In this document: positions 1 through 46,247 of the stretch, piece by piece
How the letters are laid out: each line of letters starts with the position of its first letter
Numbering within the stretch: the stretch's first letter is position 1
Origin: Burkholderiales bacterium
GTDB lineage: Bacteria > Pseudomonadota > Gammaproteobacteria > Burkholderiales > Casimicrobiaceae
Length of the DNA stretch: 46,247 nucleotides
Assembly (NCBI GenBank): GCA_020852555.1
Contig: JADZAQ010000242.1
Coordinates: 1 to 46,247, forward strand
Direction: 5' to 3'
The notes under the pieces: model-generated
Databases searched by the model: none
The model's input: the letters and a program-made list of their open reading frames with translations, nothing else
What the model was told of the DNA's origin: nothing
Made by a program: the position numbers and the translations under genes

Positions 1-122
1 CTAGTGCGGCGACGCGGCTGCCGGCGCGCGGAACTCGCCACCGCGGCTCGTGCCCAACACCGCGTCTTGAACGTTCGCAACCATGCGCGGCGCCCCGCGC
101 GCCCGATGACGAAGGAGTTTCG
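1..122. other. Upstream flank of dsbA with ribosome binding site
   Basis: This short flank has no complete gene. A TAG at 2-4 could be the stop of a gene entering from the left; in many betaproteobacteria a SPOR-domain gene precedes dsbA, but nothing here proves that. A strong Shine-Dalgarno, GAAGGAG at 111-117, sits five bases before the dsbA ATG and fixes that start. Confidence 0.5.
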
Positions 123-794
123 ATGAGCACGACCGCAATCCTGTCCACCTTCCGTGCCGCGGTGCGCGGCGTCGGTGCGCTCGCGCTGGCCGCGTACCTG
201 ACCGCCGGGGTATCCGCGCAAGGCATGGTCGAGGGCACCAACTACCTGCGCCTCCAGAATCCGCAGCCGGTGGAGACGGGGAAGAACATCGAGGTGATCG
301 AGTTCTTCTCGTATGGCTGCCCGCACTGCGGCGAGCTCGAGCCGTACCTGCAGACCTGGCTCAAGACGAAGCCCGCCGACGTCACCTTCCGTCGCGTACC
401 GGTGATGTTCCAGCCGCGCTGGGAGAGCTTGGCGCGCGTCTACTACACGCTCGACGCGCTGGGCGACGAGCCCAAGCTCTCGCCGGAGGTATTCGCCGCG
501 ATCTACAGCAAGGGTGTGCCGCTGTGGAACGAGAAGGACTTCCTCGATTGGGGCGCGAGCAAGGGGCTCGACCGGAAGAAAATCGAGGACATCTACAAGT
601 CGTTCGCGGTCGTCGGCAAGGTCAATCGCGCGAAGCAACTCGCCGCCGCGTACAACATCCAGTCCACGCCGACGCTCATCGTCGACGGCAAGTTCATCAC
701 CGGACCCGACAAGGTTCCTCAGGGGCACGCGTCGATCCCGGCGGCGCTCGATGCGATGATCCAGAAGGCGCGCGCCGAGCGGCCGAAGTCGTAG
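123..794 (+). CDS. dsbA: Periplasmic thiol:disulfide interchange protein DsbA
   Basis: DsbA-family oxidoreductase that introduces disulfide bonds into exported proteins in the periplasm and is normally reoxidised by DsbB. The 223-residue protein starts with a hydrophobic signal peptide ending near AQG at about residue 33. The redox motif CPHC (Cys66 and Cys69) lies in the context FFSYGCPHCGELEP, and the cis-proline loop is seen as STPTLIVDGK near residue 180. Length and motif match classic DsbA. The ATG is supported by GAAGGAG five bases upstream. The next gene, an SDR, starts 35 bases after the stop on the same strand, an order common in betaproteobacteria. Confidence 0.95.
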   Translation: MSTTAILSTFRAAVRGVGALALAAYLTAGVSAQGMVEGTNYLRLQNPQPVETGKNIEVIEFFSYGCPHCGELEPYLQTWLKTKPADVTFRRVPVMFQPRWESLARVYYTLDALGDEPKLSPEVFAAIYSKGVPLWNEKDFLDWGASKGLDRKKIEDIYKSFAVVGKVNRAKQLAAAYNIQSTPTLIVDGKFITGPDKVPQGHASIPAALDAMIQKARAERPKS

Positions 795-829
795 CGCGCG
801 GTCGCGCCGTCCGAACCGTCGCCGCGCGC

Positions 830-1588
830 ATGCGGGTTTTCCTCACCGGAGCTTCATCGGGCCTGGGGGAGGCGCTGGCGCGGCTTTATGCCCGACAGGG
901 AGCGGCGCTCGGCCTCTTCGCGCGTCGCGAGAGCGAGCTCGCGCGGATCGCCGCGAGCCTCGCCCCGGCCACGGTGCTGACGTACGCCGGCGACGTGCGT
1001 GAGCCCGACGACCTCGCCCGCGCCGCGGCGGATTTCCAAGCGCGCTTCGGCTGCCCCGACGTCGTCATCGCCAACGCCGGGATCTCGCGCGGCACGCTCA
1101 CCGACGAACCCGAGGACCTGCCGGCGTTTCGCGCGGTATTCGAGACGAACGTGCTCGGCATGGTGCACACTTTCGCGCCGTTCGTGCGCGAGATGCGGGC
1201 CGGTGGCGCAGGGATTCTCGCCGGCATCGCCAGCGTCGCCGGCTTCCGCGGCCTGCCGGGCTCGGGCGCGTACTGCGGTTCCAAATCGGCCGCCATCACC
1301 TATCTCGAATCGCTGCGCATCGAACTGCGCGGCTCGGGCGTCGCCGTGGTCACCGTGTGCCCCGGGTTCATCGCCACCCCGCTCACCGCGCGCAATCCCT
1401 ACCGGATGCCGTTTCTCCTGACGCCCGACGCGGCGGCGGCACAAACCGCGCGGGCGATCGCCCGGCGCAGCCGTTTCCACGTCCTCCCCTGGCAGATGGC
1501 GCTCTTCGGACGCGTGCTGCGCTGCCTGCCCCGCCCGCTCTTCGATCGGGCGGTGGCTGGCCGCGCCCGCAAGCCTCGTCACCCCTGA
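830..1588 (+). CDS. Short-chain dehydrogenase/reductase (SDR)
   Basis: A 252-residue classical SDR, an NAD(P)-dependent oxidoreductase with a Rossmann fold. The cofactor-binding TGASSGLG motif is at the extreme N-terminus (MRVFLTGASSGLGEAL), followed by NAG (VIANAGISRG) and the catalytic YxxxK as YCGSKSA, with a preceding Ser in ASVAG. The reading frame is open far upstream, but the ATG at 830 puts the glycine motif at the usual distance from the N-terminus, so it is chosen as start. The substrate cannot be read from the sequence. The stop overlaps the probable CTG start of the next gene, so the two are likely cotranscribed with dsbA. Confidence 0.9.
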   Translation: MRVFLTGASSGLGEALARLYARQGAALGLFARRESELARIAASLAPATVLTYAGDVREPDDLARAAADFQARFGCPDVVIANAGISRGTLTDEPEDLPAFRAVFETNVLGMVHTFAPFVREMRAGGAGILAGIASVAGFRGLPGSGAYCGSKSAAITYLESLRIELRGSGVAVVTVCPGFIATPLTARNPYRMPFLLTPDAAAAQTARAIARRSRFHVLPWQMALFGRVLRCLPRPLFDRAVAGRARKPRHP

Positions 1589-2391
1589 ACGCGACCCTCA
1601 TCGACTGGGCTGGCGTCGCGCAGCCGCCTGCGCTGGAGGCGCCACGCATCGCCTGCCTCGTGCCGAGTCTCACCGAGCTCCTCTTCGACCTGGGACTCGG
1701 CGACAACGTCGTCGCGCGCACCGGGTTCTGCGTCCATCCCCGCGCCGCGCGGGCGGTGCCCAAGATCGGCGGCACCAAGGACCCCGATCTCGATCGGTTG
1801 CGCGCGCTCGCGCCCACGCACCTGGTGGTGAACGTCGACGAGAACCGGCGCGAGGACGTCGACGCCGCACGCGCCTTCATCCCGCAGGTGATCGTCACGC
1901 ATCCGCAGGTCCCCGCCGACAATGCGCGGCTGTTCGCCCTCTTCGGCGCGATCTTCGATCGCTCCGCGGCGGCGGCTGCGCTCACCCGCGAGCTCGACGC
2001 GGCGCTGGCCTTCACACGCGAGGCTACACATCGGCTGCCCCGCGAGAGCGTCCTCTACCTCATCTGGCGCAAGCCGTGGATGACCGTCGCGCGTGACACC
2101 TACGTCGGCGCGACGCTCGGCCTCGTCGGCTGGGATACGCTGCCTGCCGCCGCCGCGCGGCGCTACCCCGAAATCGCCGACGATGCGCCGGAGTGGCACG
2201 CCGCCGAGCGCCTCCTGCTGTCGACCGAGCCGTATGCGTTCCGGCCGCGCGATGTGAGCGCGCTCGCCGCCGAGCGCGGCAAGCCCGCGCAGCTCGTCGA
2301 CGGTGAGCACGCCTCGTGGTATGGCTCGCGGGCGAGCCCGGGCTTGCGCCGGCTCGCTGCGCTGCGCGTCGCGCTCGCCGGCAACGCGTGA
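1585..2391 (+). CDS. BtuF-like cobalamin/iron-siderophore binding-fold protein, non-canonical start
   Basis: The protein belongs to the helical-backbone metal receptor family (COG0614, BtuF/FhuD-like). Conserved features include RIACLVPSLTELLFDLGLGDNVVARTGFC at the N-terminus, KIGGTKDPDLDRLRALAPTHLVVN, and LYLIWRKPWMTVARDTYVGATL in the second lobe. About 268 residues follow the SDR stop. No signal peptide is visible, so either the protein acts in the cytoplasm or its true N-terminus is not recognised. There is no ATG, GTG or TTG at a sensible distance; the best candidate is CTG at 1585, which overlaps the SDR stop as CTGA. The start is therefore uncertain, while the body of the protein is clear. 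Ligand unknown; vitamin B12 or a metal chelate is plausible from the family. Confidence 0.75.
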   Translation: MNATLIDWAGVAQPPALEAPRIACLVPSLTELLFDLGLGDNVVARTGFCVHPRAARAVPKIGGTKDPDLDRLRALAPTHLVVNVDENRREDVDAARAFIPQVIVTHPQVPADNARLFALFGAIFDRSAAAAALTRELDAALAFTREATHRLPRESVLYLIWRKPWMTVARDTYVGATLGLVGWDTLPAAAARRYPEIADDAPEWHAAERLLLSTEPYAFRPRDVSALAAERGKPAQLVDGEHASWYGSRASPGLRRLAALRVALAGNA

Positions 2392-2393
2392 GA

Positions 2394-2423
2394 AAAGGCC
2401 CCGCGGCTCGCGCCTGCGGGGCC
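2394..2423 (-). terminator. Intrinsic terminator after the autotransporter gene
   Basis: Perfect 8-bp arms GGCCCCGC (2397-2404) and GCGGGGCC (2416-2423) with an 11-base loop. Read on the minus strand, the hairpin is followed by TTTT (complement of 2393-2396), so it suits the leftward gene ending at 2465. It may also stop rightward reading from the BtuF-like gene. Confidence 0.75.
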
Positions 2424-2464
2424 CCGTGCGAAGCGGCGGCCGATGCCGCCGTCCCGCTCCTCGA

Positions 2465-4249
2465 TTACAGCGGTACGCGAATGCCGACCGTGATCGCCCA
2501 GAAATCGCCGTCGTCCTTGCCGGCGGACGCATTGCCGGAGACGAAGCCAGCGACCTTGCCGAAGTCCTTGCTGACCCCGACGTCGAAGAGCCACCAGTTG
2601 CTATCCTGCTTGAAGCCGGGGACCTGGTACCAGCCGTTGAGCGTGTTGGGCTTGGTGTTCACCTGGCGCGTCTCGGCGTCGAAGTCGTATTCCCAGGTGA
2701 CTCGGGCGAACGGACGGAACCCGGCCACGACACCCGTCGCCTGATAGCCCAGGCTCGACCACAGCGGGTTCTGCTTTTGCTGGTCGTAGGTGAGCGCGGT
2801 GCTGTCGCTGCCGTTCTCGCTGAACTGTCGCACCACGATGTTCTCGTAGGTGAGCTTGGCGAAGGGGCCGTGGCTGATGTCCTTGTAGTTGAACCAGTAG
2901 CCGCCCAGGAGCCGGACGACGTTGTGGTAGCCGCGCGTCGATCCGACCTCGCTGCGCGTGGTCGCGCCGAGCTGGATGTAGCGCGTGGTGTCGACGTCGA
3001 GCGAGCCCATGCCGAGCGTGGCGCCGATGTACCAGGGTCCCTCGCCGTAGCCCACGTACGCCGTGAGGTTGGGCTCGCGCACCTTGAAGTTGCCGTTGTT
3101 GTTGCCGTAATCGCCCTTCTGCTCGGAATAGGCGAACTGGAGGCCCGCCAGCATGCGGTCGCTCACGCGCATGTCGCCGCCGACGGCGATCGTGTTGAGG
3201 TTGGCATCGCCGGCGAGTCCCGCACCCGTGATGTCGGGGTTGGCGTAGTCGTACGCGGCCCAGGTCTGGAACTTGCCCGGCGAGCCCGGCGCATTGATCG
3301 CCGACATCATGCGCCCGTCGAGCGTGCGCCACTGCGCGCGCTCGATGTCGAGCGGCGCCTGGGCGAGTGCCGCCATCTGTTGCGGCCCGGTGATCATCGA
3401 GGCGATCGCCTGCGCCTGCAGGAGGGTCGCGCCGGTGGTCGGATGCACGCCGTCGGCGAACACGTAGTTCAAGTTGGCGTCGGGCGCGACGAGCGTGGCC
3501 GGCGTGCAATTCACCGAGCTTGGCACCGTGCAGGCGACGCCCTTGGTGTCGGTGAATCCGTACAGCGCCGGATTGGCGAGAATCTCGTTGAAGAGCGCGT
3601 TGGTGTTGAACTGGATGACGCGCAGGTCCGCCGCGCCGATCGCCGCGTTGAGCGTCGAGTTGAACAACCCGGCGAGTCCGGACAGCCCGGCCTGCGCCGC
3701 AGGCCCCTGCGCCGCGGCGCTGGGCGTCTTGCCGAGGTCGGGCAGGTTCTGCACGATGACGTACTGCGCGCCGGCGGCCTTGAGCTTGCCCACCGCGGTG
3801 GCGAGGTCGGTCGCGGCCTGCACGGTGCCCGCCTGCGCCCCCGCCGGATTCGTCGCCGCGAGGAAGAAGATGTCGTTGGCGCCGCCCTGGATCTGGTAGA
3901 GCGCGTCACGGTTCAAGAGCACGTTGGGCAGGAACGCATTCACCTGCTGCATGATCGAGACATTGGGCACGCCGGGCGGCACCAGCGGCGACTGCGCGTT
4001 GACCATCGCGCCACCTTGCGCAAAGTCGTTGCCGCCCTGGAACGACGGCGTCACGGTGAGCCCGAACGCCTGCCCGACGTACATCGGCGTGACGAGCCCC
4101 GGATTGGTGGTGAAGCGCGCGCCGTACTGCCCGGCATCGCTCAAGCTATCGCCGAAGATGTAAGTATTCGTGAACTGCGCCGAGGCCGTGCCGGCACAAA
4201 ACGCGAGCGCGAGGGCCCCGGCCACCGTGGTCGGGCGGAATGTCCGCAT
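2465..4249 (-). CDS. GDSL-family esterase/lipase autotransporter
   Basis: A 594-residue type Va autotransporter esterase of the EstA kind. An N-terminal signal peptide ends near ASA-Q (residue 25). The passenger domain follows with GDSL block I FGDSLSDAG (nucleophile Ser35), block III GGAND, and the catalytic Asp/His block seen as ADGVHP. The C-terminal ~270 residues, beginning around the WAAYDYANPDITG region, alternate aromatic and polar residues and end in TVGIRVPL, as expected for an autotransporter barrel. The ATG has AAGGAGA six bases upstream. It should hydrolyse ester bonds at the cell surface; the natural substrate is unknown. It is transcribed alone, divergently from the FecR-like gene, and ends in a strong terminator. 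Confidence 0.9.
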   Translation of the reverse strand: MRTFRPTTVAGALALAFCAGTASAQFTNTYIFGDSLSDAGQYGARFTTNPGLVTPMYVGQAFGLTVTPSFQGGNDFAQGGAMVNAQSPLVPPGVPNVSIMQQVNAFLPNVLLNRDALYQIQGGANDIFFLAATNPAGAQAGTVQAATDLATAVGKLKAAGAQYVIVQNLPDLGKTPSAAAQGPAAQAGLSGLAGLFNSTLNAAIGAADLRVIQFNTNALFNEILANPALYGFTDTKGVACTVPSSVNCTPATLVAPDANLNYVFADGVHPTTGATLLQAQAIASMITGPQQMAALAQAPLDIERAQWRTLDGRMMSAINAPGSPGKFQTWAAYDYANPDITGAGLAGDANLNTIAVGGDMRVSDRMLAGLQFAYSEQKGDYGNNNGNFKVREPNLTAYVGYGEGPWYIGATLGMGSLDVDTTRYIQLGATTRSEVGSTRGYHNVVRLLGGYWFNYKDISHGPFAKLTYENIVVRQFSENGSDSTALTYDQQKQNPLWSSLGYQATGVVAGFRPFARVTWEYDFDAETRQVNTKPNTLNGWYQVPGFKQDSNWWLFDVGVSKDFGKVAGFVSGNASAGKDDGDFWAITVGIRVPL

Positions 4250-4309
4250 GTCGTATCTCCTTGTAATGACGGGAATCGCCGGCCTGCATAGGGCCTTCGG
4301 GGATGCGCC

Positions 4310-4315
4310 ATTCTA
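4310..4315 (-). promoter_or_regulatory. Candidate -10 element for the autotransporter gene
   Basis: On the minus strand this reads TAGAAT, five of six matches to TATAAT, about 60 bases before the ATG. No convincing -35 hexamer is seen at 16-18 bases, so the call is tentative. Confidence 0.3.
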
Positions 4316-4426
4316 ATGCACAACCCGCCATCGCGATCCTGCCGGGCGGCGGCGGGAGCGCGTCAACGAACGGGCTGCGGCGGACGTTGTCTCAATCACT
4401 CGTAGAAACACGGGGTTTCGCTCGCC

Positions 4427-6655
4427 ATGAATACGCTTCCACGATCGGCCCAGGCGTCCCGCACCGGATGCAGCGTTGCGCCGCTCACGGCCGGACTGTG
4501 CCGGCTCGCCGCCGCGGCGATCGCCGCGCTCGCGCTCGTCGCCGGCACCGCTCTCGCGCAAGCCGCGGGCGATCTCCCCGGCCGCGTGGGGCGTGTCGCC
4601 GACCTGGCCGGCGAGCTCTTCCTCGCTGCGCAGGACAAGCCCGACGCGTGGGCTGCCGTCGGGATCAACTATCCGGTGGCGTCCGGCGACAACCTGTGGC
4701 TTGGCGGCGACGGGCGCGCCGAGGTGGACTTCGGCGGCGGCCAGTTCCGCTTCGCCGGCGACACGAGCCTGCACGTGTCGCAACTCGACGACACCCACTT
4801 TTCCCTCTTCGTGGCGCAGGGCCGCGTCAGCGTGCGCGTACGCGGGCTCGAGCCCGGCGACGTGGCGACGATCGACACGCCGAATGCGCAGATCGCGATC
4901 ACCCGTCCGGGCCTGTACCGCATCGAGGTCACCGACGATCGCCAGCACACGGTGGTCATCGTGCGCGAAGGCGAGGTGAACGTGCAGACGCAGGCTGCCG
5001 TGCAGCAGGTCCTGCCGGGCCAGGCGGCGTACGTCGAGGGCGCCGATCCCCAGTTCGCGAACGTCCAGAACGGCATCGGGCAGGACGGCTTCGATGCCTG
5101 GGTCGCCAGCCGCGATCGACTCTACCGCACGCGTGGCAATGCCTACGTGTCGCCGCAGATGGTGGGCGCCGCCGACCTCGATCGTTACGGCACCTGGCAG
5201 GAATCCCCGCAGTACGGCGCGGTGTGGTATCCGAGCGACGTTGCCGCCGACTGGGCGCCGTATCGCAACGGTTACTGGGTGAACGTCGGCACCTGGGGTC
5301 CAACCTGGGTCGATTTCGCGCCGTGGGGCTACGCACCCTTCCATTACGGCCGCTGGGCGTTCATCGGAGGCCGCTGGGGCTGGTGTCCTGGCGCCTTCAC
5401 GCCGCGTCCGCTGTGGGCGCCGGCGCTCGTCGCCTGGACCGGCGGCGCCGGCTGGACGCTGTCGGTGAGTGCAGGCGCACCGGTCTACGGCTGGATACCG
5501 CTCGGCTGGGGCGAACCGTTTCGCCCCTGGTGGGGCCACTGCTCGGCCGGCTGTTGGGATCGCTTCAACCGACCGGTCGCGGTGAACGTGACGGTGGTGC
5601 GCCCGTGGAGTCCGCCACCGACGCACTGGCGCAATGCCAGCGTCCCGGGCGGGATTACCGCCGTGCCGTTCCGGTCGTTCGAAAGCCGCGAACCGGTCGC
5701 GCGAAACATGGTGCGGGTGCCGCGCGACGTGGTGGCGGTAGCGCCCGTGCTGGCGAGCCCGCCGGTGATGCGCAACGACGTGGTGCGCGCCGGGGTCGGT
5801 CGTTCGCCGGCCGCCCCACCGCCGGCGTCATCGCTGCAGCCGGCATTCGCGCGGCCGCTGCCGACGGCGCCCATGGGCGCCGCGCCGGCGTCGCCGCCGG
5901 GTGCGGCGGCCGGCCCGGATGGCGCACGCGGTCGAGTCGGCAGCGCGGGTCCCGCCGGCGCCGTGCCGCCCGCGGCGGGAACGGCGGGCTCCGGTGTCGT
6001 GCCGCGCGCCGCCCCTGGCGTGGCGGCGCCGGTGCCGTCGACGGGCAGGCCCCCCAGCGCCAACCCGCGTTCGGCTGAATCGCCATCGTCCACGTCGCGC
6101 GAGCCGCGGGTCGGGATGCCGACGCCGTCGTCGGTCACGAGCCAGCAGCCGGGGTCGCGCGCGCCATCGCCGATGACGTCGCCGGGCTCGTCCGCGCCGC
6201 CCGCGGCGCGGATGGCGCCCGCCGGTTCGTCCACGGCGCCGCCCGCACGGGTGCTCGAAGCACCGACGTCGCCGGGGTCGATGGCGGCACCGCCGATGCG
6301 TGCGCAACCGCCGCAAGCGCCGCCGTCTTCGCCTGGACCACGGGCGCAGCCGCAAACGGTCGCCCCGCCGACGATGCGCGCGCCGCAGCACGAGGCCGCG
6401 CCACCCGCGATTCGCCCGTCGCCATCGCCGGTGCCGCCGGCAGCACCCGCACAGCGGGGCCCGGCGCCTGTTTCACCGCAGCAAGCCGCGCCGATGCGCA
6501 GCCTACCGCAGGCCGCACCGGCGCCGCACTCGGCCCCCGCCGCGCGTCCAGCCCCGGCGCCACGCGCCGCCCCGGAGTCGTCAGGCGGGGACGCGGCCCG
6601 CCAGGGGACCGACGCGGGGAACGCCGTACGCGGCGAGCGCGGACGGGAGCGCTGA
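4427..6655 (+). CDS. Secreted FecR-domain protein with aromatic-rich block and long proline-rich tail
   Basis: A 742-residue exported protein. A signal peptide spans about residues 1-45 (hydrophobic core followed by ALAQA). Residues ~50-205 resemble a FecR-like beta domain (GDNLWLGGDGRAEVDFGGGQFR, then IVREGEVNVQTQ). Residues ~215-400 are rich in Trp, Tyr and Gly, with repeated units such as YWVNVGTWGPTW and HYGRWAFIGGRWGW, resembling the DUF6600 type of protein. From about residue 445 to the end the chain is almost entirely Pro, Ala, Ser, Gly and Arg, so probably disordered. No sigma factor or TonB receptor gene lies beside it, so a role in iron signalling is not supported. Function unknown; an envelope or surface protein is likely. 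It converges on phaC with only three bases between stops. Confidence 0.8.
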   Translation: MNTLPRSAQASRTGCSVAPLTAGLCRLAAAAIAALALVAGTALAQAAGDLPGRVGRVADLAGELFLAAQDKPDAWAAVGINYPVASGDNLWLGGDGRAEVDFGGGQFRFAGDTSLHVSQLDDTHFSLFVAQGRVSVRVRGLEPGDVATIDTPNAQIAITRPGLYRIEVTDDRQHTVVIVREGEVNVQTQAAVQQVLPGQAAYVEGADPQFANVQNGIGQDGFDAWVASRDRLYRTRGNAYVSPQMVGAADLDRYGTWQESPQYGAVWYPSDVAADWAPYRNGYWVNVGTWGPTWVDFAPWGYAPFHYGRWAFIGGRWGWCPGAFTPRPLWAPALVAWTGGAGWTLSVSAGAPVYGWIPLGWGEPFRPWWGHCSAGCWDRFNRPVAVNVTVVRPWSPPPTHWRNASVPGGITAVPFRSFESREPVARNMVRVPRDVVAVAPVLASPPVMRNDVVRAGVGRSPAAPPPASSLQPAFARPLPTAPMGAAPASPPGAAAGPDGARGRVGSAGPAGAVPPAAGTAGSGVVPRAAPGVAAPVPSTGRPPSANPRSAESPSSTSREPRVGMPTPSSVTSQQPGSRAPSPMTSPGSSAPPAARMAPAGSSTAPPARVLEAPTSPGSMAAPPMRAQPPQAPPSSPGPRAQPQTVAPPTMRAPQHEAAPPAIRPSPSPVPPAAPAQRGPAPVSPQQAAPMRSLPQAAPAPHSAPAARPAPAPRAAPESSGGDAARQGTDAGNAVRGERGRER

Positions 6656-6658
6656 CGC

Positions 6659-8455
6659 CTACTTGGCGTCGGCGCGGATGCGCGCGTAGCTCCCCGGCGC
6701 GTCTTCGATGATCTTGAGAGCGCCCTTGCCCGGAATGCGTGGCGGCACCTCGCGGCCGAGGTACGGGGTGATCCACTGGCGCCAGTCGGGCCACCACGAG
6801 CCTTCGTGCTGCGTGGCGCCGCCGAACCACGCCTGCGCATCGCCCGGCAGCGTCTCGTTGGTCCAGTAGCCATACTTCACCGTGGTCGGTGGATTGACCA
6901 TGCCGGCGATATGCCCCGAGCCGGCGAGCACGAAGCGGTTCTTGCCGCGCAGGATCTGCGTGCCCGCGTAGGTGGTCTTCCACGGCGCGATGTGATCCTC
7001 GATCGCCGAGGCGAAGTACGCGGGTACGGTGACCTTCGCGAGGTCGATCTTCGTGTCGGCGAGCGTCAGCGCGCCCGGCTCGCGCAGGAGGTTCTTCATG
7101 TACATGTTGCGCAGGTAGTAGCTGTGCATCTTCGCGGGCATCCGCGTCGAGTCGCAGTTCCAGTGCAGGAGGTCGAACGGGAACGGATCGCGCCCCATGA
7201 GGTAGTTGTTGATGACGAACGACCAGATGAGATCGTTGGCGCGCAGCAGGTTGAAGGTCTGCGCCATCTCGCTGCCTTCGAGGTAGCCGCGCTCGTTCAT
7301 CTTCTTCTCGAGCGAGCTGACCTGGTCCTCGTCGATGAAGACCTCGAGTTCGCCCGCCGACGTGAAGTCGATGAGTGCGGTCATGAAGGTCGCGCTGGCG
7401 ATGCGCTTCGTCTTCTTCGCGGCGAGGTAGCCCAGCGTGGCGGCGAGCAGCGTGCCGCCGAGGCAGTAGCCGATGACGTTGGCGTCGGGCTCGCCGGTGG
7501 CTTCCTCGATCGCATCGAGTGCGGCGAGTGTGCCTTCGGTGAGGTAGTCCTCGAATCTCTTGTGCGCGAGATTGGCGTCCGGGTTGACCCACGAGACGAC
7601 GAACGTCGTCATGCCCTCGGCGACCGCCCAGCGCAGGAACGAATTCTTCTCGCGCAGATCGAGGATGTAGTACTTGTTGATCCACGGCGGGATCACGAGC
7701 AGCGGCCGCTTCCACACCTTCTTGGTCGCCGGCTCGTACTGGATCAGCTGGATGAGCTCGTTCTGGAAGACGACCTTGCCCGGAGTGGTGGCGATGTTGA
7801 CGCCCAACTCGAACGCCTTCGGATCGGTCATCGAGATACGCAATTTCCCGCCGCCGCGCTCGATGTCGTCGAGAAGGTTGTTCAAGCCCTTGACCAGATT
7901 CTGGCCGCCGGTGGCCACCGTTTCGCGGAACACTTCGGGATTGGTCAACGCGAAATTCGACGGCGCCAGTGCATCGATGTACTGCCGGGTGAAGAAATCG
8001 ACCTTCTTCTTGGTCGGCTCGGGCAGACCTTCGACGCTCGCCACCTGCTCGTGCATCCAGCGCGCGGTGATGAGATAGCTCTGCTTGATGTAGTCGAAGA
8101 GGAAGTGCTCGTGCCAGTCGTCGTGCTTGAAGCGCCGGTCGCCGTGCGCCGGCATCGCCACCGGGGTCGTATCGTGGCCGATGAGGCGCAGCATCGACCC
8201 CTGCCACAGGCTCATGTAGTCCCACCACAGGTTCATCTGCGATTCGGCGAGCTTGGCGGGATTGGCGAGGATCTGTGCCGCGAGTTCCATGAATGCCTGC
8301 CCGAGACCGAGTTCATCGGCGGGCAAGGCAGCGCCGGGCTGGGCATTGCGGGCGGCGAAATCGCTCATCACCTTGGCGCTCTTCTTCGCCGCTGCGGCGA
8401 GCGACTGGGCAACGGCGAGCGGATCGGGGGCCGGGGTGGCGGCGGGTGTCGACAT
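6659..8455 (-). CDS. phaC: Class I poly(3-hydroxyalkanoate) synthase
   Basis: PhaC polymerises (R)-3-hydroxyacyl-CoA into polyhydroxyalkanoate on the granule surface. The 598-residue length fits class I enzymes. The lipase-like box GYCLGG carries the catalytic Cys331; the acid and base are seen as SAIEDHIAPW and GSGHIAG near the C-terminus. Other family hallmarks are PLLVIPPWINKYYILDLR and SWVNPD. The ATG is preceded by GAGGAAG. No phaA, phaB or phasin lies next to it, so precursor supply is encoded elsewhere, though the thiolase at 11599 could in principle contribute acetoacetyl-CoA (inference). Confidence 0.96.
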   Translation of the reverse strand: MSTPAATPAPDPLAVAQSLAAAAKKSAKVMSDFAARNAQPGAALPADELGLGQAFMELAAQILANPAKLAESQMNLWWDYMSLWQGSMLRLIGHDTTPVAMPAHGDRRFKHDDWHEHFLFDYIKQSYLITARWMHEQVASVEGLPEPTKKKVDFFTRQYIDALAPSNFALTNPEVFRETVATGGQNLVKGLNNLLDDIERGGGKLRISMTDPKAFELGVNIATTPGKVVFQNELIQLIQYEPATKKVWKRPLLVIPPWINKYYILDLREKNSFLRWAVAEGMTTFVVSWVNPDANLAHKRFEDYLTEGTLAALDAIEEATGEPDANVIGYCLGGTLLAATLGYLAAKKTKRIASATFMTALIDFTSAGELEVFIDEDQVSSLEKKMNERGYLEGSEMAQTFNLLRANDLIWSFVINNYLMGRDPFPFDLLHWNCDSTRMPAKMHSYYLRNMYMKNLLREPGALTLADTKIDLAKVTVPAYFASAIEDHIAPWKTTYAGTQILRGKNRFVLAGSGHIAGMVNPPTTVKYGYWTNETLPGDAQAWFGGATQHEGSWWPDWRQWITPYLGREVPPRIPGKGALKIIEDAPGSYARIRADAK

Positions 8456-8500
8456 CGTTTCTTCCTCTGTCCTGGGTGCCGGGTTGCGGTGGTTACGTTA

Positions 8501-9556
8501 TTACGCGGCGCGCTCGCGCGCAAATCGGTAGGTGCCGTCGGCGCGGCGCAGCCGGCGGATGCGGTCGTGGCGCCACAGGTGGTTGAGGTGCGCGAGCGCC
8601 TCGCCCATCGCGAAGAAGCGCTGCTGGACGTCGAGCGGGCGCCGGAAGAGGACCGGCACCACGTCGGCGGCCGACACCGGTGCTGCCGCCTCGTCGATCG
8701 CGGTCACGAGTTCGGCCAGACGCGCGTCGTGGTGCGCCCGCAGTTGCGCGATGCGCGTCGCGATGCCGCGAAACGGCAGCCCATGCGAGGGCAGCACCAA
8801 CGTGTCGGATGGCAACGCCGCGAACGCCGAGAGCGAGTGGAGGAAGCGTCCAAGCGGGTCGCCGTCGGGGTCGGCCGGCCACACCGCGACGTTGGTGCTG
8901 ATCCGCGGCAGGAGCATGTCGCCCGAGACGAGCACGCCAGCGCCCGGCGAGTGCAGCGCCGCGTGCTCGCTGGAGTGGCCATACCCCACGATGACCCGGA
9001 AGTCGACGGCGCCGGCGCGGACGCCTTCATCGTGCAGGACGCGATCGTACGCGTTCGGGAGCGCAGGAACGCCGCGCCGATAGTGATTGCCGCGCGCGCG
9101 CAGCGGCGCGAGATCGGCCTCGGCCATCCCGTGCAAGCGGAAGAGCTCGCAGGTGTCGGCCGGCGCATGTCCGGCGCGCTCGTCGCACATGGCGTGCGCG
9201 GCCAGGAACTCGCCGTGCGTCATGGTCACCGCGCAGCCGAACCGCCCGGCGAGCCACGCCGCGTTACCGAGATGATCGGGGTGGCAATGCGTGGCGACGA
9301 TGCGCACGATCGGCACGCCGTGCAGCGAATCGACGAAGTGGCGCTCCCAGAGCTCGCGGGTGGCGGCATCGCCGTAGCCGGTGTCGATGAGCGTCCAGCC
9401 GTCGGCGCCTTCGACGAGCCACAGGTTGACGTGGTCGAGCGCGAACGGCAGCGGCATACGCAGCCACCGGATCGAGGGGGCGATGCGGACGGCGGTGCCG
9501 GGTGGCGGGGGTGCCGCGACCGGATAATCGAGCAGGGCTTCGGAGGGGGTGGGCAT
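8501..9556 (-). CDS. MBL-fold metallo-hydrolase
   Basis: A 351-residue metallo-beta-lactamase-fold enzyme. The metal motif HxHxDH is seen as HCHPDH (His90, His92, Asp94, His95), with a further ligand in GYGHSSEHAAL and the downstream VLVSGDMLLPRIS. The C-terminal ~80 residues look like the helical/winged-helix extension common in this subgroup (ALAHLNHLWRHDRIRRLRRADG). Substrate unknown; related proteins hydrolyse thioesters or other small esters. It lies between phaC and the LiuR-like regulator, divergent from the latter. A link to acyl-CoA metabolism is suggested only by neighbourhood. Confidence 0.85.
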   Translation of the reverse strand: MPTPSEALLDYPVAAPPPPGTAVRIAPSIRWLRMPLPFALDHVNLWLVEGADGWTLIDTGYGDAATRELWERHFVDSLHGVPIVRIVATHCHPDHLGNAAWLAGRFGCAVTMTHGEFLAAHAMCDERAGHAPADTCELFRLHGMAEADLAPLRARGNHYRRGVPALPNAYDRVLHDEGVRAGAVDFRVIVGYGHSSEHAALHSPGAGVLVSGDMLLPRISTNVAVWPADPDGDPLGRFLHSLSAFAALPSDTLVLPSHGLPFRGIATRIAQLRAHHDARLAELVTAIDEAAAPVSAADVVPVLFRRPLDVQQRFFAMGEALAHLNHLWRHDRIRRLRRADGTYRFARERAA

Positions 9557-9615
9557 CGGAGTCTTCGAGTGCGGGAGCGATATGGTATCGTGACCCGGAG
9601 CCCGCCCTCGGGGCG

Positions 9616-10092
9616 ATGCTGCAATCGCACATGCCGCCTCCTTCCGCGCAACGCGCCGTACCCGCGAGCGACGCGACCTACTCGATCTCCGCGCTCGCGC
9701 ACGAATTCGCGCTCACCACACGGGCGATCCGCTTCTACGAGGATCAAGGGATGCTGTCGCCCGAGCGCCGCGGGCGCTCGCGGGTCTACCGCGAGCGCGA
9801 GCGGGTGCGGCTGAAGCTCATCCTGCGCGGCAAGCGGCTCGGCTTGAGTCTGTCCGAGATCCGCGAGCTCCTCGACCTGTACGAGGTGTCGCGCAACGAG
9901 CGCGCCCAACTCGCGAAGTTTCTCGAGGTGCTCGCCGAGCGCCGCGCGCGCCTGCTGCAGCAGCGCGAGGACATCGACGTGGTGCTCGCCGAGATCGAGG
10001 GCGTGGAGCGGGACTGCCGCAGGCGGCTGCGCGACGAGAGTGGCGGACGCTCCGTGACGACGGTCGCGGCGCGCAGTCGGCGAAGCGCATGA
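9616..10092 (+). CDS. liuR: MerR-family regulator, LiuR-like
   Basis: A 158-residue MerR-type transcription factor. The N-terminal winged helix-turn-helix is clear (TYSISALAHEFALTTRAIRFYEDQGML, then RGRSRVYRERERVRLKLILRGKRLGLSLSEIRELL), followed by a dimerisation coiled coil (FLEVLAERRARLLQQREDIDVVLAEIE). No cysteine metal site is present, which fits LiuR-type regulators of leucine/isovalerate degradation rather than metal sensors. The isovaleryl-CoA dehydrogenase gene follows at once, and a CGT-rich inverted repeat overlaps the stop codon. The start is ambiguous: ATG at 9616 or 9631; neither has a strong ribosome binding site. An open frame upstream to 9502 is thought non-coding because it overlaps the divergent MBL gene. 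Confidence 0.85.
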   Translation: MLQSHMPPPSAQRAVPASDATYSISALAHEFALTTRAIRFYEDQGMLSPERRGRSRVYRERERVRLKLILRGKRLGLSLSEIRELLDLYEVSRNERAQLAKFLEVLAERRARLLQQREDIDVVLAEIEGVERDCRRRLRDESGGRSVTTVAARSRRSA

Positions 10093-10116
10093 TTGACGTT
10101 TACGTAAGCGTAATAT
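10093..10116 (+). promoter_or_regulatory. Probable LiuR operator/promoter upstream of liuA
   Basis: TTGACG at 10093-10098 is followed by the palindrome TTACGTAA (10100-10107) and by the inverted pair TTACG (10100-10104)/CGTAA (10109-10113), then TAATAT at 10111-10116 as a possible -10. The CGT/ACG spacing resembles reported LiuR sites in proteobacteria. It begins immediately after the regulator's stop codon and lies about 120 bases before liuA. Spacing between the candidate -35 and -10 is short, so the exact promoter is uncertain. Confidence 0.55.
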
Positions 10117-10235
10117 ACGGGAGCTGTCGGTAAGCCGCGGCGGCGGCGCGGGGCCGGCCGCGGGCGCGTGAGCGCGCCCGGTGGCGGCGCGACCCGCGCG
10201 GCGGCGCAACGACGACGGCAACAAGGAGGCCAGCG

Positions 10236-11402
10236 ATGCTCGATTTTCCCTCGCTCTCGTTCGCGCATGGCGAGACCATAGACATGCTGCGCGCGAGCGT
10301 ACGCTCGTTCGTCGCGGCCGAGATCGCGCCGCGTGCGGCCGAGGTCGACCGCAGCAACGCGTTCCCCCCGGATCTGTGGCGCAAGATGGGCGATCTCGGC
10401 GTGCTCGGGATCACCGTCGAGGAGGAGTACGGCGGCACCCACCTGGGCTATCTCGCCCACTGCGTTGCCATGGAGGAGATCTCGCGCGGTTCGGCGGCCG
10501 TGGGGCTGTCGTACGGTGCGCACTCCAACCTGTGCGTGAACCAGATCCGGCGCAACGGCAGCGAGGCGCAGAAGCGCCGGTACCTGCCCGGGCTCATCAG
10601 CGGCGAGCACGTCGGCGCGCTGGCGATGAGCGAGCCGGGGTCGGGGTCCGACGTCGTGTCGATGCGTCTGCGCGCCGATCGCCGGGGTGATCGTTACGTA
10701 TTGAACGGCAACAAGATGTGGATCACCAACGGGCCGGATGCCGACACGCTCGTCGTCTACGCCAAGACCGATATCCAGGCGGGCCCCAAGGGGATCACGG
10801 CGTTCCTGATCGAGAAGGGCATGAAGGGGTTCTCGACGGCCCAGAAACTCGACAAGCTCGGCATGCGCGGCAGCAACACCTGTGAGCTCGTCTTCAGCGA
10901 CTGCGAGGTGCCGGTGGAAAACGTCCTGGGCGGCGAAGGCAGCGGCGTGCGCGTGCTCATGAGCGGGCTCGACTACGAGCGAGCCGTGCTGGCGGCGGGA
11001 CCGCTCGGCATCATGGCCGCGTGCATGGACGTCGTGCTTCCCTACGTGCACGAGCGCTCGCAGTTCGGGCAGCCGATCGGCGAGTTCCAGCTGATGCAGG
11101 GCAAGGTCGCCGACATGTATTCGACGATGATGGCGTGCAAGGCGTACGTCTACGCGGTCGCCGCGGCCTGCGATCGCGGCGAGACGACGCGCAAGGATGC
11201 GGCGGGCGCGATCCTCTATGCCGCGGAGAAGGCGACGTGGATGGCGGGCGAGGCGATCCAGGCGCTGGGCGGCAACGGCTACATCAACGAATTCCCCACT
11301 GGCCGGCTGTGGCGCGACGCCAAACTCTACGAGATCGGCGCTGGCACCAGCGAGATCCGCCGCATGCTGATCGGTCGCGAGCTCTTCAACGAAACGAAGT
11401 GA
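10236..11402 (+). CDS. liuA: Isovaleryl-CoA dehydrogenase
   Basis: FAD-dependent acyl-CoA dehydrogenase that oxidises isovaleryl-CoA to 3-methylcrotonyl-CoA in leucine catabolism, passing electrons to ETF. The 388 residues carry the usual signatures [15 protein letters not shown] and [14 protein letters not shown]. Two details favour the isovaleryl type: the C-terminal motif is [12 protein letters not shown], lacking the glutamate that is the base in short- and medium-chain enzymes, and a glutamate is present in LDYERAVL (Glu248), the position used by isovaleryl-CoA dehydrogenases. AAGGAGG lies five bases before the ATG. It is the first structural gene after the LiuR-like regulator. Confidence 0.93.
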
Positions 11403-11446
11403 TGCTGCGCCAAGGCGCGGTGACAGCCGCGAGGAAGGGTACGAGC

Positions 11447-11599
11447 ATGGACAACGATCCCGTCGTCATCGTCGGTGCCGCGCGCACGCCGATGGGTGGG
11501 TTGAGCGTTCGCCGCTCGCTGTGCTCGCTTGACGTCGTCCCCGATGATGCCGGGGACGAGTCAGCGCACGCCGAAGCCGCACGTCTTGCGAGGGACTGA
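11447..11599 (+). pseudogene. Truncated duplicate of the thiolase 5' end (50-codon stub)
   Basis: This frame starts with the same 18 residues as the following thiolase ([18 protein letters not shown]) and then diverges into an unrelated 32-residue tail ending LARD. Over the 18 codons the two copies differ at 12 sites, all third-codon positions and all synonymous, so they are diverged homologues and not a recent slip. The stub has the better ribosome binding site (GAGGAAGGG at 11431-11439). Its TGA overlaps the thiolase ATG as TGATG, so it could now act as a translated leader coupling into the thiolase. It may be a remnant of the resident gene after replacement of the rest by a related copy (inference). 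Confidence 0.7.
11535..11559. repeat. Short palindrome (REP-like) in the spacer before the thiolase
   Basis: Perfect 9-bp arms TCGTCCCCG (11535-11543) and CGGGGACGA (11551-11559) around a 7-base loop. A second small inverted repeat, GAGCG/CGCTC, lies just upstream at about 11502-11516. The shape resembles dispersed intergenic palindromes of GC-rich betaproteobacteria. Whether it recurs in the genome cannot be judged from this window. Confidence 0.5.
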
Positions 11600-12783
11600 T
11601 GGATAACGATCCGGTGGTGATTGTCGGCGCTGCACGTACGCCCATGGGCGGCTTTCAGGGCGACTTCGCGACGCTTGCCGCGAGCGATCTCGGTGCGGTG
11701 GCGATCCGCGCCGCCGTCGCGCGCGCCGGGATGAAGCCCGAGGACGTCGACCAGGCGATCATGGGTTGCGTGCTCTCGGCCGGGCAGGGCCAGGCGCCGG
11801 CCCGCCAGGCGGCGGTCAAGGCGGGATTGCCGATGGCGGTCGGCTGTACGACGGTCAACAAGATGTGCGGCTCGGCGATGGAGGCGGCGATGCTTGCGCA
11901 CGACGCGCTCCTCGCCGGCAGCGCCGACGTCATCGTCGCCGGCGGCATGGAGAGCATGACCAATGCGCCGTACCTACTGCCCAAGGCGCGCGCCGGCTAT
12001 CGCATGGGACACCAGCAGGCGCTCGATCACATGTTCTACGACGGCCTCGAGGATGCCTACGAGAAGGGCCGCCTGATGGGAACCTTCGCCGAGGACTGCG
12101 CGGCGAAGTACGCCTTCACCCGCGCCGAGCAGGATGCCTTCGCGGTGGCGTCGCTCGGCCGCGCCTTGCGGGCGAACGACGACGGCAGCTTCGCCTGGGA
12201 GATCGCGCCGGTCACGGTAACGACCCGCAAGGGTGAGACGATCATCGACCACGACGAGCAGCCGGCGAAGGCGAGTCCCGACAAGATCCCCACCCTGAAG
12301 CCGGCGTTTCGCAAGGACGGGACGGTGACCGCCGCCAATTCGAGCTCGATCTCCGACGGCGCCGCGGCACTCGTCCTCATGCGCCGTTCGCATGCCGAGC
12401 GACGGGGGTTGAGCCCGCTCGCGGTGATCGTCGCGCACGCGACGCACGCGCAGGAGCCGGCGTGGTTCTCGACCGCGCCGGTGGGGGCCATCGAGAAGCT
12501 CTACCGCAGGACCGGCTGGCGCACGCCCGACGTCGATCTCTTCGAGATCAACGAAGCGTTCGCCGTCGTGACCATGGCGGCGATGCGCGAGCACGCGCTC
12601 GCGCACGACAAGGTCAACGTGCACGGTGGCGCCTGTGCGCTCGGTCATCCGATCGGTGCCTCGGGCGCGCGCATCGTGGTGACGCTCCTGGGCGCGCTGC
12701 GCGAGCGCGGCGGCAGGCGCGGCGTCGCCGCACTGTGCATCGGCGGCGGCGAGGCCACCGCGCTGGCGATCGAGCGGGTGTAG
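11599..12783 (+). CDS. Acetyl-CoA C-acyltransferase (thiolase)
   Basis: A 394-residue thiolase II/degradative-type enzyme that joins or cleaves acetyl-CoA units. The nucleophile is Cys90 in [12 protein letters not shown]; the second active-site segments are [16 protein letters not shown] (His350) and [11 protein letters not shown] (Cys380), with NEAF before them. In this operon it would cleave acetoacetyl-CoA from the leucine pathway, or form it; the direction is not shown by the sequence. The ATG overlaps the stop of the preceding stub (TGATG), with a weak AGGGA just upstream. Next gene begins 23 bases after the stop. Confidence 0.93.
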
Positions 12784-12806
12784 GTCGAGACCCGAGCCGG
12801 CACGCC

Positions 12807-13940
12807 ATGTTGCTGACCTCCGAGCAGACCCTCGTACGCGAGACGATGCGCGCGTTCGCGCAGGAGCGTCTCGCGCCCAACGCGCCGCGCTGGGATCGCG
12901 AGGCGCACTTTCCGCGCGAGGAACTCGTCGCCCTCGGCGCGTTGGGTGCGCTCGGCATGGTCGTCCCGGAAGCCGATGGCGGTGCCGCGCTCGATTACCT
13001 CTCGCTCGCCGTCGCGCTCGAGGAGATCGCCGCCGGGGACGGCGCGACGTCGACGATCGTGAGCGTTCAGAACTCGGTCGTGTGCGGGCCGCTCGCCGCA
13101 TTCGGTACCGCCGCGCAGAAGGCGCGTTACCTCGCCCCGCTCGCGCGCGGCGCGAAGCTCGGCTGCTTCTGCCTTACCGAGCCCGCGGTCGGCTCCGACG
13201 CCGGCGCGCTGACGACGCAGGCCGTACGCAGGAGCGACCGCTACGTGCTGCGCGGGGTCAAGCAGTTCATCACCACCGGCAAGAACGCCGACGTCGCCGT
13301 CGTCTTCGCGGTGACCGAGAAGGCCGCCGGCAAGCACGGCATCTCGGCGTTCGTCGTCGACACGTCGACCCCTGGCTACGTCGTCGCGCACGTCGAGGAC
13401 AAGCTCGGGCAGCGCGCCTCCGACACCGCGCAGATCGTCTTCGAGGATTGCGAGGTCCCCGCCGAGAACCTCCTGGGATCGGAAGGCGCGGGCTATCGCA
13501 TCGCGCTCGGCAACCTCGAGGCGGGCCGCATCGGGATCGCCGCGCAGGCAGTGGGCATGGCGCGCGCGGCGCTCGATGCGGCACTCGCCTACGCGCGCGA
13601 GCGCACCAGTTTCGGCAAGCGCATCGCCGAGCACCAGGCCGTCAATTTCAAGCTGGCCGACATGGCGGTGGAGATCGAGGCCGCGCGGCAGCTCGTCTGG
13701 CACGCGGCGGCGCTGCGCGACGCCGGCCTGCCGTGCCTCAAGGAGGCCTCGATGGCCAAGCTCTTCGCGTCCGAGATGGCCGAGCGGGTGTGCTCGGCGG
13801 CGATCCAGGTCCACGGCGGTTACGGTTACGTGAGCGATTTTCCGGTCGAGCGCATCTATCGCGACGTGCGCGTGTGCCAGATCTACGAAGGCACGAGCGA
13901 GATCCAACGGCTGGTCATCGGCCGCGCGCTCGTGGCGTGA
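12807..13940 (+). CDS. Acyl-CoA dehydrogenase, short-chain type
   Basis: A 377-residue FAD acyl-CoA dehydrogenase. Family signatures are [16 protein letters not shown] and [22 protein letters not shown]. Unlike the LiuA-like protein upstream, it has the catalytic glutamate in the C-terminal motif [10 protein letters not shown] (Glu361), the arrangement of butyryl-CoA and short/branched-chain enzymes. It therefore probably has a different substrate from LiuA; 2-methyl-branched or short straight-chain acyl-CoA are possibilities. The frame is open far upstream inside the thiolase gene; ATG at 12807 gives the normal family N-terminus ([20 protein letters not shown]). Confidence 0.9.
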
Positions 13941-13972
13941 ACCCGACAACGGTTGCAACCACGGACGGACCC

Positions 13973-14581
13973 ATGGACGACAAGCCCCCCATCGATTTCT
14001 ACTTCGATTTCTCGTCACCGTACGGCTACCTCGGTGCGGAGCTGATCGAGGCGCTCGCGCAGCGGCACGGCCGCCGCGTCGACTGGCACCCGATGCTGCT
14101 TGGGATCGTGTTCCGACAGACCGGCGCGCTCCCGCTGACGCAGGTTCCGGTGAAGGGCCCGTACGCGGTGCGCGATTTCGCGCGCAGCGCGCGCTTCCAC
14201 GGCACCGCGTACCGCATGCCGCCGGTCTTCCCGATCGCGGGGCAGGCGCCGTCGCGGGTCATGCTGTGGGCGAAGCGCCGCGATCCCGCGGACGGCGTGC
14301 GCCTCGCGCAGGCGCTCTACCGCGCGTACTTCGTCGATGGCCGCGACATCGCGCAGCCCGACGTGGCGGCCGAGGTGGCGGGTGCTCACGGCTTCGATGC
14401 CGCAGCGGCCCGCGCCGCGATCGACGACCCGGCGATCAAGGACGCCCTGAAGGCGGAGGTCGAGCGGGCGATCGCCGCCGGCGTCTTCGGCTCGCCGTTC
14501 TTCATCGTCGACGGCGAGCCCTTCTGGGGCGTGGATCGCTTCGACCAGATGGACCGCTGGCTCGGCAGCGGCGGCTTCTGA
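13973..14581 (+). CDS. 2-hydroxychromene-2-carboxylate isomerase-like protein (DsbA/kappa GST fold)
   Basis: A 202-residue thioredoxin-fold protein of the HCCA isomerase/kappa-class GST family. The active-site segment IDFYFDFSSPYGYLGAE carries the serines typical of this family in place of the DsbA CxxC; the C-terminal GVFGSPFFIVDGEPFWGVDRFDQM is the glutathione-side loop. Characterised relatives isomerise a naphthalene-pathway intermediate using glutathione, but many homologues sit in fatty or branched-chain acid operons with unknown roles, and this one lies between an acyl-CoA dehydrogenase and an enoyl-CoA hydratase. The naming therefore reflects family, not pathway. Start chosen at the ATG giving MDDKPPIDFYFDF. 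Confidence 0.88.
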   Translation: MDDKPPIDFYFDFSSPYGYLGAELIEALAQRHGRRVDWHPMLLGIVFRQTGALPLTQVPVKGPYAVRDFARSARFHGTAYRMPPVFPIAGQAPSRVMLWAKRRDPADGVRLAQALYRAYFVDGRDIAQPDVAAEVAGAHGFDAAAARAAIDDPAIKDALKAEVERAIAAGVFGSPFFIVDGEPFWGVDRFDQMDRWLGSGGF

Positions 14582-14638
14582 CCGCGACCGCTCGCCGCCG
14601 ACGCTCCCACTCGACCACGAATCGCGACGCTACTGCCC

Positions 14639-15475
14639 ATGGCCACCAGGAAATCCGCGCGGCTCGCCGCTTACACCACGCTGACGATCGTCCGCCGCAA
14701 CGGCATCGGTATCGTCACGCTCGAGCGTCCCGAGCTCCACAACGCCTTCAACGAGGTCGTGATCGCCGAGCTCACCGCGGCGTTTCGCGAGCTGGGTGAC
14801 GACACCGGCGTGCGCGCGGTGATCCTTGCCGGCAGCGGGCCGAGCTTTTGCGCCGGCGCCGACCTCAACTGGATGCGCAAGATGGCCGGTTACGGCGCCG
14901 CGGAGAATCGTGCCGATGCCGCCGAGCTGGCGGCGATGCTGCGTACGGTGGACGCGTGCCCCAAGCCCACCATCGCCCGCGTGCACGGCGCCGCCTTCGG
15001 TGGTGGTGTCGGTCTCGTCGCCTGCTGCGACATCGCCATCGCCGCCGTCGAGGCGACGTTCGCGCTGTCCGAGGCGAAACTCGGGCTCATTCCCGCCACC
15101 ATCTCGCCGTACGTGATCGAGGCGATCGGTGCCCGTGCGGCACGCCGTTACTTCCTGACTGCCGAGCGCTTCGCGGCGGCGGAGGCGTATCGCCTCGGCC
15201 TCGTGCACGACATCGTCCCCATCGCGCAACTCGACGACCGGGTGAACGAGATCCTGGGGCCGCTGCTCATCGCGGGCCCGGCCGCGCAGCGCGAGTGCAA
15301 GGCGCTCATCCGACGCGTCGCGGGCAACGCCATCGACGCCGACCTCATCGACGATGGCGTCGAGCGCATCACCCGGGTGCGCGCGTCGCCCGAAGGCAGG
15401 GAAGGGGTCGCGGCCTTCCTCGACAAGCGACGCGCATCGTGGGTGCCCGCCGAGGCCGCGACGAAGAAGCGATGA
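14639..15475 (+). CDS. liuC: Enoyl-CoA hydratase family, probable methylglutaconyl-CoA hydratase
   Basis: A 278-residue crotonase-fold protein. The oxyanion-hole segments are seen as PSFCAGADLNWMRKM and HGAAFGGGVGLVACCD, followed by SEAKLGLIPATISPYVIEAIG, a combination typical of LiuC/AtuE-like methylglutaconyl-CoA hydratases. In leucine degradation the enzyme hydrates 3-methylglutaconyl-CoA to HMG-CoA. The gene lies in the LiuR-led operon, which supports the assignment, but a different hydratase substrate cannot be excluded because no carboxylase or HMG-CoA lyase gene is present here. The stop overlaps the start of the next small gene (ATGA). Confidence 0.82.
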   Translation: MATRKSARLAAYTTLTIVRRNGIGIVTLERPELHNAFNEVVIAELTAAFRELGDDTGVRAVILAGSGPSFCAGADLNWMRKMAGYGAAENRADAAELAAMLRTVDACPKPTIARVHGAAFGGGVGLVACCDIAIAAVEATFALSEAKLGLIPATISPYVIEAIGARAARRYFLTAERFAAAEAYRLGLVHDIVPIAQLDDRVNEILGPLLIAGPAAQRECKALIRRVAGNAIDADLIDDGVERITRVRASPEGREGVAAFLDKRRASWVPAEAATKKR

Positions 15476-15645
15476 GTACCGATCTCGCCCACTTCGACAC
15501 GGTCCAGTTCGTCGCGCTCGCCGTGCTCGTCGTGCTGGTGCTCGTCACCGTGTGGATCGTCCCCCGCGTGTGGCGTCTCCTGCGCGGCATCGTCGCGCGC
15601 ATCGTCGACTGGCTCGATGGCGCGCGCCGCCCCGCCCAGCGATGA
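15472..15645 (+). CDS. Small single-pass membrane peptide
   Basis: A 57-residue protein, not recognised. It has a polar N-terminus (MSTDLAHFDTVQF), one strongly hydrophobic segment from about residue 13 to 31 (VALAVLVVLVLVTVWIV), then a basic amphipathic tail (PRVWRLLRGIVARIVDWL and ARRPAQR), so an inner-membrane anchor with a cytoplasmic basic end is likely. Its ATG overlaps the liuC stop by four bases and its own stop overlaps the DUF1289 start by four bases. That tight packing is the main evidence that it is real and translated. Confidence 0.65.
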   Translation: MSTDLAHFDTVQFVALAVLVVLVLVTVWIVPRVWRLLRGIVARIVDWLDGARRPAQR

Positions 15646-15845
15646 GCACCGCGAACGATCCGCCGCCGTCGGTGCCGTCGCCGTGCCGCGACCTGTGTCA
15701 CATCGACGACGCGTCGGGGTTGTGCACGGGTTGCCTGCGTACCCTCGACGAGATCGCCGTGTGGTCGCTGCTCGACGACGAGATGCGCCGCGAGGTGCTG
15801 GCGGCGATCGCCGAACGGCACGCTCCCGACGGCGCAGCGGAGTAG
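15642..15845 (+). CDS. DUF1289 domain protein
   Basis: A 67-residue protein matching the DUF1289 pattern: four cysteines in CRDLCHIDDASGLCTGCLRT followed by LDEIAVW. The cysteine spacing (Cx3C, then Cx2C) suggests a small metal-binding or Fe-S knuckle, but the function of the family is not established. The ATG overlaps the stop of the membrane peptide gene (ATGA), so the two are translationally coupled. The oxygenase gene follows after 28 bases. Confidence 0.85.
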   Translation: MSTANDPPPSVPSPCRDLCHIDDASGLCTGCLRTLDEIAVWSLLDDEMRREVLAAIAERHAPDGAAE

Positions 15846-15873
15846 CGGTGGGTATCGGCGAGGCAGGCGGCTG

Positions 15874-16452
15874 ATGCAGTTCGTGGGCGATTTCCGCATC
15901 GATCCCGCGCTTTGCGAGCGCCTCGTCGCCTTGCATCGCACCTGCGATCGGCAGGGGCTCGTGAAGCGAGGCGCGATGTCGAAGGGGGACCGGGCGGTCG
16001 TGGACACCGCCAAGAAGGACTCGTTCGACGTCTTTGTCGCTGCCATTCCCGCCGCCTTGCAGGACGAGTACGGCATCCCCGACTACCTGGCGGCGCTCAA
16101 GGGCTGCCTCGACCAGTACACCGCGCAGCATCCGCTGCTGCAGAAGATCGGCACCTACCGGATGACCGAGTCGCCGATCCTCCAGCACTATCGCCCGGGC
16201 GGGGGCTTCAAGCTCGAGCACTTCGAGCGCAGCAGCCTCGCCACGACGACGCGCATGCTGGTGTGGATGACGTTCCTCAACGACGTCACCGACGGCGGCG
16301 GCACCCGCTTCACGTATCAGCAGCACACCTTCGACGCGGTGGGCGGGCGCACCCTCATCTGGCCGTCGGACTTCACGCACACGCATGCCGGCGTGGTCTC
16401 GCCGACCCAGCACAAGTACATCATCACCGGCTGGCTCAATTTCGCGGAATAG
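15874..16452 (+). CDS. 2-oxoglutarate/Fe(II)-dependent oxygenase
   Basis: A 192-residue double-stranded beta-helix oxygenase related to prolyl 4-hydroxylase. The iron site appears as His and Glu in GGGFKLEHFER, the distal His in DFTHTHAG, and the C-terminal basic/2-oxoglutarate segment in HKYIITGWLNF; LVWMTFLNDVTDGGGTRF is the central strand pair. The HxE in place of HxD seems to be normal for this subgroup. It hydroxylates an unknown substrate. Last rightward gene of the liu stretch; it converges on purK with about 50 bases between. Confidence 0.8.
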   Translation: MQFVGDFRIDPALCERLVALHRTCDRQGLVKRGAMSKGDRAVVDTAKKDSFDVFVAAIPAALQDEYGIPDYLAALKGCLDQYTAQHPLLQKIGTYRMTESPILQHYRPGGGFKLEHFERSSLATTTRMLVWMTFLNDVTDGGGTRFTYQQHTFDAVGGRTLIWPSDFTHTHAGVVSPTQHKYIITGWLNFAE

Positions 16453-16475
16453 GCACGCGCCGAGCGAGTTCGCGA

Positions 16476-16498
16476 GCGGGCGCCCGCCCCGATCGGGG
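16476..16498. terminator. Possible bidirectional terminator between the oxygenase gene and purK
   Basis: Two abutting perfect palindromes, GCGGGCGCCCGC (16476-16487) and CCCCGATCGGGG (16487-16498), lie in the convergent gap. There is no T-run on either side, so termination is only suggested by position. Confidence 0.3.
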
Positions 16499-16503
16499 GC
16501 CGC

Positions 16504-17667
16504 CTACACGGTGCCGGTGATGCCCAGGTCCCGGCGGATCGCCCGCGCGGTGGCCAGCGCATCGTCGAGTGTCGCGCCGAGGCAGGTCACATGCCCCATC
16601 TTGCGCGCGCGCCGCGGTTGCGCCTTGCCGTACAGGTGGAGCTTCGCCGCCGGATGGCGCAGCACCGCGTTCCAGTCCGGCTCACGCGGCACGGTCGCGG
16701 CAGGGTTCGCGAACCAGACGTCGCCCAGGAGGTTCACCATCACCGCCGGCGTGTGCTGCCGGGTATCGCCGAGCGGCAGCCCGGCGAGGACGCGCACCTG
16801 CTGCTCGAACTGGGACGTGACGCAGGCGTCGATCGTGTAGTGCCCGCTGTTGTGCGGGCGGGGCGCGATCTCGTTCACGAGCAATGCGCCGTCGCGGGTC
16901 ACGAACAGCTCGACGCACAGCACGCCGCAGTACCCGAGCGCACCCACCACGCCGGTGGCGATCTCGCGAGCGGCGCTCGCCAGCGTCTCGCTCACCCGGG
17001 CGGGAGCGATCGAGACGTCGAGAATGCCGTCCCGGTGACGGTTTTCGGCAGCGGGCCAGGTGGCGAGCGTGCCGCGTGCGTCGCGTGCGACGACGACCGA
17101 GATCTCGCAGGCGAGCGCCACCCGTTGCTCGAGCACGCAGGGCGCATGCCCCAGCGCCCGCCACGCGGCGCGCGCCTCGCCGCTGTTCGTCACGGTCACC
17201 TGCCCCTTGCCGTCATAGCCCAGGCGCGCGCTCTTGACGATGCCTGGGAAGAGATCGCCGGGTAGCGTCGCGAAATCGGCATCGGTACGCAGCACCGCGA
17301 ACGGTGCGACGCCAAAGCCGTGGCCGCGCAGGAACGTCTTCTCGCTGATGCGATCCTGCGCGATCGCGACACTCGCCGCCGCCGGCGCCACCCGCACCGT
17401 ATTCGCGAGGAAGTCGAGTGCCGCCGCCGGCACGTTCTCGAACTCGGTCGTGGCGGCGAGTGCCGACGACGCCAACTCGGCAAGGCCCTTGGCGTCGAGG
17501 TAATCCGCCGCGATGTGCCGTTCCGCGACGCTCGCCGCCGGGCCACCCGCTACGGGATCGAGGACGACCACCTTGTAGCCCAGGCTCTGCGCGGCGTGGC
17601 AGAACATGCGCCCCAACTGCCCGCCGCCCAGCAAGCCGAGCCACCCGCCGGGTGCGATCCCGGTCAT
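16504..17667 (-). CDS. purK: N5-carboxyaminoimidazole ribonucleotide synthase
   Basis: ATP-grasp enzyme that carboxylates aminoimidazole ribonucleotide in purine synthesis, using ATP and bicarbonate. The 387-residue protein starts GWLGLLGGGQLGRMFCHAAQSLGYKVVVLDP, a PurK hallmark, and has KSARLGYDGKGQ and the catalytic region VNEIAPRPHNSGHYTIDA. The start lies one base after the purE stop, so the pair forms a purEK operon, the usual bacterial order. Confidence 0.96.
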   Translation of the reverse strand: MTGIAPGGWLGLLGGGQLGRMFCHAAQSLGYKVVVLDPVAGGPAASVAERHIAADYLDAKGLAELASSALAATTEFENVPAAALDFLANTVRVAPAAASVAIAQDRISEKTFLRGHGFGVAPFAVLRTDADFATLPGDLFPGIVKSARLGYDGKGQVTVTNSGEARAAWRALGHAPCVLEQRVALACEISVVVARDARGTLATWPAAENRHRDGILDVSIAPARVSETLASAAREIATGVVGALGYCGVLCVELFVTRDGALLVNEIAPRPHNSGHYTIDACVTSQFEQQVRVLAGLPLGDTRQHTPAVMVNLLGDVWFANPAATVPREPDWNAVLRHPAAKLHLYGKAQPRRARKMGHVTCLGATLDDALATARAIRRDLGITGTV

Positions 17668-17668
17668 G

Positions 17669-18175
17669 CTACGCAGCAGGCGGTACCCGCATCGTTCGCG
17701 CCGCGGCCGTCTGCTTCAAGCGGAAGGCCGCGAGCTTGCGCGCGACGATGGGGTCGGTGGCGGCGATGATGGCCACCGCAAACAGCGCGGCATTGGCGGC
17801 GCCGGCCTCACCGATGGCGAACGTGGCGACCGGAATGCCCTTGGGCATCTGCACGATCGACAGCAGCGAATCCTCGCCCCGCAGGTACTTCGAGGGCACG
17901 GGAACGCCCAGCACCGGGACCGTGGTCTTCGCGGCGAGCATACCCGGCAGGTGCGCCGCACCCCCCGCGCCGGCGATGATCGCCCGCAAGCCGCGCGGGC
18001 CCGCATCCTCCGCGTACTCGAACATGTCGTCGGGCATGCGATGCGCGGACAGCACGCGCGGTTCATTCGGAATGCCGAAGGCGTCGAGCTGGGCGACGGC
18101 GTGCTTCATGATCTCCCAGTCGCTGTCGCTGCCCATTACCACGCCGGCGAGCGGTGCCGCCTTGCGCTGTGCCAT
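17669..18175 (-). CDS. purE: N5-carboxyaminoimidazole ribonucleotide mutase
   Basis: Class I PurE mutase, which moves the carboxyl group made by PurK to give CAIR. The 168-residue protein has [16 protein letters not shown], the catalytic SAHRMPD segment, and [28 protein letters not shown]. The presence of purK next to it agrees with class I. GGAGG lies a few bases before the ATG. The gene is divergent from slt across about 150 bases. Confidence 0.96.
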
Positions 18176-18323
18176 CGATCCTCCGCGTCCAGTCGTGCGC
18201 GATGGGGCGAGATGTTAGCACCGCGCCTCGCGGACGCGCGCGGGAACGATCGGCGCCCGACGTTGACCAATCCGCGTTCGGTCCATCCTTGTAAAGCGCG
18301 CAACCCTCGTCCACAATCGACGC

Positions 18324-20336
18324 ATGATCCCGAACTGCCAACGCCTGCCGCGCAGTGCGCACGCCACCGCGCTGCCGATGCCGTCGTTTCGCCCGCTCCG
18401 CCCATTGGGAATCGTCGCCGCACTCGCGATGCTCGTCGCCACCGCACCGGTGCTGGCACAAACCGATGGCGATTTCCTGGCGGCGCGCGCGGCATACGAC
18501 AAAGGCGATCGCGCGAAGCTGGCCGCGGTGGCCGCCAGGCTCGAGCGCCACGTGCTCGCACCCTACGTCGCATACTGGCAATTCAAGCTCGGCCTCGACG
18601 ATGCCTCGCCGATCGCCGTGCGCAACTTCGTCGACCGCTATCCCGATACGCCGCTCGCCGACCGCCTGCGAACCGATTGGCTGAAGTCGCTCGCGCGGAA
18701 GGGCTTGTGGGACCGCTTCGCCGCTGATTACGGCCCACCTTCGGGCGACGACCTCGAACTCGCCTGCTTCACGGTGCTGTACAAGTGGCGGCGCGACGGC
18801 GACGCCGCACTCGCCGAGGCGATTCCGCTGTGGGCGAGCGGCGCGGCCACGCCCGAGGCCTGCGAACCCGCCTTCGCGGCACTGTTCGCCAACGGCACGC
18901 TGACCTCCGCCGACCGCCGGGCGCGGCTGCGTCTCGCCAGCGAGACCAACAACGTGCGGTTCGCGCAAGCGCTCGGCAACGGTCTGCCGGGTGCCGAGCG
19001 GCTCAGCGATCGCGATTTTCGCGACATCACGAAAGATCCGGTCGCCGCCCTCGCCAAGGGGAATTTCGCGTGGAAGAGCGCGAGTGGCCGCGAGCTCGCG
19101 CTCTATGCGCTGGAACGCGCGGCGCGTGCCGACCCCGCGGCCGCGCGCGCACCTTGGGTGAAGTGGCGCGACAAGCTGCCCGAGGCGGATCGCCGCTACG
19201 GGAACGCGCGCCTCGCGTTTCATGCGGCGCGCCGGCTCGATCCGGCGGCGAACGACTATTTCCGCGAGGCGGGGGACGTCAAGCTCCCGGCAGAGGTGCA
19301 GGCGTGGCGAGTCCGTGCGGCGCTGCGCGCGCAAGCCTGGGACGACGTGCGCGATGCCGTCGCCGCCATGCCCGCGGCGCAGCAGCAGGAGAGCGCGTGG
19401 CGCTATTGGCGCGGGCGGGCGCTCGTGGCCGACGGCGGGATCGAGGAGGGCCGTACGCTCCTCGCTTCGCTGGCGGCGGAACCCAATTTCTACGGGATCC
19501 TCGCCGCCGAGGCGCTCGGGCAGCCATTTGCGGCGCCGCTGAGCCGACCGCTCGCGCCGTCCGCCGACGAACTCGCCGCCTTTGGTGCGCGTCCGGCGGT
19601 GCAGCGCGTGGTCAAGCTCGCCCAACTCGACATGCGCGCCGAATCCGTCCGCGAGTGGTACTACGTCGTGCGCGGGCTCGCCGACGACGAGCTGCTGCTC
19701 GCCGCCGAGTATGCGCGACGCGTCGGGCTCTACGATCGGGCGATCAACACCGCGGAGCGCACGCAAGCGCGGCACGACTTCGCCTTGCGCTATCTCGCGC
19801 CGTACCGCGACGAGTTCGACGCCGCGGCGCGCGCCAATGCGGTCGACGTCGCGCTGCTCTACGGCATCGCGCGCCAGGAATCGCGGTTCAACGTCGACAT
19901 CGTGTCATCGGCGGGTGCCGTCGGGCTGATGCAGCTCATGCCGGGAACCGCGCGCTGGGTGGCGAAGCAGATGGGCCAGGGTGACTACCGGCCCGGGCGC
20001 ATCGGCGAGGCGCAGCTCAACACGCAGTTCGGTGCGTTCTACTTCAAGTACTGGCTCGATCGGCTCGACGGCATGCCGGCGCTTGCCGCGGCCGCCTACA
20101 ACGCGGGGCCGGGTCGGGCGCAGGCGTGGCGCCCGGCGGCGCCGCTCGAAGGTGCGATCTGGGTCGAGACGATTCCCTTCAACGAGACGCGTGACTACGT
20201 GAAGAAGGTCCTCGCCAACGCGCAACTTTACGGTCACGCCTTCAACACCACCGCCAAGCCGCTCACGGCGACCCTCGGCACGATCATGCCGCGCGGCGCG
20301 ACCGTGGCGAGCGTGTCGCCGTCGATGGCGCAGTGA
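18324..20336 (+). CDS. slt: Soluble lytic murein transglycosylase
   Basis: Periplasmic Slt70-type enzyme that cleaves the MurNAc-GlcNAc bond of peptidoglycan to leave 1,6-anhydro ends. The long N-terminal region is an alpha-helical superhelix rich in Ala/Arg; the catalytic domain is at the C-terminus, with ALLYGIARQESRFN (catalytic Glu519 counting from the first ATG) and SAGAVGLMQLMPGTA, then AAYNAGPGRAQAWRP. A signal peptide ends at VLAQ. The first ATG is listed; the ATG at 18378 would place the signal peptide at the very N-terminus and is an equally good start. The next gene overlaps or abuts the stop. Confidence 0.94.
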   Translation: MIPNCQRLPRSAHATALPMPSFRPLRPLGIVAALAMLVATAPVLAQTDGDFLAARAAYDKGDRAKLAAVAARLERHVLAPYVAYWQFKLGLDDASPIAVRNFVDRYPDTPLADRLRTDWLKSLARKGLWDRFAADYGPPSGDDLELACFTVLYKWRRDGDAALAEAIPLWASGAATPEACEPAFAALFANGTLTSADRRARLRLASETNNVRFAQALGNGLPGAERLSDRDFRDITKDPVAALAKGNFAWKSASGRELALYALERAARADPAAARAPWVKWRDKLPEADRRYGNARLAFHAARRLDPAANDYFREAGDVKLPAEVQAWRVRAALRAQAWDDVRDAVAAMPAAQQQESAWRYWRGRALVADGGIEEGRTLLASLAAEPNFYGILAAEALGQPFAAPLSRPLAPSADELAAFGARPAVQRVVKLAQLDMRAESVREWYYVVRGLADDELLLAAEYARRVGLYDRAINTAERTQARHDFALRYLAPYRDEFDAAARANAVDVALLYGIARQESRFNVDIVSSAGAVGLMQLMPGTARWVAKQMGQGDYRPGRIGEAQLNTQFGAFYFKYWLDRLDGMPALAAAAYNAGPGRAQAWRPAAPLEGAIWVETIPFNETRDYVKKVLANAQLYGHAFNTTAKPLTATLGTIMPRGATVASVSPSMAQ

Positions 20337-20341
20337 CCGGC

Positions 20342-21283
20342 ATGGCTCGCGACAGCGTCGTCGTCCTGGGCGGCAGCGGGTTCGTCGGCCGTCACGTGGT
20401 GGCGCGCCTCGTCGCCGGTGCGCGTCGCGTGGTGGTGCCGACCCGGCGGCGCGAGAGCGCGAAGCACCTCATCCTGCTGCCCACCGTCGAGGTGATCGAG
20501 GCCGATGTGCATGATCCGGCGGCACTCGACGAACTACTGCGCGGTGCGGCGGCGGTCGTCAATCTGGTCGGGATCCTCGATCCCGTCGGGGGCGACAGCT
20601 TCGAGCGCGTGCATATCGAGCTCGCCCGCAAGGTGGTGGCGGCGTGCCGCAAGGCCGGGGTTCCACGCCTCGTGCACATGAGCGCACTCGGCGCCGCCGC
20701 GGACGCGCCATCGCGGTACCAGCGCAGCAAGGCCGAGGCCGAGGCGATCGTCGCGACGTCGAATTTCGCATGGACCGTCTTTCGTCCGTCGGTGATCTTC
20801 GGCCCCGGCGATCGTTTTCTCAACACCTTCGCGCGTTTGTCCGCCGCGCTCCCGATCATCGTGCTGGCGGGCGCCGGCGCGCGCTTCCAGCCGATCCACG
20901 TCGGCGACGTCGCGCATTGCGTCGTTCACGCTCTTACCACCGATCTCACGGCCGGCGCCCGCTACGACCTGTGCGGGCCGAAGGCGTATACGTTGCGCGA
21001 GCTCGTGACCTACGCCGGTGAAATCACCGGTGCGGTGCGCCCGGTGCTGGCGTTGGGACCCGCGCTGTCGCGCCTGCAGGCCGCCGCCCTCGAGATCCTG
21101 CCCGGCAAGCTCATGAGCCGCGACAACCTCCGCTCGATGCAGGTCGACAACGTGTGCGCGTGCGCCTTCCCGACCGTGTTCGGCATCGCGCCAGTGGCGC
21201 TCGAGGCCATCGCGCCGCAATACCTGGCGCCGGCGGCGCAGCGCAGCATCTTCGATGCGCTGCGCGCGCGCAGCGGTCGCTAG
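20342..21283 (+). CDS. NAD(P)-binding NDUFA9-like epimerase family protein
   Basis: A 313-residue atypical extended SDR of the complex I NDUFA9-subunit type. The Rossmann motif GGSGFVGRHV lies at the N-terminus, followed by VVNLVGIL and the YQRSKAEAE segment. Such proteins are common in betaproteobacteria between slt and cca; their exact reaction is unknown. A GTG at 20333 overlapping the slt stop (GTGA) is an alternative start; ATG at 20342 gives MARDSVVVLGGSG, the more typical N-terminus. Probably cotranscribed with slt and cca. Confidence 0.88.
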   Translation: MARDSVVVLGGSGFVGRHVVARLVAGARRVVVPTRRRESAKHLILLPTVEVIEADVHDPAALDELLRGAAAVVNLVGILDPVGGDSFERVHIELARKVVAACRKAGVPRLVHMSALGAAADAPSRYQRSKAEAEAIVATSNFAWTVFRPSVIFGPGDRFLNTFARLSAALPIIVLAGAGARFQPIHVGDVAHCVVHALTTDLTAGARYDLCGPKAYTLRELVTYAGEITGAVRPVLALGPALSRLQAAALEILPGKLMSRDNLRSMQVDNVCACAFPTVFGIAPVALEAIAPQYLAPAAQRSIFDALRARSGR

Positions 21284-21298
21284 CCGCGCGTCGCGACG

Positions 21299-22579
21299 AT
21301 GACGCGGCCGCTGCCGCGTCCGGTTGCGGTCTATCGGGTCGGGGGTTCGGTACGCGACGAGCTGCTCGGCCGGCCGGTGGTCGACCACGATTACGTCGTC
21401 GTAGGGGCGACGCCCGAGATGATGACGGCGTCGGGCTTCCGGCCGGTGGGCCGCGACTTCCCGGTGTTCCTGCATCCCGAGACGCACGAGGAGTACGCGC
21501 TGGCCCGTACCGAGCGCAAGCACGGCCAGGGCTACCATGGCTTCCAGTTCTTCGCCTCGCCAGAGGTGACGCTCGAGGACGACCTCGCGCGGCGTGATCT
21601 CACGATCAACGCCATGGCGCGGGGCGAAGCGGGGGTGCTGGTCGATCCTTTCGGTGGCGCCGCCGACCTTGCGGCGGGCATCCTGCGGCACGTATCACCC
21701 GCGTTTGCCGAGGATCCGTTGCGTGTGCTGCGGGTCGCGCGCTTCGCTGCCCGCTTCGGCTTCACCGTGGCGCCGGCCACCGAGGCGCTGATGCGCGCCC
21801 TCGTCGCTTCGGGCGAGCTCTCTACGCTCACCGCCGAGCGCGTGTGGCAGGAATTGGCGCGCGGGCTCATGGAGCCGCAACCATCGCGGATGTTCGCGGT
21901 GTTGCGCGATTGCGGCGCGCTGGCGGTCGTGTTGCCCGAGGTCGACACGCTCTTCGGCATTCCGCAGCCGCCGGCGCACCACCCCGAGATCGACACCGGC
22001 GTACACGTCATGCAGGCGCTCGACTGGGCGGCAACGCGCGCACTCGCGCTGCCGGCGCGCTACGCGATCCTCACTCACGATCTCGGCAAGGCATCGACGG
22101 ACCCGTCGCAGTGGCCGCGGCACCACGCGCACGAGCAGCGCAGCGCGCGGCTCGCCGACGCGCTGTCGCGACGGCTGCGCGTACCGCAGGACTGCCGCGA
22201 TGCGGCGACGCTCGCCGCGCGCTACCACGGCGTCGTGCATCGCGCGGCCGAACTGCGGCCGGCCACGATCCTCGGCCTCCTCCTGGCCGCCGATGCATTG
22301 CGTCGGCCGGCGCGCCTCGCCACCCTGCTCGACACCTGTGCGGCCGATGCGTGCTCGCGGCCCGGGGCCCCGGCGGCGTATCGGCCGGCGGCCGTCTTTC
22401 AGGAAGCGCTGGCGGTGGTGCGTGGTGTGGACGCTGGCGCCATCGCACGGGCGATCCGCAGCGGCGGGGCGGTGGCGCCGGAACGCGAGGCATCCTCGAT
22501 CGCCGCCGCGGTCCGCGCCGCGCGCTTGCGCGCGCTGCGCGCCTGGGTCGGCAAACGGCGTCGCGCGACGACGGATTGA
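21299..22579 (+). CDS. cca: CCA tRNA nucleotidyltransferase with HD domain
   Basis: Adds or repairs the 3' CCA end of tRNAs without a nucleic acid template. The 426-residue protein has the class II nucleotidyltransferase motif [10 protein letters not shown] (about residues 15-24) with the metal aspartates in DHDYVVVG, then [15 protein letters not shown] and the neck region [17 protein letters not shown]. The C-terminal HD phosphohydrolase domain is visible as [17 protein letters not shown] and LTHDLGKA, as in the longer proteobacterial form. Starts 15 bases after the epimerase stop. Confidence 0.95.
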
Positions 22580-22702
22580 GCGGCGGCCGGGCGCATCACC
22601 GCGCGAACGGCTCGCCGGCATCACCGGGGAAGGAGCCCTGGTCCCAACCCGTCGGCTCGACCCGGATCCGGCTGGGCGGGTCGCAGTTCAAGTCCGGGAT
22701 GA

Positions 22703-23926
22703 TCAGAACGGCAGGAGCTTGCGCAATCCCTTCACCGCTTCGGTCGCGTCGTCGAGCGGATTGGCGGGTTTTGGCGCGGCGGCGTCCGCCGGTGGGGATG
22801 CGCTGGTGTCGCGACTGTGGGCGCCGCTGCGCTCCTCCATCCCGAGCGGCGTCATGCCGGCCGACTTGACGCGCACCTTGACCGCCCAGACCGGTTCCCA
22901 GGGGATCTTCGGATCGGCCGGACGGGGCGGTTGCGCAAGGTTCAGCTCCTCGCCGTACGCGATGCCGTTGACCATCGCGCCCTCGACACCGCTGAAGATG
23001 CCGCGCGGAATCGTGCACGACGTTACCGACGGGGGAAGCAGGACCTTCTCGCCGATCAGCCGCTGCCGGAAGTCGTTGGGCAGCCAGGTCATGAGCCCCC
23101 AGCCGGTGTCCTGGAGCTCGCTCGATGTCCAGATGATCATTTCGCCGGCGGCCTGCCGGAAGCCCATCGCCTGCAGGAAGTAGCCTCGTGCAGTCGGGAC
23201 CGCCGTCCAGGACGCGGGCACCGGGCCGTCCAGCGGGCCGGGCGCCGTGATCTCCATCGGCGCCATGAAGTCCTGTTGGTCGCCGATCGCGAACTTGATG
23301 TCGGGGGTTGCGTTCCCGCGCACCAACTGATCACCGGCGAGCCGCGCTCCCGGCGGCACGGGTGTCTTCTCGCGTTCGTTCGGCCAGACGAGTTGCGCGT
23401 TGCGCTGCGCGCTCCAGCGATCGGGTGGCGAGCGACCGGCGAGCGCCTGGCCGAACTCGACGAGCGACATCTTCTCGGTATCGGCAACCTTCGGCTGGCC
23501 GGGGCGAATCGTCTCGCCGCAACCCCAGTAGACGAGCATGCGTGCCTTCGGCTTTTCCGGTGGCCGCTCCTCATCGTATTCGGGACGACCCGGCTGAGCA
23601 GGCGGGCGACCGATGAGCGGCAGCGCCGCTCCCATCGCCATGCCGGGCGGAATCATGTGCTGGGCTTCGGGCGTCCCGGACGCCCGCTGCGACGAGCGCA
23701 GGCCGAGCCACAGCTCCTTTTGCGGCCCACCCATGCCGGCGGGCATCATCATTCCGGCGACGCTCCCCATGCCGCCGGCCGGCATGCCGGGTATCGTCGT
23801 CGTGCGGGTGCCGACATCGACCCCGTAGGTCGAGATGGGCGGCTTGGCTTGCTGCTGCTGGCCGAGGCTCGGCGCTGCGAACATGGCGGTGAGCAACAGG
23901 GGAACCGCACGGGAGATCGTGGTCAT
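22703..23926 (-). CDS. Secreted protein of unknown function with Met/Gly-rich N-terminal region
   Basis: About 407 residues, not recognised. A signal peptide (MTTISRAVPLLLTAMFAAPSLGQ) is followed by a low-complexity stretch rich in Met and Gly (GMPAGGMGSVAGMMMPAGMGG). The main part holds ARMLVYWGCGETIRPGQPKV, a region of beta character, and FLQAMGFRQAAGEMIIWTSSELQDTGWGLMTWLPND, so it is a folded periplasmic or surface domain. The C-terminus is Pro/Ala-rich, then LRKLLPF. An open frame extends to a TTG at 23950, but ATG at 23926 starts exactly at the signal peptide. It converges on cca. A run of ten C lies about 45 bases upstream of the start. Confidence 0.7.
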   Translation of the reverse strand: MTTISRAVPLLLTAMFAAPSLGQQQQAKPPISTYGVDVGTRTTTIPGMPAGGMGSVAGMMMPAGMGGPQKELWLGLRSSQRASGTPEAQHMIPPGMAMGAALPLIGRPPAQPGRPEYDEERPPEKPKARMLVYWGCGETIRPGQPKVADTEKMSLVEFGQALAGRSPPDRWSAQRNAQLVWPNEREKTPVPPGARLAGDQLVRGNATPDIKFAIGDQQDFMAPMEITAPGPLDGPVPASWTAVPTARGYFLQAMGFRQAAGEMIIWTSSELQDTGWGLMTWLPNDFRQRLIGEKVLLPPSVTSCTIPRGIFSGVEGAMVNGIAYGEELNLAQPPRPADPKIPWEPVWAVKVRVKSAGMTPLGMEERSGAHSRDTSASPPADAAAPKPANPLDDATEAVKGLRKLLPF

Positions 23927-23956
23927 CGTCACACTGGAGGGGGTGGGCAAATCGGA

Positions 23957-23985
23957 AGCATAGCGCAGCGCCCCCCCCCCGGTAC
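23957..23985 (-). promoter_or_regulatory. Candidate promoter with homopolymer spacer for the secreted unknown
   Basis: On the minus strand a weak -10, TATGCT (23962-23957), lies about 30 bases before the ATG at 23926. A position 17 bases further upstream (23985-23980) would hold a poor -35. The ten-base G run (23980-23971 on this strand) falls in the spacer. Tentative. Confidence 0.25.
23971..23980. repeat. Homopolymer run of ten C
   Basis: Ten consecutive C bases lie in the intergenic region between coq7 and the secreted unknown. It is a slippage-prone tract and also a place where assembly errors are common. Confidence 0.9.
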
Positions 23986-24029
23986 GCGCCCCCGCGATCG
24001 GGAGGCACGATGGTCGCGTCCGCAGCGGA

Positions 24030-24647
24030 TTACACGCGATAGGCGACGGCGCGCATGACGTCGGCGGCCATGCGCATCAGTGTCGGGATCGGCGGCGGCA
24101 AGGCGATGGCTCCGGCTTCCTGGGCCATGGCGCCGTGGCGCGCTTCGTCGGCCCGCATGGCGTCGACGATGGCGCGGCTCTTCTGGTCGCGATCGGGGAG
24201 GCGATCGAGGTGGGCGCCGAGATGCTCCTCGACCTGGCGCTCGGTTTCCACCACGAAACCGAGGTTGACGCGATCACCGGCGAGTCCCGCCAGCGTGCCG
24301 ATCGCGAACGAGCCCGCGTACCAGAGCGGATTGAGCCACGACGGGTGCAGATCGAGCTCGGCCAATCGCTGCTGCGTCCAGGCAAGGTGATCCTCCTCCT
24401 CGCGCGCCGCCTGCGCGAAGCGGCCGCGAATCGCGGGATCACGAGCCACCAGCGCCTGTGCCGCATACAGCGCCTGCGCGCAGACCTCACCGGTATGGTT
24501 CACGCGCATCAATCCGCCGGCCATGCGCCGCTCGCCGTCGGTGAGCTCGGCCGCAGGTATCCCGGCACCCGGCGTCGGACGCTGCGGTTGCGCGATGCCG
24601 CTCAACGTCCGCAAGGCACGATCGAAGGCGATGATGAGGGTATCCAT
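24030..24647 (-). CDS. coq7: Ubiquinone hydroxylase Coq7 (demethoxyubiquinone monooxygenase)
   Basis: Di-iron monooxygenase that adds the last hydroxyl to the benzoquinone ring in ubiquinone synthesis. The 205-residue protein has the Coq7 ligands: [12 protein letters not shown] (Glu), EEEDHLAWT (ExxH), [10 protein letters not shown] (Glu) and ADEARHG (ExxH). Two helical repeats and a short hydrophobic segment ([18 protein letters not shown]) fit peripheral membrane attachment. There is no visible Shine-Dalgarno before the ATG; a -10-like TAGAAT lies only seven bases before it, which suggests a leaderless message. Confidence 0.95.
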
Positions 24648-24653
24648 CGCGTC

Positions 24654-24659
24654 ATTCTA
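24654..24659 (-). promoter_or_regulatory. Candidate -10 element of coq7, close to the start codon
   Basis: TAGAAT on the minus strand, five of six matches to consensus. Its last base is seven positions before the A of the coq7 ATG, so transcription would begin at or next to the start codon. Confidence 0.4.
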
Positions 24660-24743
24660 GCGGGTTGCACAAGGGTCGTGCATCGTCGTGAGGCAGGCCG
24701 CCGCGATCGTCGTCGCGTACCGCGACAGGCAAGGTGTCAACGC

Positions 24744-24770
24744 AAAAAAAACGGGCGCCGAAGCGCCCGT
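24744..24770 (-). terminator. Intrinsic terminator of the porin gene
   Basis: Perfect hairpin ACGGGCGC (24751-24758), loop CGAA, GCGCCCGT (24763-24770). On the minus strand it is followed by a run of eight T (complement of 24744-24751). It lies 46 bases after the porin stop. Confidence 0.93.
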
Positions 24771-24815
24771 CGAGTACCGTTTCCGGGAGAGACCCGGAGT
24801 GCGTCCTGCGTATGA

Positions 24816-25964
24816 TCAGAAGAAGTGCGTGAGGCCGGCTACGAAACCGCTGGCGTTGGCACCTGCCGCAACCGCGAACGGGTTGATGTTGAAGTTGTAC
24901 GCCGCGTTGTCGGCGTTGCGGGTTTGCACAAAGCCGACATACGTCAGCGTCCGCTTCGACAGCGCATACGTATAGCTAACGCTCCACTGCCGCGCGCTCG
25001 TTTCGTCGCCCTTGACGAGTTGGCCGACCTTGGTGCCGTTGGCTGCCGTACCGCTACCGTTACCGGCGTCGCCAAACGATGCGAAGAGCTCACCCGGGCC
25101 GATCGGCACGGTGGCGCTCACGTCCCAGAAGTTGCGGGTGAGGCTGCCGGTCGGCGTGTCGTAGTCGAGGCGCTCGTACACGCCACCGAGCTTCATGAAG
25201 CCGAAGTTCCAGTTGGCGGCCGCCGAAAACGCCCAGTCGTCCAGGGCGGGGCCACGGACCTTCTGGTTGCTTTCGTAGGCGACACCGGCGTTGAACGGAC
25301 CGTTGCTGTAGTAGCCGCCCATCGACATGATGTAGGCGTGCCGCTGCTGCGTGGCCTGGTCACCGTACACGACGCCACCCTGGCCAGCCGATGCGTCGAG
25401 CGTGGACAGCTGGAACGCACCCCGGAAGCCCTTCATGCTCGGCATGTCGTAACGGATCGAGTTGCCGAGCCGCGCATCGAAGCCGCCGTTCGCCTTGCTC
25501 TGCGAGCCTTGCGCCCACAGCGCCGCGGTCGACAGGATCGACGTGGTCAGCGTGGGGACGTTACCGAAGATCGGGTGGATGTCGTCGTACGGGGCGAGGA
25601 AGTTACCGATCTTGAAGGTGCCCCACGGCCCTTGCAGGCCGGCGAACGTTTCGCGAGTGCCGAGGAGGCCGCCGCCGGTGTCCGCCGAGACATTCGATTC
25701 GATCTGGAAGATCGCCGACAGACCACCACCCAGCGATTCACTGCCGCGAACGCCCAAACGCGACGAGTTCGTGCTCACGCGATAGACGGTGCGGTTCTGG
25801 AGCTGGTTGTTGACCGGCATGTTGGGATCGACGGCGCGGCCACTGACGGCTTCCATCGTCATGTTCAAGCGACCGTACAAAGTCACGTTCGCGGTTTGTG
25901 CTTCCGCCGCCAGCGGGGCGGCAAGCACGCCCGCGACAGCGACAGCGACGAGCTTCTTATTCAT
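24816..25964 (-). CDS. Gram-negative trimeric porin
   Basis: A 382-residue general-diffusion porin of the betaproteobacterial OmpC/Omp32 type. A signal peptide MNKKLVAVAVAGVLAAPLAAEAQ is followed by VTLYGRLNMTMEAV, the canonical first strand. SSRLGVRGSESLGGGLSAIFQIE and the alternating strands follow, ending in the phenylalanine-terminated signal GFVAGLTHFF read by the BAM complex. A clear Shine-Dalgarno (AGAGGAGAG) precedes the ATG. The gene is single, with its own terminator. It should form a 16-stranded outer-membrane channel; ion selectivity is not readable. Confidence 0.95.
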   Translation of the reverse strand: MNKKLVAVAVAGVLAAPLAAEAQTANVTLYGRLNMTMEAVSGRAVDPNMPVNNQLQNRTVYRVSTNSSRLGVRGSESLGGGLSAIFQIESNVSADTGGGLLGTRETFAGLQGPWGTFKIGNFLAPYDDIHPIFGNVPTLTTSILSTAALWAQGSQSKANGGFDARLGNSIRYDMPSMKGFRGAFQLSTLDASAGQGGVVYGDQATQQRHAYIMSMGGYYSNGPFNAGVAYESNQKVRGPALDDWAFSAAANWNFGFMKLGGVYERLDYDTPTGSLTRNFWDVSATVPIGPGELFASFGDAGNGSGTAANGTKVGQLVKGDETSARQWSVSYTYALSKRTLTYVGFVQTRNADNAAYNFNINPFAVAAGANASGFVAGLTHFF

Positions 25965-26419
25965 GGAGTCTCTCCTCTAACGGATAAAATTGGCAAGGAT
26001 TCGAAGCATTTGACGCCTGCCATCGGAACCTTCTCTAATCAGGCGAGAAGTTACAGTCCATTTTGCCAAAGCGCGCAAGCCGCTGGCAAGGTGAAGGTGG
26101 CGCGGACTCTGGCGCATCTGCGCGATGTTGTGCCGAAGCAACACGGAATCCGGGCGAATGCGTGGCGAGCGCCCGTGCCCGAGGTCGCCGGCGCTTCGGT
26201 CTCGGCCTTCAACGATCTTTACAAGCAATTGATAATACATGGAAAAGCATCGTTTTCTGGGTGGCTTTCGGGGTTCGGAGGTCAATCGTTCGATTTGCCC
26301 GCATTTGAGCCCCCGTCAGCGCCTCCGGACGACGCTCGGGTCATCGCGGAAGCCGTTGATTTGAAACGACGGGTGTCGTCGTCGGGCGGCGATCGCAACG
26401 GCTCGCGGAGCGTCGCCGC
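25965..26419. other. Intergenic region between porin and the polysaccharide operon
   Basis: About 455 bases separate the divergent porin and WecA-like genes; this is visibly more AT-rich than its neighbours. It includes the porin ribosome binding site, a perfect inverted repeat CTTCTC (26030-26035)/GAGAAG (26045-26050) with a 9-base loop that could be an operator, and a candidate rightward promoter near 26208-26236. Small frames cross it on both strands (for example 102 codons leftward ending at 25977), but none resembles a known protein and I do not call them genes. Confidence 0.6.
26208..26236 (+). promoter_or_regulatory. Candidate promoter for the WecA-like/CapD operon
   Basis: TTCAAC (26208-26213) and GATAAT (26231-26236) are separated by 17 bases. 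The -10 matches five of six consensus positions; the -35 is weak. Lies about 180 bases before the GTG start. Confidence 0.3.
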
Positions 26420-27406
26420 GTGATCGCCGCGACGGCGCTCACCGTGCTTGCCGCCGCGGCGTTGGCCGCGTTCGCGGTGGCGGCACTCGACCGCTGGCGG
26501 GCCCGGCTGCCCGTCGCCCGCGTCGATCGGCGCACGCTTCACGCCGGATCCATCCCTCGCGCGGGCGGCGTCGCGCTGTGGGTGGGCTTCATACCGCTCG
26601 CGCTGACGGTTCCCGCACCGGCCTGGCTGCGACCGACACTCTGGGCCGTCCCGTGGGCGCTGCTTGCCGCGGTGTCGCTGCGCGACGACATGCGTAGCGT
26701 GTCCGTATCGCTGCGCCTCGCGGTGCATCTTCTCGCTGCCGGCGGATTCGCGTGGCTGCTGGGGATGCAGTTCGCGCTGCCATGGTGGACGGTCGTGGGC
26801 GCCGCGGTCCTCACCGCGTGGGCGCTCAACCTCTACAATTTCATGGACGGCAGCGACGGGTTGGCGCTCACCATGACCGTCGTCGGCTTCACGGCATTCG
26901 GCGGCGTCGTGCTCGCGCGCGGCGAAGCGCCCGACGTGCCGCTGGCGCTGGCCGCCGCGGCGGCGCCGCTCCTCGTCGTGAATCGACCGCCGGCGCGAAT
27001 GTTCATCGGTGACGTCGGCGCCATCCCGATCGGCTTCCTCGCCGCCGCCTTCGGCATCGGTGGCGTGGCCGGCGGCGCCTGGTCGGCCTGGTTTCCGCTC
27101 CTCGTCTTCCTCCCGTTCGGCGCCGACGCCACCGTGACGCTCATCCGCCGCGTGGTCCGGGGCGAGCGCTTCTGGGAGGCGCACCGCGCGCATTACTATC
27201 AGCGCCTGCACCGTCTGGGGGCGGGGCACGCCGGAACTCTCGCCCTCTACGGCGGGCTCATGATCGCCTGCGCGACGAGCGCCGTGGTGTGCGAGCTCGC
27301 GGTTCCGGACTGGGGACTTGCGGCGCTCGGCGCGTGGTGCGCGGTGCACGGACTGCTGTTCGCGGCAATTGATTATCATTGGCGCCGGAGCGAGCTGACC
27401 ACGTGA
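26420..27406 (+). CDS. WecA/MraY-family undecaprenyl-phosphate sugar-1-phosphate transferase
   Basis: A 328-residue polytopic inner-membrane enzyme that transfers a sugar-1-phosphate (often GlcNAc-1-P) from a UDP-sugar to undecaprenyl phosphate, the first step of O-antigen-type repeat synthesis. Motifs: HAGSIPRAGGVALWVGF at the N-terminus, the aspartate motif SLRDDMRSVS, NLYNFMDGSDGLAL, and RMFIGDVGAIPIGF, with AHYYQRLHRLG in the last cytoplasmic loop. About ten hydrophobic segments are visible. The start is GTG; no better ATG exists upstream of the first helix. It overlaps the next gene by four bases (GTGA). The donor sugar is unproven. Confidence 0.88.
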   Translation: MIAATALTVLAAAALAAFAVAALDRWRARLPVARVDRRTLHAGSIPRAGGVALWVGFIPLALTVPAPAWLRPTLWAVPWALLAAVSLRDDMRSVSVSLRLAVHLLAAGGFAWLLGMQFALPWWTVVGAAVLTAWALNLYNFMDGSDGLALTMTVVGFTAFGGVVLARGEAPDVPLALAAAAAPLLVVNRPPARMFIGDVGAIPIGFLAAAFGIGGVAGGAWSAWFPLLVFLPFGADATVTLIRRVVRGERFWEAHRAHYYQRLHRLGAGHAGTLALYGGLMIACATSAVVCELAVPDWGLAALGAWCAVHGLLFAAIDYHWRRSELTT

Positions 27407-29313
27407 CCAAGAACCTCTTCAACGGGCGATCGCTGCTGGTCTTCGCTCACGATACCTGCGCGGCCGCGCTCGCGTGGATCGCGATGTATCTCTTGCGCTT
27501 CAATCTCGACGTGCGCGAGCCGTATCTCGCCGACATGTGGCGCACACTCGCCTGGATCGTGCCGTTGCAGGCGGCGATCTTCATGGCCTTCGGCCTGTAC
27601 CGCGGCTTGTGGCGGTTCGCGAGCATTCCGGATCTGCAGCGCATGGTGGGCGCCGCCGTGCTGGGCGGCATGCTGATTCCCGTCGTGCTGGTCATGCTGC
27701 AGCTCACCGCCGTCGTGCCGCGCAGCGTGCTCGTCTTCTATCCGGTCCTGCTCGTGTTCATCATGGCCGGCAGTCGCTTCACGTATCGGATCTGGAAGGA
27801 GCATCGCCTCTACAGTCCGCTCGAGGCACTGGGCGAACCCGTTCTCGTCGTCGGCGCGGGCGACGCCGGCGCGCGCCTCGCCAAGGAACTTTCGCGCAGC
27901 CGCCAGTGGCGCGTCGTGGGCTTCCTCGACGACGATGTCGCCAAGCAGGGGCGGTTGCTGCGCAAGTTGCGCGTGCTCGGCACCATCGACGGCCTCGGCC
28001 GGCTGTGCGAGCGCTACGGCGTGCACAAGGTGATCATCGCGCTGCCGTCGGCCAATCACCTCGTGCGTCGCCGGGTCGCCGACCTTTGCGCGGCCGCCGG
28101 CGTCCAGGCGCTCACCGTGCCGTCGTTCGACGATCTCATCAGTGGTCGCCTGGCCCTTACCACGATCCGCAACGTGGAGCTCGACGATCTCCTCGGCCGC
28201 GATCCCGTGGTCCTCGACAGCGCCGGGCTGGGCGAGTGGCTCGGCAATCGCGTGGTGCTCGTCACCGGCGCAGGCGGATCGATCGGTGCCGAGCTCACGC
28301 AGCAGATCGCCCGCTACCGCCCGGCGCGCCTCGTGCTCTTCGACGTCTCCGAAGCCGCGATCTACGAGATCCAGACCGCGCTGGCCGACGCCTTTCCGCT
28401 GCTGCCGCTGGTCTGCGTGGTCGGCGACGTCAAGCATGCGGCACTCGTCGACGAGGTGCTCGTGCGCGAGCGGCCGAGCGTCATCTTCCACGCCGGCGCG
28501 TACAAGCACGTGCCGCTGATGGAAGAAGTGAATGCCTGGCAGGCGGTGCGTAACAACGCGTACGGCACGTACGTGCTGGCGCGTGCGGCGGTCCGCGCCC
28601 GCGTCGAGAAATTCGTCCTGGTGTCGACCGACAAGGCCGTCAATCCCACCAACGTGATGGGAGCGAGCAAGCGTCTCGCCGAGATGGTCTGCCAGTGTCT
28701 GCAGGGTGCCGGGACGCAATTCGTCCTCGTGCGCTTCGGCAACGTGTTCGGCAGCGCCGGCAGCGTGATACCGCGCTTTCGCGAGCAGATCGCGCGCGGC
28801 GGGCCGGTGACCGTGACGCATCCGGAGATCACGCGCTACTTCATGTCGCTCTCCGAGGCGACGCAGCTCCTGCTCCAGGCAGGGCTGCAGGGACGTGGCG
28901 GCGAGATCCTCGTGCTGGAGATGGGCAAGCCGGTGCGCATCGTCGACCTCGCCCGCGATCTGATCAAACTCTCGGGTGCGGATCCGGTGAAGGTCGCCAT
29001 CGTGTTCACCGGCCTGCGCCCCGGCGAGAAGCTCTACGAGGAGCCGCTCGCCACCGAGGAAGCAACCAAGCCGACGCCGCACCCGAAGCTGCGGATCGCG
29101 CAGGCGCGCCGCGCCGATGGCGACGTCGTGGGCCAGATGGTGACCTGGTGCGAAAGCGATCGGGTGGCCGACGACGCCGAGGTCCGGGCCCGGCTCAACG
29201 CGTGGATCCCCGAATACGTTCCCGCTGCCGGGGCGCCGGTCAAGCCGTTGCCGGTTCCGCAGCGTGACGACACGCGACCGCTCCCGCTGCGGCCACGCGC
29301 CACCCGCAAGTAG
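27403..29313 (+). CDS. CapD/WbpM-family nucleotide-sugar 4,6-dehydratase (membrane-bound)
   Basis: A 636-residue polysaccharide biosynthesis protein. Four membrane helices at the N-terminus (about residues 10-125) are followed by a CoA-binding-like Rossmann domain (VLVVGAGDAGARLAKEL). The catalytic extended SDR domain has VLVTGAGGSIGAEL and LVSTDKAVNPTNVMGASKR. Members dehydrate UDP-GlcNAc at C4/C6, the first step towards 6-deoxy amino sugars such as QuiNAc, FucNAc or bacillosamine. The GTG at 27403 overlaps the preceding stop; a TTG at 27379 is an alternative but would overlap more. Encoded with the WecA-like enzyme, so it may supply its donor sugar (inference). Confidence 0.92.
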   Translation: MTKNLFNGRSLLVFAHDTCAAALAWIAMYLLRFNLDVREPYLADMWRTLAWIVPLQAAIFMAFGLYRGLWRFASIPDLQRMVGAAVLGGMLIPVVLVMLQLTAVVPRSVLVFYPVLLVFIMAGSRFTYRIWKEHRLYSPLEALGEPVLVVGAGDAGARLAKELSRSRQWRVVGFLDDDVAKQGRLLRKLRVLGTIDGLGRLCERYGVHKVIIALPSANHLVRRRVADLCAAAGVQALTVPSFDDLISGRLALTTIRNVELDDLLGRDPVVLDSAGLGEWLGNRVVLVTGAGGSIGAELTQQIARYRPARLVLFDVSEAAIYEIQTALADAFPLLPLVCVVGDVKHAALVDEVLVRERPSVIFHAGAYKHVPLMEEVNAWQAVRNNAYGTYVLARAAVRARVEKFVLVSTDKAVNPTNVMGASKRLAEMVCQCLQGAGTQFVLVRFGNVFGSAGSVIPRFREQIARGGPVTVTHPEITRYFMSLSEATQLLLQAGLQGRGGEILVLEMGKPVRIVDLARDLIKLSGADPVKVAIVFTGLRPGEKLYEEPLATEEATKPTPHPKLRIAQARRADGDVVGQMVTWCESDRVADDAEVRARLNAWIPEYVPAAGAPVKPLPVPQRDDTRPLPLRPRATRK

Positions 29314-29317
29314 CCCC

Positions 29318-30652
29318 TCACGCGCGCCGCAGGCGGGCCTCGTGCAGCCGGCGCATGCCGTACCCCACGAGCAGCGCATTGAACGCCCAGAATTCCTTGC
29401 TGGTGGGGCGGACGAGGAAATCGTCGGTCATCGACTTGGTGACGAACATCGCGAGCAGGGTGAGACCCACCACGCCGATCGCCGCCAGCGTGCCGTCGGC
29501 GGCACGCATGAACCTCGCGTAGCGAAGCGCGAGCGCCCCGAGCACGGCGACGAGCGTGATGACGCCGATGGCGCCGGTCTGCAGCCATTGACTCACGAAG
29601 AGGTTGTGCGCGTGGACGAGCAACGGATTGCCAAGCTCCGCCTGGAATTCGCTGCGCAGGATCGACTTGCCGTAGCCGTAGCCGATCCACGGCCGCTGCG
29701 CGATGCGCTCGAATGCGTGCTGCCACAGCACGAGGCGCGGATCGTCGGCGATCGCCTTGGCGATCGTCGCCTCGGGCATGCGGATCATGTGCGCCCGCTG
29801 CAGCGTCGCATCGGCAAAGAGAATCACGAAGATGGTGAGGAGCGCCGCGAGCAGGAGGCCCCATCGTTTCGGGGCGCGGATCAGACGGGCGCGCCACCGC
29901 CAGGCGGCGAGCATCGCGGCGGTCACGAACCCCGCGGCGAGGGCGACCCAGACCATGCGATTCTCGGTGATGCGGGCGCCCGCGAGCAGGAGCACGAAGG
30001 TCGCGCCGGCGGCGACGAGTGACCGCGGGCCGACGCCGTAGCCCGCGCGGCGCGGTGCCACGACGAGCGGGACGAGCGGCACGACGAGCACGAGATACGT
30101 CGAGAAGGCGCCGACGCCCCCATGGTGGGTGACCAGGAGTCTCTCGGGGTCGGCGCCGGGGTCGGCGAGAACGACGTAGATCGCGAGGCACGACAGCCAT
30201 GCCGCCGCACCGAGTGCGACGGTGACGATGGTGCGGAACGCGGACCCCGATCGCGCCGCGACGTAGAAGATCACCGCCGTGGCGAGCCCCCAGCCGATCT
30301 CGGTGCCGATCTCGCCCAGCGTGTAGGCGGGATGGATCGACCAGGTCCACGAGGCGGCCGACCACCCGGCCCAGGCGAGGATCGCCACGACGACATGGCG
30401 GTCGGGTCGCGGTATCGGGGGTGCATCGGAGAAGAGCGCGCCGAGGACGAGCCACAGCGAGCAGCCGGCGGCGATGCCGAAGGCGATCGAGCGGATGTAC
30501 GTATGCCCGGTGATCGCCACCAGGGCGAGATAGACGCACGCCCAGACGAGGGCGCTCCATTCGAGGAACGCGAACATCCGGGCGCGCAGCGCCGCTCCCC
30601 GCGCGGAACGCAGCCACGAAGCCGGCCGGTGCGCTTCAGTGGGTGGCGGCAT
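29318..30652 (-). CDS. O-antigen ligase/polymerase family membrane protein
   Basis: A 444-residue protein with about ten to twelve hydrophobic segments and a large periplasmic loop containing HNLFVSQWLQTGAIG, the conserved His motif of the WaaL/Wzy (PF04932) family. Members either attach O-antigen to the lipid A core or polymerise repeat units; which applies here is not decided. Start chosen at ATG 30652 (MPPPTEAHRPASW); an open frame extends to 30724 but overlaps more of the upstream gene. It overlaps the end of the GT9-like gene by 17 bases and so is in the same operon. Converges closely on the CapD-like gene. Confidence 0.82.
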   Translation of the reverse strand: MPPPTEAHRPASWLRSARGAALRARMFAFLEWSALVWACVYLALVAITGHTYIRSIAFGIAAGCSLWLVLGALFSDAPPIPRPDRHVVVAILAWAGWSAASWTWSIHPAYTLGEIGTEIGWGLATAVIFYVAARSGSAFRTIVTVALGAAAWLSCLAIYVVLADPGADPERLLVTHHGGVGAFSTYLVLVVPLVPLVVAPRRAGYGVGPRSLVAAGATFVLLLAGARITENRMVWVALAAGFVTAAMLAAWRWRARLIRAPKRWGLLLAALLTIFVILFADATLQRAHMIRMPEATIAKAIADDPRLVLWQHAFERIAQRPWIGYGYGKSILRSEFQAELGNPLLVHAHNLFVSQWLQTGAIGVITLVAVLGALALRYARFMRAADGTLAAIGVVGLTLLAMFVTKSMTDDFLVRPTSKEFWAFNALLVGYGMRRLHEARLRRA

Positions 30653-31622
30653 GCGGAAGCGCCGCGGCGAGTGCGACGTCGAGGGCGGTGGCGACGCGCT
30701 CGACCGCGAGCGCGCGCACATCATCGCCGGGTCCCACGAGGGGCGTGTGAACGAGATGGGGATTGGGCGACGGGCAGCCTTGCTTCAGCACGCCCTGGCG
30801 CGGATCGGACCACAGCGAGATCACGTCGAGCGCCTCGGTGCCGGCGAGGTAATAGGCGAGGGTGAGGATGCCGCTGTCCGGGACGACGAGGATGCGGCAG
30901 CGCGTGCGCAGCACGGCGAGGAGCGAGAGAAGATCGGTGCGGCCACGCAGGTCGACGACGTGCTCGCCCGTCAACGGCGGCTCCGGCGCGTGACCGAAGA
31001 GGAGCCAGCGCAGGTCGTCGCGGTCCCGGTAGCGGGCGAGGAGTGCGCGCCAGTGCGCGGCGGGCCAGTCCTTCACGTAGCCGTAGTAGCGTGCGGTCTC
31101 GGAGTTCACGTGGACACCGACGGTGACGCGGTCGGGTGCTCGCGGCACGATCGCGTCGGCGAGCGCATCCCACTGCGGCTGCCAGCGCAGGCGCGGAGGG
31201 TACCTGGTGCGTTGCCCGTCGAGCCAGCGCGTGGGGTCGGGGTCGGCGAAGACGACGGCACTCGGCGGCAGCGCGCGACCCTGCGCCGCGGCCGCGGCCG
31301 CGACGTCGACGGCGGTACCGCGCGCGAGGCCGGGGATCGCGTGCGCGGCATCGCAATCGGTTAGCGCGAAGCCGGGAACGAGTTCGTCGCGGGTGTACAC
31401 CTCGATGTGTGCCGCCGGAACGATGCTGCGGATGCGCAGGAACAGTGGGACGAGTCCGAGCGCGATGTCGCCCAGGCCCCGATTCCAGCCGAATACGAAA
31501 TCACGCGTGCCCGCGCGCGCCGCGGCGTCGAGCGTGCGTTCGAACGTCGTGCCGCGCAGCCGGTCCGAGGCGAGGCGCGCGAGCCGCTTCACGTTGAAGC
31601 GGCCACGGCTACGCAAGCGCAT
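30636..31622 (-). CDS. Glycosyltransferase family 9-like protein
   Basis: A 328-residue protein resembling the GT9 (heptosyltransferase) fold. The N-terminal domain has FVFGWNRGLGDIALGLVPLFLRIRSIVP, and the C-terminal nucleotide-sugar domain has TVGVHVNSETARYYGYVKDWPAAHWRALL and ILVVPDSGILTLAYYLAG, equivalent to the GT9 D(S/T)G segment. It is more divergent than the other two GT9 genes in the cluster, and the glycosyl donor is unknown. First gene of a leftward pair with the ligase; a good -10 (TATAAT) lies about 100 bases upstream. Confidence 0.72.
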   Translation of the reverse strand: MRLRSRGRFNVKRLARLASDRLRGTTFERTLDAAARAGTRDFVFGWNRGLGDIALGLVPLFLRIRSIVPAAHIEVYTRDELVPGFALTDCDAAHAIPGLARGTAVDVAAAAAAQGRALPPSAVVFADPDPTRWLDGQRTRYPPRLRWQPQWDALADAIVPRAPDRVTVGVHVNSETARYYGYVKDWPAAHWRALLARYRDRDDLRWLLFGHAPEPPLTGEHVVDLRGRTDLLSLLAVLRTRCRILVVPDSGILTLAYYLAGTEALDVISLWSDPRQGVLKQGCPSPNPHLVHTPLVGPGDDVRALAVERVATALDVALAAALPHAATH

Positions 31623-31946
31623 CGTGTCGCGGTACGGAAAAGGAGCGGAAGGGCGTCACCGGGAAGGACGAACGAAAGGCGGCACCGCCGGCGGGGCGGG
31701 GCGGCGCGAGGTGCAGCGGCGCGAATTATAGCGGGACGCGCCGGCCGCCACCAAAGCGTGGCGGCGTTCGCGCGTGGCGATGCGCTGCGGGTCGCGCCCG
31801 TCGCGGCGGGGCGCCGGCGTGCGGCGGTGGTAGACTGCGGCGCGCGCCAAGGCGTGGCGCCACCGATCGGTATCATCTCGATCGCGGCGTTCCTGCCCTC
31901 AGGTGCCGGCCGCGCCACGGCGCGTTCCGTTCCTCCTCCACACGCC
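31623..31946. other. Intergenic region with divergent promoters
   Basis: 324 bases between the divergent GT9-like and asnB-like genes. It holds the leftward TATAAT promoter at about 31725-31754. On the other strand there are weak rightward candidates, TAGACT (31831-31836) and TATCAT (31871-31876). The rest is GC-rich and shows no plausible gene on either strand. Confidence 0.6.
31725..31754 (-). promoter_or_regulatory. Promoter for the GT9-like/ligase pair
   Basis: Perfect TATAAT on the minus strand (31730-31725) with TTGGTG (31754-31749) 18 bases upstream. A perfect -10 is unusual in such GC-rich DNA, and it lies about 100 bases before the start codon at 31622. Confidence 0.55.
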
Positions 31947-33824
31947 ATGTGCGGCATCGCCGGATACGTCAGCGACCAGATCTTCGCGCCCGAAGTGCTC
32001 GTCGCGATGACGCGCCTGCTCGCGCACCGCGGGCCCGATGCCGATGGTTTCCTGACCTCGGGCCCGGCGCATTTCGGCCATCGCCGGCTCTCGGTGATCG
32101 ACCTCGAAGGTGGCGCGCAGCCGATGACCGGCGCCGACGGGCAGGTCGCGGTGGTCTTCAACGGCGAGATCTACAACTTCGCCGCCCTGCGCGACGAACT
32201 GTCGCGCGGCGGCTGGGAATTCCGTTCGGCGGGCGATACCGAAGCGATCATCGCCGGTTGGTGCGCGTGGGGTGAAGAAGTCGTGGCGCACCTGCGCGGG
32301 ATGTTCGCCTTCGCGCTCTGGGATGCGCGCACGCGCACACTATTCGCCGCGCGCGATCACCTTGGCGTGAAGCCCTTCCACTACGCGCTGCGCGACGGCA
32401 CCTTCGTCTTCGGATCCGAATTGAAAGCGGTGCTTGCGCATCCGGCGGCGGCGGCGACGACGATCGACCCTGCGGCGCTACGCCTCTATCTCGAGTGCCA
32501 GTTCGTCCCGGCGCCGTACTGCGCATTCGACGGCGTGCGCAAGCTGCTCCCTGGTCAGGCGCTGACCTTCACCGGCGGCAGGCTCGCCGTTCGCGACTAC
32601 TGGCGTCCCGACTATCGCGACAAGCTCGACCTCAGCGACGACGAGGCGGTCGACGCCGTCGACCGCGAGTTGCGGACGTCGGTGCAAGGCATGCTGGTCG
32701 CCGACGTCCCGCTCGGCGCATTCGTGAGCGGTGGGGTCGATTCGGGCCTCATCGCCGCGCTGATGACCGACCTGAAGGGGGCGCCGATCGACACCTTCAA
32801 CGTCGGCTTCGAGGGTGGCGTCGCGGTCAGCGAGCACGCCGAGGCGGCGCGCGTCGCCCGCCACCTGGGCGCGCGCCACCACACGCTGATGCTCTCGCCC
32901 GATCACGTGCTCGATGCCTTCGATCGCTGGTTCGACGTGTTCGACGAGCCGTTCGCCGATCAGGCCGCGTTGCCGACGATGCTGCTCGCCGGTTTCGCGC
33001 GCCGCGAGGTGACGGTGGTGCTCACCGGCGAAGGCGCCGACGAGGTATTCGGCGGCTATTCGAACTATCGCACCCGGATCCGCGACGAGGCTTACACGAG
33101 GTGGCTTGGGCATCGCCGTTCCCCGGTACCGACGTTGGCGCGGGCGCTGCCGCTCGCCTGGCGCAAGGACCGCTTCCTGCGCGCGCTGGCCGAGCCGTTG
33201 CCGCGGCGCTATCGCACCATCCCGAACGTCTTCGACGCGCTGCTGCACGAGCGGCTCTTCTCACCCGCATTTCTCGCGGCCACCGCGCAAGCACCCGACG
33301 TCGGCAGTCTCGCCGCGGCGGCCTTCGCGCAGGCCGGCGACGCACCATACCTCGATCGCCTGCTGCACGTCGATACGCGGCTGTGGCTTCCCGACGATCT
33401 ACTGACCAAGGTCGATCGGGCGACCATGACGCATTCGCTGGAAGCGCGCGTGCCCTACCTCGATCATCGCTTCGTCGAGTTCTGCGCACGGCTCGCTCCG
33501 ACGCAGAAGATCCGCGGCCGCGACCACAAGCACGTCCTGAAGCGGGTGGCCCTGCGCTACCTGCCGCGCGACATCGTGCGCCGCGGCAAGCAGGGCTTCG
33601 TCATGCCGCTCTCCGAGTGGCTCGCCGGTCGCCTCGCCGGCGAAGTCGACGACCATCTCGGCGCGCGGGGCCTGGACCATCGGGGCCTGTTCCGCGACGG
33701 CGCGCTCGGTGCGCTCCTTGCCGAGCACCGATCGGGCCGGCGCAACCACGCGGGGCGGGTGTGGGCGCTGCTCATCCTCGAGCGCTGGTTCCGGCGTTAC
33801 GCGCCGTCGTGGTCGCTGCGATGA
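31947..33824 (+). CDS. asnB: Asparagine synthetase-like glutamine amidotransferase (first copy)
   Basis: A 625-residue class II amidotransferase. After removal of Met, the N-terminal nucleophile Cys of MCGIAGYVSDQ releases ammonia from glutamine; LLAHRGPDADG, NGEIYNF and AARDHLGVKPFHYA are typical of that domain. The C-terminal ATP-pyrophosphatase domain has LGAFVSGGVDSGL (Ser261) and VVLTGEGADEVFGGY, then VDRATMTHSLEARVPYLDH. The family makes asparagine, but copies in polysaccharide loci often amidate sugar carboxyl groups, which its place among glycosyltransferases suggests. ATG chosen because Cys2 is obligatory. The stop overlaps the next start (ATGA). Confidence 0.9.
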   Translation: MCGIAGYVSDQIFAPEVLVAMTRLLAHRGPDADGFLTSGPAHFGHRRLSVIDLEGGAQPMTGADGQVAVVFNGEIYNFAALRDELSRGGWEFRSAGDTEAIIAGWCAWGEEVVAHLRGMFAFALWDARTRTLFAARDHLGVKPFHYALRDGTFVFGSELKAVLAHPAAAATTIDPAALRLYLECQFVPAPYCAFDGVRKLLPGQALTFTGGRLAVRDYWRPDYRDKLDLSDDEAVDAVDRELRTSVQGMLVADVPLGAFVSGGVDSGLIAALMTDLKGAPIDTFNVGFEGGVAVSEHAEAARVARHLGARHHTLMLSPDHVLDAFDRWFDVFDEPFADQAALPTMLLAGFARREVTVVLTGEGADEVFGGYSNYRTRIRDEAYTRWLGHRRSPVPTLARALPLAWRKDRFLRALAEPLPRRYRTIPNVFDALLHERLFSPAFLAATAQAPDVGSLAAAAFAQAGDAPYLDRLLHVDTRLWLPDDLLTKVDRATMTHSLEARVPYLDHRFVEFCARLAPTQKIRGRDHKHVLKRVALRYLPRDIVRRGKQGFVMPLSEWLAGRLAGEVDDHLGARGLDHRGLFRDGALGALLAEHRSGRRNHAGRVWALLILERWFRRYAPSWSLR

Positions 33825-34927
33825 GCCGGCGACTGTCGATTCTCCACACCGAATCGTCGATCGGCTGGGGCGGCCAGGAGCTGCGCATCCTGACCGAGAT
33901 GGAGGGGATGCAGCGCCGCGGACACCGGGTGACGCTCGTCACCGCCGACAGCGCCGAGATCCTCCCGGCGGCGCGGCGCCGTGGGCTCGACGTCGTGGGA
34001 CTGCCGATCGCGTACAAGAAATATCGCGGTCTCGCGGCGCTGCACCGCTGGCTCGCCGCGCACGCCCGCGAGTACGACGTCGTCAATACGCACAGCTCGA
34101 CCGACGCCTGGCTCGTGGCGCTCGCCGGCACCACGCTCGCCGGCGTGCCGCCGGTGGTGCGCACCCGCCACGTGTCGACACCGGTGAACAACTCGCTCAC
34201 CACGCGCTGGCTCTACCAGAGCGCGACGCGCCACCTCATCGTGACCGGCGAGGCGCTGAAGGCGCAACTGGTGCGCGACAACGGCTTCGATCCTTCGCGC
34301 ATCACGTCGGTGCGCACCGGCATCGACCTCGACTACTTTCGTCCGCGCGACGCGTCCGCGGCGACCGACGGTGATTCCCGGCCGGCGGTGATGATCCTCG
34401 CCACGCTGCGCGACTGGAAAGGTCACGACGACCTGCTCGATGCCTGGAAGCTCTTGCGGGCGCGCGTCCCCGGCTGGCGGCTCCTCGTCGTGGGTGACGG
34501 TCCGCGGCGCGCACACCTCGAAGCGCGCGTGGCTGAGATGGGCCTGTGCGCCGACGTGACCTTCGCCGGCAACCAGGACGACGTGCCGGCGTGGTTCGCA
34601 CGCGCACGGATCGCCGTGCTGCCGTCGTACGGCGACGAGGGCGTGCCGCAGAGCCTCATGCAGGCGGCGGCGTGCGGGCTGCCGGCGGTTTCGACGCCGA
34701 TCGGCGCAATCGCCGAGGCGGTCGTCGACGGCGTGACCGGACTCCTCGTACCGCCGCGCGACGTGGCGGCGCTCGCCGCCGCACTCGAGCGACTGGTGGT
34801 GGATGACGAGCTTCGCAAGCGCCTGGGCGGCGCGGCGCACGCGTACGCGCAGGAGAATTTCGGCATCGAACGCATGCTGCTCGCCATGGAGGAGGTATTG
34901 GCCGGCGTCGTCGGGGGAGGTCGCTGA
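33821..34927 (+). CDS. Glycosyltransferase family 4 (between the two amidotransferases)
   Basis: A 368-residue GT-B enzyme. The N-terminal acceptor domain starts MSRRLSILHTESSIGWGGQELRILTEMEGMQRRGH; the C-terminal donor domain contains LRDWKGHDDLLDAWKLL, LLVVGDGPRR, and the E-x7-E-like region PSYGDEGVPQSLMQAAACGLPAVST (here the first acid is in the YGDEG segment). It will transfer a sugar from a nucleotide donor to a lipid- or core-linked acceptor in the cytoplasm. Translationally coupled to the upstream amidotransferase by ATGA and abutting the second amidotransferase start. Specificity unknown. Confidence 0.9.
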   Translation: MSRRLSILHTESSIGWGGQELRILTEMEGMQRRGHRVTLVTADSAEILPAARRRGLDVVGLPIAYKKYRGLAALHRWLAAHAREYDVVNTHSSTDAWLVALAGTTLAGVPPVVRTRHVSTPVNNSLTTRWLYQSATRHLIVTGEALKAQLVRDNGFDPSRITSVRTGIDLDYFRPRDASAATDGDSRPAVMILATLRDWKGHDDLLDAWKLLRARVPGWRLLVVGDGPRRAHLEARVAEMGLCADVTFAGNQDDVPAWFARARIAVLPSYGDEGVPQSLMQAAACGLPAVSTPIGAIAEAVVDGVTGLLVPPRDVAALAAALERLVVDDELRKRLGGAAHAYAQENFGIERMLLAMEEVLAGVVGGGR

Positions 34928-36769
34928 GTGTGCGGCATCGCCGGGCATCTGGGGACACCACGCGGCCCCGCGTTGCGCGAGCGGATGCGCAGCGCGCTGC
35001 TGCGCCGGGGCCCCGATGCGCAGCACGATGCCGCCTTTGCGGCCGACGGCACGCGCCTGCCCGACGACGCGCACGCCGCGGTGGGCCTCGTGCACACGCG
35101 CCTGTCGATCATCGATCCGCGTCCGCTGGCCGACCAGCCGATGGGAAGCGACGACGGTCGCGTGTGGATCGTCTACAACGGCGAGGTCTACGGCTGGCAG
35201 GCGGCCGCCCGCGAGCTCGCGGCTCGCGGCGTGCGCTTTCGCACCACGTCCGACACCGAATTCATCCTTCGCGGCTACCAGGCGTGGGGGATCGAGGCGC
35301 TGTTGCCGCGGCTGCGCGGCATGTTCGCCTTCGCGATCGTCGATTTCCGCACCGGCAAGGCGCACGTGGTGCGCGACCGGCTGGGCTTGAAGCCCGTCGT
35401 CTACGCGCACGATGCGAGCGGCCTCGCCTTCGGTTCCACCGTGCGCAGCGTGCTGCCGTGGCTGCCGCGCGCGCGCCGCCAGTTCTCGCTCGAGGCGATC
35501 GACGCCTACCTCGCGCATCGCTACGTCCCGGCGCCGCGCACGGTCTTCGCGAACATCGCGCGCCTGCCCAATGCGCACCGGCTCGAATACGATCTGGCGC
35601 AGGGCACGGCCGCGCTGCACCGGTGGTGGGTGCCACACGGCGAGCCCGGTGCCGACGGCGCCGCGCTCCTCGACGAGGCGATCGCGCTGCGGCTCGTCGC
35701 CGATCGCCCGCTGGGGCTCTTCCTGTCGGGCGGTGTCGACTCCGGGGCGATCGCCTGCCGCCTCGCCGCCACCGGCCATCGCGCGCTGCGCTCCTTCTCG
35801 GCGGCGTTTCCCGGAAGCGCTTTCGACGAGAGCGTCGAGGCGGCGGCGACCGCGCAGGCGCTGGGGCTTGCCAACGAGCGCATCGTGGTCCCGACGTCGA
35901 TCCGCGACGATTTCTCCGAAATCGTCGCCACTCTGGACGAGCCGTTCGCCGACCCGTCGTCGTTTCCGACCTGGTATCTCGCGCGCGCCACCGAGCGCCA
36001 CGTCAAGGTCGTGCTCGGCGGGGACGGCGGCGACGAGCTCTTCGCGGGCTACAAGCGCATCGCCAAGCACCTGCGCACGGGCTGGCGCGGTGCGCTGCGC
36101 CTGCCGCTGCCGGTGCTCCCCGATCGCCACGCCAAGGGTTGGCGCAAGGCGCTCGGCGAGGCGAGCGCCGGCTACGAGGATGCCTACGCGCTGCGTTTCT
36201 CGGGGCTCACGCCCAACCAGCGACGCTTCCTGCAGCCGGCGTGCGCGGCGCCGCCAATCCACTACTGGCGCTCCCCCGACTTTGCCTCGACCAATCGTCA
36301 CGACCGGCTCCTGCGCTGGGATTTCGCGAACTACCTGCCCGAGTACGTCCTGCGCAAGGCCGACCTCGCCACGATGGCGCACGGGCTCGAACTGCGCGCG
36401 CCGCTCCTCGATCACCGCTTCGTCGAGGCGGTCCTCGGCCTGCCGCCCGCGGTACGTTTCACGAAGCCGCCCAAGCGTTACCTGGGCGAACTCGCACCGG
36501 AACTCGTCCGGTTGGGCGTTTTCGAGCGCAAGAAGCGTGGCTTCAATCCGCCGCTGTCCGGATGGCTGCGCGACGACCTGCGTGAGCAGCTTCACGAAGC
36601 GCCGGCGTCGCTGCACGCGAGTACCGGCGGCGCCATCGACGCGCGGCGCACGGAGGCGCTCGTCACCGCGTATGCCACGACGTCGTCGCTGGCCGAGCAG
36701 GTCCTCTCGCTCGTCATCCTCGCCGAGAGCCTGCGCCAGCTCGCCGCGCTCGCCGCCGATGCGCCGTAG
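34928..36769 (+). CDS. asnB: Asparagine synthetase-like glutamine amidotransferase (second copy)
   Basis: A 613-residue second member of the AsnB family, clearly diverged from the copy at 31947. It begins at GTG with (M)CGIAGHLGTPRGP, keeping the nucleophilic Cys2. LLRRGPDAQHDA and NGEVYGWQ belong to the glutaminase domain; LGLFLSGGVDSGA (Ser267) and VVLGGDGGDELFAGY belong to the synthetase domain, followed by LRKADLATMAHGLELRAPLLDH. Both half-reactions therefore look intact. The GTG follows directly on the GT4 stop, so it belongs to the same operon. Amidation of a glycan carboxylate is the likelier role than asparagine supply, by context only. Confidence 0.9.
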   Translation: MCGIAGHLGTPRGPALRERMRSALLRRGPDAQHDAAFAADGTRLPDDAHAAVGLVHTRLSIIDPRPLADQPMGSDDGRVWIVYNGEVYGWQAAARELAARGVRFRTTSDTEFILRGYQAWGIEALLPRLRGMFAFAIVDFRTGKAHVVRDRLGLKPVVYAHDASGLAFGSTVRSVLPWLPRARRQFSLEAIDAYLAHRYVPAPRTVFANIARLPNAHRLEYDLAQGTAALHRWWVPHGEPGADGAALLDEAIALRLVADRPLGLFLSGGVDSGAIACRLAATGHRALRSFSAAFPGSAFDESVEAAATAQALGLANERIVVPTSIRDDFSEIVATLDEPFADPSSFPTWYLARATERHVKVVLGGDGGDELFAGYKRIAKHLRTGWRGALRLPLPVLPDRHAKGWRKALGEASAGYEDAYALRFSGLTPNQRRFLQPACAAPPIHYWRSPDFASTNRHDRLLRWDFANYLPEYVLRKADLATMAHGLELRAPLLDHRFVEAVLGLPPAVRFTKPPKRYLGELAPELVRLGVFERKKRGFNPPLSGWLRDDLREQLHEAPASLHASTGGAIDARRTEALVTAYATTSSLAEQVLSLVILAESLRQLAALAADAP

Positions 36770-37874
36770 GGGAAGCCGCGCGCCGCTGCGCTACGCGAGC
36801 GTGGCACTGGCGCTCGCGCGCTGGGGAGTGCGCCGGAGAAGGCCCGCCGCGCCGGGGCGGATCCTCGTCCTGCACCACCTGCTGCTGGGCGACACGCTGC
36901 TGCTGACGGCGCTGCTCGCCAAGCTGCGGCAGCGCCATCCGCAGGCCGAGATCGTGATGACCGTGGCGCCGGCCTTCGTCGAGCTCTTCGCCGGCCGACC
37001 GTACGGCGTGGTCGCGCACGCCTTCGATCCGCGCGACTTCGCGACCTTTCGCGCGCTCCTCGCCCGACCGCGCTTCGACCTCGCGATCCTCCCCGCCGAC
37101 AATCGCTACACGTGGCTCGCCCGCGCGCTCGGCGCGCGGTGGATCGTGGGTCTCGCCGGTGATCGTCCGTGGCACAAGAACTGGCCCGCCGACGAGCTCG
37201 TTCCGTATTCGCCGACACCGACCGCGTTCTGCGACACCGCGACCGAACTCGTCGAGGGTCCGCAGCCGGCACGGTACACGTCGCTCGCGTGGCCGCCGCC
37301 ACCGGATCGCGAGCGCGTGTCGGTGCCGCGGCGCTACGCGGTGCTCCACGTCGGCGCATCGTCGCCGCTCAAGCTCTGGCCACCGGCGCGCTGGCGCGCG
37401 CTCGCCGACGCGCTCGCCGCCGACGGCCTCGCGATCGTGTGGAGCGCGGGCCCCGGCGAAGACGCCGTTCTCGCGGCCATCGCGGCCCGCGACGGCGAGG
37501 TGCGAATCGGCGGCACGCTCACGCTCGCCGGGCTGTGGCACCTCCTCGCGCGCGCGGCGCTCGTGGTGTGCCCGGATACCGGTGTGGCGCACCTCGCGCG
37601 CATCGTCGGCGTGCCGGTCGTCACGCTGTTCGGGCCGGGGTCGGCGCTGGTGTGCGGACCCGGCCGGTTCTTCGCCGCGATGCCGGACCGCGCGGTGACC
37701 GTCGACCCCTTCCCCTGTCGGGATCAGCGTATCCAGTTCTTTCGCGAGGTGGCGTGGATGCGCCGCTGCGAGCGCCTCTTCGGGCCGCCGCCCGGGCGCT
37801 GCCCCGAGGCGCGCTGCATGCAGGCGATCGGCGTCGCGCCGGTGCTGGCGGCGGCGCGAGGTGTCGTCCGCTGA
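36759..37874 (+). CDS. Glycosyltransferase family 9 (heptosyltransferase-like)
   Basis: A 371-residue GT9 protein. The N-terminal domain has RILVLHHLLLGDTLLLTALLAKLRQRHPQAEI, and the C-terminal domain has YAVLHVGASSPLKLWPPARWRALADAL and VVCPDTGVAHLARIVGVPVVTLFGPGS, the ADP-heptose-type binding segment. A cysteine-rich C-terminus (four Cys between CRDQ and CMQA) is also seen in the WaaQ-like protein of this cluster. Its ATG lies inside the last codons of the second amidotransferase (11-base overlap). Probably adds a sugar to the LPS inner core. Convergent with msbA, six bases between stops. Confidence 0.87.
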   Translation: MRRRGSRAPLRYASVALALARWGVRRRRPAAPGRILVLHHLLLGDTLLLTALLAKLRQRHPQAEIVMTVAPAFVELFAGRPYGVVAHAFDPRDFATFRALLARPRFDLAILPADNRYTWLARALGARWIVGLAGDRPWHKNWPADELVPYSPTPTAFCDTATELVEGPQPARYTSLAWPPPPDRERVSVPRRYAVLHVGASSPLKLWPPARWRALADALAADGLAIVWSAGPGEDAVLAAIAARDGEVRIGGTLTLAGLWHLLARAALVVCPDTGVAHLARIVGVPVVTLFGPGSALVCGPGRFFAAMPDRAVTVDPFPCRDQRIQFFREVAWMRRCERLFGPPPGRCPEARCMQAIGVAPVLAAARGVVR

Positions 37875-37880
37875 CGTCGC

Positions 37881-39647
37881 TCAGGTGGCCACGGCCGCCG
37901 CCTCGGCGTCGTCGGCAACGGGCGCGAGCTGGCGGCGATGCAGCCGTGCGTAGGCGCCGTCGGCGGCGAGCAGTTGCGCGTGCGTCCCGACCTCGACGAC
38001 GCGTCCCGCGTCGAGAACGACGATGCGATCCGCGTGCTCGATGGTCGACAGGCGGTGCGCGATCACGATCGTGGTGCGCCCGTGCATCAGCGTGTCGAGC
38101 GCGGCTTGCACCTGCCGTTCGGATTCGGAATCGAGCGCGGAGGTCGCCTCGTCCAGGATGAGCAGCGGCGCGTTCTTGAGGATCGCACGGGCAATGGCGA
38201 TGCGTTGCCGCTGGCCGCCGGACAGCCGCACCCCATTCTCGCCGACGATGGTGTCGAAGCCATCGGGCATGGCGCGGATGAAGTCGAGCGCGTGCGCGGC
38301 GAACGCCGCGCGCTCGACCTCCTCGCGGGAGGCATCGGCCATCGCGCCGTAGGCGATGTTGGCGGCGACGGTGTCGTTGAACAGCAGCACGTCCTGCGCC
38401 ACCATCGCGATCTGCCCCCGCAGGCTGGCGAGCGTGAGCGTGGTGATGTCGTGGCCGTCGACGAAGAGGCGGCCCGCGGTGGGCTCGTAGAAGCGCGGGA
38501 CGAGGTTGACGAGCGACGTCTTGCCGCTGCCCGACGAGCCGACGAGCGCCACGGTCTCCCCCGGCGCGATGGCGAGCGAGACGTCGGAGAGCGCCTCGCG
38601 CTCGCCGCTGCCGTAGCGCAGCGACACGCGCTCGAAGCGGATCTCGCCGCGGCAGCGGTCGAGCGTGACGTTGCCGGTGTCGGCCTCCTCCTCGTGGTCG
38701 AGCAAGCCGAAGATGCTCTCGGCGGCGGCGAGGCCGCGCTGCAACGCCGCATTGATCCCCGACAGGCCCTTCAGCCGCTCGAGCAGCGTCAGCAGCGCGA
38801 CCACGTACGACATGAAGAGCGCGAAGTCGAATTTGTTGACGCCGTCGTTCTGCGCGAGCGCGATCCACACGATCGAGCCGACCGCGCAGGCAGCCAGGAA
38901 TACGGTGAGCGGTGAACTCGCGGCGGTCGCCGACGATTCCTTGGTCATCGCATTGCGCAGGCGATTGGCGGCCGCCACGGCCCGTGCCCGCTCGTATTGC
39001 TCGCCGCCGAAGATGCGCACGACGCGGTGGCCGGAGATCATCTCCTCGAGGACCTGGGTGAGCGACCCCGTGCGGTCCTGGATGTCGCGCGCGATGCGGC
39101 GCAGCCGGCGGCTGAAATAGCGGATGATCACGCCGACGATCGGGACCACGACGAAGGTGAGCAGCGTGAGGCGCCAGTTGAGCCAAAGGAGGTAACCGAA
39201 GCTCGCCACGATGGTCAGCGACGAGCGGATCGCGTTGGTGATCGCCCCCGACGCGGCGGAGGCGAGCTGGTGCGCGTCGAACGAGATCTTCGACTGGATC
39301 GCGCCGGCGGCGTGCGCGTCGTAGTACGGGGTGGGTAGGCGCAGCAGCTTGTCGATGAGATCGCGGCGCAGGTCGAACACCACCCGATAGCCGGTCCAGC
39401 CCATGCCGAACTCGGACAGGTACGCACCGACGCCACGCAGCAGGAACACGACGACGATGGTGAGCGGCAGCCACCGCGTCCCGGTGGGGTCGGGCGCCTC
39501 GAAATTGCGCACGATCGGGATCACCAACCACGCCAGCATGAGGTCGCCGGCGGCGACGATCAGCATGCCGAGCACGGCCACGCCGAACGCCCAGCGGTAG
39601 GGGCGGACGTAGCGGAGCAGGCGGGAGTAGAGGGAGAGACCCGTCAT
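37881..39647 (-). CDS. msbA: Lipid A export ABC transporter MsbA
   Basis: A 588-residue half-transporter of the MsbA family, which flips lipid A-core across the inner membrane at the cost of ATP. The N-terminal half carries six membrane helices (starting in YRWAFGVAVLGMLIVAAGDLML) and the C-terminal half the nucleotide-binding domain: Walker A GSSGSGKTS (about residue 370), the signature LSGGQRQRIAIARA, Walker B LLILDEATSALD, and the switch His in VIAHRLST. Start chosen at ATG 39647 (MTGLSLYSRLLRYVRPY), as the upstream extension is Arg-rich and unlike the family. Its place among core glycosyltransferase genes supports the role. Confidence 0.92.
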   Translation of the reverse strand: MTGLSLYSRLLRYVRPYRWAFGVAVLGMLIVAAGDLMLAWLVIPIVRNFEAPDPTGTRWLPLTIVVVFLLRGVGAYLSEFGMGWTGYRVVFDLRRDLIDKLLRLPTPYYDAHAAGAIQSKISFDAHQLASAASGAITNAIRSSLTIVASFGYLLWLNWRLTLLTFVVVPIVGVIIRYFSRRLRRIARDIQDRTGSLTQVLEEMISGHRVVRIFGGEQYERARAVAAANRLRNAMTKESSATAASSPLTVFLAACAVGSIVWIALAQNDGVNKFDFALFMSYVVALLTLLERLKGLSGINAALQRGLAAAESIFGLLDHEEEADTGNVTLDRCRGEIRFERVSLRYGSGEREALSDVSLAIAPGETVALVGSSGSGKTSLVNLVPRFYEPTAGRLFVDGHDITTLTLASLRGQIAMVAQDVLLFNDTVAANIAYGAMADASREEVERAAFAAHALDFIRAMPDGFDTIVGENGVRLSGGQRQRIAIARAILKNAPLLILDEATSALDSESERQVQAALDTLMHGRTTIVIAHRLSTIEHADRIVVLDAGRVVEVGTHAQLLAADGAYARLHRRQLAPVADDAEAAAVAT

Positions 39648-39735
39648 CGGAAGGCGTCGCACGCGAGGGCGCGCGACACCGGTGCGGCGCCGCTGGCTGC
39701 GGCCGGGCACGGGAGCGCGCTCGCGTGCCGCGGGC

Positions 39736-39741
39736 AGTATA
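39736..39741 (-). promoter_or_regulatory. Candidate -10 element for msbA
   Basis: TATACT on the minus strand, five of six consensus matches, about 90 bases before the msbA ATG in the gap after the GT4 gene. No recognisable -35. Confidence 0.35.
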
Positions 39742-39817
39742 GCGCAGGGGCCCTCCGCGCAGCCCCGGCGACGCGTGCTTCGGGGTCCGCAGCGCCCATG
39801 CCGCGTGCCGCCGCGGG

Positions 39818-40981
39818 CTACCCGGGGATGGGCTGCGTGGCGGCGCGGCCGGCGACGGTCGGCAGCAGCCGCTCGTAGAGGGCGACGAGGCGTGCCGCCA
39901 TCGCCGGCGGAGTGAGATCGGCCATCGCGGCGCTCGCCTGCGTGGCCATCCGCGCCCGCACGCCGGGGTCGAGGAGGGCGTGCATGCTGGCGGCGATGGC
40001 GTCGATGTCGCGCGCGCCGACGACGAAGCCGGCGCCGTGCTCACCCACGAGTTCGCCGGCACCGCAACGCTCGCTCGTCACCACCGGCAGGCCGCAGGCG
40101 AGTGCTTCGAGCACGGCGTTCGACAGCGCGTCGTAGAGCGTCGGCAGCACGAACGCATCGGCCGCACCGTAGAACGGCCGCGGATCGTCCTGCGCGCCGG
40201 CGAAGGTGACGCGCGCGGCGACGCCGAGCCGCCGCGCGAGCGCCGCGTAACGCTGCGGATGGCGGTCGCGCCCGACGACCACGAGGTGCGCCGGTGCCGG
40301 CACGCGGACGAGCGCCTCGAGCGCCCGTCGCACGCCCTTGCGTGCGTACTCGGAGCCCACGAGGAGGAACACGCACGCTTCGGCGGGGATGCCGTGGCGC
40401 ATGCGCGTGGCCTCGCGCGATGCGGCGAGGCCGGGGTGGAAGCGCGCGGGATCGATCGCGTTGTAGATGATGGGCAGGCGATCGAGCGGAAGCCCGAAGC
40501 GCTCATGGATCTCGCCTTGCACCATGCGCGAGATGCAGATCACCGCTTGCAGCCGCCGGCTCGCGAACATCCGTCGCTCGGCGGCCATCACGTAGCGGTG
40601 GTAGGGGCTCGCGGCCAGCACCAGTCGGTCGGCCGCGGAAGCGTGGCGCAGGCGCTCGTCGACCCAGCTCGCATGCACGCCATCACCGGCGCGGTAGAGG
40701 TCGCAGCACGCGAGACGCTCGTGCGATTGCACGAGCGTCTCCGGAAGTCGGGCGAGCGCCGCGCACGCGGCGCGCGCGAAGCCGGCGTCACGCAGCGTGC
40801 GTCCGACGTATGGGGGGGCGACGACGAGCGGGACGATGCGCGGGTCGCCGCCGTCCGGCCAGCGCCGCGTCACCAGCGTCAACTCGACACCGCGCGCCGC
40901 GAGTGCGGCCAGCGCCCGCTCGACGAAGCGCTCGGCACCGCCATAGGGCGTGTAGCGCTGGCGCACGATCGCAAGCCGCAT
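39818..40981 (-). CDS. Glycosyltransferase family 4, tandem paralogue A
   Basis: A 387-residue GT-B glycosyltransferase. It opens MRLAIVRQRYTPYGGAERFVERALAAL; the donor domain shows LVGSEYARKGVRRALEALVRVP, HLVVVGRDRH, FAGAQDDPRPFYGAADAFVLPTLYDALSNAVLEALACGLPVVTS, with the conserved Glu in VLEALACG. It is clearly related along its whole length to the neighbouring gene at 40999, so the pair arose by tandem duplication. The N-terminus resembles WaaG-like LPS core glucosyltransferases, but the donor sugar is not proven. Same leftward operon as the next two genes upstream. Confidence 0.88.
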   Translation of the reverse strand: MRLAIVRQRYTPYGGAERFVERALAALAARGVELTLVTRRWPDGGDPRIVPLVVAPPYVGRTLRDAGFARAACAALARLPETLVQSHERLACCDLYRAGDGVHASWVDERLRHASAADRLVLAASPYHRYVMAAERRMFASRRLQAVICISRMVQGEIHERFGLPLDRLPIIYNAIDPARFHPGLAASREATRMRHGIPAEACVFLLVGSEYARKGVRRALEALVRVPAPAHLVVVGRDRHPQRYAALARRLGVAARVTFAGAQDDPRPFYGAADAFVLPTLYDALSNAVLEALACGLPVVTSERCGAGELVGEHGAGFVVGARDIDAIAASMHALLDPGVRARMATQASAAMADLTPPAMAARLVALYERLLPTVAGRAATQPIPG

Positions 40982-40998
40982 ACCCGGGATCGGGGCCG

Positions 40999-42309
40999 TC
41001 AGGGCGGCGGCGCCGCGGAGCGCGCCGCGTCGGCGGCAGCTGGCGCCGCGGCGGCTGCGTCGTTACCGGAAGGATCGGCGAGCGTCTCGGCGTCGAGCCC
41101 GAATTCGCCGTGCAGGGGCGGCGCTTCCGCCGCCGCGGTCGCGGGTGCGGGATTCGTCTTGGGCGCGAGCTTGTGCGCGATGCTCGCCTCGAGCAGTTCC
41201 TTGTAGACGAGGACGAGGGCCAGCGTGGTCGCGGCGGGCGAGTGCGGCAGCATCGCCTCGCGCGCGCGAACACCCATCGCCGCGCGCGCCGGGGCATCGA
41301 GGAGCAGCTGCATCGCGGCAGCGATGGCGTCGGTATCGTGCGCGGCGCAGACGCGGCCCGCATCGTGCGCGGCAACGAGATCCGCCACGCCGGACTGCGT
41401 GCTCGTGATCACCGGCAACCCGCTCGCCATCGCCTCCATCGTTGCATCCGGCGACGGATCGTAGAGCGCGGGGAGCACGAAGGCGTCGGCCGCAGCCAGG
41501 TACGGTGCGACGTCGGCCTGATAACCGGCAAAGGTCACCCGGCTGGCGACGCCGTGGTCGCGAGCGATGCGCTCGAAGTCGCCGCGGCGCGCGTCGTTGC
41601 CCACGATGACGAGGTGCGCCGGCGCCGGCAACCGGGCGAGCGCGGTGATTGCCGTGCCCGCTCCCTTGCGCCGGTACCCCGAGCCGACCAGCACGAAGAC
41701 GGGCGTGTCGGCGGCGATTCCGTGGCGCTCGCGGGTCGCTGCGCGCGATGCGGCGTGCATCGGCGAGAAACGGTCGGTATCGACCGCGTTGCGCAGCACC
41801 CGCAGGCGTTCGTCGGGAAGACCGAAGCGGGTCCTGATGTCGTCGCGGACCAAGGGCGACGGGCAGAGGACCATGCGCAGCCAATGGCTGGCGAAGAGCT
41901 TGCGCTCCATCGCGAGCGCGTAACGGTGGCGCGGGGACAGCGCGGCCCGCCACCGCGTCACCGCGGAGGCGGCGCGCAGCGACTCCCCGAGCCAGGTGGC
42001 GTACACGCCGTCATCGGGACGGTAGACGTCGCAGGTGAGCACGAGTTCGTGCGACTGCACGAGATTCGCGCGCGTGCTCGCCACGCTCCGGGCCACCGCG
42101 CGGGCGAAGCCGGCGTCGCGCCAGAGCGCGCCGAGATGGAACGGATCGACCACCGTGGGCTCGATCAACTGGAGCTTCGTCGCTGGCCACTGCCGCGTGT
42201 AGAGGGTGATCGCGACGTTGCGCTCGAGCAGCGCCTCGAGCGCGCCTTCGAGGAAGCGCTCGGCGGCCCCCTCGGGGTCGTAGCGCTGGCGGATGATCGC
42301 GAGGCGCAT
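40999..42309 (-). CDS. Glycosyltransferase family 4, tandem paralogue B with Ala/Pro-rich tail
   Basis: A 436-residue GT4 enzyme starting MRLAIIRQRYDPEGAAERFLEGALEALLERN, paralogous to the gene at 39818. Donor-domain landmarks are LVGSGYRRKGAGTAITALARLP, HLVIVGNDARR and FAGYQADVAPYLAAADAFVLPALYDPSPDATMEAMASGLPVITS. The last ~55 residues form a low-complexity Ala/Pro-rich extension (from about NPAPATAAAEAPP) that paralogue A lacks. The ATG overlaps the upstream WaaQ-like stop (TGATG), so translation is coupled. Likely a core-oligosaccharide transferase; specificity unknown. Confidence 0.88.
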   Translation of the reverse strand: MRLAIIRQRYDPEGAAERFLEGALEALLERNVAITLYTRQWPATKLQLIEPTVVDPFHLGALWRDAGFARAVARSVASTRANLVQSHELVLTCDVYRPDDGVYATWLGESLRAASAVTRWRAALSPRHRYALAMERKLFASHWLRMVLCPSPLVRDDIRTRFGLPDERLRVLRNAVDTDRFSPMHAASRAATRERHGIAADTPVFVLVGSGYRRKGAGTAITALARLPAPAHLVIVGNDARRGDFERIARDHGVASRVTFAGYQADVAPYLAAADAFVLPALYDPSPDATMEAMASGLPVITSTQSGVADLVAAHDAGRVCAAHDTDAIAAAMQLLLDAPARAAMGVRAREAMLPHSPAATTLALVLVYKELLEASIAHKLAPKTNPAPATAAAEAPPLHGEFGLDAETLADPSGNDAAAAAPAAADAARSAAPPP

Positions 42310-43415
42310 CAGGTCGCGGCGAGCAGCGCGCTGAGCGCCGCGTGCACGCGCTCCACCGGCAGCGTGGTGAGGCACTCGGAGATCTTGCCGCCTCCGCAGC
42401 CGTCGAGCCCGCACGGCCGGCACGGATGGCGGTCGGAGACGAGCACGCGATGCGCGCTGCACCACGGACCCCAGGCGATCTCGCTCGACGGGCCGAAGAG
42501 CGCCACCGCCGGCGTGCCGACCGCGGCGGCGATGTGCATCGGCGCCGAGTCCACACCGACGAAGGCGCGGGCTCGCGTGGTGAGCGCGGCGAGTTCGTCG
42601 AGTGAAAGGCGCGCCGAGAGGTCGGTCACGCGCGCCCGGGTCGCCGGCCGCAGCGCGGCCACGATGGCGGTGACGAGGGCACGCTCGCGATCGTCGGGGG
42701 CGCCGGTCAGCACGCTGCGCGCGCCATCGGCGGCGATGTGATCGATGAGCGCGGCGGTGCGCTCCGGCGGCCAGCACTTGAAGAGCCACCGCGAGCCCGG
42801 GTGCACCTGGACGAACGCACCGGGCTCGAGCGCGTGCTCGGCGAGGAGCGCATCGACCCGGCGCTGCGCGGCGGTGCCGGGGACGAGCACCAGCCGGCGG
42901 TCATCCTCCGCCGGCTGCACGCCGATGCGGCGCAGGGCGTCGAGGTTCTGCTCGACGACGTGGCGCTCGGTGCGCGCGGGGAGCCGGTAGAAGTGCGTGA
43001 AGTGACGCCGCCACAGGCGCGCGTGCGTCGCCCGCTCGCGAGTGACGGCGTAGCGGGGGCGCAGCATGCGCGCGAGTGTGAGACCGCGCGGGTGCTCGGT
43101 GAGGTGCACGAGGAGATCGTAGCGGCGCGCGCGCAGGTCGCGCAGCAGCCGCCATTCGGCAGCAAGTTGCGTCACGATGCCGCGCTCCTTCCAGCCGCGG
43201 TCGATCGTGTGCACCTGGGTGATCGCCGGATGCCCGGTGAGCATCGGCGCCGTCTCCAGGTAGACGAGGGCGTCGATCTCGAGCGCGGGCGCGGCGCGCT
43301 TCAAGACGGTGAAGACCGGCGAGGCCAACAGCACGTCGCCGTGGTGACGCAACTTCGTCACGAGCGCGCGCTCGAGGAGGTGCAGCGGCACGGGATCCGG
43401 CAGCGGGCTTGCCAT
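42309..43415 (-). CDS. waaQ: Lipopolysaccharide heptosyltransferase III-like protein (WaaQ type)
   Basis: A 368-residue GT9 enzyme. The N-terminus ALVTKLRHHGDVLLASPVFTVLKRAAPALEIDALVYLETAPMLTGHPAI is very close to WaaQ/RfaQ, which adds the branch heptose in the LPS inner core from ADP-heptose. The C-terminal domain has FVQVHPGSRWLFKCWPPER and AFVGVDSAPMHIAAAVGTPAVALFGPSSEIAWGPW, followed by a cysteine cluster HPCRPCGLDGCGGGKISECL. ATG 43415 gives the family N-terminus; the open frame continues far upstream only as an antisense shadow of argB. First gene of the leftward GT operon, divergent from argB. Confidence 0.87.
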   Translation of the reverse strand: MASPLPDPVPLHLLERALVTKLRHHGDVLLASPVFTVLKRAAPALEIDALVYLETAPMLTGHPAITQVHTIDRGWKERGIVTQLAAEWRLLRDLRARRYDLLVHLTEHPRGLTLARMLRPRYAVTRERATHARLWRRHFTHFYRLPARTERHVVEQNLDALRRIGVQPAEDDRRLVLVPGTAAQRRVDALLAEHALEPGAFVQVHPGSRWLFKCWPPERTAALIDHIAADGARSVLTGAPDDRERALVTAIVAALRPATRARVTDLSARLSLDELAALTTRARAFVGVDSAPMHIAAAVGTPAVALFGPSSEIAWGPWCSAHRVLVSDRHPCRPCGLDGCGGGKISECLTTLPVERVHAALSALLAAT

Positions 43416-43520
43416 CCGCCGACGATACCAAACTTCAGGGACCGTACGCCGCCGCGCCGAACCGATGGGTAGGCGCTCACTGCCGCGCACTGCCGCGATG
43501 GGGGCTGCCCCCGTTCGGAG

Positions 43521-43526
43521 TACAAT
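43521..43526 (+). promoter_or_regulatory. Candidate -10 element of argB
   Basis: TACAAT, five of six matches to consensus, about 67 bases before the argB ATG. A G/C palindrome, GGGGGC/GCCCCC around 43500-43512, occupies the -35 region. Confidence 0.4.
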
Positions 43527-43592
43527 CTCCGCGCGTCCGGAACGCTCCGTTCGCTCCGGAACCCCTGTCCCCGTTGCCTGCCCGCCACCGTC

Positions 43593-44501
43593 ATGACCGC
43601 CGACGACGTCAGCACCGCGCTCAAGGCGCAGATCCTCGCCGAGGCGCTGCCGTACATCCGGCGCTTCCACGACAAGACGATCATCGTGAAGTACGGCGGC
43701 AACGCGATGACCGAGCCGGCGCTGAAGGCCGGTTTCGCCCGTGATGTGGTGATGCTGAAGCTGGTGGGGATGAATCCGGTGATCGTGCACGGCGGCGGCC
43801 CGCAGATCGGCGACCTCCTGCAGAAGATGGACATCAAGAGCGAGTTCCGCCAGGGCATGCGGGTGACCGACGAGCGCGTGATGAACGTCGTCGAGATGGT
43901 GCTGGGCGAACTGAATCAGGAGATCGTCGGCCTCATCAACCAACACGGCGGCAAGGCGGTGGGGTTGACCGGGCAGGACGGCGCATTCATCCGCGCCCGC
44001 AGGATGCTGCTCAAGCCCGAGAACGGGAGCGGGGCGCCGGTCGACATCGGCTTCGTGGGTGAGATCGAGCACATCGATCCCGAGATCATCCAGCTCCTCG
44101 ACTCGCGCGATTTCATTCCGGTCGTCGCGCCGATCGGCGTCGGCGCCGCGGGCGAGGCGTACAACATCAACGCCGATCTCGTCGCCGGCAAGCTGGCCGA
44201 GACGCTCCAGGCCGAGAAGCTCGTGCTGATGACCAACACCGTCGGCGTCCTCGACAAGAAGGGGAATCTCATCACCGGGCTCACCGCCTCCGAGATCGAC
44301 CGGCTCTTCGCCGACGGCACGATCTCCGGCGGCATGCTGCCGAAGATCGGCTCGGCGCTCGACGCGGTGAAGAACGGCGTGGCGAGCTCGCACGTGATCG
44401 ACGGGCGGGTGGAGCACGCGCTGCTCCTCGAGATCCTCACCAACGAAGGCGTCGGCACGATGATCCGTGCCGACGACGCGTCGCAGCGCCGCGCGGCCTG
44501 A
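43593..44501 (+). CDS. argB: Acetylglutamate kinase
   Basis: Phosphorylates N-acetylglutamate in the second step of arginine synthesis. The 302-residue amino-acid kinase fold has [12 protein letters not shown] at the N-terminus, [17 protein letters not shown], the substrate region [28 protein letters not shown], and [18 protein letters not shown] near the C-terminus. An N-terminal helix of about 25 residues before the first strand is typical of arginine-inhibitable hexameric forms; feedback control is therefore likely but not proven. slmA follows on the same strand. Confidence 0.96.
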
Positions 44502-44538
44502 CGGCCGGCACGTCCCGCACGGCGCACGACGGGCGACG

Positions 44539-45108
44539 ATGGCCGCACGATCGGGAGAGCGTCGTCTGCAGATCCTGCAGACGCTCGCGAGCATGCTGGA
44601 GAACCCCCGCGGGGAGAAGGTCACGACCGCCGCGCTTGCCGCCCGGCTCGCGGTCAGCGAGGCGGCGTTGTACCGGCATTTCGCGAGCAAGGCGCAGATG
44701 TTCGAGGGTCTGATCGAGTTCATCGAGACGACGCTCTTCTCGTTCGTCAACAAGATCAGCGCGGAGACGCAGGACGGCGCCGCGCAGGCCGAGCAGATGG
44801 TCGTGATGCTGCTGTCGTTCGCGGAGAAGAATCCGGGCATGACACGCGTGCTGATCGGCGAGGCGCTGGTCAACGAGGACGATCGGTTGCAGGCGCGCAT
44901 CAATCAGCTCACCGATCGGCTGGAAGCGTCGCTGCGGCAGTCGCTGCGCATCGCGCAGGCCGCCAACGGCTGGCACGGCGATGCGCAGGCCGACGCGGCG
45001 GTGCTGATCGCCTACGTCCTCGGCCGCTGGCAGATCTTCACCAAGAGCGGCTTCCGGCGCACGCCGCAGGACGGGTGGGTCCTGCAGCGCAAGTTCCTGT
45101 TCGGCTGA
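44539..45108 (+). CDS. slmA: Nucleoid occlusion factor SlmA (TetR family)
   Basis: A 189-residue TetR-fold DNA-binding protein that blocks FtsZ assembly over the nucleoid. The N-terminal HTH is seen in RRLQILQTLASMLENPRGEKVTTAALAARLAVSEAALYRHFASKAQMFEGLIEF, which matches SlmA closely. The rest is helical, with TLFSFVNKIS and MLLSFAEKNPGMTRVLIGEALVNEDDRLQARINQL typical of the family. ATG 44539 is chosen; an open frame back to 44467 overlaps argB. The argB-slmA adjacency is common in betaproteobacteria. Confidence 0.9.
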   Translation: MAARSGERRLQILQTLASMLENPRGEKVTTAALAARLAVSEAALYRHFASKAQMFEGLIEFIETTLFSFVNKISAETQDGAAQAEQMVVMLLSFAEKNPGMTRVLIGEALVNEDDRLQARINQLTDRLEASLRQSLRIAQAANGWHGDAQADAAVLIAYVLGRWQIFTKSGFRRTPQDGWVLQRKFLFG

Positions 45109-45123
45109 CGCCGCCGGCGCGGG

Positions 45124-45129
45124 CATAAT
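45124..45129 (+). promoter_or_regulatory. Candidate -10 element overlapping an alternative ATG
   Basis: CATAAT, five of six matches to TATAAT, 16 bases after the slmA stop. If used, transcription would begin near 45136, downstream of the ATG at 45128, which argues for a later start of the next gene. Confidence 0.35.
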
Positions 45130-45208
45130 GGCCGTGTGTCGCGCGCGACGCCGCTTCGCGCCCGGCGCCTCGACCTCGCCGCCGTCCTCTCTGCACTCCT
45201 GCGCACCC

Positions 45209-46207
45209 GTGTCGCCGTTCCTGACTCCTTCGCGCATCGCCGTCGCCTGCCTCGCGGTGGGGCTCGTCGTCGCACCCGCCGCGCCGCTCGCGCAGGTGCG
45301 CACCGACGCCCGCGGCACGCGCATCACCGAGCCGCCGTCGGCCCCGGTGTCGCGCTGGCAGGCCGAGCGCGATGCCCTCGACCAGGCGGTGCGCTCGCGA
45401 GCGAGTACCGCGACCACGCCGCGCGAGCGCTGGATCGATGCGACCTGGGGCGACGCCGATCCCTGGGCGCGAGCGGAGATGCTCGCCGACGCTCGCATCC
45501 GGATGCCGGACGAGAAGGTCTTCATGGCTTCGCTCGCCATCGCCTGCCTCGCGCCGCTGCAGCCCTTGCCGGCGGCGTGCGACGCAACCGACCGCCTCGC
45601 CGACTGGGCGCTGCGCGATGCCGACAACGGCGTGCCCACCCTGCTCCTCGCCGATCGCGCCCGCCAACGCAACAACGTAACGGCCATGATCGCCTACCTC
45701 GACGAGGCGGTGGCCAAAGCGCGCTTCGACGACTATGCCGATCGGGCGGCGCTCCTGCTGTGGGAGGCAATCCGCGACGTGCCCGGGACGGTCGATCCCG
45801 CCGCACGGGTTGAACTTGCGATCGACTACGGTCGTGCACACGTGTCGTACTCCGCACGCCAGATTGCCAACCTCTGCCGCGATCCCGCGGCCTTGCCCGA
45901 TGGCGGCGGCGCTGCATGTCGCGCGGCCGGTGACGCGCTCGCCGGGCGGGGGGCCACCTGGGCGCTGCGCGGCGCAGGTGCGCAACTCGCCGAGCGCAGC
46001 GCCGATCCGGGAACGCGCGCCGCGGCGCGGCAGCAGGCGAGCACCGTCCAGCGCCGCGCCTACGACTGCGCGGAATCGAGCAATGTCGACGTGGCCGACC
46101 TCCAGGCGGCGGACGTCACGGCACGCGCGCGGGCGGTCGCGCAGTGGGAAGTGCGCCTGCGCCAGGCGGCGCAACGCGGCCAAGCCGCCGTCTGCCCGGC
46201 CGGCTGA
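45209..46207 (+). CDS. Secreted protein of unknown function
   Basis: About 332 residues, not recognised. From a GTG at 45209 the protein begins with a good signal peptide (SPFLTPSRIAVACLAVGLVVAPAAPLAQ), then a helical, Ala/Arg/Asp-rich body without familiar motifs. Four or more cysteines (for example in AIACLAPLQPLPAACDATDR and IANLCRD) suggest disulfides in the periplasm, and short helical units (ERWIDATWGDADPWARAEML and similar) hint at a repeat-type helical scaffold. An ATG at 45128 is in frame, but it lies inside a candidate -10 and would add an unlikely leader before the signal peptide, so the GTG is preferred. Confidence 0.6.
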   Translation: MSPFLTPSRIAVACLAVGLVVAPAAPLAQVRTDARGTRITEPPSAPVSRWQAERDALDQAVRSRASTATTPRERWIDATWGDADPWARAEMLADARIRMPDEKVFMASLAIACLAPLQPLPAACDATDRLADWALRDADNGVPTLLLADRARQRNNVTAMIAYLDEAVAKARFDDYADRAALLLWEAIRDVPGTVDPAARVELAIDYGRAHVSYSARQIANLCRDPAALPDGGGAACRAAGDALAGRGATWALRGAGAQLAERSADPGTRAAARQQASTVQRRAYDCAESSNVDVADLQAADVTARARAVAQWEVRLRQAAQRGQAAVCPAG

Positions 46208-46247
46208 TCGCTGCGGCGAGAGGTTCAGGTCAGCGGCGCCGGGCCGC

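Follow-up and report, generated by a model that had tools for sequence, protein, structure and literature searches.

Asparagine synthetase-type enzymes that add nitrogen to sugars are known from several bacterial surface glycans, where they are encoded within the corresponding gene clusters. In the accessible part of the pertinent account (PMC7468200), WbpS, from P. aeruginosa, is described as long proposed for uronamide formation and WbqG, from E. coli O121, as demonstrably required for it, so the precedent in O-antigen clusters invoked by a sequence-only reading of the DNA analysed here is real. These two proteins and PGN_1234/WbpS, from P. gingivalis, act on O-antigen or A-LPS sugars and have known products, and the same text calls WbpS and WbqG members of eps_aminotran_1. 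Two further clusters come close, as far as the available portions of their descriptions go. In Acidovorax oryzae RS-2, orf1719-orf1721 of an O-polysaccharide cluster comprise two asparagine synthetases and a glycosyltransferase (PMC11597636), so that this combination is already in print, and the psc1 cluster of Rubrivivax gelatinosus contains three wbpS-annotated genes, one of which, when mutated in a regulator-null background, changed the growth mode and the colony form (PMC3684757). For amidotransferases of LPS core loci, no publication was recognised in a search made mostly at listing level, with thin coverage of the subscription literature.

The locus described here lies in a DNA stretch of 46,247 nucleotides (the window) from an uncultured betaproteobacterium and encodes two predicted enzymes of this type, AsnB1 and AsnB2, with a glycosyltransferase, GT4a, between them. 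Like the WbpS/WbqG-type enzymes they belong to a surface-glycan gene cluster, and eps_aminotran_1 is also their best model; unlike in those clusters, two clades are represented in one putative operon and the surroundings are of LPS core type, the comparison being one of descriptions rather than of sequences. The likeness to A. oryzae, also drawn from the accessible description, extends to a glycosyltransferase between the two synthetases (their adjacency follows from the gene numbering), although that cluster carries wzm/wzt. The psc1 cluster, judged from the same partial account, is similar in holding several of these amidotransferases and different in being a polysaccharide cluster with PEP-CTERM-associated genes instead of an LPS core locus.

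A probable locus of LPS core type

The relevant features of the window are the following:

26420-27406, + strand: WecA-like lipid-phosphate sugar transferase (PF00953, 76.3 bits)
27379-29313, + strand: FlaA1/WbpM-type sugar-nucleotide dehydratase (PF02719, 350.5 bits)
29318-30646, - strand: PF04932 protein of the O-antigen ligase (WaaL) or polymerase type (71.2 bits; start uncertain)
30636-31622, - strand: GT9a, divergent GT9 glycosyltransferase (PF01075, 25.7 bits, cut-off 22)
31947-33824, + strand: AsnB1, predicted glutamine-dependent amidotransferase with asparagine synthetase fold, ATG start, 625 aa (Cys2 at 31950-31952, SGGVDSG at 32727-32747)
33821-34927, + strand: GT4a, GT4-type glycosyltransferase (PF13692, PF00534, PF13439)
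34928-36769, + strand: AsnB2, predicted glutamine-dependent amidotransferase of the second clade, GTG start, 613 aa (Cys2 at 34931-34933, SGGVDSG at 35726-35746)
36759-37874, + strand: GT9b, heptosyltransferase-like GT9 (PF01075, 84.2 bits), below the cut-offs of the heptosyltransferase models in the profile search
37881-39647, - strand: MsbA lipid A/core exporter (TIGR02203, 720.2 bits, cut-off 602; start from translation)
39818-40981, - strand: GT4b glycosyltransferase (PF13692, PF00534)
40999-42309, - strand: GT4c, GT4-like, N-terminus resembling GT4b by eye (start inferred)
42309-43415, - strand: WaaQ-like heptosyltransferase III (start inferred; TIGR02201, 284.7 bits, cut-off 170.2, scored on the longer ORF 42309-44903)

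The sequence-only reading, whose coordinates for the two AsnB ORFs are correct, saw two diverged asparagine synthetase-like genes around one GT4, presumably cotranscribed with it and followed by a GT9, and this gene arrangement holds. AsnB1, GT4a, AsnB2 and GT9b form a tight run on the + strand, with an ATGA overlap at the AsnB1/GT4a junction, a GT4a stop that directly abuts the AsnB2 start and an 11-base overlap of GT9b with the end of AsnB2, a spacing from which cotranscription of the four genes is inferred. The run sits between the waaL-like and the msbA/waaQ-like genes and, because of these flanks, the locus looks like one of LPS core type rather than an O-antigen cluster. This character had gone unmentioned in the sequence-only reading.

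Two distinct enzymes and their distribution

Both proteins belong to the glutamine-hydrolysing asparagine synthetase superfamily: they exceed the TIGR01536 cut-off of 267.1 (AsnB1, 473.9 bits; AsnB2, 341.8 bits) and contain the catalytic Cys, NGE and SGGxDS motifs. PF13537 (AsnB1, 149.6 bits, E 5.2e-44; AsnB2, E 6.2e-34) and PF00733 (AsnB1, 313.4 bits, E 3.8e-93; AsnB2, 253.7 bits, E 5.4e-75) match each of them. The Cys2 and the SGGVDSG loop noticed earlier are present in both, as are the remaining glutaminase residues; in the numbering of E. coli AsnB, start Met not counted, the conserved set comprises Cys1, Arg49, Asn74, Gly75, Glu76, Asp98, the SGGVDSG PP-loop and Lys449. In the AlphaFold models (mean pLDDT 83.9 for AsnB1 and 90.1 for AsnB2), the top solved structural match is in either case the hydroxyamidotransferase TsnB9 (7ylz; Z 37.2, rmsd 2.6 and 549 aligned residues for AsnB1; Z 34.4, rmsd 2.6 and 528 for AsnB2), followed by E. 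coli AsnB (1ct9; Z 34.1 and 32.7, respectively). With the latter they share fold and catalytic residues; unlike it, they stay below the cut-off of 499 of the E. coli-type asparagine synthase B model NF006949 (294.3 for AsnB1 and 164.7 for AsnB2, while E. coli AsnB itself, as a control, scores 1050.3), R387 is replaced by Lys in both, and position 384 is not Asp as aligned, an alignment made less sure by a nearby gap. The lasso peptide cyclase cut-off (NF033535, 525) is not reached either (203.5 for AsnB1 and 127 for AsnB2), and of the specific named families in the scan there is none whose cut-off the AsnB1 and AsnB2 clades exceed.

The two proteins are 37% identical across 577 aligned columns and each falls into its own deep clade (quick tree searches, midpoint-rooted, with SH-aLRT support only), which rules out a recent duplication. 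In 399 genomes of the order, selected independently of AsnB content, AsnB1 was found in 10, AsnB2 in 24 and both in 8 (Fisher p 2.1e-9, kinship ignored), the AsnB1 and AsnB2 surveys being taken as covering the same 399 genomes, whose non-matching members are not all listed. GT4a directly follows AsnB1 in 10/10 genomes, that of the window included, and AsnB1-GT4a-AsnB2 is contiguous in seven of the eight with both, the eighth being split across two contig ends. In two genomes, AsnB2 is missing from a locus that has AsnB1-GT4a and a GT9-like gene, and 16 have AsnB2 without an AsnB1 match at the survey thresholds. An obligate heteromer is thus disfavoured, and since the clades are separate and each gene occurs without the other, the two steps appear separable.

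What surrounds AsnB2 was followed in the best 80 of 215 loci, a set which, having been collected with AsnB2, says nothing on the frequency of AsnB2 itself. An AsnB2-type gene is present in 71 of these loci, and the 45 with 4 kb or more of flanking sequence on each side have, within 6 kb, a GT4b-like gene in 26, a WaaQ-like gene in 25, GT4a in 25, GT9b in 23 and MsbA in 19. Dechloromonas sp. H13 (L041), for instance, carries GT4a beside AsnB2 in its LPS locus. AsnB1 neighbours number 10 around the AsnB2-type loci, a count that includes a 39% paralogue from outside the clade (L040). None of nine LPS-type neighbours exceeded the thresholds in 13/71 loci, namely seven from Chromobacteriaceae, L064-L067, L072 and the short L038. 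Some entries of the genome surveys and of this set seem identical (rows G006/L004 and G127/L032, for instance), so the two sets are not to be summed.

Within the genus, the msbA locus was examined in 8 of the 21 msbA-bearing genomes, picked for long contigs and no listed pair, and all eight keep the LPS locus with neither AsnB there; as for an AsnB elsewhere, G007 is without a PF00733 match, and G002 and G014 are without a match in the order surveys. Distant relatives possess this gene set as well, and close relatives lack it at the corresponding position. The GT4a of these genus-mates forms a clade of its own (SH-aLRT 100), and the GT4a partners of AsnB1 are not one clade, with six changes on the GT4a tree, in which loci L117, L123 and L156 are merely incomplete and not cases of AsnB1 alone. 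The long-branched GT4a of two AsnB-bearing loci, L015 and L052, group on the genus-mates' side. By sequence, the solved relatives of GT4a are general GT4 enzymes only and give no hint of its sugar. Altogether, AsnB1-GT4a-AsnB2 is a well-supported module of a known kind of enzyme.

Proposed role in the LPS core and its alternatives

We favour, as the probable reading, that AsnB1 and AsnB2 are separable glutamine-dependent amidotransferases, each amidating a sugar carboxylate of the LPS core, as WbpS/WbqG do in O antigens. Judging from homology and active-site residues, the N-terminal domain would hydrolyse glutamine and the C-terminal domain would adenylate the carboxylate that becomes the amide. 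Their targets would most likely differ, being two carboxylated residues, presumably uronic acids, in the part of the chain that GT4a and the adjacent GT9 enzymes would assemble. GT4a may transfer the very sugar that AsnB1 modifies, both thus serving the same step. The GT4a homologue in sister genomes without AsnB, the scatter of the AsnB1 partners on the GT4a tree and the 13 AsnB2 loci lacking LPS-type neighbours count against the favoured reading. AsnB2 is commoner than AsnB1 in core loci and also occurs without it, and the amidation would be optional, since in sister lineages the retained locus has another GT4a and lacks an amidotransferase in this position. What had been claimed from the sequence on its own thus stands for the LPS glycan context, the two distinct enzymes and the separable steps, whereas the uronic-acid substrates and the two different sugars are proposals.

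Could one of the two copies instead be the asparagine synthetase of the organism, placed in an LPS operon, and only the other act on glycans? The separate housekeeping asnA or asnB, a matter raised by the sequence-only reading, received a partial answer: AsnA was not found in the assembly, where a single further PF00733 match carries Ala in place of the catalytic Cys. With AsnRS present (635.1 bits), this leaves the source of free asparagine unaccounted for. Both copies exceed TIGR01536, and AsnB1 keeps E348 and D351, which by our own motif matching (SGEGSDE) correspond to human Glu-364 and Asp-367, whose replacement leaves the enzyme inactive or weakened according to the accessible part of PMC6748925. 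On the other side are the scores below NF006949 and the differences at 387 and, as aligned, 384. Certain other asparagine synthetases of bacteria likewise diverge at these positions. No association between AsnRS and an AsnB-type gene was found among 22 genus members, the latter occurring in 9 of the 14 with AsnRS and in 6 of the 8 without it (any PF00733 match above 200 bits was counted; the weak or fragmentary G002, G005 and G010 were scored as lacking it), and G004, G007 and G021 (94, 96 and 86% complete) have AsnRS, yet neither a PF00733 nor an AsnA match. Moreover, GatB is present in the genome, making tRNA-dependent asparagine formation possible, and AsnB1 adjoins GT4a in every case seen. 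The asparagine role is therefore disfavoured, and we hold it to be unlikely.

We give the same low probability to the amidation of a different kind of carboxylate in place of uronic acids, for example on Kdo or on an amino acid attached to the core. The locus shows no recognisable gene for uronic-acid synthesis, and homologues of nucleotide-sugar dehydrogenases lie near AsnB2 in only 2/71 AsnB2-selected loci (L026 and L034) within the sequence available, a rarity that made us discard such genes as a guide to the identity of the sugar. The heptosyltransferase-like genes close by suggest the inner core. Against this, two nucleotide-sugar dehydrogenase genes (TIGR03026) lie elsewhere in the genome, and the glycan relatives of known product make uronamides, as far as the available text goes (PMC7468200). 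Finally, that the pair belongs to an XrtA/PEP-CTERM exopolysaccharide system is hardly credible and was ruled out by score and tree, since TIGR03108, the amidotransferase of that system, with the same domain order and the best NCBIfam model for both, gives them 563.7 (AsnB1) and 365.2 (AsnB2) against a cut-off of 816.9, while two members of a third clade (17 rows, those two scanned), separate from AsnB1 and AsnB2 with SH-aLRT 100, reach 1105.5 and 1069.4, and no other XrtA-named model attains its cut-off among the best 25 families listed.

Returning to amidation in the LPS core, a broader and tentative idea, which we consider possible though doubtful, is that AsnB1-GT4a-AsnB2 is an exchangeable charge-masking cassette, lineages swapping one GT4a for another GT4a together with one or two carboxylate-neutralising amidotransferases, and that core amidation might be an LPS modification that is widespread among beta- and gammaproteobacteria but has so far gone undescribed. 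The LPS core carries negative charges that bind divalent cations and help to keep the outer membrane intact. Enzymes converting core carboxylates into amides would alter this directly, and the presence/absence pattern inside one genus means that close relatives can be compared to test such an effect. The existence of these two clades further suggests that many ‘asparagine synthase’ annotations in genomes of this kind may correspond to glycan-modifying enzymes.

Gene run and active sites

The arrangement formed by AsnB1, GT4a, AsnB2 and GT9b is genuine and conserved, and belongs to a known kind. As the sequence-only reading had proposed, two AsnB-type genes surround one glycosyltransferase gene and are followed by a GT9 gene, all on the + strand:

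31947-33824, +: AsnB1, asparagine synthetase-type amidotransferase (N-terminal glutaminase, C-terminal synthetase domain)
33821-34927, +: GT4a, GT4-type glycosyltransferase
34928-36769, +: AsnB2, asparagine synthetase-type amidotransferase (N-terminal glutaminase, C-terminal synthetase domain)
36759-37874, +: GT9b, GT9 glycosyltransferase

AsnB1 and GT4a share a start-stop overlap, GT4a abuts AsnB2, and AsnB2 and GT9b overlap by 11 bases. The divergence of the two amidotransferases claimed in that reading was confirmed (37% identity), as was the retention in both of the catalytic Cys (Cys1 of E. coli AsnB) and the SGGxDS loop; Arg49, Asn74-Gly75-Glu76, Asp98, Asp351 and Lys449 of the E. coli enzyme are likewise present in both (for human ASNS residues, see PMC6748925). 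The structural models predicted for AsnB2 and AsnB1 (mean pLDDT 90.1 and 83.9, respectively) both match best, on re-comparison of the entries in Foldseek's ranking, the hydroxyamidotransferase TsnB9, with E. coli AsnB next.

In a quick tree of 126 aligned sequences (123 different) with SH-aLRT support, three clades have support 100: AsnB1 with 18 relatives, a 69-row clade containing AsnB2, and 17 XrtA-type amidotransferases, two of which (two of the 17 rows scanned) pass the TIGR03108 cut-off. In E. coli AsnB numbering, all 19 AsnB1 rows have Glu at position 348, and all 65 core AsnB2 rows (70 less five outliers) have Asp; every one of these rows carries Lys at position 387, an Arg in E. coli AsnB. 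At position 384, close to a gap, the large alignment puts Leu in AsnB1 and Asn in AsnB2, and a four-sequence alignment puts Val in the window's AsnB2.

Locus setting and occurrence

One flank of the run holds a WecA-like and a FlaA1/WbpM-like gene, a PF04932 gene (ligase or polymerase type) and GT9a (a divergent GT9). The other has the MsbA gene, a pair of GT4-type genes, of which the second was assigned without a profile, a WaaQ-like gene above cut-off and argB; the locus is read as LPS core-type. A scan with AsnB2 gave 215 loci, and 71 of the best 80 carry an AsnB2-type gene. Within 6 kb, the 45 of these with at least 4 kb on each side show GT4b-like (26), WaaQ-like (25), GT4a (25), GT9b (23), MsbA (19) and AsnB1-like (10) neighbours, one of the last (L040) falling outside the AsnB1 clade. 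In 13 of the 71, none of these neighbours exceeded the thresholds used; among them are seven Chromobacteriaceae loci (L027, L029, L044, L047, L069, L073, L075) and four of the outlying AsnB2 rows (L064-L067), of Verrucomicrobia and similar type. The neighbours scanned in the Chromobacteriaceae are transporters and regulators, including an MFS transporter and iron-transport genes in L029, L047 and L075.

Across 399 genomes of the order (E <=1e-145 for AsnB1, <=1e-140 for AsnB2), AsnB1 was found in 10, AsnB2 in 24 and both in 8. GT4a follows AsnB1 in 10/10, which ties AsnB1 to it, and immediately precedes AsnB2 in 13/24. The trio is contiguous in seven of the eight genomes with both; in G213, one contig ends with AsnB1 and a cut GT4a and another begins with AsnB2. 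The two amidotransferases are nonetheless separable, since G170 and G332 carry no AsnB2 alongside AsnB1, GT4a and a GT9-like gene, whereas their congeners G127, G244 and G274 have the trio.

Inheritance within the genus

msbA is present in 21/22 genomes of the genus, and its region was read in 8 of the 21. In all eight, por, wecA, flaA1 and msbA are kept and a GT4a homologue adjoins msbA; neither amidotransferase gene occurs at this locus. Their GT4a proteins form one clade (SH-aLRT 100), separated by a branch of support 94 from 49 of the remaining 51 GT4a rows; the GT4a of L015 and L052, AsnB-bearing loci with long branches, falls with them. Their GT9b, recognised in 5/8, groups with that of the window (support 90). 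GT4a has the orientation of msbA in these sister genomes and the opposite one in the window. This pattern suggests that GT4a and the amidotransferases were gained or lost as a unit, the flanks being inherited. The AsnB pair lies beside msbA, judged by position, in G006, G008 and G009 (msbA 86-94% identical to the window's), and on another contig in G011 (79%, over part of the protein); in the remaining genomes msbA is 70-76% identical. These identities could almost be explained by a single event in one sub-lineage.

Asparagine synthesis and published relatives

Could AsnB1 or AsnB2 simply make asparagine? This assembly, 94% complete and 5% contaminated, contains AsnRS and GatB. The search for a separate asnA or asnB gave no AsnA match in 61 genomes, this assembly included, and did find one further PF00733 protein (L003, contig C193, 1420-3318, -), but with Ala for the catalytic Cys; the run may therefore be the genome's only asparagine synthetase source, one part of the refuting case set out in the sequence-only reading. 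However, AsnB1 and AsnB2 fall well short of the E. coli AsnB model in score, no link between AsnRS and AsnB-type genes is seen within the genus, and G004, G007 and G021 have AsnRS with neither a PF00733 nor an AsnA match, though genes may be missed through incompleteness; asparagine synthesis is thus disfavoured. The third PF00733 protein is lasso-peptide-cyclase-like (NF033535, 309 bits, below the cut-off of 525), and L003 is possibly a lasso peptide locus; one ORF beside it shows a P-loop motif by eye (3322-4086) and another, likewise by eye, a methyltransferase-like motif (67-864).

Returning to a glycan role, PGN_1234 is described as required for a glucuronamide in PMC7468200, where King et al. 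2010 is the reference given for WbqG, and three wbpS-annotated genes lie within one Rubrivivax cluster, according to PMC3684757. In PMC11597636, an Acidovorax oryzae O-polysaccharide cluster has asparagine synthetases orf1719 and orf1721 and the glycosyltransferase orf1720, and therefore an arrangement of this type is already in print. Our literature search recognised no work on such amidotransferases in LPS core loci; the new part is the core-type setting and the apparent co-inheritance with a GT4a subtype. As for the action of AsnB1 and AsnB2, we can only infer the sugars, the amides and the order of steps (on the nucleotide sugar or the lipid-linked chain). Elsewhere in the window, an autotransporter beta-domain is fused to a GDSL lipase/esterase domain (2465-4249, -).
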